From NCBI RefSeq assembly GCF_900182955.1, contig NZ_FXUL01000024.1, positions 1 through 64,000 on the forward strand: a DNA stretch of 64,000 nucleotides, given 5' to 3'. This DNA comes from Noviherbaspirillum suwonense. Lineage in GTDB: Bacteria; Pseudomonadota; Gammaproteobacteria; Burkholderiales; Burkholderiaceae_D. The notes beneath the pieces were generated by a model, which saw nothing but the letters and a program-made list of their open reading frames with translations, was not told where the DNA came from and ran no database searches. Positions 1-64,000 of this stretch are shown here, piece by piece. The translations under genes and the position numbers were made by a program. Every line of letters starts with the position of its first letter. Position 1 is the first letter of the stretch.

Positions 1-356
1 AAGTGTTCCTGTCCAAGTCCTACGAGGAGTGGGAGGCGATCCTGGTGCCTTGCGGCATTCCTGTCGGCGCCATCAACAACATGGAAGAACTGGTCAATCA
101 TCCGCAGGTCAAGGCGCGCGGCTCGCTGGTCGAAGTGGAGCATCCGAGAGCCGGCAAGATCCGCATGGTGGGCGTTCCAGTGCGTCTGTCTGCCACGCCG
201 GGAACGATCCGCACCGCAGCCCCCCTGCTGGGCGAGCACAACCGGGAAGTGCTGCGCGACATGCTCGGCTTGTCCGACAGCGAGCAGGAAGCAGTGCGCG
301 CGGCCGGAGCCTTTGGTGCCGCGGCCGACTCCGGTACATCTTCATCACATCAATAA
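1..356 (+). CDS. CaiB/BaiF family (class III) CoA-transferase, C-terminal part
   Basis: The reading frame enters the window already open and stops at 356, so only about the last 118 residues are visible. They match the C-terminal domain of class III CoA-transferases: the stretch GIPVGAINNMEELVNHPQV, a lid region rich in P, G and R, then PLLGEHNREVL near the end, which is the usual family tail. These cytoplasmic enzymes move CoA between acyl-CoAs and carboxylic acids. A crotonase gene starts 11 bases after the stop, so the two are probably cotranscribed. The active-site Asp lies upstream of the window and cannot be checked. The substrate is unknown. Confidence 0.85.
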   Translation, partial: VFLSKSYEEWEAILVPCGIPVGAINNMEELVNHPQVKARGSLVEVEHPRAGKIRMVGVPVRLSATPGTIRTAAPLLGEHNREVLRDMLGLSDSEQEAVRAAGAFGAAADSGTSSSHQ

Positions 357-366
357 GGTCATCGTC

Positions 367-1149
367 ATGAAGCCATCAGTATTGCTTGAGCGCCACGGCG
401 CTACGTTGGTAATTACCCTTAACAAACCTGAACGGCGCAATGCCTTCGACCTTGACATGCGCCGCGCAATCGCCGATGCGGTGGAGACCGCCCGCGATGC
501 GGACGATGTGAAGGCGGTAGTGTTGACCGGTGTGGGGGATACCTTCTGCGCCGGCGGCGATCTCAAGTCGCTGACTGAAAAGACGCTTCCGGCACTGGAC
601 TGCAGGGACCGCGTACGGCGTTTACATCCGTGGTTCCGCGAACTGGTGAACCTTGAAAAACCCGTCATTGCCGCAGTGGAAGGCGCGGCGTTCGGCGCAG
701 GATTTAATCTGGCGCTGGCATCGGATTTCGTGGTCGTCGCCGCTGATGCCCGTTTCTGCGCAGCGTTTGCCCGCATCGGCCTGATTCCGGACCTCGGCGG
801 CCTTTACCTTCTTCCGCGCATCGTCGGATTGCAGCGCGCGAAGGAAATCGTGTTCACGGCACGCGAAGTCGACGCCAAGGAAGCCCTGGCGCTGGGCATC
901 GCGTTCTCGGTGCACGCGAAGGGCAACACGCTGAATGAAGCGCTGAGCCTGGCCGCGCGTTTTGCGGATGCGCCGACCCAGGCGCTGGGGATGGCCAAGA
1001 ACATACTCAACCGGTCCTTTAATCTCGACCAGGATACGTTGGCGGAACTCGAATCCTATGCCCAAGCGCTGGCCATGCATACCGACTACCACCAGGACGC
1101 CGTCGGCCGCTTCCTCGACAAGAAGCCGCTGGCCTTCAGGTGGAAATAG
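367..1149 (+). CDS. Enoyl-CoA hydratase/isomerase, PaaG-like
   Basis: A 260-residue crotonase-fold protein. The start at ATG 367 is chosen because the family N-terminus (LLERHGATLVITLNKPERRNAF) begins here; the longer frame from 313 adds non-homologous residues. The oxyanion-hole segments FCAGGDLKSL and AAFGAGFNLALASDF are visible. The segment AAFARIGLIPDLGG resembles PaaG-type isomerases rather than classical hydratases, because the two catalytic Glu positions of crotonase are not Glu. The likely role is double-bond isomerisation or hydration of a ring- or chain-derived enoyl-CoA. It sits directly behind the CoA-transferase fragment and upstream of a second crotonase with its own sigma54 promoter. 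The exact reaction is inferred. Confidence 0.88.
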   Translation: MKPSVLLERHGATLVITLNKPERRNAFDLDMRRAIADAVETARDADDVKAVVLTGVGDTFCAGGDLKSLTEKTLPALDCRDRVRRLHPWFRELVNLEKPVIAAVEGAAFGAGFNLALASDFVVVAADARFCAAFARIGLIPDLGGLYLLPRIVGLQRAKEIVFTAREVDAKEALALGIAFSVHAKGNTLNEALSLAARFADAPTQALGMAKNILNRSFNLDQDTLAELESYAQALAMHTDYHQDAVGRFLDKKPLAFRWK

Positions 1150-1338
1150 CAGAACGCCAGATGCGCCGCCGGGCAGGCCTGTGCGCAGTGTATCTGCTGT
1201 GTATTTCTGATTGCGAGTCTTCCGGCTACTGTATCTGATGCAGACACTCCGGGCTGCACGGCAACCGCGTGGCGGCGTCATCGATATACATCACCTGCGC
1301 TGGGGAATGCGGCATGCCGGCATGCTGTACCGGCCGAT

Positions 1339-1354
1339 TGGCACAACGCTTGCT
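1339..1354 (+). promoter_or_regulatory. Sigma54 (RpoN) -24/-12 promoter upstream of the crotonase at 1406
   Basis: The sequence TGGCACAACGCTTGCT has GG at 1340-1341 and GC at 1352-1353, exactly ten bases apart, and matches the RpoN consensus TGGCAC-N5-TTGCW in every consensus position. It lies 52 bases upstream of ATG 1406. It is nearly identical to the promoters at 18279 and 20735, and a sigma54-dependent activator is encoded at 16453. It should drive the operon 1406-3826. Confidence 0.85.
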
Positions 1355-1405
1355 ATTGAAGGCATTACAAGGCGTATAGCCACATGTGGAAAAAGGAGAA
1401 CGACA

Positions 1406-2200
1406 ATGAGCAATAAGCTTGTGATTACGGAAAGAGAAGGTCCTGTCATGATCATCCGGCTTTCGAGTCCGGAGAATCGCAATTCGCTGACAATAGAACT
1501 GCGTGAGCAGCTCGGCGCGGCAGTGGAGGAAGCAGGCCGCGACCGCTTGGTGCGTTCGGTGCTGCTGGCCGCCGATGGCCCGTCATTCTGCTCGGGCGGC
1601 GATTTTCAAATGCTCAAGGCCGGAACCGATCCGTGGACGACGCATCGCCGCTTCCGCGACCTGAGCCGGTGGCTCGCGCCGCTGATCAACCTCGACAAGC
1701 CGGTGGTGGTCGCGGTCAATGGCCATGCCGTCGGCGGCGGGATGGGGCTCGCGCTTACCGGCGACGTCGTGATCGCGGGTGAAAGCGCGAAGTTCATGTC
1801 GGGGTTTTTCCGGATCGGCGCCGTGCCCGACATCGGCATCATGTATCACCTCCCGCGCCTGATAGGCATGGCGCAGACCAAGAACTTCCTGTTCGGCGGC
1901 GGGACGTTCACCGCACAGCGCGCGGCCGAACTCGGTCTGGTCGCCAGGGTGGTGCCGGATGCCGAACTCCAAGCCGCCGGCTTGGCCGAGGCGAGGCGCC
2001 TGGCAGAGGGCCCGGCCCCGGTAATGGGCCTTGCCAAGAACCTGCTGGCCCGTAGTTTCGAGACCACCCTGACCGACATGCTGGCATTCGAAGGCCTGGG
2101 CCAGGCGCTTGCCATGTCGGGCCGCGAATTTGCAGAGGGCCTGGATGCTGCGATTGCACGACGGCCTGCGGATTTCATTGGCGCTACCAGGCCGGATTAA
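1406..2200 (+). CDS. Enoyl-CoA hydratase/isomerase family protein
   Basis: A 264-residue crotonase. ATG 1406 is preceded by AAAAGGAG at 1391-1398, and the conserved region begins right after it (LVITEREGPVMIIRLSSPENRNSL). The longer frame from 1211 would run through the sigma54 promoter, so it is rejected. Visible features are FCSGGDFQML and GHAVGGGMGLALTGDVVIA for the oxyanion hole, and FFRIGAVPDIGIMYHLPRLIG, again PaaG-like without the classical second Glu. It is the first gene behind the promoter at 1339 and is followed 24 bases later by the DUF35 gene. It probably acts on the same pathway intermediates as the thiolase-fold/DUF35 pair. Confidence 0.88.
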   Translation: MSNKLVITEREGPVMIIRLSSPENRNSLTIELREQLGAAVEEAGRDRLVRSVLLAADGPSFCSGGDFQMLKAGTDPWTTHRRFRDLSRWLAPLINLDKPVVVAVNGHAVGGGMGLALTGDVVIAGESAKFMSGFFRIGAVPDIGIMYHLPRLIGMAQTKNFLFGGGTFTAQRAAELGLVARVVPDAELQAAGLAEARRLAEGPAPVMGLAKNLLARSFETTLTDMLAFEGLGQALAMSGREFAEGLDAAIARRPADFIGATRPD

Positions 2201-2223
2201 TACTTTTTCAAGCGAGAGATAGA

Positions 2224-2643
2224 ATGAGCCAACTACCCATACCGATTGTAAACCCGGACTCCCAGGCCTACTGGGACGGCGCGCGCGAAGAGCGCCTGAT
2301 GATCCGGCAATGCAAGTCCTGCGGCGTGAAACATTTTCTGCCGCGCTACCTTTGCCCGGCCTGCTGGTCGACCGATCTGGAGTGGATCGCGGCCAGCGGA
2401 CGCGGCACGGTGCACAGCTACACCGTGATCCGGCGTGCGCCATTGCCCGAATTCAATGACCTGGTGCCCTACGTGGTTGCCCTGGTCGACCTGGAAGAAG
2501 GGCCGCGGATGATGGCCAACATCCTTGGCGAGGGGGCGCTCGATACCCGGATCGGCGATGCGGTCGACGTCTGCTACCAGGCCCGCGGCGAAACCGCCAA
2601 GGTGCCTCAATTCACGCGCCGCGGCGCCCAAGGAAACAACTGA
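2224..2643 (+). CDS. DUF35 OB-fold zinc-ribbon protein (ChsH2/acyl-CoA-binding type)
   Basis: A 139-residue protein with an N-terminal rubredoxin-like zinc ribbon (CKSCG at about residue 30 and CPACW about 14 residues later), followed by an OB-fold domain (GRGTVHSYTVIRRAPLPEF, then PYVVALVDLEEGPRMMANI). DUF35 proteins bind acyl-CoA and form obligate complexes with thiolase-fold partners; in steroid side-chain degradation such a pair (Ltp2 with the ChsH2 DUF35 domain) is a retro-aldolase. The stop codon is separated by one base from the start of a Cys-less thiolase-fold gene, which fits that partnership. A paralogue with the same neighbour is at 59780. Confidence 0.88.
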   Translation: MSQLPIPIVNPDSQAYWDGAREERLMIRQCKSCGVKHFLPRYLCPACWSTDLEWIAASGRGTVHSYTVIRRAPLPEFNDLVPYVVALVDLEEGPRMMANILGEGALDTRIGDAVDVCYQARGETAKVPQFTRRGAQGNN

Positions 2644-2644
2644 C

Positions 2645-3826
2645 ATGACGACACAGGCAGATACATTGCGAAACAAGGTGGCTATCGTGGGTGTCGGGGA
2701 ATCCGACATCGGCAAGGTGCCGGGCATGAGCGGCCTGGGGCTCAATGCCCAGGCGGCGCGGCGCGCGCTGGATGATGCGGGCCTCAAGGTATCCGACATC
2801 GATGGCGTATTGACCGCCTACTCGTTCACCGAGCCCTACTTCATGCTGGGCACGGTACTGTGCGAATACCTGGGCCTCAAGCCGCGCTACAACGCATCGC
2901 TGGTGGTCGGCGGCGCCACGCCCGCGGTCATGCTCAAGCATGCGGCCGAAGCGATCGCATCCGGGCAGTGCCACACGGTGCTGGTGTGTGCCGGCGAGAA
3001 CCGCGCCAGCGGACAAAGCCGCGACCAGGCGGTGGCGGCCCTGATGGCGGTCGGGCATCCGTATTTCGAACGCCCGTACGGGCCATCGATCCCGGGCTTT
3101 TACGCCATGATCGCACGCCGCCACATGGAAGAGTTCGGCACGACCGAGGAGCAGATGGCGATGGTCGCAGTCACGAGCCGGGACCACGCCCTGCTCCACC
3201 CGAACGCCCATATGAAAAAGCCCTTGACCCTGGACCAGGTGATGAGCTCCAAGCCGATCGCCGATCCACTAAAAATGCTGGACTGCTGCCTGCTCTCCGA
3301 TGCCGGCGGCGCCTTCATCGTGACCTCGGCCGAGCGCGCCAGGGACCTGCGCAGCCGTCCGGCCTACCTGGCCGGTATAGGCGAATTCCACACGCATGAG
3401 CACATCATGTGCGCGCCCAGCCTGACGCATTTCGGCGCGCGCGAGTCGGGTGAGGCGGCGTACCGGATGGCCGGCGTCGGCCCGTCGGATATCGATGTGG
3501 CCCAACTGTACGACTGCTTTTCTATCGTGCCCATCATCGAGCTCGAAGAACTCGGGTTTTGCGGGCGCGGCGAAGGCGGCGCCTATTACCAGGAAGGCCA
3601 TGCGCGCATCGGCGGGAAGATGCCGGTCAACACCCATGGCGGCATGCTCTCGCATGCGCATGCCGGCGCGGCGGGCGGCTTGTTCGGTATCGTCGAAGCG
3701 GTGCGGCAGCTGCGCGGCGGCCTGGGGTCGCGCCAGGTGGAAGGGGCGGAAGTGGCGCTGGTGCATAACGAAGGCGGCATCCTGTCGTCGCACTGCACCC
3801 TGATCCTGACCAAGGACACGATTTAA
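2645..3826 (+). CDS. Thiolase-fold lipid-transfer/SCP-x family protein, probable acyl-CoA retro-aldolase subunit
   Basis: A 393-residue protein starting at ATG 2645, one base after the DUF35 stop. It has the thiolase fold: an N-terminal VAIVGVGESDIGKVPG, a central region, and C-terminal NTHGGMLSHAHAGAAGG with the conserved His. Where thiolases carry the nucleophilic Cys there is VVGGATPAVML, with no Cys. True thiolases need that Cys, while Ltp2-type aldolases of the same superfamily lack it. Together with the DUF35 partner this favours cleavage of a tertiary beta-hydroxyacyl-CoA by a retro-aldol reaction. The substrate is not identifiable from sequence. Paralogue at 58581-59783. Confidence 0.85.
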   Translation: MTTQADTLRNKVAIVGVGESDIGKVPGMSGLGLNAQAARRALDDAGLKVSDIDGVLTAYSFTEPYFMLGTVLCEYLGLKPRYNASLVVGGATPAVMLKHAAEAIASGQCHTVLVCAGENRASGQSRDQAVAALMAVGHPYFERPYGPSIPGFYAMIARRHMEEFGTTEEQMAMVAVTSRDHALLHPNAHMKKPLTLDQVMSSKPIADPLKMLDCCLLSDAGGAFIVTSAERARDLRSRPAYLAGIGEFHTHEHIMCAPSLTHFGARESGEAAYRMAGVGPSDIDVAQLYDCFSIVPIIELEELGFCGRGEGGAYYQEGHARIGGKMPVNTHGGMLSHAHAGAAGGLFGIVEAVRQLRGGLGSRQVEGAEVALVHNEGGILSSHCTLILTKDTI

Positions 3827-3853
3827 GCCGGTCGCCCCTGCGCGGCAATGGGT

Positions 3854-4394
3854 CCTAAGCAGGTACGCAAAAGTCTTTTGAAACAAACCACGCCCCTTGG
3901 CTAACTAATTTGACTAAAAAATTTTGTTAAATGAAATATTAACCCCGGATGTCAAGAGCCAGCGTGCTGAGGAAGACATCCTGCCCATCATATATTCAGC
4001 ATGTTTTTCTAACGTGGTTTGGACTAACGAGTTATACCAAATCGCTATTAGGGACGAATGAACGCAAGGGAAACTTTTATGGACATCAACATACCTACAC
4101 TATTACCTGGCGAAAAAGAAGCCTTACTAGAAGCGCTGCGCAGGGATTTGCGGTCTCAGAGGTGCTTAGCCATGCACGACACTGGCCGGGCAATTTGGCA
4201 TCAACGTAACGTGCAATTGAACGTGCGTCTTCTCGAAGCGTTTAATCCTAAGCGTAGAGAGTTCACTAAACCAGTCTGCGAGGATTACCTGACAAGGTGC
4301 GCGGTATCTAAACGTAGGCAGATAGGACCCCCAACGTCTGAGAAGCTTCTATGCGTAGAGTCTAATTCAAAAGACTTTTGCTCACCTGCTTAGG
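3854..4394. mobile_element. 541-bp element bounded by 29-bp terminal inverted repeats (MITE-like or IS remnant)
   Basis: Bases 3854-3882 and the reverse complement of 4366-4394 agree at 27 of 29 positions; both read CCTAAGCAGGT at the outer end, then two differing bases, then GCAAAAGTCTTTTGAA. The interior is visibly AT-richer than the flanking catabolic genes (for example 3900-3945) and contains one weak ORF but no recognisable transposase. No target duplication is obvious at the edges. It lies between the thiolase-fold gene and the MaoC gene and may interrupt a former operon. I do not recognise the repeat as a named family. Confidence 0.7.
4079..4393 (+). CDS. Small hypothetical protein inside the inverted-repeat element
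   Basis: A 104-residue frame starting at ATG 4079 with AGGGA six bases upstream. The first 70 residues look protein-like (charged, Leu-rich, starting MDINIPTLLPGEKEALLEAL). The last 30 run into the right terminal inverted repeat and look non-coding. No family is recognised. It could be a fragment of the element's transposase or a passenger gene, or not be translated at all. Its location entirely inside the 3854-4394 element is the only context. Confidence 0.3.
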   Translation: MDINIPTLLPGEKEALLEALRRDLRSQRCLAMHDTGRAIWHQRNVQLNVRLLEAFNPKRREFTKPVCEDYLTRCAVSKRRQIGPPTSEKLLCVESNSKDFCSPA

Positions 4395-4444
4395 GATCGC
4401 GGCGCCTCAGCGACGCAAGCAACATCATTCAGAGAACCGAGATA

Positions 4445-4942
4445 ATGGAAGAAACGAACATGACCAAGCCATCTGCACGCGGAAAATATTTTGAAGACTT
4501 CGAGATCGGCGCCGAGTTCATCAGCCCGGCCCGGACCATTACGCAAACCGACATCATCAACTTTGCCTGCCTGTCCGGCGACTTCAATGAAGTCCACACC
4601 AACTTCGAGTATTGCAAGACCACCGACTTTGGCGAGCCTATTGCCCACGGTCCGCTGGTGTATGCGGTCGCGGCTGGCCTGCAATACGCGAGCGGCATCA
4701 ACGACGGGACGCTGCTGGCGCTGCTCCAGAACGATGCCTGGCGCATGCTCTCGGCTGTGAAGCATGGCGACACGATCAGGATGTTTTCCAAGGTCCTGTC
4801 GAAGAAGGAAACGAGCAAGCCCGACCGCGGCGTCGTCACCTTCCAGCGCCGGGTCATCAAGCAGGACGGCACGGCCGCGCAGGAGATGACGACGACCTTC
4901 CTCTATCGACGCCGCCCGGCGGACGCAGCGAACACGAAATAA
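4445..4942 (+). CDS. MaoC-like (hotdog) enoyl-CoA hydratase
   Basis: A 165-residue single hotdog domain. The hydratase motif is visible as SGDFNEVHTN at about residues 46-55, holding the catalytic Asp and His, followed by FGEPIAHGPLVYAVAAGL. Proteins of this type hydrate 2-enoyl-CoAs with R stereochemistry. In steroid side-chain catabolism a MaoC hydratase feeds the Ltp2/DUF35 aldolase, so its position near 2224-3826 may be functional. The start could be ATG 4445 or ATG 4460; the second has a GGAAGAAAC stretch upstream. The inverted-repeat element lies immediately upstream, so its promoter is uncertain. Confidence 0.85.
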   Translation: MEETNMTKPSARGKYFEDFEIGAEFISPARTITQTDIINFACLSGDFNEVHTNFEYCKTTDFGEPIAHGPLVYAVAAGLQYASGINDGTLLALLQNDAWRMLSAVKHGDTIRMFSKVLSKKETSKPDRGVVTFQRRVIKQDGTAAQEMTTTFLYRRRPADAANTK

Positions 4943-5129
4943 CAACGCTGCACGCCCAGGCCCGGTGCGGCGACAGCGGACACGCCGCCAGAGCACGGGG
5001 TCCCGCCTTTATATACGCTGCCGCACGCCCGGGGCTGCGGCGGCGCGGCGCTTCTGGAGCGGGACAGATGGGCCTATAGTGGCGGGTGGATGAGGATTTG
5101 AACCAGGACAGAGTCGCAGGAGACAGGAA

Positions 5130-6107
5130 ATGAATAGAACAGTTTTAAAGGCGCTGGGTGCCGGCGCGCTAACGTTTGTCGTTCGTATGTCCGCTGCCTG
5201 AGCCAGCCACTATCCGTCACGGCCCATACGCCTCGTTGTCCCTTTTGCGGCCGGCGGGGTTACGGACATCCTTGCGCGTTCCTACGCAAAGGCGCTGTCC
5301 GAGATTTTCAAGCAGGCGGCCGTGGTTGATAACAGGCCGGGAGCCGACGGCAACCTGGGCGTGAACATCGTGGCAAAGTCCCCGGCCGACGGCTACACGC
5401 TGGGTTTTGCAACGAATGGCCCGCTGGCGGTCAATGTAACGCTGTTCTCCAAGATGCCCTATGATCCGGCAACAGACCTCACGCCGATTTCTCACCTCGC
5501 CTTTGGACCGAACATACTCGCCGTGAATCCCAGCCTCGGGGTCAAGGATCTGGACGGGCTGATCCGCCTGTTCAAGGCCAACCCCGGTAAATACGTTATC
5601 TCCTCCGGCGGCAACGGAACCACCCAGCATCTTGCCGTGGAGATGTTGAAGAAGGCGGCGCATGTCGAGATCACGCACGTGCCCTACGAGGGCGGGGGCC
5701 CCGCGCTGATCGATATTGTAGGCAACCAGGTGCCCATCACGTTTTGCAGCGTGCCGGCCTGCATGCCGCATATTTGTGCCGCCAGCCTTATACCGCTCGC
5801 AGTGACATCCCCGCAGCGCAGTCCGGCGCTGCGGGACGTACCCACGATTGCAGAGAAGGGATTTCCCGGATAGGAGGTAACGGCATGGTATGGCGTTTTC
5901 GCGCCGCCGGGCATGGCGCCCGATCTGCTTCACAAGGTCAGCGAGGCGAACATGAAAGCCATGAACTCGCCGGAACTCAGGGAAAGGATCAAGGAAAACG
6001 GTGGAACCCTTGCCACAACCACGCCCCAGGAGTTTGGAAATTTTATCCGCTCGGAAATTGCCCGCTGGGCGCCGATCATCAAAGCCTCGGGAGCGCGGGT
6101 CGATTGA
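5130..6107 (+). pseudogene. Bug/TctC-family periplasmic receptor with two in-frame stop codons
   Basis: One continuous 325-codon frame from ATG 5130 to 6107 is interrupted by TGA at 5199-5201 and TAG at 5871-5873. The first falls at the end of the signal peptide (MNRTVLKALGAGALTFVV...). The second replaces a Tyr: the intact paralogue at 22206 reads GLPGYEATAWYGV where this copy has GFPG-stop-EVTAWYGV. Everything between still matches (RLVVPFAAGG, VVDNRPGADGNLG, SSGGNGTTQHL). A stretch near residue 215 (ACMPHICAASL) has drifted from the paralogue's GVPYVKSGKL. Intact proteins of this family bind carboxylates for tripartite transporters. This copy cannot make a full receptor. Confidence 0.88.
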
Positions 6108-6196
6108 CAGCGCTGGCGAACGAGCCTGCAGCGATGCCGCTTGCTTGCATGTCAGCCGGGGCGGATCGCTGCCGGCGGCCTGCCCGGTGGCAGCGA

Positions 6197-7186
6197 TCAG
6201 TCCGGCAGCAGCACCTGCTTGCCAACCGACTTGCCCTGTTGCAGCACGGCCAGCGCATCGGCGAACTGCGCCAGCGGACGTTCCTGCGCAACATGGGGTT
6301 TGAGCGCGCCCATCGAGTAGAGGCGAAACAGTTCCTGCTGCACCTGCCCGACGCGTTCCGGCGTGCGCTCGCGGTAGTCGCTCCATTGCAGGCCACTCAC
6401 CGCGATGTTCTTGACCAGCAGGTAGTTGGCCTTGATCTCGGAAATGCGGCCAGCCGCAAATCCGATGACCACTGCGCGGCCGCACCAGGCCAGAGCGCGC
6501 AGCGATGCGTCGAACACATCGCCTCCCAGCGGGTCGAGCACGATGTCGACGCCCTTGCCGCCGTTCATCCGGTACACTTGGTCGCGCAGGCTGTCGCGCA
6601 GGTTGGCTGCCTCGAGGTCGACGACATGGTCGGCGCCGTAACGCTGCGCCAGTTGCGCATGTGCCGGGTCGTTGACGCCGGCAAATACGGTGGCGCCCAA
6701 GCCCCTGGCCACCTGCACCGCGGCCAGTCCGATGCCGCCCGCCGCGGCATTGACGAGGACCGATTCGCCGGGCCTGAAGCCGCCTCGGTCGACCAGCGCG
6801 AAATAGGCAGTCTGGTACGCCAGGCCCATGGCCGCCGCATCGGTAAAGGACATGGCGTCCGGCAGCACGTGGAAGGACTGCTGCGCCGCGCACGCCCGGC
6901 TGGCATAGCCGCCGTATTCAAGCTGCGCCATCACGCGATCGCTCGGCCTGATCCGGCTGACCCTGGCGCCGACGGCGCGCACGACGCCCGCGACATCCTT
7001 GCCCGGACTGAAGGGCCGCGGCGGCAGGATCTGGTATTTGCCCTCTATGACCAACAGGTCGGGGAAGTTCACGCCGGCGGCCTTGACGTCGATGAGCACG
7101 TCGTCCTCCCCGCAGACCGGGTCGGGCACCTCTTCCACCTGCAGGCTGGCCGGCTCGCCGAATTCACGGATCAGTACGGCCTTCAT
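6197..7186 (-). CDS. Zinc-independent medium-chain dehydrogenase/reductase, NADPH:quinone oxidoreductase family
   Basis: A 329-residue MDR protein. The N-terminal catalytic domain starts [20 protein letters not shown] and contains [16 protein letters not shown]. The nucleotide-binding site is [20 protein letters not shown] at about residues 145-164. No structural or catalytic zinc Cys cluster is present, which places it with quinone oxidoreductases and enoyl reductases. It is the last gene of the long minus-strand operon, with a 4-base ATGA overlap after the racemase-like gene. In this setting it may reduce an enoyl-CoA or enone intermediate; that is inference. Confidence 0.85.
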
Positions 7187-8301
7187 GATTTTTCTCCGTT
7201 TGCAAGCATGTTATTGGCTGCCCCCAGCGCCGGCGCCGCCGCCGGCGCGGACTGGCGGAATGCCGCGCAGACAGGCACAGGCAGCGCCGGTATGCTGCGT
7301 CCGTCGCCATCCCTGAGTATTTCTCTGAACAGGCCGCGCTCGATGAAGTGCGGATGCCCGACGGCTTCTTCCAGGTCCGCGACCAGCACGGTGCAGACGT
7401 CGCGGTCCTTGAAGCGCGCCGTCCAGTAGCTGGCCGGCTGCTGCGCAATCACCGCGGCAACCTGGCGTATCGTCTCCGCATCGTCCTGCGACAGCGCGTC
7501 CTGGCGCAGGCCTATCAGTTCCAGGAAGGTGTTCCAGAACTTGTCTTCCAGCGGTGCGGCGGCAAGGTAGCGGTGGTCGCTGGTCCGGTAGATCTGGTAG
7601 CGCGGCGTGCCGCCGGTGACCAGTTCAGCGCCGGGCGACGGCCACTGCCCGGCGCTCCAGCCATTGCCCAGCCCCCAGTACATGAACGGAAACAGGTTGT
7701 CCGCCATCGAGATGTCGAGATGGCAGCCCTGGCCGGTTTGCGCGCGGTTCTGCAACGCAAGCAGTATGTTCATCACCGCCGGATAGGCGCCGCCGCCGAT
7801 GTCGGCAATCAGCGCCGGCGGCAGCACCGGCGCGCCGTCCGCGCCCCGGCTCAGTCCCAGCATGCCGCTCTCGGCCAGGTAATTCAGGTCGTGCGCGGCC
7901 ACCTGCGCCAGCGGGCCGGTCTGGCCATAGCCGGTGATGGAGCAGTAGATCAGGCGCGGATTCATGCGTGACAGGGTTGCATAGTCCAGCCCCAGCCGCT
8001 GCATGACGCCGGGGCGGAACTGCTCGACCAGCACGTCCGCCTCGCGCAGCAGCGCGTCCAGGCGCGCGCGCTGCGGCGCCGACTTCAGGTCGATCGCAAT
8101 CGATTGCTTGCCGCGGTTGAGCAGTGAAAAATTCACGCTGTCGGCGCCGAACTTCGGCGTGTAGCCGCGCATGTCGTCGCCGCCGCCAGGCCGTTCTATC
8201 TTGAGGACTTCGGCGCCGGCCTCGGCCAGCAGCAGCGTCGCCATCGGCCCGGGCAGCAGGGTGCTCAAGTCCAGCACCCTGATTCCCTTCAAGGGCTGCA
8301 T
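7183..8301 (-). CDS. CaiB/BaiF superfamily protein, alpha-methylacyl-CoA racemase-like
   Basis: 372 residues. The N-terminus [31 protein letters not shown] is typical of the CaiB/BaiF superfamily. Two segments point to the racemase branch: [12 protein letters not shown] and [15 protein letters not shown], corresponding to the His and Asp acid/base residues of alpha-methylacyl-CoA racemase (GHDINY and D-GGGG in characterised enzymes). A racemase would prepare 2-methyl-branched acyl-CoAs for stereospecific acyl-CoA dehydrogenases, which suits a terpenoid, steroid-like or 2-arylpropionate substrate. It overlaps the upstream gene by one base and the downstream gene by four. A plain CoA-transferase remains possible. 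Confidence 0.8.
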
Positions 8302-8954
8302 CAGGCGTCCTTTCCGGGCTTGCGCGCATGGGCGACCTGGGCGGCGCGCGCCGGCGCGTACGGTTCCTGGCCCAGGGCCTGGTACAGCGCGTTGCTGACC
8401 TCGTAATGGTGCGCCAGGCCGGTGCGGCGCAACAGCGCGATCGGACCTTCCGGATAGCCCAGGCCGAGGCGCAGCGTCATGTCCATGTCGTCGGCGGTGG
8501 CCAGCCCTTCGTCCAGCCTTCGCAGCGCGGCATTGTAGTAGGGGCGCACCAGGCGGTTGACGATGCGGCCCGGGGAGTCATTGCAGACCGCCACCACCAG
8601 GCCGGCGGCTTCGAACGCCGCCCTGGCTGCGGCCAGCGCCTGTTCGGAGGTTGAGGATTGCCTGACCAGTTCGACCAGCGCGCTGGGTTCGGCGTCGCCG
8701 AGCCGGAAGCGCGCAAAGCCGACCACATTGGTCGCTGCGCCGTCCTGCGCTTCTCCGGCATGCACGCCCAGGCATTCGTTGCCTAGCTCGATGGCGACAA
8801 AGGGCGCACCGGGCGCGGCCTCGAAGACGGCGCCGCTGCCTGCGCCCAGGTAGACCACGGCTGCCGCCTGCGCGTCGGCCTGGCTGAGAAAGGGATGATC
8901 GGCCGGAAAGGAAGGGCTGTCGCCGTTCTGGATGATGCGGTAGGAAGTGTTCAT
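8301..8954 (-). CDS. C-terminal half of a PaaH-type 3-hydroxyacyl-CoA dehydrogenase, encoded separately
   Basis: 217 residues starting at ATG 8954, with GGAG upstream (the frame can be extended to 9032, but that overlaps the upstream gene). Residues 1-100 resemble the reduced Rossmann-like domain, and residues 120-210 the second helical domain (SPGRIVNRLVRPYYNAALRRLDEG, then LRLGLGYPEGPIALL) found in the C-terminal half of PaaH/PaaC. It has no NAD-binding motif of its own. The gene begins one base after the stop of the NAD-binding half. Together they make 508 residues, close to full-length PaaH. It probably assembles with its partner; alone it is unlikely to be an enzyme. Confidence 0.82.
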   Translation of the reverse strand: MNTSYRIIQNGDSPSFPADHPFLSQADAQAAAVVYLGAGSGAVFEAAPGAPFVAIELGNECLGVHAGEAQDGAATNVVGFARFRLGDAEPSALVELVRQSSTSEQALAAARAAFEAAGLVVAVCNDSPGRIVNRLVRPYYNAALRRLDEGLATADDMDMTLRLGLGYPEGPIALLRRTGLAHHYEVSNALYQALGQEPYAPARAAQVAHARKPGKDA

Positions 8955-8955
8955 G

Positions 8956-9831
8956 TCAGGCTCCAAACATCTTTGCATTGGCATAGGCATGGAAGCCCTT
9001 GCCGGTTTTCTTGCCGAGGTGGCCGGCGGCAATCATGCGCCGAACCAGCGGCGGGCAGGCGGCGCGCGGCTCATTGGTCAGCCCGTGCATGGCTTCGCAC
9101 AGCAGCCGCTGGGTATCCAGTCCGACCAGGTCCAGCAGCTCCAGCGGTCCCATCGGGTAGCCCAGGGCGGTCTTGATCGCCTTGTCGATTTCGGCCGCTT
9201 CCGCGACCCCCTGTTCGACCAGGCGGATGGCGTCGTTATTGAATGGAATCAGGAAGTAGTTGAGGATGAAGCCGGGCGTGTCCTGCGTCTTCACCGGCTT
9301 TTGCCCGAGCGCGGCGCAGAATTCCCAGGCCTGCCTGAAGCTGTCCTGGCTGGTGTTCATGCCGGGCGACATTTCCACCAGCTTCATCAGTTGCGCCGGC
9401 AGGCAGAAGTGCATGCCGACAAAGCGGTCGTCGCGTCCGCTGCCGCCCGCAATCTCGGTGATGGAAATGGTCGAGGTGTTCGATGCGAACAGGGTGTGCG
9501 GCGGACATACCTCATTGAGCTTGGCAAATAGTTCATGCTTGACCGCCAGGTCCTCGAACACGGCTTCGATGACGATATCGCATTCGGCCATGTCCGCCAG
9601 GTTCGTCGTGCCTGACCAGTTCGCCATGATCTGTTCCAGCTGTTCCTGCTCGAGCTTCTTGCGCTGCACCGATTTTTCCAGGAAGGCCCGGGTCTGTTCC
9701 CTGGCCTTATCCAGCGCCGCCTGGCGGGTGTCGTACACCAGGGTGCGAAAGCCTGCGCGCGCCGCCACGATGGCAATGCCCGCGCCCATGGTGCCGCTGC
9801 CGGCAACGCCTACGGTCTTGATGTTGGTCAT
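8956..9831 (-). CDS. 3-hydroxyacyl-CoA dehydrogenase, NAD-binding half (PaaH/Hbd type)
   Basis: 291 residues with the complete catalytic core: NAD-binding VAGSGTMGAGIAIVAARAG at about residues 8-26, the ADP-ribose-binding and helical region, VGMHFCLPAQLMKLVEMSPG with the catalytic His, and TPGFILNYFLIPFNNDAIRL with the substrate-binding Asn. It ends just after GKKTGKGFHAYANAK, where short enzymes such as Hbd end. It oxidises a 3-hydroxyacyl-CoA to the 3-oxoacyl-CoA. It is 9 bases from the acyl-CoA dehydrogenase upstream and 1 base from the gene for the second half downstream. Confidence 0.93.
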   Translation of the reverse strand: MTNIKTVGVAGSGTMGAGIAIVAARAGFRTLVYDTRQAALDKAREQTRAFLEKSVQRKKLEQEQLEQIMANWSGTTNLADMAECDIVIEAVFEDLAVKHELFAKLNEVCPPHTLFASNTSTISITEIAGGSGRDDRFVGMHFCLPAQLMKLVEMSPGMNTSQDSFRQAWEFCAALGQKPVKTQDTPGFILNYFLIPFNNDAIRLVEQGVAEAAEIDKAIKTALGYPMGPLELLDLVGLDTQRLLCEAMHGLTNEPRAACPPLVRRMIAAGHLGKKTGKGFHAYANAKMFGA

Positions 9832-9840
9832 GTTGAATTC

Positions 9841-11007
9841 CTATTTTGAAAGAAAGCTGCGGCCTATCAGTTGCCGGTGGACCTGGTTGGTGCCTTCCCA
9901 GATCTGCGTGATCTTGGCGTCCCGCATCAGGCGCTCGACCCGGTAATCCTTGCAGTAGCCATAGCCGCCGAACAGTTGTACCGCGTCGGTGCTGATGCGC
10001 ATGGCCGCGTCGCTGGCCCGCATTTTCAGGATCGACGCTTCAGTGCCGAAGTCGGATTCTCCCCCTTCCACCATGCCTGCCACCTGCCACAGGTAGGACT
10101 CGCACAGCGCCAGTTCGGCCGCCAGGTCGGCGAGCATGAATTGCACGCCCTGGAACTCCAGGATCTTTTTGCCCGATTGCTTGCGCTCGTTGATATAGGC
10201 CACCGCGTCCTCGAAGGCAGCGCGGGCGATACCCAGCGCATGCGCGGCCACGCTGGGACGCGAGCGGTTAAGCGAGCCGAACAGGATGTTGAGGCCATCG
10301 CCCGGCTGCTTGAGCAGGTTCGCGCGCGGCACGCGGCAGTTGTCGAAGGCCAGCGTCGCGGTGCTGGACGCCCGGGTGCCCATCTTGTCCTCGGTGCCGA
10401 GCACCTTCAGCCCAGGCGTGCCTTTCTCCAGCACCAGGGTGGAGATCGCCGCCTTCGGATTGTCGATCTCGCTCCATTTGCCAAACAGCAGGTACTGGTC
10501 GGCGACATCGCCGTTGGTGATGAAGGTCTTGCCGCCATTGATGACGATATGGTCACCGTCCGGGCGAAACGAGGTTTTCATTCCGGTCGCATCCGAGCCG
10601 GCCGAAGGTTCGGTGATGGCGAGCGCGGCCAGCCCCCCTTCGGCTATTTTCGGCAGCAGGCGCGCCTTCTGCTCTTCGTTGCCGTACTCGATGACTGGCT
10701 TGATCGCGTGATAATTGGTCGCCCAGATAATGCCGGTGGACGCGCAGGCCTTGGATATCTCCCTGACGCAGGCCAGGTAACAGGTAAAGGACAATGGCGC
10801 GCCGCCGTATTGCTCAGGGATGAACATTGCGTTGAGGCCGAGCCGGTTAATCGCGTTTATGTTCTCCCGAGGGAATTCACCTGTTTCGTCCGCTTGCTTC
10901 GCATGCGGGGCGATTTGTTCACGCGCCAGTATTTGCACACTGTCGAGCAGCATGCGTTCTTCCTGTGTCAGGGGCAGGCGGCTGTCCAATCGTTCCAGAA
11001 GCTTCAT
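9841..11007 (-). CDS. Acyl-CoA dehydrogenase
   Basis: 388 residues. Start ATG 11007 is supported by AAAGGACG upstream and by the family N-terminus LTQEERMLLDSVQILAREQI. The FAD/substrate segment ALAITEPSAGSDATGMKT and the C-terminal signature LFGGYGYCKDYRVERLMRDAK are clear. The catalytic Glu is present in IWEGTNQVHRQL. It introduces a 2,3 double bond in an acyl-CoA, passing electrons to ETF. It lies between the SDR gene (13 bases) and the hydroxyacyl-CoA dehydrogenase gene (9 bases) in the same operon. Confidence 0.93.
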   Translation of the reverse strand: MKLLERLDSRLPLTQEERMLLDSVQILAREQIAPHAKQADETGEFPRENINAINRLGLNAMFIPEQYGGAPLSFTCYLACVREISKACASTGIIWATNYHAIKPVIEYGNEEQKARLLPKIAEGGLAALAITEPSAGSDATGMKTSFRPDGDHIVINGGKTFITNGDVADQYLLFGKWSEIDNPKAAISTLVLEKGTPGLKVLGTEDKMGTRASSTATLAFDNCRVPRANLLKQPGDGLNILFGSLNRSRPSVAAHALGIARAAFEDAVAYINERKQSGKKILEFQGVQFMLADLAAELALCESYLWQVAGMVEGGESDFGTEASILKMRASDAAMRISTDAVQLFGGYGYCKDYRVERLMRDAKITQIWEGTNQVHRQLIGRSFLSK

Positions 11008-11020
11008 GGTCGTCCTTTCA

Positions 11021-11764
11021 TCAGTGCGCAATGCCTTGCGCACCATCGATATAAATGGTTTCTCCGGAGAGGAAGTGGCAAGGCATCGCAAACAGCTGTG
11101 TCACTAGCGTGCCGACCTCTTCGGCCGTGCCTGGCTCGCCGCGCGGGATGCGCTTTTCGAGGAAGGCGCGCAAAGGACCACTGGCCATGGAGTCGCGGTT
11201 AAGGTCGGTGGCAATGTAGCCCGGCGCCACATCGATTACGCGTATGCCGGCCGACGCCCATTCCACCGCCAGGCAGCGAGTGATCGCGCCGACCGCTGCC
11301 TTGGACGCGCAATAGGCCAAGTTACGCTTGACGCCCATCTTGTCAAAAAACGAGCCGATGTTGACGATCAGGCCGCCCTGCTCGCGCAGCAGTGGAAATA
11401 CGCTCTGGCTGCCGATGAGCACCGAGGTTGCGTTGGTGCGCATGACCTGTTCGTACTGATCGAGCGGAAAGGTGTCCGACTTGCCTTCGAGGTGTATGCC
11501 GGCGTTGTTGACCAGCCCGGCGACGGGCACGCCGCAGCGTGCGTCAATGTCTTGCATGGCTGCGCGCACGGCTTCGGCGTCGGTGACGTCGCAGGCGGCG
11601 GCAAGCCATCGCTGCCGCACTTCTTCGCTGGCGTCCGGCCGATGCGGCAGGTCGCCCGAGCGGGACAGGCAGCCGACCATGAAGCCGGCCTGGGCCAGGC
11701 TTTCGGCAATAGCCGCGCCGATGCCGCGGCTAGCGCCGGTGACGATAATGCAGGACTGTTTCAT
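11021..11764 (-). CDS. Short-chain dehydrogenase/reductase
   Basis: 247 residues with all classical SDR marks: the dinucleotide-binding motif TGASRGIGAAIAESLAQAG at about residues 9-27, LVNNAGIHLEG, catalytic Tyr and Lys in YCASKAAVGA, and PGYIATDLN after the active site. It ends in IYIDGAQGIAH rather than the common VDGG. It most likely interconverts a hydroxyl and a keto group on a CoA-bound or ring substrate. It is spaced 3 bases from the upstream crotonase gene and 13 bases from the dehydrogenase gene, inside the long minus-strand operon. Confidence 0.92.
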   Translation of the reverse strand: MKQSCIIVTGASRGIGAAIAESLAQAGFMVGCLSRSGDLPHRPDASEEVRQRWLAAACDVTDAEAVRAAMQDIDARCGVPVAGLVNNAGIHLEGKSDTFPLDQYEQVMRTNATSVLIGSQSVFPLLREQGGLIVNIGSFFDKMGVKRNLAYCASKAAVGAITRCLAVEWASAGIRVIDVAPGYIATDLNRDSMASGPLRAFLEKRIPRGEPGTAEEVGTLVTQLFAMPCHFLSGETIYIDGAQGIAH

Positions 11765-11767
11765 CGC

Positions 11768-12538
11768 TCAGTGATCCTTGAAAATAGGCGGGCGCTTTTC
11801 GACGAAGGCCTGCATGCCTTCGCGTGCGTCCGCCGTCTGGTAGGCCAGGGTGGAAAGGTCGGACTCGATGCGCAGGCCGTCGGCAAGCGGCACCGCCAGC
11901 GCCCGCTGCACCGCCTCGCGCGCAAACAGCGACGCGCACAGGCTGTATCCGGTGAACTGCCGCGCGTAGTCTCGGCCGATGGCGGCCGGGTCGGCGCCGT
12001 CGACGATGCGGTTGACCAGGCCTATCCGTTCCGCTTCAGCGGCGTCGACGGTGCGGCCGGACAGGATGATGTCCAGCGCGCGCGCCTCGCCGACCAGCCG
12101 CGGCAGCCGCTGGGTGCCCCCGTAGCCCGGTATCAGGCCCAGCTTGATTTCCGGCAGGCCCATCTTCGCCCTGGGCGTTGCCAGCCTGAAGGTGCAGGCC
12201 AGCGCCAGTTCCAGGCCGCCGCCGAACGCATAGCCATGGATCACCGCGATTGACGGGATCGGCAGCCGGTCCAGGCTGGCCATGACCGCCTGGCCGAGTT
12301 CGGCGCCGCGTTTCTGCTCGAGCAGGCTGCGGTCCTGCAATTCCGTGATGTCGGCGCCGGCGCAGAAGGCCTTGTCGCCGCTGCCCACCACGACCAGCGC
12401 GCGCGCCGCCGAATTGCCTACCTCGGCGATGGCCTCGCCTATCTTCTCCAGCAGCGCGAAGCTCAGCGCATTCAGCGCCTGCGGCCGGTCTATCTGCAGC
12501 ACGGCGATCTGGCCTTCATATCTCAGATTGATGCTCAT
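11768..12538 (-). CDS. Enoyl-CoA hydratase, classical crotonase
   Basis: 256 residues. Unlike the PaaG-like paralogues here, this one keeps both catalytic Glu residues: GYAFGGGLELALACTF and MGLPEIKLGLIPGYGGTQRL. The N-terminus YEGQIAVLQIDRPQALNAL is typical. It should hydrate 2-enoyl-CoAs to 3-hydroxyacyl-CoAs, just upstream in sequence of the SDR and the hydroxyacyl-CoA dehydrogenase that could use the product. Its start overlaps the ligase stop by four bases (ATGA), indicating translational coupling. Confidence 0.93.
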   Translation of the reverse strand: MSINLRYEGQIAVLQIDRPQALNALSFALLEKIGEAIAEVGNSAARALVVVGSGDKAFCAGADITELQDRSLLEQKRGAELGQAVMASLDRLPIPSIAVIHGYAFGGGLELALACTFRLATPRAKMGLPEIKLGLIPGYGGTQRLPRLVGEARALDIILSGRTVDAAEAERIGLVNRIVDGADPAAIGRDYARQFTGYSLCASLFAREAVQRALAVPLADGLRIESDLSTLAYQTADAREGMQAFVEKRPPIFKDH

Positions 12539-14226
12539 GCGGTTTTTCCTTCCTTTACCAATGGGCCTGCTTCGCGCACCGGGCGCGGCACGATCTTGCC
12601 GGCCCGGGTCATTTCAACCAGGTCGCGTTTGAGTATCTTGCCGCTTGCGGTCATCGGAAACGCATCCATGCGGATGTAGTGTTCCGGCATATCGTACTTT
12701 GACAGGCCGGCGTCGCGCAGGTGCTGGAGCATGTCGCCGGCCTCGAGCCGGGCGCCGGCGCGGGCAATGACGGCCAGGCAGACTTGTTCCCCCAGGCGCT
12801 CATGCGGCACCGGGTAGGCCGCGACCTTCAGCACGGCGGGATGGCGCAGCGCGAGGTCTTCTATCCTGGCGGGGTAGATGTTGTGGCCGCCACGTATGAT
12901 CAGGTCTTTCTTGCGGCCGACGATGCGCAGCGCGCCCTGGCTGTCGAACTGGCCCAGGTCGCCGCTCATGAACCAGCCATCGGCATTGAAGGAATTCTCG
13001 GTGGCTTCCTGGTTATCGAAATAGCCCAGCATCAGCAGGCCGCCGCGCCCGCCGATCTCGCCGATCTCGCCTGGCTGCACTTCGATGTCGGGGTTCTCCT
13101 GATTGAACAGGCGCACCTCGTAGCCGCGGCAAGCGCGCCCGCAGGTGGACACGATGGTGTCGACGTCGTCGGTCGGCAGCGGGTACTGGTGCGAACCGTT
13201 TTCCGTCATGCCGTAGATGTTCTGCGGCGTCACGCCCAGCTTCATGAACTGCTCGGCGATTTCACGCGGGATGAGCGTGCCGGCCATGTAGAAGGTTTTT
13301 ACCTGGCCCAGCGATGGAAGCCCGCGCTGGCGCAGCGCCGCAAGCAGGTCGATCGCATGGGTAGGCACGCCCAGCACATAGCTGGCATTGGTTTCCAGCA
13401 CCCAGTCTAGCGCGGACTTGCCTGCCGCGGGATTGTGCAGCACCAGCTCGCAGCCGATCACCAGCATCTGTTCGAACGCCACCGTGCCGATATGGTGGCT
13501 CATCGGGCTGAGCGACAGGATGACCGCGTCGCTGCAATGGTGCCAGTCGCTGGCCAGCGCGCGCCCGTTGGCCAGCAGGGTGTTATCGCTATGCATCACG
13601 CCCTTGGGCATGCCGGTGGTGCCGGAAGTGAAGGCAAGGTAGGTGATCTTGTCCGGGTTCAGGTCAGGCGGGGACAGAACGGACGGGGCGGCGCGTCCTG
13701 GAAACGGGCTGCTGCCGGCAGGCGCCGCCGGCGCGCCGGCGCCCGGCGGCGCGACGGCGAACAACTTCCTGACGGACGCAATGGTCGCGGCGGTCTCGAA
13801 GATGGAATGACGGTCGGCATCCGCGCCATAGCCCGGCATGGCAAACAGCGCCTTGCACTGCACCCGCCGCAGCAGCACCGTGATTTCCTCGGTAGTGTGA
13901 TTCTGGTGCAGCGAAGGCGTGCATATATAGCCATTGCGGGAGCAGGCCAGGAACACGACCAGCGCTTCGACGCAACTGGGTAGCCAGGTCGCCACCCGGT
14001 CGCCGCTGCGCAGCCCGGCGTCAGACAAGACCTGGGACACGCTGTCGGCCCAGTCGACCAGCTCGCGCCAGGTTAGGCGGGCATGGACATCTCGCAACGC
14101 GCAGGCTGTCGGCCGCTGCCGCGCGTGCACGCGGGCCAGCGAGTACAGCGTGTCCTGCTGCCACACGCCGGAAAGATAATGGTCGCGGGCCAATTGCGGA
14201 TTGTGCAGGGTAAGAAGGTTCTGCAT
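12535..14226 (-). CDS. AMP-forming acyl-CoA synthetase
   Basis: 563 residues of the adenylate-forming superfamily. The P-loop is TYLAFTSGTTGMPKGVMHSD (about residues 194-213). The second ATP motif is IYGMTENGSHQ, the hinge region is GRKKDLIIRGGHNIYPARIE, and the C-terminal catalytic Lys lies in ASGKILKRDLV. It activates a carboxylic acid to its CoA thioester at the cost of ATP to AMP. The substrate cannot be deduced. It follows the ring-hydrolase-like gene by 21 bases and overlaps the crotonase gene. It is the only ligase in the main catabolic operon, so it probably performs the entry step. Confidence 0.92.
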   Translation of the reverse strand: MQNLLTLHNPQLARDHYLSGVWQQDTLYSLARVHARQRPTACALRDVHARLTWRELVDWADSVSQVLSDAGLRSGDRVATWLPSCVEALVVFLACSRNGYICTPSLHQNHTTEEITVLLRRVQCKALFAMPGYGADADRHSIFETAATIASVRKLFAVAPPGAGAPAAPAGSSPFPGRAAPSVLSPPDLNPDKITYLAFTSGTTGMPKGVMHSDNTLLANGRALASDWHHCSDAVILSLSPMSHHIGTVAFEQMLVIGCELVLHNPAAGKSALDWVLETNASYVLGVPTHAIDLLAALRQRGLPSLGQVKTFYMAGTLIPREIAEQFMKLGVTPQNIYGMTENGSHQYPLPTDDVDTIVSTCGRACRGYEVRLFNQENPDIEVQPGEIGEIGGRGGLLMLGYFDNQEATENSFNADGWFMSGDLGQFDSQGALRIVGRKKDLIIRGGHNIYPARIEDLALRHPAVLKVAAYPVPHERLGEQVCLAVIARAGARLEAGDMLQHLRDAGLSKYDMPEHYIRMDAFPMTASGKILKRDLVEMTRAGKIVPRPVREAGPLVKEGKTA

Positions 14227-14247
14227 GGTGTCGATGTCCGTCGCGGT

Positions 14248-15027
14248 CTACTTGCCGAATTTCGACGTGTCCGGGCTACGGCGCTGGGCAAAGGCTTCCG
14301 CCAGCTCCGTATGCTCGTCGGTTTCAAGATAGCCGCGCAGCAGCAGGTCATGAGCCATGCGCGAGAGCCCGCCAACGCCGCCGTGGCGCGCATTGAACGC
14401 CGACTTGATCGAGGCCAGCGCGAACGCGCCGCGGTCCGCGATTTCAAGCGCCATCTTGCGGGTCTCCTTTTTCAGGTCCGCATCCGGCACAACCTTGTTG
14501 ACCAAGCCGATCGACATGGCTTCCTGCGCTGTCATTTTCGGGTTGCGGTACCAGATTTCCTTGGCGCGCTTCTTGCCGACCAGGTCTTCCAGATACCAGG
14601 TGCCATAGCCAGCGTCAAAGCTGCCCATCATCGGACCCACCTGGCGGAAAATGGCGCTTTCCTTGGCAATGGTTATGTCGCAGACCACCTGCAGCACATT
14701 GCCGCCCCCTACCGCGAAACCATTGACCGAGGCGATCACGGGCTTTTGCAGCCGGTCTATGCTCTCGTACATGTCCAGCGTCGGCAGCACGCCGGCATAC
14801 AGCTGGGTATCCTCCATGCCTTCCTTGCGCCCGCCGATGCAGAAGAACTTGTCGCCGGCGCCGGTGATCACGATGACGCGAGTGCGGGTTTCGCGTCGGA
14901 TCGCATTGATGCAGTCGCGGATATCATGGCACATCTGCGGCGTAAACATATTGCCGTCGTCGGGCCGGTTAAGGGTGATGGTGCCGATCGGGCCGTCTTC
15001 TTCGTAAATGATTTCCTGGAATTCCAT
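14248..15027 (-). CDS. BadI/MenB-like crotonase, candidate ring-cleaving 2-ketocyclohexanecarboxyl-CoA hydrolase
   Basis: 259 residues. The middle reads KPVIASVNGFAVGGGNVLQV, then CDITIAKESAIFRQVGPMMG, GSFDAGYGTWYLEDLVGKKR and AKEIWY. That string is the signature shared by BadI (2-ketocyclohexanecarboxyl-CoA hydrolase of Rhodopseudomonas) and MenB (naphthoyl-CoA synthase), and differs strongly from ordinary enoyl-CoA hydratases. No other menaquinone gene is near, and the neighbours are beta-oxidation genes, so ring opening of a 2-keto alicyclic acyl-CoA is the better guess. It is the second gene of the operon behind the sigma54 promoter at 16303-16318. The exact substrate is unproven. Confidence 0.8.
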   Translation of the reverse strand: MEFQEIIYEEDGPIGTITLNRPDDGNMFTPQMCHDIRDCINAIRRETRTRVIVITGAGDKFFCIGGRKEGMEDTQLYAGVLPTLDMYESIDRLQKPVIASVNGFAVGGGNVLQVVCDITIAKESAIFRQVGPMMGSFDAGYGTWYLEDLVGKKRAKEIWYRNPKMTAQEAMSIGLVNKVVPDADLKKETRKMALEIADRGAFALASIKSAFNARHGGVGGLSRMAHDLLLRGYLETDEHTELAEAFAQRRSPDTSKFGK

Positions 15028-15042
15028 GTCGTTCTCCTTGAG

Positions 15043-16272
15043 TCAGATAATGCCGTCGTTGCGCAATGCCCTTACTGCTTCAGCGGACATGCCTAGACGG
15101 CCCTGTAATACCGTTGCCGTATGTTCCCCAAGCGCGGGCGGCGGGCTGCGGTGCACCTGGGTCTTGCCATCGAATCCTATACCCAGGCCAAGCTGGGGCA
15201 CCATGCCGCCGGCGGTCCGGGCCGCGTAAAAAAGTCCTTCTTCCAGCAGCTCCGGATCCTGCACGACTTCATCGACCCGGTTGATGGGGCCCGCCGGTAT
15301 GCGCTGCGCCCCGAGCAGTTCCAGCCACTCCCTGCGGCTTCTGCGCGCAATGATCGCGGCTATCCTTTCCACGATTTCGGCCCGGTGCTCGCGCCGCTGC
15401 TGATTGCTGGCGAAGCGCGGATCATTGCCATAGTCCGGCTCGCCCACTGCGCTCCAGAAGCGCCGCCAGATCACGTCGTTGCCCAGTCCCAGTGTCAGCG
15501 GCAGGTCTGCCGCCTGAAATACCTGGTAAATCGCGATGACCGAGTCGCGCCCGCCCGAACGGGTGACCGCCTCGCCGGCGCCGAGATAAGGCACGATGCG
15601 CGGCGCCATGAAGCGCGTCATGCTGCGCACCATCGAGATATCGATCCGCTTGCCGCGCCCGGTGCGCTGGCGCTCGATCAGCGCGGCCAGCACGGCCATC
15701 GCAGCGTCCTGTCCGGCCAGCAGGTCGGCGGCCGGCGTGCCTATCTTCTGCGGCGCATTCTCGGGCTCGCCGGTCAGGTCCATGACGCCGGAATAGCCTT
15801 CGGCGATCAGGTCGTAGCAGGGCAGGTCGCGGCGCGCGCCGAGCAGGCCGAAGCCGGTCAGCGACGCATGGATCAGCGCCGGGTTCAGGGCCGCAAGGCG
15901 GGCGTAGCCGATGCCCAGCCTCTCCTGCGCACTGGCGCCCAGGTTGACCACCAGCACGTCGGCGCCGGCGATCAACTGGTCGAGCACCGCGCGCCCGCGT
16001 TCGCAGCTTATGTCCAGCGTGACGCTTTGCTTGTTGCGATTGACGCTCAGGAACCACAGCGATTCGCCATGCAGGAAGGGCGGTCCCCAGGCACGCGCAT
16101 CGTCGCCGCCATGCTGTTTCTCCACCTTGATCACGGTTGCGCCCAGGTCTGCCAGCAGTTGCGTGGCATAGGGGCCGGCGATGGAGGTAGTGAGGTCGAT
16201 GACGGTTATGCCTTCGAGCATGCGCATGCCGTCGCTTGAGTCGGAGATGGGAAGGAAGTCGAATGGGGTCAT
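15043..16272 (-). CDS. CaiB/BaiF family CoA-transferase
   Basis: 409 residues from ATG 16272. An upstream ATG at 16302 would lie on the -12 element of a sigma54 promoter, before the expected transcript start, so it is not used; ATG 16227 is an alternative. Class III marks: MLEGITVIDLTTSIAGPYATQLLADLGA, then LPCYDLIAEGYSGVMDLTGE with the likely nucleophilic Asp, and IDISMVRSM. It is the first gene of the ten-gene operon and would activate a substrate or recycle CoA. Divergent from it, 180 bases away, is the activator gene. Confidence 0.87.
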   Translation of the reverse strand: MTPFDFLPISDSSDGMRMLEGITVIDLTTSIAGPYATQLLADLGATVIKVEKQHGGDDARAWGPPFLHGESLWFLSVNRNKQSVTLDISCERGRAVLDQLIAGADVLVVNLGASAQERLGIGYARLAALNPALIHASLTGFGLLGARRDLPCYDLIAEGYSGVMDLTGEPENAPQKIGTPAADLLAGQDAAMAVLAALIERQRTGRGKRIDISMVRSMTRFMAPRIVPYLGAGEAVTRSGGRDSVIAIYQVFQAADLPLTLGLGNDVIWRRFWSAVGEPDYGNDPRFASNQQRREHRAEIVERIAAIIARRSRREWLELLGAQRIPAGPINRVDEVVQDPELLEEGLFYAARTAGGMVPQLGLGIGFDGKTQVHRSPPPALGEHTATVLQGRLGMSAEAVRALRNDGII

Positions 16273-16302
16273 GGAATGGTCTCGGTCGAATATCCGTACC
16301 AT

Positions 16303-16318
16303 TGCAAATCCTGTGCCC
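16303..16318 (-). promoter_or_regulatory. Sigma54 promoter for the ten-gene minus-strand operon
   Basis: Read on the minus strand the bases are GGGCACAGGATTTGCA. GG and the -12 GC (16304-16305) are ten bases apart. Only the first base differs from TGGCAC-N5-TTGCW. The expected transcript start is near 16292, about 20 bases before ATG 16272. The activator gene lies divergently upstream. Confidence 0.75.
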
Positions 16319-16390
16319 ACGTGAACAGCAGGGCGTGGCAGACAAATTCGGCGCGTTTGTGCATTGCTAACCGACAGATTTTGAATTCAG

Positions 16391-16407
16391 TGTATTTTTA
16401 AACTACA
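16391..16407. promoter_or_regulatory. Palindrome, candidate activator binding site (UAS)
   Basis: TGTATTTTTAAACTACA is a 17-base palindrome with 7 of 8 arm positions paired. It lies about 73 bases upstream of the -24 element of the operon promoter and 46 bases before the activator start, so it could serve both activation and autoregulation. Partial relatives lie upstream of other sigma54 promoters here: 18166-18184 (TGTAGTTTTCGAAGACACA), 20555-20570 (AGTGTATTTTTCGTAG), 35087-35108, and CAGTGTAT at about 1187. The resemblance is imperfect; the role is inferred. Confidence 0.5.
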
Positions 16408-16452
16408 GTGTTTATATTGGGAGACAGCAGTACATACGTAGAGAGAGAACGC

Positions 16453-18132
16453 ATGATGCAGCGTGAAACGATGGGCATACTCGTCATAGACGACAGCAAC
16501 ACAGTGGTGGTCAGTTCCGGCCTGGCCCGCAACAGCCTGGTATCAAGACCCCTCGTGGCGCAGTGGGCAAAGCGCATCAGCGTTCCGATTCCACGTCTGT
16601 TCATGCTGGACGGCGCCACGCGCGCGCTGACCTGTTTTCTTGCGGAGACGCCGGGGGTCGGCTGTTTTCTGATCTTCAATGACGAGCCGGATGCGGCGCT
16701 GCTCGAATTCTTTGGCAGCATCGATTTCGCCACGGACATCATGCGCCACCTGATCACGAACCCGTTCGAGGCAATGACGGTGGTCGACGCCAAGGGCCTG
16801 GTCCGCTATCTCAGCCCGGTCCACGAAAAGTTCTTCAACATCAGGCATATGGAAGCCATAGGCAAGCATGTGACCGCCGTCATCGAAAATACCAACCTGC
16901 ATGGGGTCGCGGCAAGCGGCAAGCCGGAAATCGGCCAGCTTCAGGAAATGCACGGCACCAGCCGCGTGGTCAGGCGCACGCCGATTTTCGACCGCCAGGG
17001 ACGCTGCGTCGGCGCGATCGGCCAGGTCATGTTCAAGGGGCCGGACGCGATCCACGCATTAAGCGAAGAGATCGGCCGCCTGCGCAAGCAGGTCAGCTTT
17101 TATGAACGCGAGCTGTCCGGGATACGCAACCGCAGCTATGGTCTGGACCAGATTGTCGGCTCCAGTGAAGCGGTCAGGAAGCTCAAGGCAGATATCCTGA
17201 AGGTCGCGCCGCTTGATGTCCCGATACTGCTGGTCGGTGAAAGCGGAACCGGCAAGGAACTGGTTGCCCATGCACTTCATCTGCTGAGCCCGCGCAGCGG
17301 GAACACGCTGGTGCCGGTCAATGCCGCTGCAATGCCGGCCAACCTGGTCGAGAGTGAACTGTTCGGCTACGAGGCCGGCGCGTTCACCGGCGCGGACCGC
17401 AAGGGCCGCCAGGGCAAGTTCGAGGCGGCTGACCGTGGCACGCTGTTTCTGGACGAGATCGGCGATATGCCGCCCGACATCCAGGTCAAGCTGCTGCGGG
17501 TACTGCAGGACGGCAGCTTCGAGCGTGTCGGCGGCGACCGGCCCAAACGGTCGGATTTCCGCTTAATTTCGGCCAGCAACCGCGACTTCAGGGCCATGAT
17601 CGCCAACGGCGGCTTCCGGCTTGACCTGTTCTATCGCATCAGCGCCATTACATTGCGCCTGCCGCCGCTGCGCGACCGGCTGGAAGATATCCCGGAGCTT
17701 GCCGAAACCTTCCTCGCCCATTTCGCCGAGCGCCATGGAAGCCGGCCCAGGGAGCTGGACCCGGACGCGGTGGCCCTGCTGCAAAGCCTGCCCTGGCCGG
17801 GCAACATCCGGCAGTTGCAGCACGCGGTCGAGCGTGCCGCGGTGTTTTGCGACACCGACGTGATCGGACCCAGGGATTTCGAGAGCATCCATGACGACAC
17901 CGGCGCCATGTCCGGCCATGCGCTGCACGCCGAGCTTGCCGAACCTGCCGGGAAACAGCCGCAGGCGAGCAGCATGCAGCATGCCATGGACAAGGTGGAG
18001 GCGGAAATCATCCGAAGCGCGATGCAGAAGTTTGACGGTAACAAGAAGAAGGTCGCAGAGAACCTGAATATTTCCCGATCCTACCTGTACAAGAAACTGG
18101 CCAAAATGAATTCGGCGGCGACGGACGTCTGA
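16453..18132 (+). CDS. Sigma54-dependent transcriptional activator, PAS-AAA-Fis architecture
   Basis: 559 residues from ATG 16453 (GAGAGA upstream; a GTG at 16408 in the same frame would add 15 residues). The N-terminal region to about residue 95 is not recognised. A PAS-like sensor follows (NPFEAMTVVDAKGLVRYLSP), then the AAA+ domain with Walker A GESGTGKE, the sigma54-contact loop GAFTGA, Walker B TLFLDEIGDMP and the helix LPWPGNIRQLQHAVERA. A Fis-type helix-turn-helix ends the protein (NKKKVAENLNISRSYLYKKL). It should bind upstream sites and open the -24/-12 promoters mapped here at 1339, 16318, 18279, 20735 and 35024. The PAS region suggests a small-molecule effector, possibly the substrate or its CoA ester. 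Confidence 0.93.
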   Translation: MMQRETMGILVIDDSNTVVVSSGLARNSLVSRPLVAQWAKRISVPIPRLFMLDGATRALTCFLAETPGVGCFLIFNDEPDAALLEFFGSIDFATDIMRHLITNPFEAMTVVDAKGLVRYLSPVHEKFFNIRHMEAIGKHVTAVIENTNLHGVAASGKPEIGQLQEMHGTSRVVRRTPIFDRQGRCVGAIGQVMFKGPDAIHALSEEIGRLRKQVSFYERELSGIRNRSYGLDQIVGSSEAVRKLKADILKVAPLDVPILLVGESGTGKELVAHALHLLSPRSGNTLVPVNAAAMPANLVESELFGYEAGAFTGADRKGRQGKFEAADRGTLFLDEIGDMPPDIQVKLLRVLQDGSFERVGGDRPKRSDFRLISASNRDFRAMIANGGFRLDLFYRISAITLRLPPLRDRLEDIPELAETFLAHFAERHGSRPRELDPDAVALLQSLPWPGNIRQLQHAVERAAVFCDTDVIGPRDFESIHDDTGAMSGHALHAELAEPAGKQPQASSMQHAMDKVEAEIIRSAMQKFDGNKKKVAENLNISRSYLYKKLAKMNSAATDV

Positions 18133-18278
18133 TCCGGGCTCGCGCCGCATGCGCACGTGAACGAATGTAGTTTTCGAAGACACATGTTCTTCAGTAAAGC
18201 ATAAACGACGACACTTTCCCGCCGGTTCGCATCCCCCGATTTCTCCACAGCACGCGTGCGCCCCCTTGCCGGCGAGCA

Positions 18279-18294
18279 TGGCACATCGTTTGCT
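18279..18294 (+). promoter_or_regulatory. Sigma54 promoter upstream of the ABC binding protein at 18403
   Basis: TGGCACATCGTTTGCT fits TGGCAC-N5-TTGCW at every consensus base; GG 18280-18281 and GC 18292-18293 are ten bases apart. It is 109 bases before ATG 18403, and a palindrome-like site (18166-18184) lies about 95 bases upstream. Confidence 0.87.
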
Positions 18295-18402
18295 GTATCC
18301 CGTTTCGGGAGCAGTCATGCGACGGAATCCGCCTGACATGAACTTGTCCATTTCGGACTTTGCTTTCTTCAGCCTGGTTGCTGATTCCAATAAACAGGAG
18401 AC

Positions 18403-19614
18403 ATGATGCGTGCAAGTAAACTAGCTGTCGGTGCGATCGCCATGGGGTTGGTCGCGGGCGCTGCCCAGGCCCAGGTATCGGCCGATGTCGTCAAGATCGG
18501 CGTCATGGTCGACAAGAGCGGCGTGTACTCCGCAAATGGCGGTTCCGGCGGCGTGGTGGCGGTGCAGATGGCCGTCAAGGATTTCGGCGGCAAGGTGCTG
18601 GGCAAGCCGGTCGAGGTTATCTCGGCCGACTACCAGAACAAGGTGGACATCGCCCTGACCCGGGCGCGCGAGTGGATAGACCGCGATAATGTCGACATGA
18701 TCATCGAATCAACCGATTCGGCCGCGGCAATCGCCTTGCAGAAGTTGGGCGTGCAGAAGAAGAAGGTCATGATCTTCGCCGGTTCAGCCACCACCGCGCT
18801 GACCAATAGCGAATGCTCGCCGTATGGCATCCATTACGTGTATGACACTTATGCGCTGGCCACCGGCACCGGCCGGGCCGTGATGGACTCCGGCGGTGGC
18901 TCATGGTTCTTCATTACCGCGGACTATGCGTTCGGCTCTTCGCTTGAACGCGACACCACCAAGGTCATCGAGGAAAAAGGCGGCAAGGTGCTGGGCACCG
19001 TCAAGCACCCGCTTAACGCCAGTGACTTCTCTTCCTTCCTGCTGCAGGCCCAGGCCTCGAAAGCGAAAGTGGTCGGCTTCGCCAATGCCGGCAAAGATAC
19101 GCAGAACGCGATCCGCCAGGCCGCCGAGTTCGGCCTGGCCAAGTCCGGGCAAAAGCTTGCGACGCTTTTGATCTTCGACACCGACCTCAAGGGCATGGGC
19201 TTGCCGGTCGCGCAGGGACTGCTGTTTACCACCGGCTATTACTGGGACATGAATGACGAGACGCGCGCCTGGTCCAAGCGCTTCTATGACATACACAAGG
19301 CCATGCCAACGATGATCCAGGCTGGCATGTACTCGGCGACCATGCATTACCTCAAAGCCGTGCAAGCTGCCAGCACTGACGACGCGGACAAGGTCATGCC
19401 GAAAATGAAAGCGGCGGACATCAACGACTTTTTCGCCAAGGGCGGCAAGATACGCGCCGATGGCCGCATGGTGCATGACATGTACCTGGCCGAAGCGAAG
19501 AAGCCCGCCGAGTCCAAAAGTGAATGGGATCTGCTGAAAATCGTCAAGACCATACCCGGCGACCAGGCCTATATGCCGCTCGCCAGCAGCGCCTGCCCGC
19601 TGCTGAAGAAGTAA
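18403..19614 (+). CDS. ABC transporter periplasmic substrate-binding protein (branched-chain amino acid/LivK-like family)
   Basis: 403 residues with a signal peptide (MMRASKLAVGAIAMGLVAGAAQA) and a type I periplasmic binding fold: VVKIGVMVDKSGVYSANGG, then ALQKLGVQKKKVMIFAG. AGG-AG lies 4 bases upstream of ATG 18403; ATG 18406 is equally possible. Such proteins capture a ligand for an ABC importer. The subgroup is often found beside aromatic and alicyclic acid pathways. No permease or ATPase gene is adjacent; livM and livF are at 37.8-41.2 kb. A closely similar paralogue is at 61004. Controlled by the promoter at 18279. Confidence 0.9.
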   Translation: MMRASKLAVGAIAMGLVAGAAQAQVSADVVKIGVMVDKSGVYSANGGSGGVVAVQMAVKDFGGKVLGKPVEVISADYQNKVDIALTRAREWIDRDNVDMIIESTDSAAAIALQKLGVQKKKVMIFAGSATTALTNSECSPYGIHYVYDTYALATGTGRAVMDSGGGSWFFITADYAFGSSLERDTTKVIEEKGGKVLGTVKHPLNASDFSSFLLQAQASKAKVVGFANAGKDTQNAIRQAAEFGLAKSGQKLATLLIFDTDLKGMGLPVAQGLLFTTGYYWDMNDETRAWSKRFYDIHKAMPTMIQAGMYSATMHYLKAVQAASTDDADKVMPKMKAADINDFFAKGGKIRADGRMVHDMYLAEAKKPAESKSEWDLLKIVKTIPGDQAYMPLASSACPLLKK

Positions 19615-19654
19615 GGCGCCATCGTCAGCCTGCCGTTCAGGCAGGCCAGGCGCC
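19615..19654 (+). terminator. Nested stem-loop after the binding-protein gene
   Basis: GGCGCC at 19615-19620 pairs with GGCGCC at 19649-19654, and inside it GCCTGCC (19628-19634) pairs with GGCAGGC (19640-19646) around a 5-base loop. There is no T-run, so it may reduce rather than end transcription, or stabilise the upstream mRNA. Confidence 0.4.
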
Positions 19655-19896
19655 GTCCCCAGCGGTCGGCACGGCGGCCGCTCTGCGCGAGGCGGCTGTT
19701 TATCTATTCTCCAGCACTGCCGGCGTTCCTGTCCGGCCGCGGCCGGACTGGTTGTTTCTGCCGCAGGCAGCCGTCGAGCCCTCCGTCTCAAGAGCGCGTC
19801 TCGGCAAGGTGCCTGGGGCGGGGCAAAGCGCGCAAATCCAGGCTGCGTGCCCGGCCTCCGGTCGCGCAGCGCATTATTCACTTACCGGGAGATCGC

Positions 19897-20343
19897 ATGA
19901 CACAGAAGGAACCGCACTATCAGGGCAGCGTGGATGCTGGCGCAGTGAGGCCGCATTTTGGCGCGGTGCTCGGTTTCGAGCACATTGAGTCGGAAGAAAA
20001 CAGCGCCGTCATCGTACTCAATCTAAGGCAGGAGCATTGCAATCTGCATGGCACGGTGCACGGCGGCGTGATCATGTCGCTGGTCGATGCGGCGGGCCTT
20101 TGGTCGGGTGCGCCGAGGGACGGCTCGGTCCCGGCGGCCTCCACGGCGTCGCTCAACTGCAACTTCCTGCGGGCTGCTAGGTTCGGGCCGGTTACGTCGC
20201 TGCGCGCCGAAGGCCAGATCACCAAGCGCGGCAGATCCATGTACTTTTCGTCCATCCGGTTGTACGCCTGTCCGAGCGGCGACCTGATCGCTTCAGGGCA
20301 GGGGGTCTTCAGCGTAGCGCCGCATCGCTCAAGTGCCGCATAA
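19897..20343 (+). CDS. PaaI-type hotdog thioesterase
   Basis: 148 residues, single hotdog domain. The conserved segment CNLHGTVHGGVIMSLVDAAG holds the HGG motif and the Asp typical of PaaI/YdiI thioesterases, followed by ASTASLNCNFLRAAR and GQGVFSVAPH. It hydrolyses acyl-CoAs, commonly to release CoA from dead-end intermediates. It follows the binding-protein gene after 282 bases that hold a stem-loop and no gene. It may be read from the same sigma54 promoter, but the gap leaves that open. Confidence 0.87.
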   Translation: MTQKEPHYQGSVDAGAVRPHFGAVLGFEHIESEENSAVIVLNLRQEHCNLHGTVHGGVIMSLVDAAGLWSGAPRDGSVPAASTASLNCNFLRAARFGPVTSLRAEGQITKRGRSMYFSSIRLYACPSGDLIASGQGVFSVAPHRSSAA

Positions 20344-20734
20344 GACTTGCGCGGGTCCCTGACGGCCGATGACGCTGCCACCCGCATGCAATCAACGCGC
20401 CGGCCGTCCCGTTAATGGGTCGCGCCGGCATTAATACTTCTTCGTTAAGGTGGCGGTCGCCACAATTGGCGATGACTGCACCGATTTCTCTCCCGTCACC
20501 CGTCGGCCAGGATGTGCATGCGGCCAGTGCATTTCTCCTTCCCATGTGATCGAAAGTGTATTTTTCGTAGATGGGCAAGCGCGAGCGGGACCCTCATGCG
20601 CGCTGAAGACATGTGGCTCCGCGCGCTGCGCTAAACCGCGCTGCCTTGCTGGAACGCGGAATACCCGCCAGATCAAGGAATTGGGCAGCCGGCTGTCAGC
20701 CTTGCATAGTGTGGCCGGCGCGTTCGCCGCGCAT
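20344..20734. other. Non-coding stretch upstream of the 20735 promoter
   Basis: No gene is supported between 20344 and 20958. Short frames here lack homology and ribosome sites. The stretch holds a candidate activator site (20555-20570, sharing AGTGTATTTTT with the palindrome at 16391) and then the sigma54 promoter at 20735-20750. Confidence 0.6.
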
Positions 20735-20750
20735 TGGCACATCGCTTGCT
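20735..20750 (+). promoter_or_regulatory. Sigma54 promoter upstream of the acyl-CoA dehydrogenase at 20959
   Basis: TGGCACATCGCTTGCT differs by one spacer base from the promoter at 18279. GG 20736-20737 and GC 20748-20749 are ten bases apart. It lies 209 bases before ATG 20959, leaving a leader of about 195 bases. Confidence 0.87.
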
Positions 20751-20958
20751 AATACATTCCCAGCAAGCGCAGTTTCACACCGGCCGTTACGCACTCGCAT
20801 GCTGGGCGAGCGGCTTCGATGAGGCGCAGGCCAATGTCAAATAACGTAGCGAGCAGCCGGTCCGGCGCACCCTTTGTGCCAGGTGCAGTGGCCCATGTGG
20901 CAGCAGCGGGCATGGACAAATTTCGTAATAACAAATTTCTTGATGGAGTGATTAATTA

Positions 20959-22113
20959 ATGAAACGATCTACCGCCGACTTCGGGCTGACCGAGGAACAG
21001 AAAATGATCCGCGAAAGCGTGCTTTGCCTTTTGGAAAAAGTAATGCCGCACGAAAAAATCCAGGAACTGGATGAAGCGCGCCAGTTCCCGTTTGAAGCAT
21101 ATGACGGGCTCGCCAAAGCGGGATGGCTGGGCCTTCCGCATGAGCAGGTGTACGGCGGGTCGGATGGGTCATACAAGGACCTGGCGATCTTCGTCGAAAC
21201 GGCCGCGTACCACAATGCGCAGCTTGCGTCGGCTTACCTGACGACGGTGATCTATGGGGGCATGCAGATAAAGTATGGCGCCAGCGCACAGCTGAAGTCG
21301 GAAATCATGCCTGGATTGATTGCCGGCGACATCCGTCTCGCACTGTGCATCACCGAACCGGAAACTGGTTCCGATGTGGCATCCATCCGCACCAAGGCGG
21401 TCCGCGACGGAGACGAGTACCTGATTAGCGGGCAGAAGGTGTACATCACCTGTGCTCACGTCGCGCACCATTTAGTGGTTGCAACCAAGACCGAGCGCGA
21501 TGCCGCCCACAAGGGCATCACGCTGTTCCTTGTCGATGTCCGTACTCCGGGGATCACGATACGTCCGCTCAAGGGTCTGGGACGGCGCATGATCCATACC
21601 AATGAAGTCTATTTCGACGAGGTACGCGTACCGGCTAGCCGCATGCTGGGAGAACTGAACGGCGGCTGGAAGGCGCTAATGCGCGGCCTGAACCTTGAGC
21701 GGCTGTGTTTATCCGCGGCGGCGTGCGGCAACATGATGAAAATCATCGACTATTCACGTGACTTTGCAATAGAGCGCAAGCAATTCGGCAATCGTATTTC
21801 GAGTTACCAGGCTATTGCCCACAAGTTCGCCGACATGCAGATCATGTCGGAAAGCGCCAAGGTCATGACGCACCGGGTCGCCGACATGCTGGACGCCGGC
21901 GAGTCGCCCACCATGGAAACCGCGATGGCCAAGGTGCTCGCCACCGAAAACAATTCGCGTTGCGCCGACATGGGCATTCAGATCATGGGTGGTGCCGGCT
22001 ACATGATGGAGCACGAAATGCAAATGTATTTCCGCGATGCGCGAGTTGGCTCGATCGGCGGCGGCACAAGCGAGATCATGCGTTCGATCATCGCGAAGCA
22101 GATGAAATTGTAA
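20959..22113 (+). CDS. Acyl-CoA dehydrogenase
   Basis: 384 residues. FAD/substrate motif LALCITEPETGSDVASIRT and C-terminal IQIMGGAGYMMEHEMQMYFRD are clear. Where short- and medium-chain enzymes carry the catalytic Glu in YEGT, this protein has SIGGGTSEIMRSI, so the base must sit elsewhere, as in isovaleryl-CoA and several long- or branched-chain dehydrogenases. That fits a branched or bulky acyl-CoA. It is the first gene behind the promoter at 20735 and is followed after 92 bases by a Bug receptor gene. Confidence 0.91.
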   Translation: MKRSTADFGLTEEQKMIRESVLCLLEKVMPHEKIQELDEARQFPFEAYDGLAKAGWLGLPHEQVYGGSDGSYKDLAIFVETAAYHNAQLASAYLTTVIYGGMQIKYGASAQLKSEIMPGLIAGDIRLALCITEPETGSDVASIRTKAVRDGDEYLISGQKVYITCAHVAHHLVVATKTERDAAHKGITLFLVDVRTPGITIRPLKGLGRRMIHTNEVYFDEVRVPASRMLGELNGGWKALMRGLNLERLCLSAAACGNMMKIIDYSRDFAIERKQFGNRISSYQAIAHKFADMQIMSESAKVMTHRVADMLDAGESPTMETAMAKVLATENNSRCADMGIQIMGGAGYMMEHEMQMYFRDARVGSIGGGTSEIMRSIIAKQMKL

Positions 22114-22205
22114 GAAATCTTATTTCGAATATCTATGATAAACGCGTGTAATCCATGCGCGGCGCTGAGTCTGTGACGTTCTACCACCACATCAAGGAGA
22201 CAAAG

Positions 22206-23183
22206 ATGAACATTAATCTAACGAAAAAACTGCTGGTCGCATGCGTCGCGGCACTGGGCGTCGCAACGTCCGCCGTGGCGGACGAGTATCCATCCAGGCT
22301 AATCCGCCTGGTCGTGCCGTTTGCTGCAGGAGGGCCGACCGATATCCTGTCGCGCGCTTATGCCAAGGGCTTGTCCGACGTTTTGAAGCAGCCGGTGGTG
22401 GTCGATAACAGGCCAGGGGCAGGGGGAAATATCGGAATCGACGTCGTGGCCAAAGCAGCGCCGGACGGGTACACAATCGGCTTCGGAACCAATGGACCAC
22501 TTGCAGTAAATGTCAGCCTGTTCAGCAAGATGCCATATGATCCAGCGAAGGATCTTGCGCCAATCACATTTTTTGCATTTGTTCCGAATGTGATAGCAGT
22601 GCATCCTAGCCTCGGCGTGAAGGATCTGAAGGGACTGATCCGCCTGATCAAGGCCAATCCAAACAAATACAGTTTTGCTTCCGGCGGCAATGGCACGACC
22701 CAGCATCTCGGTGGAGAACTGCTTAAAACCATGGCCGATATCAAGCTGCTTCATATCCCTTACAAGGGAGAAGGCCCGGCCATGATTGATGCACTCGGCG
22801 GCCAAGTGCCGATTATTTTCTCCAGCATTGCCGCGGGTGTGCCTTATGTGAAATCAGGTAAGCTGATCCCGCTGGCCGTCACCTCGGCGAAAAGAAATCC
22901 TGCCTTACCGGATGTGCCGACGGTGGCTGAAGCCGGATTGCCCGGATATGAGGCAACTGCCTGGTATGGCGTTGTCGCTCCGGCTGGCACTCCCAAGGAA
23001 ATCATTCAGAAACTGAACGCGGCAAGCCTCAAGGCCATCAATTCGCACGAAGTCTCGGAGCGCCTCGCTGCCAGTGGTGCTTCTGCAGCGCCGGGCACTC
23101 CCGAGGAGTTCATGGCGTTTATCCGGTCCGAGATACCACGCTGGGAACAAGTGGTCAAGCAGGCCGGCGCCAAAGTTGACTAA
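22206..23183 (+). CDS. Bug/TctC-family periplasmic solute receptor
   Basis: 325 residues from ATG 22206 (AAGGAGA upstream) with a signal peptide ending in ATSAVADEYPS. Family hallmarks: RLVVPFAAGGPTDILSR, VVDNRPGAGGNIG, FASGGNGTTQHLGGELL and IPRWEQVVKQAGAK at the end. These soluble receptors bind carboxylates and are expanded in Burkholderiales; many act in uptake or signalling without adjacent TctAB membrane genes, as here. It is the intact paralogue of the broken gene at 5130-6107. It is probably cotranscribed with the dehydrogenase gene upstream. Confidence 0.92.
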   Translation: MNINLTKKLLVACVAALGVATSAVADEYPSRLIRLVVPFAAGGPTDILSRAYAKGLSDVLKQPVVVDNRPGAGGNIGIDVVAKAAPDGYTIGFGTNGPLAVNVSLFSKMPYDPAKDLAPITFFAFVPNVIAVHPSLGVKDLKGLIRLIKANPNKYSFASGGNGTTQHLGGELLKTMADIKLLHIPYKGEGPAMIDALGGQVPIIFSSIAAGVPYVKSGKLIPLAVTSAKRNPALPDVPTVAEAGLPGYEATAWYGVVAPAGTPKEIIQKLNAASLKAINSHEVSERLAASGASAAPGTPEEFMAFIRSEIPRWEQVVKQAGAKVD

Positions 23184-23209
23184 TCTTTATTGGCACCCAA
23201 AAGACGACC

Positions 23210-23427
23210 GAAGGTATTGGTTCTATCGCATTCAGTGAGTCCCAGCCGGCATCGAACGCATGGACATGATTCGCAAGCGCCCGTTGCAGATGGACAGTGT
23301 CAACGGACAGTGTCAACGAGATGGCGTTTGCCGACCAGCTCTAGGAACTGGCAGCACAGCCCGTTCAGCTTGAGCCCGGCTTGCATTATGCTTGGTTTCG
23401 CACTTTAAAATTTAACGCGACAGAACC
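23210..23427 (+). mobile_element. 3' remnant of an IS6-family element with terminal repeat
   Basis: The frame from about 23245 reads GIERMDMIRKRPLQMDSV, like the IS6-family transposase C-terminus (GIE-MHMIRKGQ). It is then disrupted by a tandem duplication. In the other frame NEMAFADQL, a stop and ELAAQPV resemble the family tail (FADQFYALA). At 23411-23427 TTTAACGCGACAGAACC is the reverse complement of an IS6-type end (GGTTCTGTCGC...) and matches the end at 54071-54087 in 15 of 17 bases. The left part of the element is missing. Confidence 0.5.
23292..23317 (+). repeat. Perfect tandem duplication of a 13-base unit
   Basis: GGACAGTGTCAAC occurs twice head to tail at 23292-23304 and 23305-23317. 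It lies inside the IS6-family remnant and breaks its reading frame. Confidence 0.85.
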
Positions 23428-23483
23428 CTTGCGCGAATCCGGGGCCACCATCTCCCCTAATTTTTCCCTTTCGGATATGAATT

Positions 23484-24800
23484 ATGACCATCAAGAATAT
23501 TGCGAATGCATCCCGTCAGAATACCGTGTTTACTCAACTTGAAGCAGACTTTCCCGCGCATCGACCGCGCCGCAAAGATGCCGATCTTGCGCTGCAGGGA
23601 GTCAAGATTGTTGATTTCACGCACTTTATTGCGGGGCCTTTCGCCACCACAATCCTGGCCGACATGGGCGCCGAGGTCATCAAGATTGAGGCACCCGGCA
23701 AGGGCGATGATTTCCGCCAGTACCCGCCGATGGAGCCCGCATTTGATGGCGGGGCACCGTTCGTATGGACCAACCGCAACAAGCGCAGCATTGCATTGGA
23801 CCTGAAGTCGCCAGAGGGCTTGGCGGTGGTGCGCGAACTGATCACCAAGGCTGATGTCGTCGTGGAGAATTTTTCGACCGGCGTGATGGAACGCCTGGGT
23901 CTCGGTTACGACTCCCTCCGCGAGAAGCACCCGAAACTGATCTTCTGCTCGGTCTCGGCATACGGGCGCAAGGGAGCGTTTGCAGACCGTGGGGGCTTCG
24001 ACCCCATCGCCCAAGCGGAAAGCGGATTTATCTCGATGAACGGATATCCCGACCGGGAGGGAGTGCGGGCTTTGTCACCAGTGATGGATATCAGCACGGC
24101 CCTAATGACCAGCAACGCCATCCTAGGCGCTTTGATGGCACGCGTGCGAACCGGAAGGGGCCAGTCGGTCGAAGTCGCCCTGTTCGACAATGCCGTCATG
24201 ATGACGGGGTATGCTCCGCTACAGGAGATCTTCTCGGGGAAACCACTCCGGCGGCCAGCCAACACTAGTCCGGATTCCTGCCCCTCGGGAGCATTCAGGG
24301 CGAAAGACCGGGCTTTCCTCATCAACAGTGGAAGCACTCCGATCTTTAAGCGGTTGATGAGCCAGGTAGTCGGCCTTCCGCACCTGGCGGAAGACCCAGC
24401 CTACGCGACCAACAAGGATCGCCTGGCACGGCGCGAGGAACTGTTCGCCGTGTTGCAGGATGTCTTTTCGCAGCAGCCCTGGGAATACTGGCAACCGCGC
24501 ATGCGTGCGGCCGGGGTACCCTGCGGCGAGTTGCGCACTGTGGCCGAAGCCATCCGCTCGCCCGAAGCCCGTGAGCGCGAGATCGTCACACGCATTCCTC
24601 ATCCAGAGTTGGGATGGGTGCCAAACGTGGCGTTACCCATCCGCTATTCCGACACGCCGCTGGCCGATCCCCGATATGCCCCGAAAGTCGGAGAACACAC
24701 GAAGGAAGTGCTGGCCGATTGGCTGGGTTTTGACGGCGAGCACATACAGAACTTGAAACGGGCGGGGGCCTTCGGTTCTTCGCCGCAGGAGAGCCGATAA
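23484..24800 (+). CDS. CaiB/BaiF family (class III) CoA-transferase
   Basis: 438 residues. The N-terminus carries about 30 extra residues before the conserved GVKIVDFTHFIAGPFATTILADMGAEVIKIE. The catalytic region is GGFDPIAQAESGFISMNG with the expected nucleophilic Asp; VEVALFDNAVMMTGYAPLQE and GEHTKEVLADWLG near the end complete the picture. It should transfer CoA from a donor such as succinyl-CoA to the pathway acid. It is separated from the Bug receptor gene by the IS6 remnant, so its link to the 20735 promoter may have been cut. The ribosome site (CGGAT) is weak. Confidence 0.9.
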   Translation: MTIKNIANASRQNTVFTQLEADFPAHRPRRKDADLALQGVKIVDFTHFIAGPFATTILADMGAEVIKIEAPGKGDDFRQYPPMEPAFDGGAPFVWTNRNKRSIALDLKSPEGLAVVRELITKADVVVENFSTGVMERLGLGYDSLREKHPKLIFCSVSAYGRKGAFADRGGFDPIAQAESGFISMNGYPDREGVRALSPVMDISTALMTSNAILGALMARVRTGRGQSVEVALFDNAVMMTGYAPLQEIFSGKPLRRPANTSPDSCPSGAFRAKDRAFLINSGSTPIFKRLMSQVVGLPHLAEDPAYATNKDRLARREELFAVLQDVFSQQPWEYWQPRMRAAGVPCGELRTVAEAIRSPEAREREIVTRIPHPELGWVPNVALPIRYSDTPLADPRYAPKVGEHTKEVLADWLGFDGEHIQNLKRAGAFGSSPQESR

Positions 24801-24829
24801 TTTTTCGCTCAGTTCGCAATAATAGTTGA

Positions 24830-25917
24830 TTATGGCGATTCTGGGGCGCGATGAAATAGCCCTCTACCCTTTTGAGGCTTAAGAGCTGCTACGGGGAAGT
24901 TTCCGGACACGGCGCAAGAACTGACCAGCATTTGGTGAATCACCTCCGCGCGGTCAAGTTGACCGTGCTTGTCCATGAAACGGAACCATGACAGGTAGTT
25001 GTCCGCCCAGCGGGTCGCCATACCATGAAATTGCCGTATCCAAAGCTTCAGACGACTATGGTGGGCGTTGACATATTGGATATGGAATATCCCTCGCTTG
25101 ACCCGCACGCCAGCCCTGGCACTGATTTCCTGGTGGTCGACGCCTGCTTCTTTAGCGAACTTGCGGTATTTCGCTTCTGCATCCGTGCAAAGGGTCGTCA
25201 TGCCACTGGCGTAGCTGCCAAGGATTGCCCCAATTGCTGAGAAATCGATTCTTCCCATTCCACCCACCTGGAACAGTACATGTCCCTGGCGGTCCTGCGC
25301 AACAAGCACACAGACCTGCTCTTTGCTGATGCCGCGCTTCATCGCCTTTCCGCCGCTTCGGCGCGGCTTCCGGCCGAACACCGCCTCGATGTTCCGGTGG
25401 CCCTTGTGGGATTCGAGGATATAGGTCTCATCCGACTCCATAATACCCGCGAGGCTATCGAAGCCCTTCGCGCGAATCGCGCAGAGCACCTTGTGACGCC
25501 AGTAGAACGCCGTCGTCAAGTGGATGCCGAGCTTCTTGGCGTTGAACCGCAGCGGCTTGCCGCAGACCATTTACTGAAGGGACTGCAGCCACTTGTCGCT
25601 GTAGTGAGTCCCAGCCAAGGGGCTCAGCGTCGTGTCATTGAAGGTCTTGTCACACTCAGGTGCTTTGCAGCAATAGCGCTGGCGGTCACGGTACTTCCCG
25701 AAGCGCACGACCTGCTCCCCCTGGCATGAGGGCAGCAGAGGTTTGACGTGTTACGCGCCTCCCAGATGTCCTTTATTCCGCCATGGATGTCGGGCTTCTT
25801 GTCGGGGAAGAGGTGGTCTTTCAGCGCAAAGAACAACTGATGCTGCTCGGCTAATGCAAGGCGAATGATGGCCTTGGTGAGCTTGGCTGCTGGCGACGAT
25901 TTCCGAGCGCTTGACAT
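24830..25917 (-). pseudogene. IS1595-family (ISXO2-like) transposase, frameshifted and interrupted
   Basis: Two frames of one transposase. The N-terminal frame starts at 25917 (MSSARKSSPAAKLTKAIIRL) and reaches the zinc-ribbon region (CCPH...). A frameshift near 25725 moves the homology to another frame (QRYCCKAPECDKTFNDTTLS). That frame hits a TAA immediately before 25570. The remainder (from MVCGKPLRFNAKKLG) contains the ISXO2 DDE domain: MESDETYILESHKGHRN, then MTTLCTDAEAKYRKFA, and YVNAHHSRLKLWIRQFHGMA. Terminal repeats were not found. It lies beside a truncated CoA-transferase start and probably took part in removing the rest of that gene. Confidence 0.82.
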
Positions 25918-26006
25918 GTCGCCAATCTACATCCAGATGTGTTGGCGCCGACCTGATATTGACCCACTGGCCAATCGAAATGTGACCCAGGGCGAGGCGC
26001 TGCGTT

Positions 26007-26064
26007 TTTGGCTGAGGTCGAGAACTTTTAGCCCTTTATATAGCGATGCGTTTGTCTCTTCCAT
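26007..26064 (-). pseudogene. 5' end of a CaiB/BaiF CoA-transferase, cut off
   Basis: On the minus strand, ATG 26064 is preceded by GGAGAAGTAGCA, a good ribosome site. The 19 residues MEETNASLYKGLKVLDLSQ match the start of CaiB/BaiF proteins. Homology then ends abruptly near 26007. The following 90 bases hold spaced TGACCCA/GTGACCC repeats that look like an IS end, then the IS1595 remnant. It follows the TRAP binding-protein gene by 59 bases and was probably the last gene of that operon. Confidence 0.7.
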
Positions 26065-26123
26065 TGCTACTTCTCCGGATTGAGTTCCCGACGTGATCCG
26101 TCGGGATCGAAGTGATGCGATGG

Positions 26124-27236
26124 TCAGAATTTCACTTTGCTGTAGATCTCGTCGCGCAATGCCTGCTCGAATTTGACGGGGTCGTTTCCGGTGCGAGCAA
26201 CGATTGCTTCCCATTTCGACAGGTTTTTCACGAAGGCGTTGACGGCAACCTCCGGATTGCGGACGCCACGTTTTTTGGCAGCCTCGATCGCATTGCGTAT
26301 TTCATCCTGGCGATAGCTCGCCAGCAGGTTGGTCAGTGCCTGGTCGGGCTTTCTGATGGTTACGCCCTTGGCCTTGGCTTGCGCTTCGACGTCATGGTCG
26401 TCCTTGACATAGCCAACTGCCAGCCTGGCCATGGCGCCGGGCAGGTTCTTGACGAAAGTAGCACGATCGGATTCCTTTACGCTCTTCCAGCTCGACTCGT
26501 TGAAGGCAACCAACGCACCACCTAGGTAGGCACCCATTGGCAGGTCGATCACGTTGCGCGTCAGGTCCCACAGCGACAGGGTCTGCAGCCATGACAGTGC
26601 TCCGATCATGCAGTCGAGTTGACCGCGTTCGATTGCTTCATAAGCTTCGGCGTTGGTTATGTTGACCGGAACACCGCCCAGGCGTGAGGCCCAGCGCCCG
26701 TATACGGTGCCCGCAGCACGCATTTTCAGACCCTTGAGGTCTGCCAGCGTCTGCACAGGCTTCTTGCACATCATCAGGTAGGGCGTAGTTGCATAGGTGC
26801 CCATGTAGATCGTCTTGTACTTGCGATACTCCTGCAGGCACTCGGGGCAACCCAAAAGTACCGTCTCGTTTACAGCCCCCATCGCCACCAGTGGATTTTC
26901 TACCAGGAATGCGAGGTCGGAAAGCGCTGTGTTCAGCGGGATTTCGTTCTGATGATATAGCGATACGATGAAGCCACCGTCCACCAGGCCGTCTCGGATG
27001 GCGGAGATTGTTCCTTTGCCGCCAACCATGGCGCCACCTGGATACAGATTGATCTTCAGGCTGCCTTTGGTTTCCTGTTCCACCGTCTTGAATAGAGGCT
27101 CCAATGCGTACCGGTTGCTGGCGTGAGTGGGCGGAAGGTAGTTGGAGTAGCTCAATGGCTTGCTCTGCTGTGCCACGGTCGGGAGTGCAATTGCCGCGAG
27201 TGCGAGCAATGCAGCCATCCTAAAGTACTTTTTCAT
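26124..27236 (-). CDS. dctP: TRAP transporter periplasmic solute-binding protein (DctP family)
   Basis: 370 residues with a signal peptide (MKKYFRMAALLALAAIALPTVAQ) and the DctP fold: LSYSNYLPPTHASNRYALEP at the mature start, MVGGKGTISAIRDGLVDGG and LKGLKMRAAGTVYGRWASRL, where the conserved Arg should bind the ligand carboxylate, then NAEAYEAIERGQLDCMIG. It delivers an organic acid to the DctQM permease encoded immediately upstream on the same strand. Many TRAP systems of this subgroup carry aromatic or alicyclic carboxylates; the ligand here is unknown. Intact, unlike several genes earlier in the operon. Confidence 0.92.
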   Translation of the reverse strand: MKKYFRMAALLALAAIALPTVAQQSKPLSYSNYLPPTHASNRYALEPLFKTVEQETKGSLKINLYPGGAMVGGKGTISAIRDGLVDGGFIVSLYHQNEIPLNTALSDLAFLVENPLVAMGAVNETVLLGCPECLQEYRKYKTIYMGTYATTPYLMMCKKPVQTLADLKGLKMRAAGTVYGRWASRLGGVPVNITNAEAYEAIERGQLDCMIGALSWLQTLSLWDLTRNVIDLPMGAYLGGALVAFNESSWKSVKESDRATFVKNLPGAMARLAVGYVKDDHDVEAQAKAKGVTIRKPDQALTNLLASYRQDEIRNAIEAAKKRGVRNPEVAVNAFVKNLSKWEAIVARTGNDPVKFEQALRDEIYSKVKF

Positions 27237-27294
27237 GATCGTCTCCTTGTCGACCTTCTCGGTCTTGTTGAACGCCGCGACTGCGGAAATTGGA

Positions 27295-28614
27295 CTAGTT
27301 ACTCATCAAATTCGGGAGGTACAGGCTGATCTGCGGGAACCCTATAAGTAGAGCCATGATCAATCCCTCTGCTGCCAGGAACCAGATAAGGCCGTGAAAG
27401 ATGCGCGATAGTGGCACCGCGGACCCGACCACGCCGCTGACCACGTAGGCATTGAGTCCCACCGGCGGCGTCAGCAAGCCGATCTCCAGGTACTTGACCA
27501 CCAGCACGCCGATCCAGATCAGGTCAAGGTTGAGGGCCCGGAACATCGGCATCAGTACCGGCAGCGTGATCAGCATCAGTCCGACCGGATCGAGGAACAT
27601 GCCCAGGAACAGGTAGATCAGCGATGCGCCCAGCACCACCAGAATGGGATCAAGCGCCCAGGCACCCATCAGCGTGGCCAGGTAGTTCGGCACGCCGCTA
27701 AGGGCCAGGAAGCGTGTCAGCAGAATGGCGCCTATGGCGACGAAGAATATCGATGCCGTGCTGGCCAGTGATTCCTGCACGCTGTCGATAAAGGCACGCC
27801 AGGTCAGTCGGCCCTGCAGCGCTCCCACCACGAAGGCCATGAAGGCGCCGACGGCCGCTGCTTCAGTGGTCGTCGCCAGCCCGCTGTACAGACTGCCGGC
27901 CACCGCTAGGATCAGGGCCGGTACCGGCCACACCTTGCGCAGTTCGGCCAAGCGTTCGGTCATGGTGACCTTCTCGTCGAGAGCCGGCGCCAGATTCGGA
28001 TTGAGGTGACATCGTCCGATGATCATGGCGGCGTAGACAAACGCGGTTAACAGGCCCGGAAGAATGCCCGCGATCAGCAGCTTGCCGATGGGCTGGTCGG
28101 TGAAGATGCCGTACAGCACGAAAAGGATGCTAGGCGGAATCAGCGAGCCCAGTGTCCCGCTGGCCGCAACGACTGCGGTAGCCAGGCCGGGATCGTAGCG
28201 GGCTTTGAGCATTTCCGGAATCGCGATGCGTCCCATGGCGGCAGCAGTGGCCAGGCTGGAACCGGAGACGGCCGCGAAGCCTGCGCTTGCGAAGTTGGTC
28301 GCTACTGCCAGGCCGCCAGGCAGAAAACTGAGCCAATTCCGGGCTGCCGAGAACAGGCTGCGGGTGAGTCCAGTGTGGAAGGCGATCGCGCCCATCAGCA
28401 GGAACATCGGCACTGCCGAGAGGGACCAGCTTGCGGCAAACTCGAATGGCAGCCCGGCCAGTGCGGCCATCGCAGCGGACGGGCCGCGCAGGACAAACAT
28501 GCCGCTCAGCGATACCGTACCCAGTGCGATTCCGATCGGGAAGCGCAGTGCCATCAGGACGACCAGAAGACCAAGTCCGATGAAGCCGACTGCAACGGGG
28601 GAAAATTCAGTCAT
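27295..28614 (-). CDS. dctM: TRAP transporter large permease (DctM family)
   Basis: 439 residues, about twelve hydrophobic segments throughout, for example VGFIGLGLLVVLMALRFPI at the start. Family motifs include SLATAAAMGRIAIPEMLKARYD followed by LIPPSILFVLYGIFTD, and LGMFLDPVGLMLITLPVLMP near residue 340. It is the sodium-coupled transport channel of the TRAP system in the inner membrane. It overlaps the small permease gene by eight bases and is 58 bases before dctP. Confidence 0.93.
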   Translation of the reverse strand: MTEFSPVAVGFIGLGLLVVLMALRFPIGIALGTVSLSGMFVLRGPSAAMAALAGLPFEFAASWSLSAVPMFLLMGAIAFHTGLTRSLFSAARNWLSFLPGGLAVATNFASAGFAAVSGSSLATAAAMGRIAIPEMLKARYDPGLATAVVAASGTLGSLIPPSILFVLYGIFTDQPIGKLLIAGILPGLLTAFVYAAMIIGRCHLNPNLAPALDEKVTMTERLAELRKVWPVPALILAVAGSLYSGLATTTEAAAVGAFMAFVVGALQGRLTWRAFIDSVQESLASTASIFFVAIGAILLTRFLALSGVPNYLATLMGAWALDPILVVLGASLIYLFLGMFLDPVGLMLITLPVLMPMFRALNLDLIWIGVLVVKYLEIGLLTPPVGLNAYVVSGVVGSAVPLSRIFHGLIWFLAAEGLIMALLIGFPQISLYLPNLMSN

Positions 28615-29113
28615 CAGTCTTCTCCGTGAATGAAAGCAGGGTCTGCATCAGCATCCAGCAGCCCATCAGGAAGGTCGATACCGGAACGCACCAACGTGCC
28701 GGCCAGATCAGAATGTCGAAATGGATCGCGCTGGTGGATTCGCCAACGGTGCTCATATGGATCGCTTCAACGCCGGACGCCCAGGCGAACAGAAACAGAT
28801 AGGCGGCGCTAACCATGTGTACCACCGCCAGCAGGATGCGAAGCGACTTGGGACGCATGCGCTCGGTGGCGAGCGTCATTACGATGTGGTGGTTGGTCTT
28901 CTGTACGTAGGCGAACGGCAGGAATGCGCAGGTTGCCATGGCGTAGAAGGACACCATCTCTAGCGTGCCGGGGACCGGCGCGTTGAACAGATATTTGAGT
29001 GATACGTCCAGTATTACCAGCACCATCATCAGCAGCAAGCCGACTCCGGCGATGCAAAGCGTCACGAGCGTGGCCAACTCGAGAAAACCCCGAACCATGT
29101 TCAGCTTCATCAT
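28607..29113 (-). CDS. dctQ: TRAP transporter small permease (DctQ family)
   Basis: 168 residues with four predicted membrane helices. The motif VILDVSLKYLFNAPVPGTLEM followed by FYAMATCAFLPFAYVQKTNH fits DctQ proteins (R/K-Y-x-F-N-x-P-V-PG-x-E). It forms the membrane complex with DctM. Its gene is followed directly by dctM with an overlap, and preceded after 58 bases by the nitronate-monooxygenase-like gene. Together with 26124 and 27295 it makes a complete TRAP importer. Confidence 0.9.
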   Translation of the reverse strand: MMKLNMVRGFLELATLVTLCIAGVGLLLMMVLVILDVSLKYLFNAPVPGTLEMVSFYAMATCAFLPFAYVQKTNHHIVMTLATERMRPKSLRILLAVVHMVSAAYLFLFAWASGVEAIHMSTVGESTSAIHFDILIWPARWCVPVSTFLMGCWMLMQTLLSFTEKTDD

Positions 29114-29171
29114 ATTCCCCTCCCCCTTTGTGCTGGCCAGTTGACCAGGTCTGGCGATTTCTCGCGATTTT

Positions 29172-30171
29172 TTATCGTTCCACTACTTGCATCTGATGGG
29201 CCAAGCGAGCGGCTGCGGTTGCCGCCTCGGCCACCGTCCGTTGCACGACTTCGGCTGCGCCCGGGATGTCGTCGACCAGAGCAGCCGACTGACCCAGCCA
29301 AGCGACGCTTCCACGCATGTCGCCATCGATGATCGCGCGCTCGTTGACGTCGGCGCGAACCATGCCGAGTATGGTCTCGCGAGCCGCCCGCTTTCTCTAC
29401 GTCGAGAATCTTGCTGGCCCATTCGTTGGCCAAGGCCCGCCCGGGGGTGCCCACCGATCGCTTGATGACTACCGTGTCATCGGCGCCAGCCCGGATCACG
29501 GCATCCTTGTAGTTCTGGTGCGCGGAGGCTTCGCGTACTGCGATGAAGCGGGTGCCGACCTCCACGCCGGCGGCGCCTAGCGCCAGTGCTGCCGCCATTC
29601 CAAAGCCGTCGGCGATGCCACCGCCTGCCAGCACGGGAATGTTTACGGCGCGCTTGACCAGCGGTATCGCCACCATATTGGTCACGTCTGTGCGGCCGAT
29701 ATGCCCGCCGCCCTCGTAGCCGACGGTCGCCAGCACATGTGCGCCAGCCTGTTCTGCCTTCTTTGCCTGCTCGGGACCGGAGACAAGCACCAGGATGCTG
29801 ATCCCGGTGTCGGCCAGACGATCGATATAGGGCTTGGGATTGCCGCCGGTGAAGGACACCGCCGCCACGCCTTCTTCTGCAACCAGATCGAGCAGGTGGT
29901 CGATCTTGATATGCCCGACAGGAAAATTGACGCCGAAGGGTGCGCTCGTAAGCTGCTTGGTCTTGCGTATTTCTGCGCGCAACAGGTCTGCCTCCGCCAT
30001 CCCGGCGACCGCGATTTGTCCCATTCCGCCAGCGGCAGATACTGCTGCTGCTGCCAGCTCTGCGCGGGAGATACGCGCCAGGCCGCTTTGTACAATTGGA
30101 TAGCGGATTCCCAGCGCTTTGCTGGCCGGGGTGTCGATGCTCATCGGGTGCGCTGTGGAAGGTGCATTCAT
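29172..30171 (-). pseudogene. Nitronate monooxygenase/FabK-like flavoprotein with a frameshift
   Basis: From ATG 30171 the frame reads MNAPSTAHPM, then SKALGIRYPIVQSGLARISR, VSFTGGNPKPYIDRLADTG and LAGGGIADGFGMAAALALGA (FMN phosphate site), the layout of 2-nitropropane dioxygenase family enzymes. Near 29388-29396 one extra base moves the reading frame. The expected C-terminus (RAARETILGMVRADVNERAI to AARLAHQMQVVER) continues in another frame and stops at 29172. Without the shift the protein would be about 333 residues. In-frame and without a stop it is joined upstream to the acyl-CoA synthetase frame. In such operons these proteins may act on enoyl-CoA or nitronate-like compounds; no function can be assigned. 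Confidence 0.8.
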
Positions 30172-32242
30172 GGCTGGTCTTCCCCGGTTGCCGATGACCA
30201 GTGCCTCCACGGGAACGCCACCCTTCCTGCCAAGGATTAACGGATTGACGTCGATTTCGCTGACAGCGTCGCGCAGGTCGGCTGCCAGCGCCGATACCCG
30301 GCATACGGCTTCGGCAAGGGCATCGACATCCAGTGCCGGCACGTTCCGGAAACCGTTCAGCAGCGGCGCCTTGCGCAGCGACAGGATCATGTCCCGCGCC
30401 TGGGAATGGTTGACCGGGGCCAGGGCGACGGCGACGTCGCGGGTAAGTTCGACGTCGACGCCGCCAAACCCGCATACAACCAGCGGCCCGAATTGCGCGT
30501 CGCGGCGGGCACCGATCATCATCTCGACACCCCGTTCGGCCATCTGTTGCACCAGTATGCCATTGAGGATGGGGGTGTCCGGTAGCGCTGCGGCCGTATT
30601 CCGCAGCTCGCTTGCGGCGCGCTCGACCGCGGCCTTGACCGCGCTTGCCGGATTGGCCACCAGTATTTCGCGCGTCACCCGAACCCCGTATGCGGCAAGT
30701 ACTCGCTTGGACTGGCTCTCGCTCAGAGCCGGGCCGTGGCCACTAGCGGCTGCGCCGGCGAATACCTCGCGTGCGGTTTTGGCGTCGCCCTCGGCCGCCA
30801 GCGCAGGCTCCTGCAACAGCCGGTCCCGGTTGTGGTAATGGTCTGTCGACAACTTAAGCGCTTTGATGCAGCGAGTCATGGAGTGGAACATGGAGATTCG
30901 CGGTGAAGCGTCATACACTTCGCTGCCTGGACCGTTGATCCATTCATTGATCCACACCAAGCAGACCGGCTTGTCCAGTTCGTCAGCCAAGCCGGACAGG
31001 AATTGTGCCAGTTCGATCGTGGTCGGACGGTATGCCGACATCATGGGCACAACCACTGCGGCAAAACCTGGATCCTCTGCGAATGCGCGTATGCAGTCGC
31101 CATACATCTGCATGCTCTTGAGCGATTCGGCAGTCAGGTCGCAGGGGTTGGCGGTGGAGCCGAAGTCCGGTACCACGTTTGCCAGCCTGGCCGAGGTGGC
31201 GGCGGCGGGAGGCGGTAGCGCCAGCCCGATTTCCTCGGCTTTGTCGGCCGCCATCACGGCTGCGCCGCCGGAACTCGCCATCACGCCCTCGACTTTGGGC
31301 GGGCCTGACTTGGAGAACAGGACTGCCGTTTCCACGATTGCCTCCCAGTTGTCGATGATTACCATCCAGTGGCGCGGAATGCGGCCTCATATGCAGCTGT
31401 GGACCCTGCCATGGTGCCGGTGTGCGACATGGCAGTTCGCTGACTGATGACACTGTTTGCCAGTTTGTAGATCAGGAGGGGTTTGTCGGCAGCCAATGCC
31501 ATGCGTGCCGCTTCCAGCAGGCGCTCCCCGTCGCGAACGCCTTCGAACATGCAGCAGATCACCTTGGCGGCATTGTCCTCGACCAGATAGTTGATCATGT
31601 CGCAGACGTCGACGTCGCAGGAGTTTCCCGGCGAGAGGTAGTGCGTGAAGCCGATGCCGCGCTCCATCGATTGCATCATGCAGTATCCCAGCGCAACGCT
31701 TTGGGAAATTATCCCGATGTCGCCCTTGACCATGCGCATCTCGTTAAACTTCGGCATGAAGTTCAGGCCCACCATGCTGTTCAGGTTGGCAATACCGACG
31801 CAGTTCGGTCCCAGCAGGCGCATGCCGGACTCCTGGGCGATATACGCCTGCGGTACTGTGTCTGAATGGACTCGGGTTTGCCGACTTCGGCGAAACCGGC
31901 CGAATACAGGATCATGCCGCCCACCCCCACTGCGGATGCGCGCTGCACCAGACCTTCAACTTGCGCCATCGGTACGATTACGATCACGCGATCAGGTACT
32001 TCGGGCAGGTCCTCCAGCCTTGAGTGGCACTTCAGTCCGGAGACCAATTCATAGCGAGGATTGATAGGGTAAATATTGCCGGCGTATCCTATACGAATGT
32101 TGTCCAGCGTTCGTGCTCCGAACGAGCCCAGTGTGTCAGAGGCGCCGATGACGGCAATGCTGGCCGGATCAATAAGCCGCCGCATCTCTTTGCGCCCGAA
32201 AAGTCGCGTGCGGTTCGGTACATAACCCGTTGTCGTTCTCAT
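30172..32242 (-). pseudogene. ADP-forming acyl-CoA synthetase (acetate-CoA ligase type), multiply frameshifted
   Basis: ATG 32242 overlaps the acyl-CoA dehydrogenase stop by four bases. The CoA-binding domain (IDPASIAVIGASDTLGSFG) is in the first frame. Near 31855 a frameshift moves the ligase domain (MRLLGPNCVGIANLNSMVGL) into a second frame. A missing base near 31367 (ATGW-stop, where ATGWVIIDNWE is expected) moves the rest into a third. The ATP-grasp part also seems to lack about 35-40 residues around the usual PVVLK and HK segment. The last frame runs without a stop into the flavoprotein. An intact enzyme would activate an acid with ATP to ADP. As given, this one is broken. Confidence 0.85.
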
Positions 32243-33381
32243 AGTCCCAATTCCCTTGAAATCAGTTGTCGTTGTATCTGCGAGGTGCCGCCGCCCACGG
32301 TAGCGTTGCGGGCATCGCGCCAGTGGCGCTGCATGTTGTAATCGGTGGTGTAGGCATGGCCACCGAGGATTTGCATGCCGGCCGCGGTAACGCGCTGCAA
32401 CATTTCTGAAACGAAGAGCTTGGCCATGCTCGCCTCCTTGCGGCAAGGTAGGCCCTGGTCATAGCGCCATGCGGCCATTGCAGTGAGCCAGCGCCCCGCC
32501 TCCAGTTCTGTTGCCATGTCAGCCAGACTGTGAGCGATTACCTGGAACTGCCCGATCGGACGGCCGAATTGCTGCCTTTCCCGAGCGTAGGCCGTGGCTT
32601 CCTCCAGGGCACTGCGGGCGGTACCGATGTAATTGGCCGCCAAGGTAATTCGTTCGCGTTCCAGGTGGCGCCCGATGTAGGTCCAGCCCTCGCCGGCTTC
32701 GCCGATGAGGTACCTTGATGGCAGACGGACGTCGTCGAAGAATATTTCCGTCAGTCCCAGTATTCGGCGCCCGATAACGTCCAGGCGATTGATCGTCAAA
32801 CCTGGCAGGTTATTGGGGACCAGGAACAGCGAGATACCTTCCTGACGGGTGGCGCCTTTTGCCGTGCGTGCGGCGACGATCATCATGTTGTCCGGCGCAT
32901 CGGCGCCGCTGGAAAATACCTTTTGTCCTCGCAGCAGCCAGTCGTCGCCATCACGACGGGCGGCAGTGGTCAGAGATGCCGCGTCCGAACCGGACTGCGG
33001 TTCTGTCAGGCTGAAGGAAAGCTTGACGTGCCCGGTCGCTACTTTCGGCAGGATTTCCTGTCGCAGATCTTCCGAAGCAAAGTCCGCGAGGATCATTGAC
33101 CCCCAGGCCTGCAGGGCGATGCGGGTTGCGAAGTCAACACTGGGCCGGGCAACTTCCTCGTACAAAATGGTGCAATCTGCCATCGAGCTGCCGAGGCCAC
33201 CGTAGGCAACCGGGACCACCATAGCGACGAAACCAGCCTGCACCATGGCTTGATAGACCGGCTCGGGGAAAATGCCATCGTGGTCCCAAATCCGTACTTT
33301 CTCGTGCGAGCACTCGGTTCGCACCAAGCGTTCGATCGCGGCACGAAGAAGATTCTGCTCTTCAGTTGGTTCGAAATTCAA
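32239..33381 (-). CDS. Acyl-CoA dehydrogenase
   Basis: 380 residues, intact. N-terminus MNFEPTEEQNLLRAAIERLV, FAD/substrate motif KLSFSLTEPQSGSDAASLTT, C-terminal GMQILGGHAYTTDYNMQRHW and VGGGTSQIQRQLISREL. As in the enzyme at 20959, the YEGT Glu is replaced by Gly (VGGGTSQ), suggesting that the catalytic base lies at another position, as known for several branched-chain and sterol-type dehydrogenases. It overlaps the synthetase start by four bases and follows the SDR gene after about 30 bases. Confidence 0.92.
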   Translation of the reverse strand: MNFEPTEEQNLLRAAIERLVRTECSHEKVRIWDHDGIFPEPVYQAMVQAGFVAMVVPVAYGGLGSSMADCTILYEEVARPSVDFATRIALQAWGSMILADFASEDLRQEILPKVATGHVKLSFSLTEPQSGSDAASLTTAARRDGDDWLLRGQKVFSSGADAPDNMMIVAARTAKGATRQEGISLFLVPNNLPGLTINRLDVIGRRILGLTEIFFDDVRLPSRYLIGEAGEGWTYIGRHLERERITLAANYIGTARSALEEATAYARERQQFGRPIGQFQVIAHSLADMATELEAGRWLTAMAAWRYDQGLPCRKEASMAKLFVSEMLQRVTAAGMQILGGHAYTTDYNMQRHWRDARNATVGGGTSQIQRQLISRELGL

Positions 33382-33414
33382 GGGACTACCTCGTCAAGAA
33401 GTGGATGGTTGGCT

Positions 33415-34195
33415 TCAGGAGGCCACGTACTTGAGCCAGCGGCCACCGTCGACAAGCATGTTTTCGCCGGTCATGTAAGAGCCAAGGTCGGACGCCAGAT
33501 AGGTCGCGGCTTTGGCGATATCGATCTTGGCGCCGAAGCGGCCTAGCTCGGTCTTTCTTGCGTTCCAGTTCACCGCGACCAGTGTCGAGGTACATGCGTG
33601 TGAAGCCTTCGGTATCCCCGATCGGCCCGGGCGAGATGGTGTTGACGCGAATCCCGTCCGGTCCCCACTCGACGGCCAACGTGCGCGAGAGTGAAAGTAT
33701 GCCGGCTTTTGCTGCTGCCGCGTGCGCCGCGCCCGGCCAGCCTGTTACGCCAAGCATGGTGATGATGCTGATGATCGAGCCGGCGAACTGTGACCGCTTC
33801 AGGTGTTCATAAGAAGTCAGGCAGCAGTAGAAGGTGCCGTTCAGGTTGATGTCGATCACCGTGCGCCAGCCTTTGGGCGTAAGACCTGCGGTCGGGCACT
33901 GGAAGTTGCCGGCGGCGTTGTTGACGAGGACATCAAGCGAGCCGAAGCGCTCGACCGCATTGTCGATCGTACGCTTCACTTCATCAAAGTCGCGCACATC
34001 GGTACGGAATGCGGCAGCTGTGATCCCCTCGGCCGCGAGTTGCCCGCAGTCCCTGTCCAGGCGCTCCTGGTTGCGGCTGGCTAGCACCACCGTCGCGCCC
34101 AGCCGTCCATAGGTGGCGGCGATTTCCAGGCCAATGTCGCCGGCACCGCCTGTGATTAGTGCGACCCGTCGCTTCAATGTATCGGCAGTGAACAC
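33415..34195 (-). pseudogene. Short-chain dehydrogenase/reductase with a frameshift near its C-terminus
   Basis: Start GTG 34195 overlaps the crotonase stop by one base. The Rossmann motif ALITGGAGDIGLEIAATYG, LVNNAAGNF and the catalytic core are intact through PGPIGDTEGFTRMYLDTGRG. Near 33569 an extra base turns RKKTELGRFGAK into RKKDRARPLRRQ. In the shifted frame the normal SDR end is visible (KAATYLASDLGSYMTGENML, VDGGRWLKYVAS), stopping at 33415. The unshifted frame would end at 33386 with an unrelated tail. Members with this layout include 2,4-dienoyl-CoA reductase-like enzymes. Either the gene is decaying or the base call is wrong. Confidence 0.82.
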
Positions 34196-34977
34196 TATGA
34201 TTTTCCCTTTTGGTTGAGTTTCAAGAGCATCGCGGCAATCGCGGACTGGTGCCCTGCGGTAGATGAGGCCAGTGCGAACGCCTCGGCCTCGTGGGCGAGC
34301 ACGGGCTCAAGTCCCGCTGCCCAGTGTTGCGCACACAATGCCTTGGTTAGCATCAGCGCTTCCCATGGGAGATTTAAAAGATCTGAAGCGAGAGCCCGGC
34401 TGGCGGCATCGAGTTGCTCGGCCGGGACGACCCGCCGCGTGAGACCGAGGTGCTGAGCATCGACTGCGGTAATTGAGCCGCCCGTGAGCAGCAAGTCGAG
34501 TGCGGTAGCGGCATTCGTCTTGGCCTGCAGCAGGGCCGAGGCGCCGCCGTCAGGAACGAGCCCCAGGCGCACGAAGGGGAAGGACAGTTTCGCGTCGTCG
34601 GCCATTACCAGTATGTCGGCCGCTAATGCAAGCGATGCGCCCCCCCCGGTCGCTGCGCCCTGTACCGCTGCGATCACCGGCTTGTTCATGCGGACGATCG
34701 CGATGTGATGGGCTTGCGCCATTCGGATTCGCTCTCGCCAGGCAAGCGGCGATTGCGGCGCGTCGACGATATCCGCACCTGCACAAAATGCCGGACCATC
34801 ACCGCGCAACAGGAGCACTTTGACCGCTTCGTCCTTCCCGACATCGGCCAAGCATTCGCCCAGGCTAGCCCGCATCGTCGGCGAGAGTGCGTTGCGCTTG
34901 TTCGGTCGGGACAAGGTAATCACCGCGAGCCCGTTTGCCTTGTCCAGTAAAACCTCTCCGGATTCTTTCATGGTCAT
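34195..34977 (-). CDS. Enoyl-CoA hydratase/isomerase, PaaG-like
   Basis: 260 residues from ATG 34977 (ATG 34971 is an alternative; AAAGACGA lies upstream). Crotonase marks: LAVITLSRPNKRNALSPTMR, FCAGADIVDAPQ and GAATGGGASLALAADILVMA. The segment FPFVRLGLVPDGGASALLQA is PaaG-like, lacking the second Glu of classical hydratases. It is the first gene after the sigma54 promoter at 35009-35024, with a leader of only about 20 bases, and leads the operon that contains the TRAP transporter. Confidence 0.9.
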   Translation of the reverse strand: MTMKESGEVLLDKANGLAVITLSRPNKRNALSPTMRASLGECLADVGKDEAVKVLLLRGDGPAFCAGADIVDAPQSPLAWRERIRMAQAHHIAIVRMNKPVIAAVQGAATGGGASLALAADILVMADDAKLSFPFVRLGLVPDGGASALLQAKTNAATALDLLLTGGSITAVDAQHLGLTRRVVPAEQLDAASRALASDLLNLPWEALMLTKALCAQHWAAGLEPVLAHEAEAFALASSTAGHQSAIAAMLLKLNQKGKS

Positions 34978-35008
34978 TGATCGTCTTTGTGATTGGTGAG
35001 TGTCAATT

Positions 35009-35024
35009 AGCAATGTATGTGCCA
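35009..35024 (-). promoter_or_regulatory. Sigma54 promoter for the crotonase-to-TRAP operon
   Basis: On the minus strand the bases read TGGCACATACATTGCT, a full match to TGGCAC-N5-TTGCW with the ten-base GG-GC spacing (-12 GC at 35010-35011). Transcription should begin near 34998, about 20 bases before ATG 34977. An AT-rich site related to the 16391 palindrome lies about 65-85 bases upstream (35087-35108). Confidence 0.87.
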
Positions 35025-35350
35025 CGCAGCCAAAAGCGATGGCAATTCGTCGATGTGACAGAATTATTGGCGCAAGCCATTGTTCCGTATAGAGTTTTTA
35101 AATTGTAGTCAGTGGATAACCGGCGCGTCGGAGTTGTCGTCGGCGCGCTGCCCGCAAAGTCGGGCAGGCTAGTCGGTGTATTTGGCACAGGCAAAAGGCT
35201 GCTCATGGCGAAGACAGGCAATTTGTCATGTCTGCGCTTTTGGGCCTTTCAGCTTGGTCCACCATCGGCGATCTGCTTGGTCAATTCGCTCCGGACGAGT
35301 GCGTGCAATATATCCGCCATGCCGGCTATAGCATGTCAGACTAAAAATGC
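35025..35350. other. Upstream region of the 35024 promoter, no gene
   Basis: No supported gene. The stretch contains GTATAGAGTTTTTAAATTG and TAG just after it (35087-35108), similar in the TTTTTAAA core to the candidate activator site at 16391-16407. It ends at the terminal repeat of the ISL3 element (35351). A short plus-strand frame from 35112 has no homology and is not called. Confidence 0.5.
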
Positions 35351-35850
35351 CTCTATTGAAATTTGAGTGGGTTCAATTCCCGGGTCAAGGGCGGGCGTAG
35401 CCCGGCGCAGCACACCCTTGATGCGGCAATTGAACCCGTTATGCTTGGGCTGGCTAAGTCCGGCAGAATGACGGACTCAGCCATGCCAACCCAATAGCAA
35501 TCATGACCAATCAACTGTTTGAAGCCGCCTTGGGGATCAAGGCTCCCTGGTTCGTCCAGAGCGTGAATTTTGATGAAGCCAGCCGCCAATTGACGATTGG
35601 CGTGGATTTTGTGGCGGGCAGCCGCTTCGCGCACGCGGATGCGCCCGGCGAACATCCGGTGCACGATACCCAGATCAAGCGGCTGCGCCACCTCAATTTC
35701 TTTCAGCATGAATACTACCTGGAAGTGCGGTTGCCGCGCGTGCGCCTTGCCAACGGCAAGGTACGCCAGGTCGAGCCGGAATGGGTCGGCCGGCTCGACG
35801 GGTTCACGCTGTTGTTCGAGGCGCTGGTTCTGGCGATGTGCCAGCAAATG
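35351..35850 (+). mobile_element. ISL3-family element, left half (terminal repeat plus N-terminal 116 transposase codons)
   Basis: The terminal repeat is at 35351-35373 (CTCTATTGAAATTTGAGTGG then GTT). The transposase starts at ATG 35503 and gives 116 codons ending CQQM at 35850, with the ISL3 N-terminal zinc-finger/HTH region (LGIKAPWFVQSVNFDEASRQ, RLRHLNFFQHEYYLEVRLPR). At 35851 the homology switches to an IS4-family transposase. The missing C-terminal half, starting PFAAVARLVGLSWHR, is found in opposite orientation at 43443-42565; joined, they give a normal 408-residue ISL3 transposase. Confidence 0.85.
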
Positions 35851-36525
35851 CTTTTACGGATTGCATGGCCGGGGCTGCCATTTCATCGTGCGTGAACACG
35901 CCTCAACACCGCACCCGCAGGCGCTGGAGCAAACGCGGCATCGGGGAAGGATAGAAACAGGCACGGTGTATGAACAGACAGTTGAAATCGAGGATGACGC
36001 GGGGCAACGATTGCGCCTGCGGCGCGTGGAATTGCAACTCGATCACGCCACCGAAGAAGGCGACACCACAATCTGGATTCTGACCAATCTGTCCGCATCG
36101 CAGTTCACGCTGCGCAGGATTGCCCGCGTGTACCGCCAGCGCTGGCAAATTGAATCGCTATTCCAGCGCCTCAAATCGGTCCTGCACAGCGAGGTCACTT
36201 CGCTGGGGCATCCGCGTGTGGCGCTATTGGCTTTCGGCATGGCCGTGCTCTCGTATAACATCCTGTCCTTGCTGCGGTCTGCCGTGTGGAGCGCGCATGA
36301 ACTGCACACCAGTGACATCGAGCTATCTTCGTATTTCTTCGCCTGCGAATCCGCACGAACTATGCCGGCATGATGGCCGTAGCGCCTGCTGCCTGGGAAC
36401 GATATGACAGACTCAAGCCTGCTCAGTTGGCACAGACGCTATTGCGCATGGCGGCCCATGCCAACCCAAGAGCATTGCGAAAGCATCTTGGAAGCACCAT
36501 AAAAAAATGTATGGTCCGTCCCTGA
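35851..36525 (+). pseudogene. IS4-family transposase, C-terminal half (severed by inversion, frameshifted)
   Basis: From 35851 the frame reads FYGLHGRGCHFIVREHASTP and continues to the Y-R-E-K region YRQRWQIESLFQRLKSVLHS (Glu of the DDE triad). Near 36350 a base seems to be missing (SSYFFACE then frameshift). The true C-terminus (NYAGMMAVAPAAWERYDRLK to RALRKHLGSTIKK) follows in the next frame to the stop at 36523-36525. The first half, with the two Asp residues (RIVDGNHL and WTADRNF), is at 44072-43444 on the minus strand. Reversing the 35851-43443 segment rejoins RNFSTRR with FYGLHG. Confidence 0.85.
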
Positions 36526-36760
36526 TTTGCAAGGCGCATTTTCTTTGACGTGAACAGTTTGCCTTAATGTATCCGGCCTCTCGCAAGTGAACTACTGTTG
36601 TAGTCAGGCCGTGATGAAATACGCGCACCCGGTTTCTAAAAAACCTGTCGGGCTTTTGCACCCATTTTTTTTTAAAGATTTACCGTGTGCCGATTGGCTG
36701 TTTCGTCATCAAATCTGTGTCTCGCAAACTCGGAAGTAACTAGCTAAGAAACATTCACTA

Positions 36761-37759
36761 CTACACTACGGCTTCATCTCGGTCGCCTCGATATAAGCTT
36801 CCCGGCCGCGTCAACACCACCCATGCAACCCTGGCCAACTTGTTGGCCAGGGCAACTGCGACTTTATTGGTATGCATGCGTGTCGCTAGCTTTGTAATCC
36901 AACTTCCTAGCCTATCCCTCTGACGGTTCAGGTGCAGTACGCAAGAGCGCGCCCCATGGAGTAAAAGTCGTCGGACATAGGAATTGCCTCTCTTGCTCAT
37001 GCCAAGAAGCGTAGTCTTGCCTCCGGTGGAATACTGACGCGGGACCAGCCCGAGCCATGCCGCCATATCCCTTGCCTTGGCGAACTGCTTGCCGTCACCC
37101 ACTGCGGCGATCAGTGCTGTGGCACTAAGCGGTCCAATGCCGGGAATGCTCATGAGACGATGGGCGACTTCGGAACGTGCCGCCAGCACTTCAATTTCTT
37201 TGTTGAGTTCAGCGAGCCTGGTCTCCAGTGCCCCGAATTCCGTCCACAGTCCTTCAAGCAGGATACGCATGCGTGGTGTGAGGTCATTGGAATCGTCAGC
37301 TAGTGCTGCTGGAAAGTCAGTCTTGAACATACCTACGCCTTGCCGGATTGCAATGCCAAATTCTAGGCAAAATGCCCGGATCTGATTGATTAGCTGGGTC
37401 TTGCTGCCGACAATACGATCGCGGATGCGGGGCAGCGCTTGGATCTCAAGCTGCTCAGTCGACTTCGGTGTCACAAAGCGCATGCTGGGCCGCGTCACGG
37501 CCTCGGCAATCGCCGCAGCGTCTACCAGTTCGTTTTTGTTGGATTTGACATAGGGCTTCACAAACTGAGCGGGAATGATTCTGACTGTATGCCCCATCGT
37601 TGCCAGCTTCCTTGCTACCCATTGAGACCCGGGGCAAGCTTCCATGCCAATCAAAGCGACGCTGGCGTTGGAAAAAAAGTGAAAAAGGGTTTGACGCGTC
37701 AGCGTCACGCGTTGAACAACGCGCCCGCTGGAGTCGGTGCCGACGACGTGAAATAGATT
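36761..37759 (-). pseudogene. IS110-family transposase, 5'-truncated
   Basis: The minus-strand frame runs from NLFHVVGTDSSGRVVQRVTL (beginning at 37759) to a stop at 36761. It has the IS110 core (LIGMEACPGSQWVARKLATM, IPAQFVKPYVKSNKNE) and the C-terminal transposase-20 domain (HRLMSIPGIGPLSATALIAA, RRLLLHGARSC). About 12-15 N-terminal residues with the first catalytic Asp (GIDLAK) are missing at the junction to the livM leader. The usual NDxxDAEAI reads NELVDAAAI. It is therefore inactive. It probably replaced upstream liv genes. The 234 bases from 36526 to 36760 hold nothing I can identify. Confidence 0.85.
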
Positions 37760-37796
37760 TTAAAAAATCATCGACCGCGTTTAAGGAGGCAACAGG

Positions 37797-38873
37797 ATGT
37801 TTTATCAAGAAAATGGTCAACTCAAGACCTCGTACCGGACCGACCAGCAGATTTTTCCCATCCTTCAAAACCGCTGGGCGATGATTGCTATTCTCGGCTT
37901 TGCATTTCTCGGGATTCCTCTACTGGCCGACGAATATCTGTTTCGCGCAATTCTCATTCCTTTTCTGATTCTGGCGCTGGCCGCGCTTGGCGTGAATATC
38001 CTGGTCGGCTATTGTGGGCAGATCTCGATGGGCTCGGGCGCCTTCATGGCGGTGGGTGCCTACATGGCCTACAACACCTACATTCGCATTGACGGCATAC
38101 CACTGATTGTGGCGTTGCTCGCGGGGGGCTTCTTCGCAACACTAGTCGGTATATTCTTCGGTATTCCAAGCTTACGTGTCAAGGGTTTGTATCTTGCAGT
38201 CGCTACGCTGGCAGCGCAGTTTTTTTGCGACTGGGCATTTCTGCGTATTGGCTGGTTCACCAACAACAGTTCCTCGGGCTCGGTGTCGGTCTCGAAGCTG
38301 GAAGTATTTGGCTGGGCGGTCGAATCACCACTGGCAAAATATCTCTTCTGCCTGATTTTCTTGGTAGCGTTTGCTCTGCTGGCGAAGAACCTCGTGCGCT
38401 CAGCCATTGGACGTGAGTGGATGGCCATCCGCGATATGGACGTCGCGGCGGCCGTCATCGGCATCCGCCCCATGTACGCTAAGCTCAGCGCCTTCGCTGT
38501 AAGTTCCTTCATCATCGGCGTGGCCGGTGCCTTGTGGGGCTTCGTGCATCTAGGGGCGTGGGAACCGGCGGCATTCTCCATCGACCGCTCCTTCCAGCTT
38601 CTGTTTATGGTCATCATAGGCGGCATGGGCTCCGTCATGGGCGCCTTCTTTGGTGCGGCCTTTATCGTCGTGCTGCCCATTTTTCTTAGCCAGTTCCTGC
38701 CTTTAGTAGGCGCGTTCGTCGGCATACCGATCTCCACGGCTGCGATCTCCCACGTGGAAGCCATGGTCTTTGGCGCCCTTATTGTCTGGTTCCTCATCGT
38801 CGAGCCGCATGGTTTAGCGAAACTGTGGAGCACAGGCAAACAGAAGTTGCGGTTGTGGCCGTTCCCGCACTAA
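37797..38873 (+). CDS. livM: Branched-chain amino acid-type ABC transporter permease LivM
   Basis: 358 residues with about nine or ten hydrophobic helices. The N-terminus has a 30-residue hydrophilic lead. Family motifs include LGVNILVGYCGQISMGSGAF, and the EAA-like loop AIGREWMAIRDMDVAAAVIGIRPM that contacts the ATPase. AAGGAGG lies upstream of ATG 37797. It forms half of an inner-membrane channel; its normal partner LivH is not in the window, and the truncated IS110 sits directly upstream where livH or livG would be expected. The following genes encode a binding protein and LivF, on the same strand within the inverted segment. Confidence 0.92.
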   Translation: MFYQENGQLKTSYRTDQQIFPILQNRWAMIAILGFAFLGIPLLADEYLFRAILIPFLILALAALGVNILVGYCGQISMGSGAFMAVGAYMAYNTYIRIDGIPLIVALLAGGFFATLVGIFFGIPSLRVKGLYLAVATLAAQFFCDWAFLRIGWFTNNSSSGSVSVSKLEVFGWAVESPLAKYLFCLIFLVAFALLAKNLVRSAIGREWMAIRDMDVAAAVIGIRPMYAKLSAFAVSSFIIGVAGALWGFVHLGAWEPAAFSIDRSFQLLFMVIIGGMGSVMGAFFGAAFIVVLPIFLSQFLPLVGAFVGIPISTAAISHVEAMVFGALIVWFLIVEPHGLAKLWSTGKQKLRLWPFPH

Positions 38874-38933
38874 GAGCAATGAAGCAGTTTAGTTCCCGTA
38901 GCTTTTCTTCACCTTCCAACGAGGAGACATAAA

Positions 38934-40265
38934 ATGAAAATTCGATCATTTATCCGCTCAGCCGCTCTTGCTACAGTGATGTCCACTGTACTGACCACCC
39001 CTTCGGCATTCGCACAGGCGAAGGAACAATTTTTCCCATTACTGACGTTCCGGACCGGCGCATATAGCCCGAGCGGCACACCATGGGCCAACGGGTTCGT
39101 AGATTACTTCAAGCTCGTCAATGAAAAAGGTGGCATTAACGGCGTCAAAGTGATTTGGGAAGAATGCGAGACCGGTTATGCCACGGACCGCGGCGTTGAA
39201 TGCTATGAGCGCCTCAAGGGCAAACACGGCGGCGCGACCGTCTTTCAAACCATGTCAACCGGTATCACCTTCGCACTGACCGATAAGGGGCCGTTGGATG
39301 GCATCCCTATTCTTACCCCCGGCTACGGGCTGAGTGAAAGCGCCGATGGCACAGTATTCAAATGGAGCTTCCCGATCGCAGGTTCCCACTGGGCATCAGC
39401 GGATACGCAATTGCAGTATGTCGCAAAGAGAGCAGGCGGCCTTGACAAGCTAAAAGGCAAAAAAATTACCCTGCTTTATCACGACAGCCCGTATGGCAAG
39501 GAAGCGATTGCAGTTCTGGCCAAGCGCGCTGAGATGCACGGCTTCGAGTTGACAATGATTCCAATACCTCATCCGGGCGTTGAACAAAAGTCGGCGTGGC
39601 TGCGTATTCGTCAAACACGCCCTGACTTTGTACTGCTGTGGGGCTGGGGCATTATGAACAGCACCGCCCTCAAGGAAGCACAGGCGACGGGATATCCGGC
39701 TACCAAGATGATCGGCGTATGGCCCTCTGGCTCTGAGTCGGATGTCAAAGGCATTGATGGCGCAACGGGCTACAGCGCAGTACTGATTCAACCGGGTCCC
39801 GGTGCCAACTCCAAAATCGCGAAGGAAGTGTTGAGCACATTGCATGCGAATGGAAAGGGCAGCGGGCCTAAGGAGGAAGTGGGTGAAGCACTTTACATGC
39901 GTGGACTGATGAACGCCATGTTTGCTGTAGAGGGAGTGCGCAAGGCGCAGGAACGTTTCGGCACGGGAAAAGTCATGACCGCCGCACAGGCTCGTTGGGG
40001 TTACGAAAATCTGGATTTCGACCAAAAGAAAATCGAGGCAGCCGGACTTAAGGACGTCATGAGGCCGTTCGCGACTACCTGCACCGACCACATGGGGCCG
40101 TCATTTGCACGGGCTTACAAGTGGGACGGCAAGGAATGGAAACTCGACTCCGACTGGCTTGAAGCAGACAGGTCGATTCTCCAGCCCATGGTCATGGCTG
40201 CGGCCAGCAAGTACGCTGCAGATAAGAAAGTCGAAATCCGCGGCGCTGACGACTGCAAGTCCTGA
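38934..40265 (+). CDS. ABC transporter periplasmic substrate-binding protein (LivK-like family)
   Basis: 443 residues with signal peptide MKIRSFIRSAALATVMSTVL...AFAQA and the type I periplasmic fold: LLTFRTGAYSPSGTPWANGF, LKGKKITLLYHDSPYGKEAI, WGWGIMNSTALKEAQATGYP. It is larger than, and only distantly related to, the binding proteins at 18403 and 61004, and belongs to a group usually encoded with LivFGHM near aromatic-acid CoA ligases. It lies between livM (60 bases) and livF (78 bases). The probable ligand is the carboxylate later activated by the ligase at 41216. Confidence 0.9.
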   Translation: MKIRSFIRSAALATVMSTVLTTPSAFAQAKEQFFPLLTFRTGAYSPSGTPWANGFVDYFKLVNEKGGINGVKVIWEECETGYATDRGVECYERLKGKHGGATVFQTMSTGITFALTDKGPLDGIPILTPGYGLSESADGTVFKWSFPIAGSHWASADTQLQYVAKRAGGLDKLKGKKITLLYHDSPYGKEAIAVLAKRAEMHGFELTMIPIPHPGVEQKSAWLRIRQTRPDFVLLWGWGIMNSTALKEAQATGYPATKMIGVWPSGSESDVKGIDGATGYSAVLIQPGPGANSKIAKEVLSTLHANGKGSGPKEEVGEALYMRGLMNAMFAVEGVRKAQERFGTGKVMTAAQARWGYENLDFDQKKIEAAGLKDVMRPFATTCTDHMGPSFARAYKWDGKEWKLDSDWLEADRSILQPMVMAAASKYAADKKVEIRGADDCKS

Positions 40266-40343
40266 TTGTGCCAGGCTGCCGTGCAAAAACATCATCGCAC
40301 TGCAGTCTGGACTCGCACAAAGATAGAAAACGAGGCACTTCAT

Positions 40344-41153
40344 ATGAGCACTCCCAGTACAGTTTTATCCGTCAATGGCATCGAAGTCATCTACAACCAC
40401 GTCATCTTGGTGCTCAAGGGCGTTTCGCTCACCGTACCGGAAGGCAAAATCGCCGCCATTTTAGGTGGGAATGGCGCAGGCAAGACTACAACCCTGCGCG
40501 CGATTTCTAATCTACTGAAGGGGGAACGCGGAGAGGTCACTAAAGGTAGTATCGAACTGCGCGGCGAGCGCATTGAGAACCTGTCTCCGGCAGACCTGGT
40601 GCAGCGCGGCGTGGTGCAAGTCATGGAAGGACGTCACTGCTTTGCCCATCTTACGATAGAAGAAAATCTGCTGACCGGTTCCTACACGCGCCGCAATAAG
40701 GCTGAAATTGCGCGCAACCTAGAGAAGGTCTATAACTACTTTCCGCGTCTGAAAACCCGACGTACCTCGCAGGCCGCTTACACCTCCGGTGGTGAGCAGC
40801 AGATGTGCGCGATTGGCCGCGCGCTTATGACAAACCCGAGCGTGGTGCTGCTGGACGAACCCTCCATGGGCTTGGCACCACAGATTGTCGAAGAAGTATT
40901 CGAGATCGTCAAGGACCTTAACACGCGCGAAAAGGTGACCTTCCTGCTGGCCGAGCAAAACACCAACATGGCACTCAAATACGCCGACTACGGCTACATC
41001 ATGGAATCCGGTCGTGTTGTCATGGACGGCCCTGCGTTTGGGTTACGCAACAACGAAGATGTCAAGGAGTTTTATCTTGGCGTCGGCGGCGGGGAGCGTA
41101 AGTCTTTCAAGGACATCAAGAGCTACAAACGTCGCAAGCGCTGGCTCGCCTGA
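40344..41153 (+). CDS. livF: ABC transporter ATP-binding protein LivF
   Basis: 269 residues from ATG 40344. ATPase motifs in order: Walker A GGNGAGKTT, Q-loop region MEGRHCFAHLTIEENL, signature TSGGEQQM, Walker B VVLLDEPSMGLAP, switch His replaced in LLAEQNTNMAL (normal for LivF, which has Q-N here). LivF works with LivG as a heterodimer; livG is absent from the window. It is followed after 62 bases by the PaaK-type ligase gene. The C-terminus SFKDIKSYKRRKRWLA is slightly longer than usual. Confidence 0.93.
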   Translation: MSTPSTVLSVNGIEVIYNHVILVLKGVSLTVPEGKIAAILGGNGAGKTTTLRAISNLLKGERGEVTKGSIELRGERIENLSPADLVQRGVVQVMEGRHCFAHLTIEENLLTGSYTRRNKAEIARNLEKVYNYFPRLKTRRTSQAAYTSGGEQQMCAIGRALMTNPSVVLLDEPSMGLAPQIVEEVFEIVKDLNTREKVTFLLAEQNTNMALKYADYGYIMESGRVVMDGPAFGLRNNEDVKEFYLGVGGGERKSFKDIKSYKRRKRWLA

Positions 41154-41215
41154 GCCCGTAGCTTGCTCACCCTGCACGCTATCCCTTAACCGATCTCACC
41201 GAACCCGCACCCGCC

Positions 41216-42487
41216 ATGAATGCATCGATCCTTGCCAGTTACGACAGCCTCGAAACACGCGATCCTGCGCATCGCGAGGCCGAGCAGAATACTGCGCTGC
41301 CAGCACTGATCACGCACGCCCAGCGCCACAGTGTAGCGTTTGCCAAAATACTGGAGGGCGTCGATGCGACGGCCATTACCAGTCGTGAAGCACTGGCACG
41401 CCTACCTGTGACACGCAAGTATGAACTGCTCGAACGTCAGCAGGCGGGGCGTGCTAAAGACCCCTTTGGTGGCTTTTCCACCGTCTGTTTCGGAAGCAGG
41501 ATGCCGCGCGTATTCGCCAGCCCCGGCACGCTCTACGAACCCGAAGGTACGGGGCCTGACTATTGGCGCATGGCGCGTGCCATGTTCGCTGCGGGATTCC
41601 GCCCGGGCGAACTGATCCATAACTGTTTTTCATATCACTTCGTTCCCGCCGGGGCCATGATGGAAGCCGGCGCACATGCGCTGGGCTGTACTGTATTCCC
41701 CGGTGGTACAGGCAATACCGCACAGCAGGTAATCGCCATGGCCGATCTGAAGCAGTCTGCTTATATTGGCACCCCAAGTTTCCTGAAACTCATCTTAGTC
41801 AAGGCGTCCGAAATGGGGATTACTCTGCCGAGCATCACAAAGGCGGTGTTTGGCGGGGAAGCTTATCCGCCCAGTCTGCACCGGTGGTACATCGAGCGCG
41901 GCATCATCGGCTACCAATTCTACGGCACGGCGGACCTGGGCTTGGTCGCCTATGAAACCGACGCGCGCGAGGGCATGGTGCTCGACGAAGGTGTAATCGT
42001 CGAAATTGTGCGGCCCGGAACGGGCGATCCAGTCCCAGCGGGCGAAGTCGGCGAACCGGTAGTGACCCCCCTGAATCTGACCTATCCGCTGATACGCTTT
42101 GGCACCGGCGATCTGTCCGCCTTTGTCCCTGGCACCTGCCCGACCGGACGCACCGGCCAACGGATCAAGGGCTGGATGGGTCGTGCCGACCAGAGCGCCA
42201 AGGTGCGCGGTATGTTCGTACACCCTTCGCAGGTGTCCGACATCATGCGGCGTTTCCCTCAGGCTCAAAAAGCCCGGTTGGTGGTCAGCGGCGAAATGGC
42301 CAACGACCAGATTTGCCTGAAAGTCGAAGCAGACGACGCTCACGGCAATCTGCGTGTGCTGATGCAGACGGCGCTGCGCGATGTCACCAAACTACGTGGC
42401 GAAGTCGAGGTCGTGCCACTGAACAGTCTTCCTAACGACGGCAAAGTGATCGACGATACCCGCATGTTGGCGCCGACCGAAAACTGA
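41216..42487 (+). CDS. PaaK-type (phenylacetate-CoA ligase family) AMP-forming ligase
   Basis: 423 residues, matching the short PaaK/CoF-type adenylating enzymes rather than long acyl-CoA synthetases. Visible: LARLPVTRKYELLERQQAGR at the start, FSYHFVPAGAMMEAGAHALG, YQFYGTADLGLVAYETDARE with the ATP-binding region, YPLIRFGTGDLSAFVPGTCP and GWMGRADQSAKVRGMFVHPS. No classical P-loop is evident, as in many PaaK relatives. It would activate the acid imported by the ABC system just upstream. Downstream lies the right half of the ISL3 element. Confidence 0.85.
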   Translation: MNASILASYDSLETRDPAHREAEQNTALPALITHAQRHSVAFAKILEGVDATAITSREALARLPVTRKYELLERQQAGRAKDPFGGFSTVCFGSRMPRVFASPGTLYEPEGTGPDYWRMARAMFAAGFRPGELIHNCFSYHFVPAGAMMEAGAHALGCTVFPGGTGNTAQQVIAMADLKQSAYIGTPSFLKLILVKASEMGITLPSITKAVFGGEAYPPSLHRWYIERGIIGYQFYGTADLGLVAYETDAREGMVLDEGVIVEIVRPGTGDPVPAGEVGEPVVTPLNLTYPLIRFGTGDLSAFVPGTCPTGRTGQRIKGWMGRADQSAKVRGMFVHPSQVSDIMRRFPQAQKARLVVSGEMANDQICLKVEADDAHGNLRVLMQTALRDVTKLRGEVEVVPLNSLPNDGKVIDDTRMLAPTEN

Positions 42488-42508
42488 CTCACAGGGGATG
42501 CGGACGTT

Positions 42509-42526
42509 TTCTTGGACTGGTTTATG
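42509..42526 (-). repeat. 18-base match to the IS3 orfB end at 53507-53524
   Basis: The reverse complement of 42509-42526 is CATAAACCAGTCCAAGAA, identical to 53507-53524, which spans the stop codon of the IS3-family orfB there. It is probably a small leftover of an IS3 end next to the ISL3 terminal repeat. Confidence 0.55.
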
Positions 42527-42543
42527 TCGTTAATCCCAGACCG

Positions 42544-43443
42544 CTCTATTGAGTTTCGAGTGGGTTATGCGGCATGTGGGTTGATTTTTGTGAAGTCGAG
42601 TTTTCCGGCGATCAAGAAGAGCACGGTGCGCATGGTTGTAAATCGCACGAAGCCGCGGGCCTTGCGTTTGGCCGCCTGGAACAGGCCATTGATGGCTTCG
42701 ATAAAGCCATTGGTTTGGCGCGTTTGCGTCCATACGACGATGCCGTCAAAGTGATTGCGAATCATTTTTGCCACGTCCTTCATCGGCTCGACTTTGGAGC
42801 GCATCACATTGGTACACCATTGGGCCAGCATGGCAGAGACGACATGAATCTGCTTGCGGTCGAGGATGTCGCGCAACTGCTCGCGATACAGCCAGGCGCG
42901 CGCAGTACGCTTGCTGGTGAACCGGGCCACCAGCGCATCCAGATCGCGTCGCTGCTCGACGTGCAGCTGGTTGCAGTCCTTGAGCAGCGCCCAGCGCAAT
43001 CCCTTCAGATCAGGATCGGTCTTTTGTTCAAGACGGCGCATCTTGTCGAGGGCGGCCGAGGCATGCGCAATCACATGAAACTTGTCGAACGTCACGCGGG
43101 CTGCGGGCAAGTGGGTGGCCACACCCTTGATGAAGGCGGGCGACATGTCGATGCTGACCGAGGCGATCTGCTCCGGATCGGCCCCGTGCTCGCGCAAGTG
43201 CTGCGCAAACTCGGCGACGGTTTTGCTATTGCGCTCCGGAGTAACAAAAATCACGCGCCGCGCAGCCATGTCGGCCACCAGCGTCAGATAGTTGTGGCCA
43301 CGCCGGGACGAGGTTTCATCAATGGCGACCGCTGATACCTGCGACAGGTCGGCTGCATCGGTCACCAGTTCCACGTAGCGCGCGCAAATCGCATGGACCC
43401 GATGCCAGGACAGCCCAACCAGGCGCGCCACCGCGGCAAAGGG
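42544..43443 (-). mobile_element. ISL3-family element, right half (C-terminal transposase plus terminal repeat)
   Basis: The minus-strand frame begins PFAAVARLVGLSWHRVHAIC at 43443 and ends FDTK-like LDFTKINPHAA at 42565. It holds the ISL3 DDE domain (VSAVAIDETSSRRGHNYLTL, VSIDMSPAFIKGVATHLPAA, ARVTFDKFHV, RNHFDGIVVWTQTRQTNGFI). The terminal repeat CTCTATTGAGTTTCGAGTGG then GTT is at 42544-42566. It has the same orientation as the left repeat at 35351, not the inverted orientation an intact IS would show. It is the missing half of the ISL3 at 35351-35850. Confidence 0.87.
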
Positions 43444-44072
43444 CGCCGCGTGCTGAAATTGCGGTCAGCAGTCCACAGATCCCCGGGCTGTGCCTGGCTT
43501 TGCGCCGCTTCCATTAACGAGCGTTCCTGTGCATGAGCATCCTCGCACGGCACCAGATCGACCCCCATGTCCGGGTCGAGGTCATACACCACCAGCGAAT
43601 GACCTGGCAAAGCCGCTCCCCGAAAGCCGCGCAGGGGCTTCAGACGTTTTTCGCTGGCCGGCAAATGGTTGCCATCGACAATCCTCAAGCGGTAGCCGGG
43701 TACGATTGGTGCCGTGTCTTTCAACATGGGCGTCAATACGCCGCCCAGGCGCACCGCGCTTTGCTGCACCAATGCGCGTACCAGATGGGGCGAGGTGCGC
43801 CTGATCTTGTCATACAGCGCCTGCACCGATACCGGCAAGTCCGTGCATGCCTTGGCGGCCGCATGAACAGACGGACGCAACCCGACTGCCACCACAGACA
43901 TCAGTTCCACGGTCGTGGAGAACAGCAGTTCACGCGTGTACTGCGCGCCACATTCCCGTTCGAATAGCTCATCCACCTACGCCGGCTCCAGTGCCCGCTG
44001 TAGCGCCAGTCTGGCCATCACCGTCACCGGGCTTTGTTTGACACAACGTTCCACCACTGCATCCATGATCAT
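43444..44072 (-). pseudogene. IS4-family transposase, N-terminal half (nonsense codon, severed by inversion)
   Basis: From ATG 44072 the frame reads MIMDAVVERCVKQSPVTVMA to RALEPA, then TAG at 43977-43979 where the family has Trp (PAWVDELF), then continues VDELFERECGAQYTRELLFS with RIVDGNHLPASEKR (first Asp) and LWTADRNFSTRR (second Asp) up to 43444. At that point the sequence changes to ISL3. The remaining C-terminal half is at 35851-36525 on the other strand. The element was therefore split by the same event that split the ISL3, and it had also acquired a stop. Confidence 0.85.
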
Positions 44073-44189
44073 CGCAAACCTCCTCGGCTCGTCGGCTCAT
44101 TAAATGCTTTTGCCCCTGCCAAGTGCCGAAATGTTGCAGACACGCTGCAAAAAAGTACCTTTAAAGCGGTGCCTCTCAAGGCCCAGAAC

Positions 44190-44478
44190 TAGCAGGAGTT
44201 GGCCACGCTGCCCGCGCAGGCCTTCTGGCGTCAGTTTCAGCACCAGATGGGCGGCGCGCAGGCACTGACGCAAGTCCCCATCAAGAACCAGACAACCTTC
44301 ACCCAAGGCCTGCAGCAAGTCATTCAGGATTGGCAAAAATCGGTCAAGCAGGCCGTAGGCCAGGCAGATGCGGTATTGCCGTTCCAGGATATTTTCAAAC
44401 AGTGGGGGGGGGGCGGTCTGGGCCTCAGCACAGGACAAGGACGCACCAGCCAAGAAAGGTGTTCGCAATGCCAGCTGA
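44190..44478 (+). pseudogene. Unrecognised protein fragment upstream of phaB, with a ten-G tract
   Basis: A protein-like stretch ELATLPAQAFWRQFQHQMGG to QADAVLPFQDIFKQW, 5'-truncated (in-frame TAG just before). After W a run of ten G (44404-44413) occurs; in one of the frames after it the sequence reads ASAQDKDAPAKKGVRNAS and stops at 44478, overlapping the phaB start. The position suggests a phasin or another PHB-granule protein, but I do not recognise it firmly. The G-run may be a slipped homopolymer. Confidence 0.4.
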
Positions 44479-44878
44479 GCAACGCACGGCACTGGTCACA
44501 GGCGGCAGCGGCGGCCTGGGCGAAGCCATCGCCCAGGCCTTGCACGATGCTGGCCATACCGTGCTGGTCATCCATTCGCCGGGCAACGCCAGCATTGGCG
44601 CGTGGCTGGAAACCCAGGCCAGCGAAGGTTACGATTTCGTCGCCTACGGCGCGGATGTGGCCGACCATGCCCGCTGCCAGGAACTGGCTGACCGCATCCA
44701 CGCAGACGGGCACCTTATCGACATCCTGGTCAACAACGCGGGCATCACGCGAGATGCCACGCTCCGCAAGCTGAGCTACGCCGATTGGGATGCCGTCCTG
44801 CGCGTCAATCTCGTTTCCATATTCAACATGACCCGGCCATTTATCGACGGCATGCTCGAATATAGCGTTCAGACGTGA
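44468..44878 (+). pseudogene. phaB: Acetoacetyl-CoA reductase PhaB, 3'-truncated
   Basis: From ATG 44468: MPAEQRTALVTGGSGGLGEA (NADPH site), AYGADVADHARCQELADRIH, and LVNNAGITRDATLRKLSYAD followed by WDAVLRVNLVSIFNMTRPFI. This matches PhaB closely until about 44860 (DGMLE). Then five unrelated residues precede a stop. The catalytic Tyr/Lys (YSxxK) and the whole second half, about 115 residues, are missing. PhaB makes (R)-3-hydroxybutyryl-CoA for polyhydroxybutyrate. The break shows that a PHB operon was cut here, probably during the IS-driven rearrangement. The next 135 bases hold nothing recognisable. Confidence 0.85.
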
Positions 44879-45014
44879 AATGTCGGGAGGCCCTGTCCAC
44901 CGTTGCGCTGTTCATCGTAGGTCTTCCGCCGGCAGCTATGCCTTGGCTACATTCCAAATAAATTGGTAGATACAGGGTGCTATTGCCCGCGAGCCCGTTG
45001 GTGTTTTTCTGTGT

Positions 45015-45470
45015 TCAGACACTCTTTGCCAGCCACCACGCAGCAATGCGAAATATGAGCGGCGGCAGCAAAAGCATTTGAACAACTGGGACAAGGCCGA
45101 CATCTAATCCCGGCAGAAGCGGCATGTCCACGGTATACGCCCAACGACCCAGCATATTAACGGCCATCCACTCAATGCCGATGCCGATGGAAAGTCCTGC
45201 TGCAAGCATCACAGCAAGGGCTTGGCCGTTTGGTTGCACATACCAATCAAAGCGTCTGAACGTAAGCCAGCCAACTACGAAAATCAGCCAGACCAGGATG
45301 CCATCGCCTAATGCTGCGACGAAGCAATGCCGCCATACTGAATTCCAGTCTTCAAGACCCGCATACAGTGGCGCCTGTGCGACCTCCCAAAGGTAGTTCA
45401 GTGCGACCGCAATGATAAATAGGAGCAGAACCTGTTTTATGTAGACGCTTTGGTTGCCGAACCCTGTCAC
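45015..45470 (-). CDS. Small integral membrane protein following copA
   Basis: 151 residues with four hydrophobic segments: [60 protein letters not shown] and [20 protein letters not shown]. No Cys/Met-rich metal motif is apparent, but NYLWEV and W-rich parts recur in the family. Its start overlaps the copA stop by four bases (ATGA), so it is cotranscribed with and probably related to copper handling. No biochemical function is assigned. Confidence 0.75.
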
Positions 45471-47863
45471 TTGGACGTGCCTCGCAAACGCAGGGCATTA
45501 GTAATTACCGACACCGAACTCAGGCTCATCGCCAACGCCGCAATCATGGGCGAGAGCAGTTGACCAGTGAACGGGTACAGCACGCCAGCCGCCAGCGGAA
45601 TGCCCAATGCGTTGTAGATGAACGCGAAGGCAAGGTTCTGCCGCATGTTTCGCACCGTTTCAGTGGACAAGACTCTAGCTCTTGCAATTGCCCGCAAGTC
45701 GCCCTTTACCAAGGTGATATGAGCGCTGTTGATAGCGACGTCGGTCCCTGTCCCCATTGCTATTCCTACATCAGCTCTCGCTAGCGCCGGCGAATCGTTG
45801 ATTCCGTCTCCCACCATTGCTACTTTTTTACCTTGGCCTTGGAGCTTTTCAACCAAAAGCAGCTTGTCTTGAGGTTTTACCTCGCCATAGACCTCGCTGA
45901 TGCCAAGCTTGCGGCCTACCGACTGCGCGGTCGTCAAGCCGTCACCGGTCGCCATGATGATGTTCAAGCCGTCCTTCCTCAACGTCTCAAGTGCCTCTGG
46001 CGTGCTCGCTTTTATCGGGTCGGATACCGCAAGGAGCCCAGCCAGGCGGCCGTCCGATGCCAGGTACATGACGCTGGCGCCTTGTCCCCGCAGTGCTTCA
46101 GCCTGGTCTGCAAGACTGTGCCAGTCCACTTTTTCCGTGTCCATCAGCGCGGTGTTGCCTATGGCGATACGCCGGCCGGCCACGATGCCGCGCACGCCGA
46201 TGCCGCTGGACGACTCGAATGCCTCCGGCTTATCCAGGGTCAGTCCGCGCTTGTGCGCTTCCGCAACGATGGCATGGGCGAGAGGATGCTCGCTTCCCTG
46301 GTCGATGCTGGCTGCAACCTGCAGCACGTCGTGCTCCGTAAAGCCCGGCGCCGCTACCACGCTGTCGAAAGCCGGCTTGCCTTCGGTCAGGGTTCCCGTC
46401 TTGTCGACGATCAGGGTGTCGATTTTCCTCATGTCTTCGATTGCGGCTGCATTCCTGAACAGAATGCCTTGCGTGGCTGCGCGGCCGGTGGCAGCCATGA
46501 TGGACATCGGGGTAGCGAGACCCAGAGCGCAAGGGCAGGCAATGATGAGGACGGCGACCGCATTCACGAAGCCGTACACCCAGCTTGGTTCTGGGCCGAA
46601 CAAACCCCATCCGATCAACGTCAGCAACGCAATGCTCACCACGGCGGCCACGAAATAGCCGGCGACAACGTCTGCCAGTCGCTGCATCGGCGCGCGCGAG
46701 CGCTGGGCGCCGGCGACCATCTGGACGATTTGGGAAAGCATGGTTTGCGAGCCGACCTTGTCTGCCCGCATTATCAGGCTGCCGCTGGTATTGATCGTCG
46801 CCCCAATAAGCTTGTCGCCCGGGCGTTTGGTCACTGGTATCGGCTCCCCGGTGAGCATGGATTCGTCCAGAGCGCTTTCGCCTTCCAGTACGGCACCATC
46901 CACCGGGACTTTTTCGCCAGGGCGAACGCGCAGGGCGTCTCCGATATGGACATGGGTAAGCGGTATGTCTTCCTCGATGCCATCCTGCCTGATTCTGCGG
47001 GCCGTCTTCGGCGCCAGGCCCAGCAGCGCCTTGATGGCAGAGGAAGTCTGCGAGCGGGCCCGCAGCTCCATTATTTGCCCCAGCAGCGTGAGGGAAACGA
47101 TGACCGCGGCCGCCTCGTAATAGACGCCTACACGGCCGCCATGGCTGGCAAAGGCCGCCGGAAACAAGCCGGGCGCGACAGTGGCAACGAGGCTGTAACC
47201 GTAGGCCGCAGCCACGCCGGACCCGATGAGTGTCCACATATTGGGACTGCGGTTGGCGATTGACCGGGCCCATCGCACGAAGAAAGGCCAGCCGGCCCAT
47301 AAGACGACAGGGCTGCTCAAAGCGAGCTCGACCCAGTTCTGGTACGGAAGTCCATTCGGGAGCAGCAAATGGCCAAACATCGCCAGCGAAAAGACGGCAA
47401 GGGACAGGGGAAGCGTCCACCAGAAGCGGCGCCGGAAGTCGACCAGTTCGGGATTGTCTTCGTCGTCGAGCGACGGCATCAGCGGCTCCAGTGCCATGCC
47501 GCAGAGAGGGCAATTGCCAGGCTTCGATTCCTGAATCTCGGGATGCATCGGACAGGTGTAGATCGTGCCTTCCGGCGCAGCGGGCGCTGATGTGCGCTCG
47601 GCATGCACCGGCGCCAGGTAGTTCTGAGGATGTGCCTGAAATTTGGTCATGCAGCCGGCACTGCAGAAATGATAATCGGTACCGTTGTATTCGATCGTCC
47701 GCCCAGGCTTCGCAGCAACCTGCATTCCGCATACCGGGTCGGTGAATCGTTGCTCGGGACTCGGCGCGACGGCTGTATGGCCATTCCCGGCTCCGCCATC
47801 AGCGTCATGATGCGCCGCATGTTCGTGCCCTGCGTGATGCGAGTGCTCGGTCTTGCTGTCCAT
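45467..47863 (-). CDS. copA: Copper-translocating P1B-type ATPase
   Basis: 798 residues. N-terminal modules in order: a His-rich lead ([13 protein letters not shown]), a YHS domain (DPVCGMQ...YHFCSAGC), and a heavy-metal-binding YTCPMHPEI...[10 protein letters not shown] segment in place of an HMA domain. The ATPase core follows: phosphatase loop MTGEPIPV, membrane metal site [10 protein letters not shown], phosphorylation site [11 protein letters not shown] motif SEHPLAHAI, and [19 protein letters not shown] marks Cu(I) or Ag(I) export. ATG 47863 has AGGAG upstream. A chaperone-like gene and a CueR-type promoter precede it. Confidence 0.94.
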
Positions 47864-47969
47864 GCCTTGCTCCTGATAAGGAAATTTTCCGGATAAGTCT
47901 GCTTGAAAACCTGCTGTGCCGAATCAGGCGGACGGATACTGCGCCCTGTTCACGCCGCAGCATTCGCCT

Positions 47970-48149
47970 TCACTGGTAGCTGGTCTCAGCGACATCTGCC
48001 CGAACAGCTTCAGGGCGCGCCGGCGTTGTCATCCGGACCGTCCTGCTCGGCAGGTCGCCCTCCACAGCGCCGTCAATTCGCCGTACCCACCTTTCTGCGA
48101 TATCGCCGCATCCGGCGCAGGACATTCCAGTTACCTGCGAGTCGTGCAT
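47970..48149 (-). CDS. Short HMA-domain metallochaperone (CopZ-like)
   Basis: 59 residues from ATG 48149 (GAAGG upstream): metal site TGMSCAGCGD at about residues 6-15, then RIDGAVEGDLPSRTVRMTTP and AVRADVAETSY, an HMA layout slightly shorter and more diverged than CopZ. The conserved M-x-C-x-x-C that binds Cu(I) is present. It would hand copper to CopA, encoded 106 bases downstream on the same strand. The CueR-type promoter at 48181-48211 would start transcription about 25 bases before this ATG, which supports it being a real gene despite its size. A longer frame from 48326 is rejected because it reads through that promoter. Confidence 0.72.
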   Translation of the reverse strand: MHDSQVTGMSCAGCGDIAERWVRRIDGAVEGDLPSRTVRMTTPARPEAVRADVAETSYQ

Positions 48150-48180
48150 GGCAAAGGCCTTCTCGTTTATCCAAGATTTC

Positions 48181-48211
48181 ACTGTAGACCTTCCAGTTGC
48201 AGGAAGGTCAA
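48181..48211 (-). promoter_or_regulatory. CueR/MerR-type promoter and operator of the copper operon
   Basis: On the minus strand the -35 TTGACC (48211-48206) and -10 TACAGT (48186-48181) are separated by 19 bases, the long spacing typical of MerR-family promoters. The spacer holds the dyad ACCTTCC-N7-GGAAGGT (48188-48208), the CueR operator form. No cueR gene is adjacent. Confidence 0.85.
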
Positions 48212-49089
48212 GGCAGACGATGCGCTGTCGATTTGGCCAGGCTCCGGATAATTCCACGCCAGCCGGCGGCGCATGGTTCCGGACATGGCCATGCAGACGC
48301 CATGCGAATCCGGGCCCTTTGGACAAACACTATTTCTCTCAACTTTCTGTATAGGACCATCAGGTCATCCGCAGCCGGAACGGTCGCCATGCCGATCAGA
48401 ATCAGTGCAAGTGGAACGGTAGACAGGTAGCCGATACTTTTGAAACCGAGGGCGCCGGATATTCCACCAGCGAAAAAGAATGTCACGAGCAGGCAAAGCG
48501 TTTTCAGGCGGCTTCGGTTTGCAAGCACTATGGGCTTTTCATCCGAGCGGTCGAAGTTCCAATAGAACAGTTTGCCCAGCTCTATCCCGATATCCGTCAC
48601 GGTTCCGGTGAGATGGGTGGTGCGGATTTCCGCTTTGGATAACTTGGTAATGACGGCGTTCTGAAGCCCCATGATGAGGCATAACAGCATAACCGTCATC
48701 GGAACAAATAGTCCCGTAATGTCGGAGAGTCGCGCTCCCAGCGTGCCGAAGCAAAGCAACAATGCCGCCTCCACCAGCAAGGGCAGCGCATATTCGCTAT
48801 ATAAACCGTGTCTTCGCGCGTAATTCACCATCACTGCGGTGCAGGCGGCACCGATCAGAAAAGACAGCAACGCACCGGTGCCGGCCATGGCCAAAGCAAA
48901 GCTGCCAAGCTCCAGGTTATCCGCCATGGCTGAAACGATGCCGGTCATATGGGACGTATATTGTTGGACTGCAAGGAAACCGCCCGCATTCGTGGCACCC
49001 GCTACAAATGCCAGGGCAAAGCTCAAATGCCGGTTGGCGCCGCTGGTGCGGTGACGACCTGTCAGCCTTCTGCCATAGTGAATCGGCAT
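48208..49089 (-). CDS. DUF1275 (YoaK-type) membrane protein
   Basis: 293 residues with about six hydrophobic segments. DUF1275 marks: LSFALAFVAGATNAGGFLAV, YTSHMTGIVSAMADNLELGS, LLCLIMGLQNAVITKLSKAE and IRTTHLTGTVTDIGIELGK. The last 35 residues (from about QRARIRMASAW) are not hydrophobic, lie beyond the usual family end and run into the CueR promoter, so the natural stop may have been lost. The function of the family is unknown; a transport role is only suspected. It sits upstream of the copper operon on the same strand but ends at its promoter. Confidence 0.82.
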   Translation of the reverse strand: MPIHYGRRLTGRHRTSGANRHLSFALAFVAGATNAGGFLAVQQYTSHMTGIVSAMADNLELGSFALAMAGTGALLSFLIGAACTAVMVNYARRHGLYSEYALPLLVEAALLLCFGTLGARLSDITGLFVPMTVMLLCLIMGLQNAVITKLSKAEIRTTHLTGTVTDIGIELGKLFYWNFDRSDEKPIVLANRSRLKTLCLLVTFFFAGGISGALGFKSIGYLSTVPLALILIGMATVPAADDLMVLYRKLREIVFVQRARIRMASAWPCPEPCAAGWRGIIRSLAKSTAHRLP

Positions 49090-49389
49090 GGAAATGGCTC
49101 GGCTTGGGCACGCGAGGGATTCTGCAATAGTCCATCTTACTGCAAGTATCGATCGTGTCGTTTCGCAAAAGCTTCACCAGGTTTCCCGGCTTGAAGGCGG
49201 CCGCGATTCGTCCGGCAAGCTGTACCGGAACCCAGGCTGTTCTCGATGGGTCGGACAGCCAGTCACTCTTTTCCCTCTGGCTGGGCGACTTTGCTGTACC
49301 CTAGCATTGACCTCTGCATCGCCATGCACCGATGACGCTGCGCATGCCAGCCATGCGCATATCAACATCACCACCTCAAAGAGGCTCGA
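49090..49389. other. 300-base gap between the DUF1275 and UspA genes
   Basis: No gene is supported. Short frames on both strands lack homology. It should contain the divergent promoters of the two flanking genes; I see no convincing consensus element. Confidence 0.5.
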
Positions 49390-49815
49390 ATGAACATACT
49401 ACTCGCAGCAGATGGCTCGGAATTTACAAGCAAGGCAGCCGAATATGTGGCCGCGCATCCGGAGTGGCATCAAAACGGCGCACAACTGCATATTTTCCAC
49501 GTCGAGCCGGGGGTGACGTCCAACCGCGCCAGGGCTGTACTCAGCTCCGATGCCGTCGACAATTACTACAAAGAGGAATCCCGGGCAGCACTGGCACCGG
49601 CGGAAAATATCCTGCGTGAAAAAAACATTCCTTTCCAATCCTCGTACGTGGTCGGCGATATAGCCGAACGGATCCGGGACTATGTGGAAAAAAACGGCAT
49701 CGACATGATCGTCATGGGGTCCCATGGAAGCGGCGCGATTCGTAATCTGGTCATGGGATCGATCGCTACCAAAGTACTTGCCGTCACCACGGTGCCGGTC
49801 CTGATCGTGCGTTAG
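49390..49815 (+). CDS. Universal stress protein (UspA family)
   Basis: 141 residues. N-terminal MNILLAADGSEFTSKAAEYV with the first ATP-binding Asp, and C-terminal DMIVMGSHGSGAIRNLVMGS followed by VTTVPVLIVR, the G-2x-G-9x-G(S/T) nucleotide site of ATP-binding Usp proteins. It is a small cytoplasmic stress-response protein. It stands alone between the copper genes and the P-type ATPase gene, a set commonly found together on Burkholderiales stress islands. Confidence 0.93.
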   Translation: MNILLAADGSEFTSKAAEYVAAHPEWHQNGAQLHIFHVEPGVTSNRARAVLSSDAVDNYYKEESRAALAPAENILREKNIPFQSSYVVGDIAERIRDYVEKNGIDMIVMGSHGSGAIRNLVMGSIATKVLAVTTVPVLIVR

Positions 49816-50040
49816 GCGATTGTCCTTCTGCTGCCCCGACGAAGTACCTGGCTCGACACATGCCCGGGGCAAACGGTCGCTGACCATATCGAATGCGTGA
49901 CGGCGCACCCGGCGCTGCCTGTAAAGGCATAAAAGCCGGCCGGCTACCCGTCATCTAAGCCGCGCAGTCACAATCGTCATCCATTCGACTGCAATTCATG
50001 ACCTGCACGCTTCATATGCAGCATCACCCGGGAGCAAGAC

Positions 50041-52176
50041 ATGGCGAAGTTCGACCAGATCCGGGATCCCTCTACCCTCGACTCCGATGCGATCGTCGAA
50101 GCGCTCGGCACTGATCTGCAGAACGGGCTCACGTCGGAAGTGGCGTCGCGCCGGATCATCGAGGACGGGCCGAACGAACTGCGTGCGAGCCAGCCCCAGC
50201 CGACCTGGCGTCGTCTGTTGTCGCACTTCAGGGATCCCCTTATTTACCTGCTGCTGGTCGCGATCTCGATTGCGCTGGTTGCGTGGTTCATCGAAGGCCG
50301 TGCCGGCTGGCCCACGGATGCGATTGTCATTACATTGGTCGTGGTCCTCAACGGTATCCTGGGTTATCTGCAGGAAGCAAAGGCTGCGAATGCCGTCGCG
50401 GTGCTGGCCAAAATGACTGCCGTCACTTCGGCGGTGGTACGTGACGGACATATGATGCGGATACCAAGCGATCAGCTTGTGCGCGGCGATCTGCTCATTC
50501 TTGCCGAGGGAGACGCCGTAGGCGCGGACGCACGCCTGGTCCAGGCGTCTTCGCTGACCGTTAGCCTCGCTGACCGGTGAAAGCGGTTCGGTGCAGAAGG
50601 ACGCCGCGACGCTGCCGGGACCGGCGGCGCTTGGTGACCGGCTGGACATGGTATTCAAGGGAACCGCGATCGCGCAGGGAAACGGCCGTGCGATAGTGAC
50701 TGCGACAGGGATGGATACACAGATGGGTTCGATCGCCAGGATGCTCGACGCCACCAGAGAAGAACCGACGCCCTTGCAGAACGAGATCGGCCGGATCGGC
50801 CGCATGCTGGGCATCGTGGTGATCGTGATCGTGTTCGTCGTGGTAGGCGTCATCATGCTCACGTCCGACATTCGTACCGCCGAAGACTTCACCACGGTCT
50901 TGCTGCTCGGCGTATCGCTGGCGGTCGCAGCCGTGCCGGAGGGGCTGCCGGCAATCCTGTCGGTGGTGCTTGCCATCGGCGTGCAGCGCATGGCGGCGCG
51001 CAATGCGATCGTCAAGAAACTGTCATCGGTAGAAACGCTGGGGTCGGCCACGGTGATTGCGTCGGACAAGACCGGCACGCTTACCCGCGCCGAGATGACG
51101 ATCGAGCGGGTGATGACAGCGTCGGGCAGCACCTATGTCACCGGAGCGGGATACGCGCCCGACGGGCGGCTCGAACATGAAGGCGCTGAACTCGGCGCCG
51201 GCGCGCTGCTGGCCGAGAACATCGTCGTCCTCAGCGGCGGAAGCCTGGCCGGGAATGCCGACCTGCGCGAAATCGAAGGCGGCCAATGGGAGATACAGGG
51301 CGATCCGACCGAAGCGGCATTCCTGGTCGCTGAAAACAAGCTGGGCATCGCCGCGCGGCGCAAAGCGCGTTTCGAGCGCATCGCCGAGATGCCGTTTACT
51401 TCCGAACGCAAGATGATGTCCACGCTCGAGGTGGACCATGAACAAGGGGACGCGGTCGTGGTCATCGCCAAGGGCGCGCCCGACGTTCTTCTTCAACGAT
51501 GCAGCCGGGTGCGCGTGGGAGCAGATGTCGCCGTGCTCGATGAAATTACCCGCAAGCGGATTCTCGCCGACGTCGATACGCTTTCGGACGCGGCGCTACG
51601 CACGCTGGCGGTGGCTTACCGGCCTCTCGCGCCCGGTGAAGACCGGCAGGTAGCGGCAGCGCTGGAGCAGGACCTCATCTTCGTCGGCACCGTGGGCATC
51701 ATCGATCCTCCGCGCGAAGAGGCCGGGCAGGCGATCCGGGAAGCGCGCAGGGCCGGGATCCGGGTGATCATGATCACCGGCGACCATCCTCGTACAGCGG
51801 CGCGCATCGCAGCGGACCTGGGAATCATCGAAGCCGGCGCGCCCACCCTCACGGGGCTCGAACTCGATGAACTGGACAATGCGGCCTTTGCCGATGCCGT
51901 TCTCAAGACCTCCGTTTATGCGCGGGTGGCGCCCGAGCACAAGCTGCGTATCGTCGACGCCTTGCAGGCAGCCGGCAACGTGGTCGCCATGACGGGCGAT
52001 GGCGTCAACGACGCGCCCGCGCTGAAGTCGGCCGACATCGGCATCGCGATGGGACTGACCGGAACCGAAGTAACGAAGGAAGCGGCAAGGATGATTCTTG
52101 CGGACGATAACTTTGCCACGATCGTCGCAGCGGTGCGCGAAGGTCGAGGCATCTTCGACAACATCAGGAAATCCCT
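50041..52176 (+). pseudogene. P-type cation (Ca2+-ATPase-like, P2) ATPase, frameshifted and 3'-truncated
   Basis: The first frame (50041-50580) gives the cation-ATPase N-terminus and helices 1-2 (PTWRRLLSHFRDPLIYLLLV). Near 50562 a deletion, probably five bases, removes GEA-type codons between SLTVS and ASLTGES. The second frame continues LTGESGSVQKD, helices 3-4 with AAVPEGLPAILSVVLAIGVQ, DKTGTLTRAEM (phosphorylation site) and MTGDGVNDAPALKSADIGIA. The protein breaks off at FDNIRKSLR (about 52176), before the last helices, where a Tn5-like transposase begins in opposite orientation. About 300 C-terminal residues are lost, so no functional pump is possible. Confidence 0.88.
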
Positions 52177-52701
52177 GCGGAACGTTGCTGCCTGTTCGGC
52201 CACGCGTTCATAGCTCTCGATCCACCGGGTGCTTTCCTTGATGCCGCCGCGTTGTCCGTTCTCATCCAGCGGTTCGCGCGCCCACATCCAGGCGTCCAAT
52301 ATCCCCAACGGTTCCCGGTCCGGTGTGACGGCGTAGGTCGGGTGCAGATACATGCCGCGCTGTGCCTCAAAGCTCAACGGTCCCAGGCCTTCCATCTCCT
52401 GGCCGTTGAAGTCGAGCTCGGTCGTGTCCGCGATACACAGCACCACGGCATGCTGCTGCATGCGCGTAGCCGTGCGTTCCCAATGCGGCTGCATGATGTC
52501 GACCCACTCGACTTCCTCATTGCCAAGGAAGCGATAAGCCGCCATGGTCTCTGACCAGCCATCGCAGGCGCCAGGAATACTCCCGCTCGGCTTGGCCGCC
52601 AGGCGCTTCAGCAGTTCCTTCGCACGCCGGTCTCGCCTTGGATCACCCAGATCCAGCGCCTCAAATTCCTCGTCCACCCATACTCCTGCTTGATTGTTCA
52701 T
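52177..52701 (-). pseudogene. Tn5-like IS4-family transposase, N-terminal fragment
   Basis: From ATG 52701: GVWVDEEFEALDLGDPRRDR, GACDGWSETMAAYRFLGNEE, VVLCIADTTELDFNGQEMEG and the region around MYLHPTYAVTPDREPLGILD, the DNA-binding and first catalytic (DTT) part of Tn5/IS50-type transposases. Homology ends at AEQAATFR, about residue 175, at the junction with the P-type ATPase. The remaining two catalytic residues are missing. The fragment and the ATPase break are one junction, so the two are remnants of a single deletion or recombination. Confidence 0.85.
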
Positions 52702-52809
52702 CGGCTTGGCAAAAGCATAGAGTAAACGCCAATTCGCCGAGGTTTACAACCCGCTATACCAAAACGCATCAATTTCTGCTGTGTTGCCCGAAGTCCGCAG
52801 GTCGGAGTT

Positions 52810-53511
52810 GTGTATAACGAGATGGGTTATAGGCGGATGCGTGCCGCACTCCACAGGCGACAGGTGTGCATTTCGGAGAAAGTCGTACAACGCCTGATGA
52901 AGCAGGAATGCTTGGTAGATGCAGCCAACAGAAAGCGCCGGTATGGATCCTACCTCGGTGAAATCAGCCCTGCGGCAGAGAACGTCATCAACCGGGATTT
53001 CCGAGCTGGGACACCGAATGAGAAATGGCTTACCGACATCACGGAGTTTCAAATCCCTGCTGGAAAGGTGTATCTGTCGCCTATGATCGACTGCTTCGAT
53101 GGTCTGGTTGTCAGCTGGACCATCGGCACGAGTCCGGACGCTGACCTTGTGAACACGATGTTGGATGCTGCTATTGAGACGGTGCCCGGCTGCAATAACC
53201 GGCCTATCATCCACTCTGATCGCCGGGCTCACTATCGCTGGCCTGGGTGGCTCTCACGGATGCATAATGCGAAGTTGACCCGCTCGATGTCGCGCAAAGG
53301 ATGCTCGCCCGACAATGCTGCCTGTGAGGGGTTCTTCGGGCGACTGAAAACGGAACTGTTTTACCCTCGAAACTGGCAGGGTACAACCATAGAGCAATTC
53401 ATTGAAGTAATAGACTCATACATCCGCTGGTATAACGAAAAACGCATCAAGATATCTCTTGGCTCATTCAGTCCCCTCGAATATCGAGAGAACCTCGGAT
53501 TTACAGCATAA
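52810..53511 (+). pseudogene. IS3-family transposase orfB (rve integrase domain), 5'-truncated
   Basis: The frame holds the end of the HTH_21 region (YNEMGYRRMRAALHRRQVCI) and the full rve integrase core: WLTDITEFQIPAGKVYLSPM (D), DCFDGLVVSWTIGTSPDADL (D), NNRPIIHSDRRAHYRWPGWL, SPDNAACEGFFGRLKTEL (E). It ends YNEKRIKISLGSFSPLEYRE. The DDE triad is kept but the N-terminal 70-100 residues and orfA are missing. HSDRRAHY replaces the usual HSDRGxHY. The stop-codon region matches 18 bases at 42509-42526 on the other strand. Confidence 0.85.
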
Positions 53512-53565
53512 ACCAGTCCAAGAATTACGCCGCAGCCCCCAGTGGGGAGTATTGATCCGGCAGTG

Positions 53566-53595
53566 ACACCGATTACGCTGCTGCGTAATCGGTGT
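53566..53595. repeat. Perfect 12-bp inverted repeat, stem-loop
   Basis: ACACCGATTACG (53566-53577) and CGTAATCGGTGT (53584-53595) pair fully around a six-base loop CTGCTG. It lies 55 bases after the IS3 orfB. No T-run follows. It may be an IS-associated structure or a terminator. Otherwise 53512-53828 holds no recognisable gene. Confidence 0.6.
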
Positions 53596-53828
53596 GGCTC
53601 AGGCAAGCAAGGCAAGCAGGAACGGCAACACCAGGTAGTTGATTTCACCGATTGTGCAGGCAATCATGATGTGATGGCAAACAGGTTAGACCGAGGTTGG
53701 CAAAGCCCTCTTAGCTCGAGGCACACAAAGTGCGTAAAGTCGATTGAGGGGCCAACCAGCACATTCCATTAGGGATGGCGGCCACTGGCCGCATACGAAG
53801 TCCGAATGTACGGGTGCAATCTTTACCT

Positions 53829-54087
53829 TCAAACCATCATGAATTGAGGGCTTGGCAAACCGGGGGCGTTCATGTACGAGGAATGGTCAACCACCACTCC
53901 GCGTTCCTGCATGATTTCTTCGAGATGCCGGTAACTCAAGGGATAGGCAGCGTACCAGCGGATGCAGACCAGAATCACGTCGACTGGAAATCGCATTCCT
54001 TTGGTATTCAGCATGGCCGCCTGTTCATTTTTCAAAGGCAGCAGTCTACCGGACGGAGGGAGCCATCTCGCTTAATGCGACAGAACC
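53829..54087 (-). mobile_element. IS6-family element fragment (terminal repeat plus transposase N-terminus)
   Basis: The minus-strand frame from ATG 54035 reads KGMRFPVDVILVCIRWYAAY followed by PLSYRHLEEIMQERGVVVDH, the N-terminus of IS6/IS26-type transposases, and loses homology after about 60 residues. Outside it, 54087-54071 reads GGTTCTGTCGCATTAAG, an IS6-type terminal repeat in the expected place. The rest of the transposase and the other end are missing here; a 3' remnant with a similar end is at 23210-23427. Confidence 0.8.
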
Positions 54088-54109
54088 AGTGCCTCCGCCA
54101 GCCCAACCA

Positions 54110-56077
54110 TTACCCTGCCAGCTTGCCCTGCAACTCAGTCACCGTCTCGGGGTTGACCAGAGAGGACAGGTCGCCCGGGCTGTCGCCCTTGTAGACCGCC
54201 CGCACCACGCGGCGCATGATCTTCATGTTGCGCGTCTTGGGCAGGTCGCTGACCAGCAGCACCTGCCGTGGGCGGTAGGACGTGCCCATGCCATAAACGA
54301 TCGCCTGTGACAGTTCGGCCTGTAATGCCTCGTCCGCCGCCACGCCGGGCATCGGCACGCAGACGCAGACGATGGCCGATCCCTTGATCTCGTCGGGCAC
54401 TCCAATCACGGCCGCCTCCGACACCTTGCCGGTGCCGGTGAGCAGGGTTTCGATCTCCGACGGGCCGGTGCGCTTGCCCGAGACTTTGATCGTGTCGTCA
54501 CTGCGCCCGAGGATGTAGAAAAGGCCGTCCTCGTCGCGCATCGCGAAGTCGCCATGCACCCATACGTCGGGAATGGTGCGCCAGTAGCTGTCGAGGTAGC
54601 GTTCGTCGTCGCGCCACAGGCTTTTGGTGAAGCCGATGTTGGGGTTGCGCAGCACCAGCTCGCCGACATGGCCCGCGCCGACCGACTGGCCGCTATCATC
54701 GACAATGTCGACCCCGACACCGAGCGCGCGCGCGCCGAACGAGCCTGGCCGCAAAGGATGGTGCAGGGTGCCGGTGAAATTGCAGCCGCCCACCTCCGTG
54801 CCGCCGACAATGTTGAGGAAGGGCAGACGTTCCTTGCAGACGTGCTTGAAGAACCAGCGCCAGGGCGCCTCGGTCCAGGCCTCGCCGCCGGAGCAGGTGA
54901 TGCGCAGCGAGGACAGGTCGTAGCGCTCGATTTCTTCGTCGCCGTAGCGCATCAGGCTGCGGATCAGCGTGGGCGCGACACCCAGATAGGTGACTTTGTG
55001 GTCTTGCACCAAGCGCCAGAAGCGGCCCGTGTCGGGGTAGTCGGGCGTGCCCTCAGCCACCAGCAGGCTACCGCCGAAATAGCTGGGAATGCAGGCGCAC
55101 ATGGCGCCCACCATCCAGCCCATGTCGCTCATGAAGAAGAAACGGTCGCTGGGCTTGAAATCGGCGCAGATGTGCATGTCGCGCGTGACCATTGAGCCGA
55201 GGAAGCCGACGTGCGTCCAGACACAGCCCTTGGGCTTGCCGGTGGTGCCCGAGGTGTAGAGCAGCACAGCGGGGGCGTCGCCGGCCATCTCGGCGGTGGG
55301 CATGTCGTGGGTTTGGCCGGCAACCAGGCTGGCCCAGTCGTGGTCGCGTCCCGGTGTCATCGGGCAGGGGAACGCTTTACCCAGATGGCGCAGCACCACC
55401 ACATGCTGCACGCTGGGCACTTCAGCCAGTGCTTCGTCCAGCACCGACTTCATGATGCCGGGCGTGCCGCGCCGCCAGGTGCCGTCCACTGTCAGCACCG
55501 CCTTGGCTTCGCCGTCGTTCAGGCGGGCGGCGATGGGTTGCGGCCCGAAGCCTGAAAACAAGGGCATCAAGACGGCGCCGATCTTCAGCACGGCAAAAAA
55601 CGCGACAAAGGTTTCCGGCAGGTTGGGTAGGTACAGGCCGACCCGGTCGCCCGGACCGATGCCCAGCGACTGCAACGCCGCCGCCAGGCGGCAGACCTCC
55701 GCATCGAACTCGCCGTAGCTCAGGGTCTTGCGGTTTTTCGAGTCTTCGCCCTCCCACACCAGGAAGGTCTGGTCCCACACTGTCGTTCCACGGTGCCGGT
55801 CCAGGCAGTTGAGCACGATGTTGGTGGTGCCGCCGACACACCATTGTGCCCACTCGATGCCACGCGAGGTGTCGAGCATCTGCGTGTAAGGCTGGTAAAA
55901 GCGGAAGTCGCAGAACTCGAAGACTTCCTGCATCAGCCAGGCCGGGTCGGCATCGGCACGGACACTTATGTCTTCGAAATCGGACTCACCCACTTTGCGA
56001 AGGAAGGCGGTCAGGTTGGACTGCGCCATCAGTTCAGGAGTGGGTACCCAATCAAACAGTTGTTTGGTAGAATTCAT
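54110..56077 (-). CDS. Acyl-CoA synthetase, acetyl/acetoacetyl-CoA synthetase-like, AMP-forming
   Basis: 655 residues. P-loop VLLYTSGTTGKPKGCVWTHV (about residues 271-290), GGTEVGGCNFTG adenine site, WVHGDFAMRDEDGLFYILGR and DDTIKVSGKRTGPSEIE hinge region. The C-terminal catalytic Lys lies in KTRNMKIMRR, where most Acs/PrpE enzymes have SGKIMRR, so one conserved Gly is Met. The N-terminal 90-residue extension (FYQPYTQMLDTSRGIEWAQW) is typical of Acs. It activates a short or bulky acid to its CoA ester. Divergent from it is the nitroreductase gene. Confidence 0.9.
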   Translation of the reverse strand: MNSTKQLFDWVPTPELMAQSNLTAFLRKVGESDFEDISVRADADPAWLMQEVFEFCDFRFYQPYTQMLDTSRGIEWAQWCVGGTTNIVLNCLDRHRGTTVWDQTFLVWEGEDSKNRKTLSYGEFDAEVCRLAAALQSLGIGPGDRVGLYLPNLPETFVAFFAVLKIGAVLMPLFSGFGPQPIAARLNDGEAKAVLTVDGTWRRGTPGIMKSVLDEALAEVPSVQHVVVLRHLGKAFPCPMTPGRDHDWASLVAGQTHDMPTAEMAGDAPAVLLYTSGTTGKPKGCVWTHVGFLGSMVTRDMHICADFKPSDRFFFMSDMGWMVGAMCACIPSYFGGSLLVAEGTPDYPDTGRFWRLVQDHKVTYLGVAPTLIRSLMRYGDEEIERYDLSSLRITCSGGEAWTEAPWRWFFKHVCKERLPFLNIVGGTEVGGCNFTGTLHHPLRPGSFGARALGVGVDIVDDSGQSVGAGHVGELVLRNPNIGFTKSLWRDDERYLDSYWRTIPDVWVHGDFAMRDEDGLFYILGRSDDTIKVSGKRTGPSEIETLLTGTGKVSEAAVIGVPDEIKGSAIVCVCVPMPGVAADEALQAELSQAIVYGMGTSYRPRQVLLVSDLPKTRNMKIMRRVVRAVYKGDSPGDLSSLVNPETVTELQGKLAG

Positions 56078-56186
56078 GGCTGAATCGTATCCGAACGTCG
56101 TGTTGGAGTCCAGCGGTCCATTCTCCGCGCATCGTTTCTTCTCCGTAACGCTACGCAGTCAGAAAGCACAGAAAGGCGGTCTATCC

Positions 56187-56855
56187 GTGCATGTCGATGA
56201 AGCGATCCGCAGCCGGAAATCGGTCAGGCGGTTTCTATCCACGTCCGTGCCCATTTCGGTCGTACACCATATCCTGCGCGTGGCGGCGCGGGCCCCGAGT
56301 GGCAACAATGTGCGGCCGTGGAAGGTGTATGTGGTGGCGGGCGAAGCCCGGCAGCGGCTGTGCGAGGCATTAATCGATGCGGCCACGCACGAGCCCGACC
56401 GCCACCGGCCCGAGTACGCGTATTACCCCACGACCTGGGTCGAGCCCTGTCTGGAGCGCCGGCGCCGCTGCGGCTTCGGCCTGTATGCCAGCCTGGGCAT
56501 CGCGCGCGACGATGCGGCGCGGGAGCATCAGATGTTGCGCAACTACACCTTCTTCAAGGCGCCGGTCGGGCTGCTCGTCACGCTGGACCGGCGCCTGAAC
56601 ACCGGCAGCTTCATAAATCTGGGCATATTCATCCAGAACATCCTGGTGGCGGCGTGCGCGCAGGGCCTGCACACCTGCGCACAGGAGGCGTTTGCCTGGT
56701 ACCACAAGGTGGCGCGTGCTCAAATGCCTATCAGCGACCATAAAATTCTCGCCTGCAGCATCGCCCTCGGGCACGAGGATCTGTCAGCCCCGGAGAACGC
56801 TCTCATCACCGAGCGTGCCGAGGTGGAGGCCTTCGCTAGCTTTCACGGTTTCTGA
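56187..56855 (+). CDS. Nitroreductase-family flavoprotein
   Basis: 222 residues from GTG 56187, chosen because AAAGGCGG precedes it and the family N-terminus (VDEAIRSRKSVRRFLSTSVP) begins there. An in-frame ATG at 56076 would overlap the divergent synthetase start in a CATG and leave no promoter room. FMN-binding segments RSRKSVR and RAPSGNNVRPWKVYVVAGE are present, and SFINLGIFIQNILVAACAQG followed by LHTCAQEAF in the C-terminal half. Family members reduce nitro, quinone or enone groups with NAD(P)H; here reduction of a ring double bond of a CoA intermediate is conceivable but unproven. Confidence 0.87.
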   Translation: MHVDEAIRSRKSVRRFLSTSVPISVVHHILRVAARAPSGNNVRPWKVYVVAGEARQRLCEALIDAATHEPDRHRPEYAYYPTTWVEPCLERRRRCGFGLYASLGIARDDAAREHQMLRNYTFFKAPVGLLVTLDRRLNTGSFINLGIFIQNILVAACAQGLHTCAQEAFAWYHKVARAQMPISDHKILACSIALGHEDLSAPENALITERAEVEAFASFHGF

Positions 56856-56931
56856 TTCCGATTGCTGGGATTGCGCGCCAGTAGATGCGTCTTCCCTTTG
56901 CCCGGCAATACATTAAAAGAGCAGGCTGATC

Positions 56932-58554
56932 ATGATTCTGCACAGCACAGAGGCTTTGAAGCGCTACACCGAAAGCGGCCACTGGGGCCGGCGCACGCTG
57001 CGCAAGATGGCGGCCAAGGCGCCGGAGCGACCCGCCGTGGTCAACCCGGCGGATCGGCCGGATCTTACCGGCACAGCGGCACAGAGCCTGAGTTATCGGG
57101 AGTTGTCGGCAGCGGTCGATGCCATCGCGACCGGGCTGCTGGACATGGGTTTGCGCAAGGACGAGAGCGTCATCGTGCAATTGCTCAACGTCTGGGAGCT
57201 GGTCGCCATGTTTCTGGTGGTCAGCCACGCCGGCGGCGTGCTCGCGCCGATGCCGATTCAATGGCGCGCCAATAAGTTTCAGAACGTCAAGAAGTTTGCC
57301 GATGCGCGTTTCTTCTTCGGAATGCGTGATTTTAAGGGTGCCAATCGACTGGCCATCGCCGAGAAGAGCGGCTTTGTGGCGCTGCCGATCGAGCGCATCG
57401 CCGAAATAGCGCGCGGTGCGGTCGACGCGGCCCGGCTGGATGCCAGCGTCGTCGATGGCAATGACATTTTCACCCTGTGCTGGTCGTCCGGCACCGAAGC
57501 TCTTTCCAAGGGGGGCCCGATGTCGCACAACAATTGGCTCTTTCAGATGAACCTAATCTCGCAGACAGCCGGACTACGCGAAGGGGACCGGGTGCTGGCG
57601 ACTGCGCCGGTGGTCGACACGACCGGCGTGGCGACGTGGCTGGCCTCGCTGGCCATCGGTGGCACGACGCTTCTGCATCACTCGCTGAACATGCCGCTGC
57701 TAGTCAAGCAGTTGATGCAAGACCAGGTGCACTTTCTCCTGCTGGTGCCGGCCGTGCTGAACATAATCCTCAAGTTGCCCAATGTCGACCAGCTCGACTT
57801 TTCCGGGGTGCGTTGCATCGCGTCGGGTTCGGCGCAGTGCTCGCGCTGGAGCATGGGGGAGTTCAAGCGGCGCTGGAACATCGAAATCCTGCATACCTGG
57901 GGGCAGACTGAAGGCACAGCGGTGTTTGCCGGCGCGCGGGATGTGCCCGACTTCGCCAAGCGGGCCGATCACTTTCCGTGGTGGGGTCGTCCGAGCGTTG
58001 CGTGGCCCTCGGGCATACGCGGTGTCGAGATGACGCTGTTCGACGAGGCCGACGCCGAATGCACGCAGCCTGGCCAAGGGGCCGAGCTGGTCTACTGCGG
58101 GCCCACCGTGTTTGCCGGCTACTACCGGCAGCCGGACTTGGCGAAAAGCACGTTCACGCCTGACGGTTTTTGCCGCACCGGTGACTTCTTCATCTTGCGC
58201 GATGCGCACCACATCGGGGTTTTTGACCGGAAAAAGGACATTGTTATTCGCGGCTTCAACCTCAGTGTTGCCAAGGTCGAGAACCTGGTGCTAACCCATC
58301 CCGGCGTGCAGGAGGCGGCGGCGGTGGCGGTGCCCGACGAGATCATGCGCGAAAAGACCTGTATCTACGTCGTGCCTAAGGACAAGGCCCAGCTGCCGAC
58401 GCTGGAGGCTGTCATCGGCCACTTGAAACAAATCGGCGTGGCGGCCTACAAGTTGCCCGAGCACATCGAGTACTTTGATACCATTCAGCGCAATCCGGTG
58501 GGAAAAATCTTGAAGGCACAGTTGCGACAACGTGTGCGCTCAGCGGCCGCCTGA
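56932..58554 (+). CDS. AMP-dependent acyl-CoA ligase with an atypical P-loop
   Basis: 540 residues. The adenylation core is clear: LSYRELSAAVDAIATGLLDM, HTWGQTEGTAVFAGARD, CRTGDFFILRDAHHIGVFDR followed by KKDIVIRGFNLSVAKVENL, and the C-terminal Lys in NPVGKILKAQLR. The P-loop, normally TSGTTGxPKG, reads CWSSGTEALSKGGPMSHNNW: three of the T/G positions are changed but the Lys is kept. It lies 77 bases after the nitroreductase gene and 27 before the thiolase-fold gene, so it probably activates a substrate or intermediate of that module. Confidence 0.88.
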   Translation: MILHSTEALKRYTESGHWGRRTLRKMAAKAPERPAVVNPADRPDLTGTAAQSLSYRELSAAVDAIATGLLDMGLRKDESVIVQLLNVWELVAMFLVVSHAGGVLAPMPIQWRANKFQNVKKFADARFFFGMRDFKGANRLAIAEKSGFVALPIERIAEIARGAVDAARLDASVVDGNDIFTLCWSSGTEALSKGGPMSHNNWLFQMNLISQTAGLREGDRVLATAPVVDTTGVATWLASLAIGGTTLLHHSLNMPLLVKQLMQDQVHFLLLVPAVLNIILKLPNVDQLDFSGVRCIASGSAQCSRWSMGEFKRRWNIEILHTWGQTEGTAVFAGARDVPDFAKRADHFPWWGRPSVAWPSGIRGVEMTLFDEADAECTQPGQGAELVYCGPTVFAGYYRQPDLAKSTFTPDGFCRTGDFFILRDAHHIGVFDRKKDIVIRGFNLSVAKVENLVLTHPGVQEAAAVAVPDEIMREKTCIYVVPKDKAQLPTLEAVIGHLKQIGVAAYKLPEHIEYFDTIQRNPVGKILKAQLRQRVRSAAA

Positions 58555-58580
58555 ATCAACCCCAACCCCTGGACCCTGTT

Positions 58581-59783
58581 ATGGCAAACATCAAATCCGC
58601 TTCTTCAACACATACGCTTCGGGGTAAAACCGCGATCATCGGCGCCGGCATTTCCGCGGTTGGCCGCGTGCCGGGCAAGAGCGCGCTCGCGCTGGCCGCC
58701 GACGCGGCAGGCAAGGCGCTAGCCGACGCCGGCATCGGCAAGCACCAGCTCGATGGCGTGCTCTCAAGCTCCGCCTTTGCCTCTCCGTTCCACCGTTTCA
58801 GCGTGGCCTTCAGCGAGTACCTGGGCATACAGCCCACGTTTTCCAACACGCTGCAGGTCTCCGGCGCCACGGCGGCGACGATGTTCAACATAGCCGCCGC
58901 CGCCATTGCCGGCGGCCTGGCAGAGACCGTACTGGTGGTGGGCGGCGACAGCCTGCTAACCGGCCTGTCGCCCGATCTGGCCCTGCGCTCCATGACCGAA
59001 AGCCGGGACCAGCAATACGAAATGCCCTTCGGCATTCCCGTGGCCAACACCTTCGCCATGACCGCACACCGCCACATGAAAGAATTCGGCACTACTTCCG
59101 AGCAGTTCGCCAAGGTCGCAGTGATCCACCGCGACCATGCACGGCGCACGCCAGGCGCGCAGATGACCGATCAGTTGGATGTTGATGACGTGCTGAATTC
59201 CGGCTGGGTGACAACGCCTTACCACAAGCTCGACTGCTCGCTCATCTCCGATGGTGGCGCGGCTTTCATCGTCACCTCGGCCGAGCGCGCCAGGGCGCTG
59301 GGAATTGCCAAGCCTATTTACATCCTCGGCGGCGGCGAATGCTACACGCACGAGCACATCTTCCTGATGCCCTCGCTGACCACCACGGGCGCCGTGCAGT
59401 CGAGTGCCAGGGCCTACGACATGGCGGGCTGCGGGCCGAAGGACATCGACGTGGCCGGGGTCTATGATTGCTTCACGGGCACGGTGATCATGATGCTGGA
59501 GGACCTCGGCTTCTGCCCCAAGGGGGAGGGTGGGCGCTTCGTCGAGGACGGGCAGATCACCTACGGCGGCGCCATTCCCTGCAACACCCATGGCGGCCTG
59601 CTGTCGTTCGCGCACTCGGGCATGCCGGGCTCGCTGTTTCATTTCTACGAGGTCGTCAACCAGCTGCGCGGAAGCTGCGGTGAACGCCAGGTCGCGGGTG
59701 CTGAACTCGGCCTGGTGCATAGCCTGGGCGCGGGCTTTGCGACCAACGCCACCACCGTCCTGGGAACGGAGGCCACATTGTGA
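58581..59783 (+). CDS. Thiolase-fold lipid-transfer/SCP-x family protein, second probable retro-aldolase subunit
   Basis: 400 residues, paralogous to 2645-3826. N-terminus KTAIIGAGISAVGRVPGKSA, C-terminus IPCNTHGGLLSFAHSGMPGS with the conserved His. At the position of the thiolase nucleophile it reads LQVSGATAATMFNIAAAAIA, with no Cys. The central ECYTHEHIFLMPSLTTTGAV resembles EFHTHEHIMCAPSLTHFGAR of the paralogue, suggesting shared active-site geometry. The DUF35 gene follows with a 4-base overlap (GTGA). By analogy with Ltp2/DUF35 pairs it should cleave a carbon-carbon bond in a beta-hydroxyacyl-CoA. In this copy the thiolase gene comes first, the reverse of the order at 2224. Confidence 0.85.
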   Translation: MANIKSASSTHTLRGKTAIIGAGISAVGRVPGKSALALAADAAGKALADAGIGKHQLDGVLSSSAFASPFHRFSVAFSEYLGIQPTFSNTLQVSGATAATMFNIAAAAIAGGLAETVLVVGGDSLLTGLSPDLALRSMTESRDQQYEMPFGIPVANTFAMTAHRHMKEFGTTSEQFAKVAVIHRDHARRTPGAQMTDQLDVDDVLNSGWVTTPYHKLDCSLISDGGAAFIVTSAERARALGIAKPIYILGGGECYTHEHIFLMPSLTTTGAVQSSARAYDMAGCGPKDIDVAGVYDCFTGTVIMMLEDLGFCPKGEGGRFVEDGQITYGGAIPCNTHGGLLSFAHSGMPGSLFHFYEVVNQLRGSCGERQVAGAELGLVHSLGAGFATNATTVLGTEATL

Positions 59784-60211
59784 TCAACCCGAAGGATGCC
59801 CACCTCAAGCCGCGGCCGACACCGGATGCGGATTCGCAAACCTATTGGCGTGGCATTCAGGAGGGCAAGCTGCTGCTGCAGCACTGCCCTGCGTGCGGTC
59901 ATGTGCAGCTCTACCAGCAGGCGATCTGCCGTGAGTGTGGTAGCACGCGCCTTGAGCACCGTGCCGCCAGCGGCCGCGCCAAGGTGTATTCGTTCAGCGT
60001 GGTCCACCGGGCGCCCGGGCCGGCCTTCAAACAGGACACGCCCTATGCCGTGCTGTTGGTCGAACTTGAAGAAGGTCCGCGAATGATCAGCGCCTTTGTC
60101 GGTCCAGACCCTTCCGCGGTCACCTTCGACATGGCGGTCGAGCTGGTTTGCGAGCCTGTCGATGGCGGTGTGTCGCTGCCGCGATTCCGGGCGGCCGGAC
60201 TTCAAACGTGA
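59780..60211 (+). CDS. DUF35 OB-fold zinc-ribbon protein (second copy)
   Basis: 143 residues starting at GTG 59780, which overlaps the thiolase-fold stop (GTGA). Zinc ribbon CPACG and CRECG at about residues 37-55, then the OB fold GRAKVYSFSVVHRAPGPAFK, PYAVLLVELEEGPRMISAFV. It aligns with the protein at 2224 (same motif order, same spacing). It should bind the acyl-CoA and complete the active site of the partner encoded upstream. Translational coupling through the overlap supports a fixed complex. Confidence 0.88.
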   Translation: MINPKDAHLKPRPTPDADSQTYWRGIQEGKLLLQHCPACGHVQLYQQAICRECGSTRLEHRAASGRAKVYSFSVVHRAPGPAFKQDTPYAVLLVELEEGPRMISAFVGPDPSAVTFDMAVELVCEPVDGGVSLPRFRAAGLQT

Positions 60212-60524
60212 AACAGCGTCTTCGTGCGCCTTCCGAGTGTGTGAAGGGATGACCAACCCAAAGCGAGATTTCGCTGGCCCCATTTCGCTGCGTCGTCCTC
60301 CCAAGCGGTAGTCGAGGGGCGCGCCTGCCCTGACGACGGCCGCGATTGCGCAGCGGGCGATTGCGCGTTGTCCATGCGTGATCGGATCGTGGCCATCGTT
60401 GCGTCGGCCCGCTATGGAAAGACGACATTAATGGGAGGATGATTTCGTGCTTGCAAAGACGCCGACCCTGTGTAGGTGGGGCTCGACGCTTCCTGGCGTG
60501 ACCAGGTGTTCTTTGTGCGCTCTT
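60212..60524. other. Non-coding stretch after the DUF35 gene
   Basis: No gene is supported; short frames on both strands lack homology or ribosome sites. An ISL3 remnant begins at its right edge, so this may be scarred DNA left by IS activity. Confidence 0.5.
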
Positions 60525-60625
60525 TGTTGAATACAGTCGGACCACACAATTTTCTTGAACGCCAGAAAATTCGACTTTACAAAAATCAAGCCGGATGCAG
60601 CATAACCCACTTGAAATTCAATAGA
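60525..60625 (+). mobile_element. Remnant of an ISL3-family element, 3' end with terminal repeat
   Basis: The frame FLNARKFDFTKIKPDAA ending at TAA 60603-60605 matches the transposase C-terminus of the ISL3 at 42565 (LIAGKLDFTKINPHAA). It is followed by AACCCACTTGAAATTCAATA and GA (60604-60625), the inverted counterpart of the ISL3 terminal repeat. Only about 100 bases survive. It is a second, diverged ISL3 copy (several substitutions), not a recent duplicate. Confidence 0.75.
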
Positions 60626-60869
60626 TCTATAAATGGCAAAATAACATCGCGGTCTACCTAACGGTTGACTGGGAAGCAAGCGCGAGGGTAAGCTTCTCGT
60701 CACTATTTGAAGTAAACAGCACCATCGTTGCATCTACAGCGGATATGCCGTAGTTTTTTGTAGCCGCCTGCCTATCTGTTCATTGAGGCCCTGCCATCGT
60801 CAAGGCGGTATTGGAACACCTGACTTTCAATGGTTGGCGCGGGTTCTTCCATCTGCGCTTCCTCGACAT

Positions 60870-60885
60870 TGGCTAAACGTTGGCT
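60870..60885 (+). promoter_or_regulatory. Weak candidate sigma54 promoter upstream of the binding protein at 61004
   Basis: TGGCTAAACGTTGGCT has GG and GC ten bases apart, but the -24 box (TGGCTA) and -12 box (TGGCT) both deviate from consensus. It lies 119 bases before ATG 61004. The paralogous gene at 18403 has a perfect sigma54 promoter, which makes this one worth noting but not certain. Confidence 0.35.
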
Positions 60886-61003
60886 GCTAGGACATTTGTG
60901 TGAAAAGAAGTCCCGCATTCAGTGCCGATCTGCCCATGCCGGTTTGATGCGAGCAGTACGAATACAATGTTTCAGTCCCGACCATTTCTTAAAGGAAAAG
61001 ACC

Positions 61004-62212
61004 ATGAAATTAAAAGCGCTTGCTGCGGCAGTTTTTACATTGGCTGCATCGGCCTCATCGCCGCCTTCCTTTGCGCATATTTCAGGGGATGTCATCAAGA
61101 TCGGCTTGGTGATCGACCTGTCAAGCTTGTACGCCGACGTAACCGGGCAAGGCGTCGTTGAAGCGGTAAAGTTGGCAATAGCTGATGCGGGGAACTCGAT
61201 CAATGGCAAGAAAATCGAACTGCTCTTCGCCGATTATCAGAACAAGGCTGATGTCGCCGCTGGGAAGGCGCGAGAGTGGGTGGACCTGGATGGCGTCGAT
61301 GTATTGATGGCCGGGACTAATTCGAGCGCGGCGCTAGCGATATCCAAGATTGCGAATGAAAAGAACAAACCCTTGCTAGTAGTGAGCACCGGCACGGCGC
61401 GCCTGACCAATGAAGAATGCAATGGATACACCATCCATTACGGCTACGACACGGTAGCGCTGGCCAAGGGTACCGGCTCGGCAGTGGTTAAGCAAGGCGG
61501 CAAGTCCTGGTATTTTCTGACCGCAGACTATTCCTTCGGCGCCTCCCTCGAGAAAGACACGTCTGACATCGTCAAAGCGAATGGCGGCATGGTAATCGGC
61601 AGCGTAAAACATCCGATCAATGCTTCCGACTTTTCCTCATTCCTAGTGCAGGCGCAGTCGTCGAAGGCCCAGATACTTGGGCTGGCCAATGCGGGCGGCG
61701 ATACTATTAATGCGATTAAGGCAGCCAATGAATTCGGAATCACCAAGACCATGAAGCTGGCCGGCCTGATCATGTTTGTCAATGATGTGCATGCGCTGGG
61801 TCTAAGTCAGACGCAAGGCATGTATCTGACTGATAATTGGTATTGGGACCAAAATGAAGAGTCACGCGCTTGGTCCAGGCGCTATTTCGATAAGATGAAA
61901 AAGATGCCTAATAGCATCCAGGCTTCGAGCTATTCAGCCGCATTGCATTACCTCAAGTCTGTGAAGGCTACCGGCACTGATAACGCGGAAAAGGTGCTGT
62001 CTAACATGAAGGCAACGCCGATCAACGACATGCTGACCAAGAACGGAACGATTCGAGTAGACGGAAGGATGGTGAGCGATCTGTATCTCAGGCAGGTCAA
62101 GGCTCCAAGCGAATCTAAATATCCATGGGATTATTACAAAGGCGGCGAGCGCATTCCAGGCGATCAGGCTTTCACGAGTAGGGCGGAATCCAAATGCGCA
62201 CTGTGGAAGTAA
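61004..62212 (+). CDS. ABC transporter periplasmic substrate-binding protein (LivK-like), paralogue of 18403
   Basis: 402 residues from ATG 61004 (AAAGGAAAAG upstream), with a signal peptide MKLKALAAAVFTLAASASSP...AHA. It aligns along its length with the protein at 18403: DVIKIGLVIDLSSLYADVTG, DYQNKADVAAGKAREWVDLD, SNMKATPINDMLTKNGTIRV, and GERIPGDQAFTSRAESKCAL at the end. It should bind a similar ligand for an ABC importer whose membrane parts are not adjacent. It stands between two IS scars, so it may have been carried in with the 54-60 kb block. Confidence 0.9.
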   Translation: MKLKALAAAVFTLAASASSPPSFAHISGDVIKIGLVIDLSSLYADVTGQGVVEAVKLAIADAGNSINGKKIELLFADYQNKADVAAGKAREWVDLDGVDVLMAGTNSSAALAISKIANEKNKPLLVVSTGTARLTNEECNGYTIHYGYDTVALAKGTGSAVVKQGGKSWYFLTADYSFGASLEKDTSDIVKANGGMVIGSVKHPINASDFSSFLVQAQSSKAQILGLANAGGDTINAIKAANEFGITKTMKLAGLIMFVNDVHALGLSQTQGMYLTDNWYWDQNEESRAWSRRYFDKMKKMPNSIQASSYSAALHYLKSVKATGTDNAEKVLSNMKATPINDMLTKNGTIRVDGRMVSDLYLRQVKAPSESKYPWDYYKGGERIPGDQAFTSRAESKCALWK

Positions 62213-62501
62213 ATTATAGAAGGTCGGCTGGAAAGGGCTTTCCGAAAGCACAGGCACGCTGAGGTAGCGTGAGTTCTGTGGACACTCCTGTTTGATAAAT
62301 TGAATCAATGGGAGAAAGCATGACGAGAACAGATTTGAGGACCTATACGCCGGAGTTTCGTGCCGAAGCGTTCGAGGTGATTCTGGAACTGGGGGTATCC
62401 CTCGAAGCGACGGCGCTGGGGCTGTCACTCCCCAAGGGAACGTTGGCGAACTGGGTCAAAGCTGCCAGGCACGGATCGATGACTCCGACGTCACCTCCTA
62501 G

Positions 62502-63942
62502 TACTACAGTTGTAATTACAAATTTTTAGTCTATGCTGAAAGCCAGGGTTGCGACTTCTCGGAGTGGTGATCATGGATCAGGTTATTCGGAAATATCAGG
62601 ACGCAAGCCGGACGTGGCAGCAGACATTGGATACGCTGCTGGATCGAATTGGCATGCACTTTGGCCGTAAGGAAATGCAGGAGCGGGCCAGGGATTATCT
62701 GCAAGGCTTGCTGCGACCCGTCGAACGCAAGAATGGCTGGCAATTGGCGGAAGCGACCGGGCATGCCGTGCCCTATAGCATCCAGCATTTGCTGGACCGG
62801 GCACGTTGGAATGTTGACGCGGTACGCGATGAAGCGCGCGACTACGCGCTGGCGTACTTGGCAGATCCGGATGCGGTACTGGTAGCGGATGAAACCGGCT
62901 TCTTGAAGAAGGGCACCCATTCGGTCGGCGTATCACGGCAGTACAGCGGCACCGCAGGCCGCATTGAGAACTGCCAGATCGGCGTGTTTCTGGCTTATGT
63001 CAGCGACAAGGGAAGGCTCCTCATTGACCGGGAACTCTATCTACCCAAGGAATGGGCGGATAACCAGGAAAGCCGCCGGGCAGCGAAGGTCCCCGACAGT
63101 GTCTGCTTTGCTACCAAGCCTGAATTGGCGCGTCAAATGATTGAGCGTGCAGTGCAAGCCGGTGTTGCTTTTAGGTGGTTTACGGCAGATGAGGTGTATG
63201 GCAATAACCGTCGTCTGCGGGTTTGGCTGGAGCAACAGCACATCTGGCACGTCATGGCACTGGCTTCTCACCAATACGTCTGGCTGCCCTCGATGCGGCA
63301 GGCGACCGTACAGCAGTTGGCTGCGACTGCCAATGCCGACGACTGGGTGCGGCTGGCTGCTGGCAATGGGGCCAAGGGGCCGCGCCTGTATGACTGGGCC
63401 AGGTTACCCCTGCTGAGCTGGCAGATACCAGGCGAACGCTGGCTGCTACTGCGTCGTAGCGTCGCCAATCCAAAAGACATCGCTTACTACGTGGCCTATG
63501 TGCCCCAAGGCTGCCCCCTGCAGGACATGGTTCGGGTGGCCGGATCCCGCTGGGCGATTGAAGAATGCTTCGAAGCCGCCAAGGGCGAGGTCGGGCTGGA
63601 CCAGTATGAGGTACGCAGCTGGCACGGCTGGTATCGGCATATCACGCTGGCAATGACAGCGCACGCGTACCTGACCGTCTTGTATGCTATTGCTGACCAA
63701 CGCCCGATGTTTAAAAAAAAGACTTCCTGCGGCGCGATGCAGGATTGGAAGCAGCGACGATTACATTAGTGCGGCTCAGCGTCCGGGAATTGCGGAAGCT
63801 GTTATGGCAAATGCTCTGGCGCGTGCGCCCCTGTCTGGCATTCATCATTCACTGGTCACACTGGCGGCGCCATCACCAGGCCGTTGCCATGATGTGCCAC
63901 TGGCAGCGGCGCACGAACACACCATGAACTACAACTGTAGTA
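62502..63942 (+). mobile_element. Complete IS701-family insertion sequence
   Basis: 1441 bases. The left end TACTACAGTTGTAATT (from 62502) and the right end, read inward, TACTACAGTTGTAGTT (from 63942) differ at one position. The element is flanked by CTAG on both sides (62498-62501 and 63943-63946), a 4-base target duplication of the YTAR type expected for IS701. It is inserted in an IS3 orfA. Clean ends and duplication suggest a fairly recent insertion. Confidence 0.93.
62573..63927 (+). CDS. IS701-family transposase, needing a -1 shift at an A8 tract
   Basis: ATG 62573 has GGAGTGG upstream. The first frame (to 63769) holds the DDE domain: VLVADETGFLKKGTHSVGVS, WFTADEVYGNNRRLRVWLEQ, SRWAIEECFEAAKGEVGLDQ. 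At 63713-63720 there are eight A followed by G. A -1 shift there continues in the overlapping frame with the usual family C-terminus (ITLVRLSVRELRKLLWQMLW, WRRHHQAVAMMCHWQRR) to 63927, giving about 451 residues. A_AAA_AAG is a known slippery pattern, so this may be programmed or polymerase slippage rather than a defect. Without it the protein ends at FKKKTSCGAMQDWKQRRLH. Confidence 0.85.
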
Positions 63943-64000
63943 CTAGCAGCCGCAGTGTGGCCGAACTGGAAGACGAGATTGCCAAATCGCGTCGTGAGCT

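Follow-up and report, generated by a model that had tools for sequence, protein, structure and literature searches.

A 7.6-kb inversion in Noviherbaspirillum suwonense with one breakpoint inside each of two unrelated transposase genes

When the ends of a bacterial inversion lie in insertion sequences (IS), recombination between IS copies is the usual explanation. For Burkholderia and Shigella, the available portions of two reports tie inversion boundaries to repeats or IS (PMC6307245, PMC8072062). Deletions at 4–11 bp repeats have been interpreted, in the part of that report at hand, as alternative end joining (PMC8149714), and the repair of repeat-induced breaks has been described for mycobacteria (PMC3519483, available in part).

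Here we describe an inverted segment of ∼7.6 kb, with one breakpoint inside each of two unrelated transposase genes, one of the ISL3 and one of the IS4 type (Table 1). It lies in a stretch of 64,000 nucleotides from N. suwonense (the window), which forms the start of a 105-kb contig. The locus resembles the inversions of Burkholderia and Shigella in having both boundaries in transposase genes. However, repeated sequences are found at the boundaries there, as far as the available text of the reports goes (PMC6307245, PMC8072062), whereas the two families here are unrelated and have only 2 bp in common at the joins. Little or no homology, a small deletion at a join and the presence of ku and ligD are features shared with Ku-LigD non-homologous end joining and with alternative end joining. 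Unlike the end-joining deletions described in a laboratory mutant in the available part of the report (PMC8149714), the outcome here is an inversion with two breaks and reciprocal joins, in an assembled genome. As in phase-variable invertible segments, a piece of kilobase scale has been reversed, but the joins carry no inverted repeats, no invertase was found among the proteins tested, and the search of the assembly turned up no second orientation. A survey of titles and abstract openings, which covers part of the literature, yielded no report of an inversion without homology whose breakpoints lie in two unrelated IS, although such a report may exist in print.

Table 1. Features of the inverted locus (positions in the window).
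Feature	Position	Strand	Basis or contents
Inverted segment	35851..43443	.	IS4 C half, IS110-type transposase gene, livM, substrate-binding protein, livF, AMP-ligase, ISL3 C half
Left inversion join, ISL3 N half / IS4 C half	35850..35851	.	
Right inversion join, ISL3 C half / IS4 N half (opposite strand)	43443..43444	.	
ISL3 left end and N-terminal 116 codons (codons 35503–35850)	35349..35850	+	Pfam, reference transposases, reference terminal repeats
ISL3 right end and C-terminal 292 codons (codons 42568–43443)	42542..43443	-	Pfam, reference pairing, reference repeats
IS4 C-terminal half (codons 35852–36370, then frameshifted tail)	35851..36503	+	DDE_Tnp_1; same-genus copies
IS4 N-terminal half with left terminal repeat, outer base 44171 (gene part 43444–43976)	43444..44171	-	Same-genus copies
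IS110-family transposase gene inside inverted segment	36761..37708	-	Transposase_20 and DEDD_Tnp_IS110 (Pfam)
Open frames livM, substrate-binding protein, livF, AMP-forming ligase	37797..42487	+	Carried by the inversion

Two transposase genes divided by the joins

The Pfam profile HTH_Tnp_ISL3 is divided between positions 27 and 28, exactly at the join. Positions 3–27 match residues 92–116 of the ISL3 N-terminal half (E = 0.0003), with a score of 20.6 bits that falls under the family cut-off of 27.4 bits because the domain is cut by the join, and positions 28–51 match residues 1–24 of the C-terminal half with 28.6 bits, over the cut-off. DDE_Tnp_ISL3 follows downstream in the C-terminal half (E = 4e-66). 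The split element thus carries, across its two halves, the two domains by which an ISL3 transposase is recognized, and its N-terminal half is up to 82 % identical in amino acids to ISL3 transposases. Put end to end, the halves give a protein of 408 residues (116+292), the length first reconstructed for it. Reference loci were drawn mainly from a scan with the C-terminal half, with one more from a relative and one from a plasmid. Eight of the 83 loci compared gave no pair under the distance filter, some owing to contig ends. In 73 of the other 75 loci, and in 75 of the 79 pair rows, the two halves are directly adjacent, without the gain or loss of a single base. Several of these loci are copies inside one genome, so that the 75 are not independent.

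Reference ISL3 elements have the left terminus GCCTCT.. and, in most cases, the right terminus GGCTCT.., and exact 8-bp target duplications flank 22 of 74 loci, some of which are copies of one another, none being detected by script at the others. The preliminary description placed the terminal repeats of the window element at 35351 and 42544, both in the same orientation. The orientation is as an inversion predicts, but the ends actually lie 2 bp further out, at 35349 and 42542; at the right end, the outermost base differs from the references. The 8-mers outside the two ends are unrelated. Lacking a target duplication, the element would not be a plain, undisturbed insertion even in the uninverted order. 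Its sequence suggests a rearranged copy of the family, with both ends present and no flanking 8-bp duplication.

The C-terminal half of the IS4 transposase matches DDE_Tnp_1, while a Pfam search with the N-terminal half gave no match. Three same-genus IS4 copies, all from one genome (G001) and 75–79 % identical in DNA overall, served for comparison: region 35853–36503 is 75–76 % identical to two of them, and region 43436–44083 is 79 % identical to all three. The N-terminal half (43446–43976, minus strand) and the C-terminal half (35852–36370, plus strand) correspond to a single gene in all seven plasmid loci compared, taken from 20 and 22 records with a match, and likewise in all three same-genus copies. 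This is what is expected of a divided IS4-type DDE transposase. In the plasmid loci (7/7), the matched halves are separated by two codons, compared with one in the window, which is itself divided by the join. The extra codon appears in seven of eight pair rows; the eighth is a second alignment of a frameshifted copy (L091), with 5 instead of 6 bp. Similarly, each of the three same-genus copies has exactly three bases where the window has the join. IS4 is therefore 3 bp shorter than every reference, and the exchange was not perfectly conservative. These bases were probably lost at the break. It could also be that the copy was already one codon short, an older indel that happens to sit at the join, which we consider less likely.

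The IS4 element is also degenerate elsewhere. An in-frame stop lies near the start of the gene, just upstream of 43976, and a frameshift occurs near its end; similarity stops at 36503, and no right terminal repeat was found. The left terminal repeat at 44171 resembles that of a same-genus copy (L160) in which both repeats are present, together with an exact 11-bp duplication, such duplications being found in four of eight reference IS4 elements. The window element has the left repeat only, and the arrangement of two repeats within an 11-bp duplication is absent.

As judged by sequence comparison, one inversion of 35851–43443 is confirmed as an explanation for both hybrid joins and for all four transposase half-genes. 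The half-gene positions first described are borne out by the Pfam profiles and the paired reference loci, and the proposal of a single inversion with one breakpoint per IS is supported, since it accounts for every half. The further claim that both joins are in frame at base level, once reversed, needs to be qualified. It holds fully for ISL3, in which nothing was lost and the halves abut as in the references; the IS4 halves are likewise in frame and belong to one gene, but 3 bp are missing at their join.

Could the arrangement be an assembly artefact, with part of the contig assembled in reverse or the halves linked by chimeric reads? The assembly is a draft of 78 contigs, which makes such errors conceivable. 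However, two reciprocal joins would need to fit each other, neither join contains a run of N, and no second full copy of either IS that might confuse an assembler was found. Among the best 40 of 49 candidates, the left hybrid region matches only itself in the assembly. For the right hybrid region, the best 40 of 108 candidates gave a match to itself, to a 74-bp ISL3 relic in the same window and to a 36-bp stretch on another contig, and the IS4 N-half protein matches only itself in its own genome. With neither IS appearing as multi-copy in the assembly and the joins fitting each other, such an error would be hard to produce, and we regard it as decidedly unlikely.

None of the plasmids, phages and same-genus genomes compared showed the uninverted order. 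A near search of plasmids with 34900–44700 returned nine records, all of them ISL3 parts at 73–77 % identity, and the same region had no match in phages. The exact left join was found in none of the viral contigs searched. Three other genomes of the genus contain IS4 copies or partial matches, none with the inversion locus.

Further IS-related features occur elsewhere in the window. The ISL3 relic mentioned above (60552–60625) is a right-end fragment 86 % identical to 42545–42618. A cation-transporting P-type ATPase gene at 50041–52213 is split into two open reading frames, with transposase genes at its end (51916–52701 and 52810–53511). A DDE_5 transposase gene at 62549–63769 represents a further IS in this IS-rich region.

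Sequence at the joins and origin of the inversion

The parental sequences share one base on either side of the join, 2 bp in all, so each join can be placed over three positions. The flanks are 23 % (left) and 30 % (right) identical over 100 bp. The local alignment of the left flank (200 bp) was matched or beaten by 285 of 500 shuffles. The best local alignment of the right flank is a 10-bp match that lies ∼170–190 bp from the join, out of register, and was equalled by 31 of 500 shuffles; we read it as chance. A repeat search of 34000–46000 found no inverted pair at the joins, and neither breakpoint lies in inverted homologous copies. With 2 bp shared, low flank identity and no inverted pair, homologous recombination is unlikely, in agreement with the preliminary description. 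By eye, a short inverted repeat can be seen around the ISL3 join, with none similar at the IS4 join.

A chimeric transposase was considered as a product of the joins and rejected. The frame is lost at the join in both hybrid open reading frames, which end 14 and 27 codons later, so no fusion transposase is formed.

Homologous recombination would have to be assigned to inverted copies of a third element, later lost without trace. Repeat recombination is the usual account of IS-associated inversions, as the available portions of the reports on Burkholderia and Shigella present them (PMC6307245, PMC8072062), but a clean loss would be needed at both sites, and the joins retain no inverted pair of repeats. 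We consider this extremely unlikely.

The reading that we favor, with a probability of roughly 75 %, is that two double-strand breaks, one per transposase gene, were mis-joined by end joining. In the ancestral layout, ISL3 on the plus strand and IS4 on the minus strand would have lain ∼7.6 kb apart, flanking the transporter/ligase operon. Both genes would have been broken, presumably simultaneously, and repair would have joined the wrong ends and so reversed the segment, with the 3 bp of IS4 probably lost in the event itself. The joins are reciprocal and have little or no homology, as end joining predicts, and together with the tiny loss these properties fit the mis-joining of two double-strand breaks. 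On contig C5 of the genome, a ku gene (298 aa) stands immediately before ligD (884 aa), whose product has phosphoesterase, ligase and polymerase domains. From their sequences, this adjacent pair makes Ku-LigD joining possible without being proof of it. Ku/LigD may have sealed the breaks in place of another end-joining route, and 2 bp of shared sequence would not be enough to separate Ku-dependent from other end joining.

The same 2 bp might instead reflect template switching at short microhomology during replication, without two breaks and end joining. Template switching often leaves duplicated flanks, and the exchange seen here is reciprocal and left the two genes 0 and 3 bp short; we therefore judge this route unlikely.

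Inversion by a site-specific recombinase or a transposase, possibly reversible, has in its favor the transposase genes around the segment and the size of the shared sequence, as serine recombinases use a 2-bp overlap. However, the two sites have no common core beyond these 2 bp and do not form a pair of inverted sites, and the breaks lie within genes rather than at the ends of the elements. Pfam searches with 25 window proteins revealed transposases but no other recombinase, and no contig was found to carry the opposite orientation. We judge inversion by such an enzyme very unlikely, although one encoded at another place might act on the segment.

As regards the position of the breaks, the IS stretches listed, which exclude the DDE_5 gene at 62549, make up 9 % of the window and 32 % of the region 33386–45470. 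If two breaks were placed at random, the chance of both hitting IS would be ∼1 % in the window and 10 % (0.32 squared) in the narrower region. Breaks in IS genes would damage no host gene, and rearrangements at such sites would be expected to survive; survival of this kind would be enough to explain why both breaks are found in IS under the end-joining reading.

The inverted operon and its surroundings

The substrate-binding protein of the inverted operon has a match in 72 of 145 genomes, including its own. To compare the operon, wide regions of nine relatives and a second copy in the same genome were examined, giving 10 regions. The second cluster of livM, binding protein, livF and ligase genes (G000:C29:34887-36140, L142) encodes a binding protein 45 % identical to that of the window. 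The four genes keep their order and run in one direction in nine of the 10 regions (eight of the nine relatives and the second copy); the remaining region (L135) shows no ligase before the contig end.

Reversing the segment would make the operon co-directional with genes for an ECH, an SDR and an acyl-CoA dehydrogenase at 32239–35025. A co-directional cluster of the ligase with ECH/SDR, predicted on this basis for relatives, was not seen in the 10 regions compared. No ECH match at E 1e-8 is present in any of them, and a weak SDR match (31 and 33 %) occurs in two. With ECH in none of the regions, the order of the operon is neutral with respect to the inversion.

The left flank (26008–35256) is a catabolic gene cluster of ∼9 kb that is 97–98 % identical, with one small indel, to contig C6 of G432, a genome from the same family but a different genus, which suggests, at the level of sequence identity, a recent transfer. 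The match ends at 35256, where another gene follows in that genome; this upstream neighbor, which we take to encode an MFS transporter (L161:15060-16415), is not the ligase, and the comparison is neutral as to the inversion. At 35226–35344 of the window, the last codons of the gene that is whole in the other genome run into a tail of 32 codons, presumably IS630-like, for which a Pfam search gave no match.

It is barely credible that the segment is a reversible switch, in which an unrecognised recombinase acting on unrelated short sites in the IS genes would turn the transporter/ligase operon towards or away from a neighboring promoter. The inversion looks neutral, and we propose no function for it.

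A readable case of illegitimate recombination

We conclude that the event is an inversion of a known kind, illegitimate recombination, with breakpoints resolved to within a base or two. The two unrelated IS act only as markers of the breaks at base level, and the event can thus be read as end joining. The biology is ordinary and the resolution unusually good, which makes the locus a cleanly readable case of a known type of accident. Split IS genes of this kind could serve to count non-homologous inversions in genomes with and without ku-ligD.
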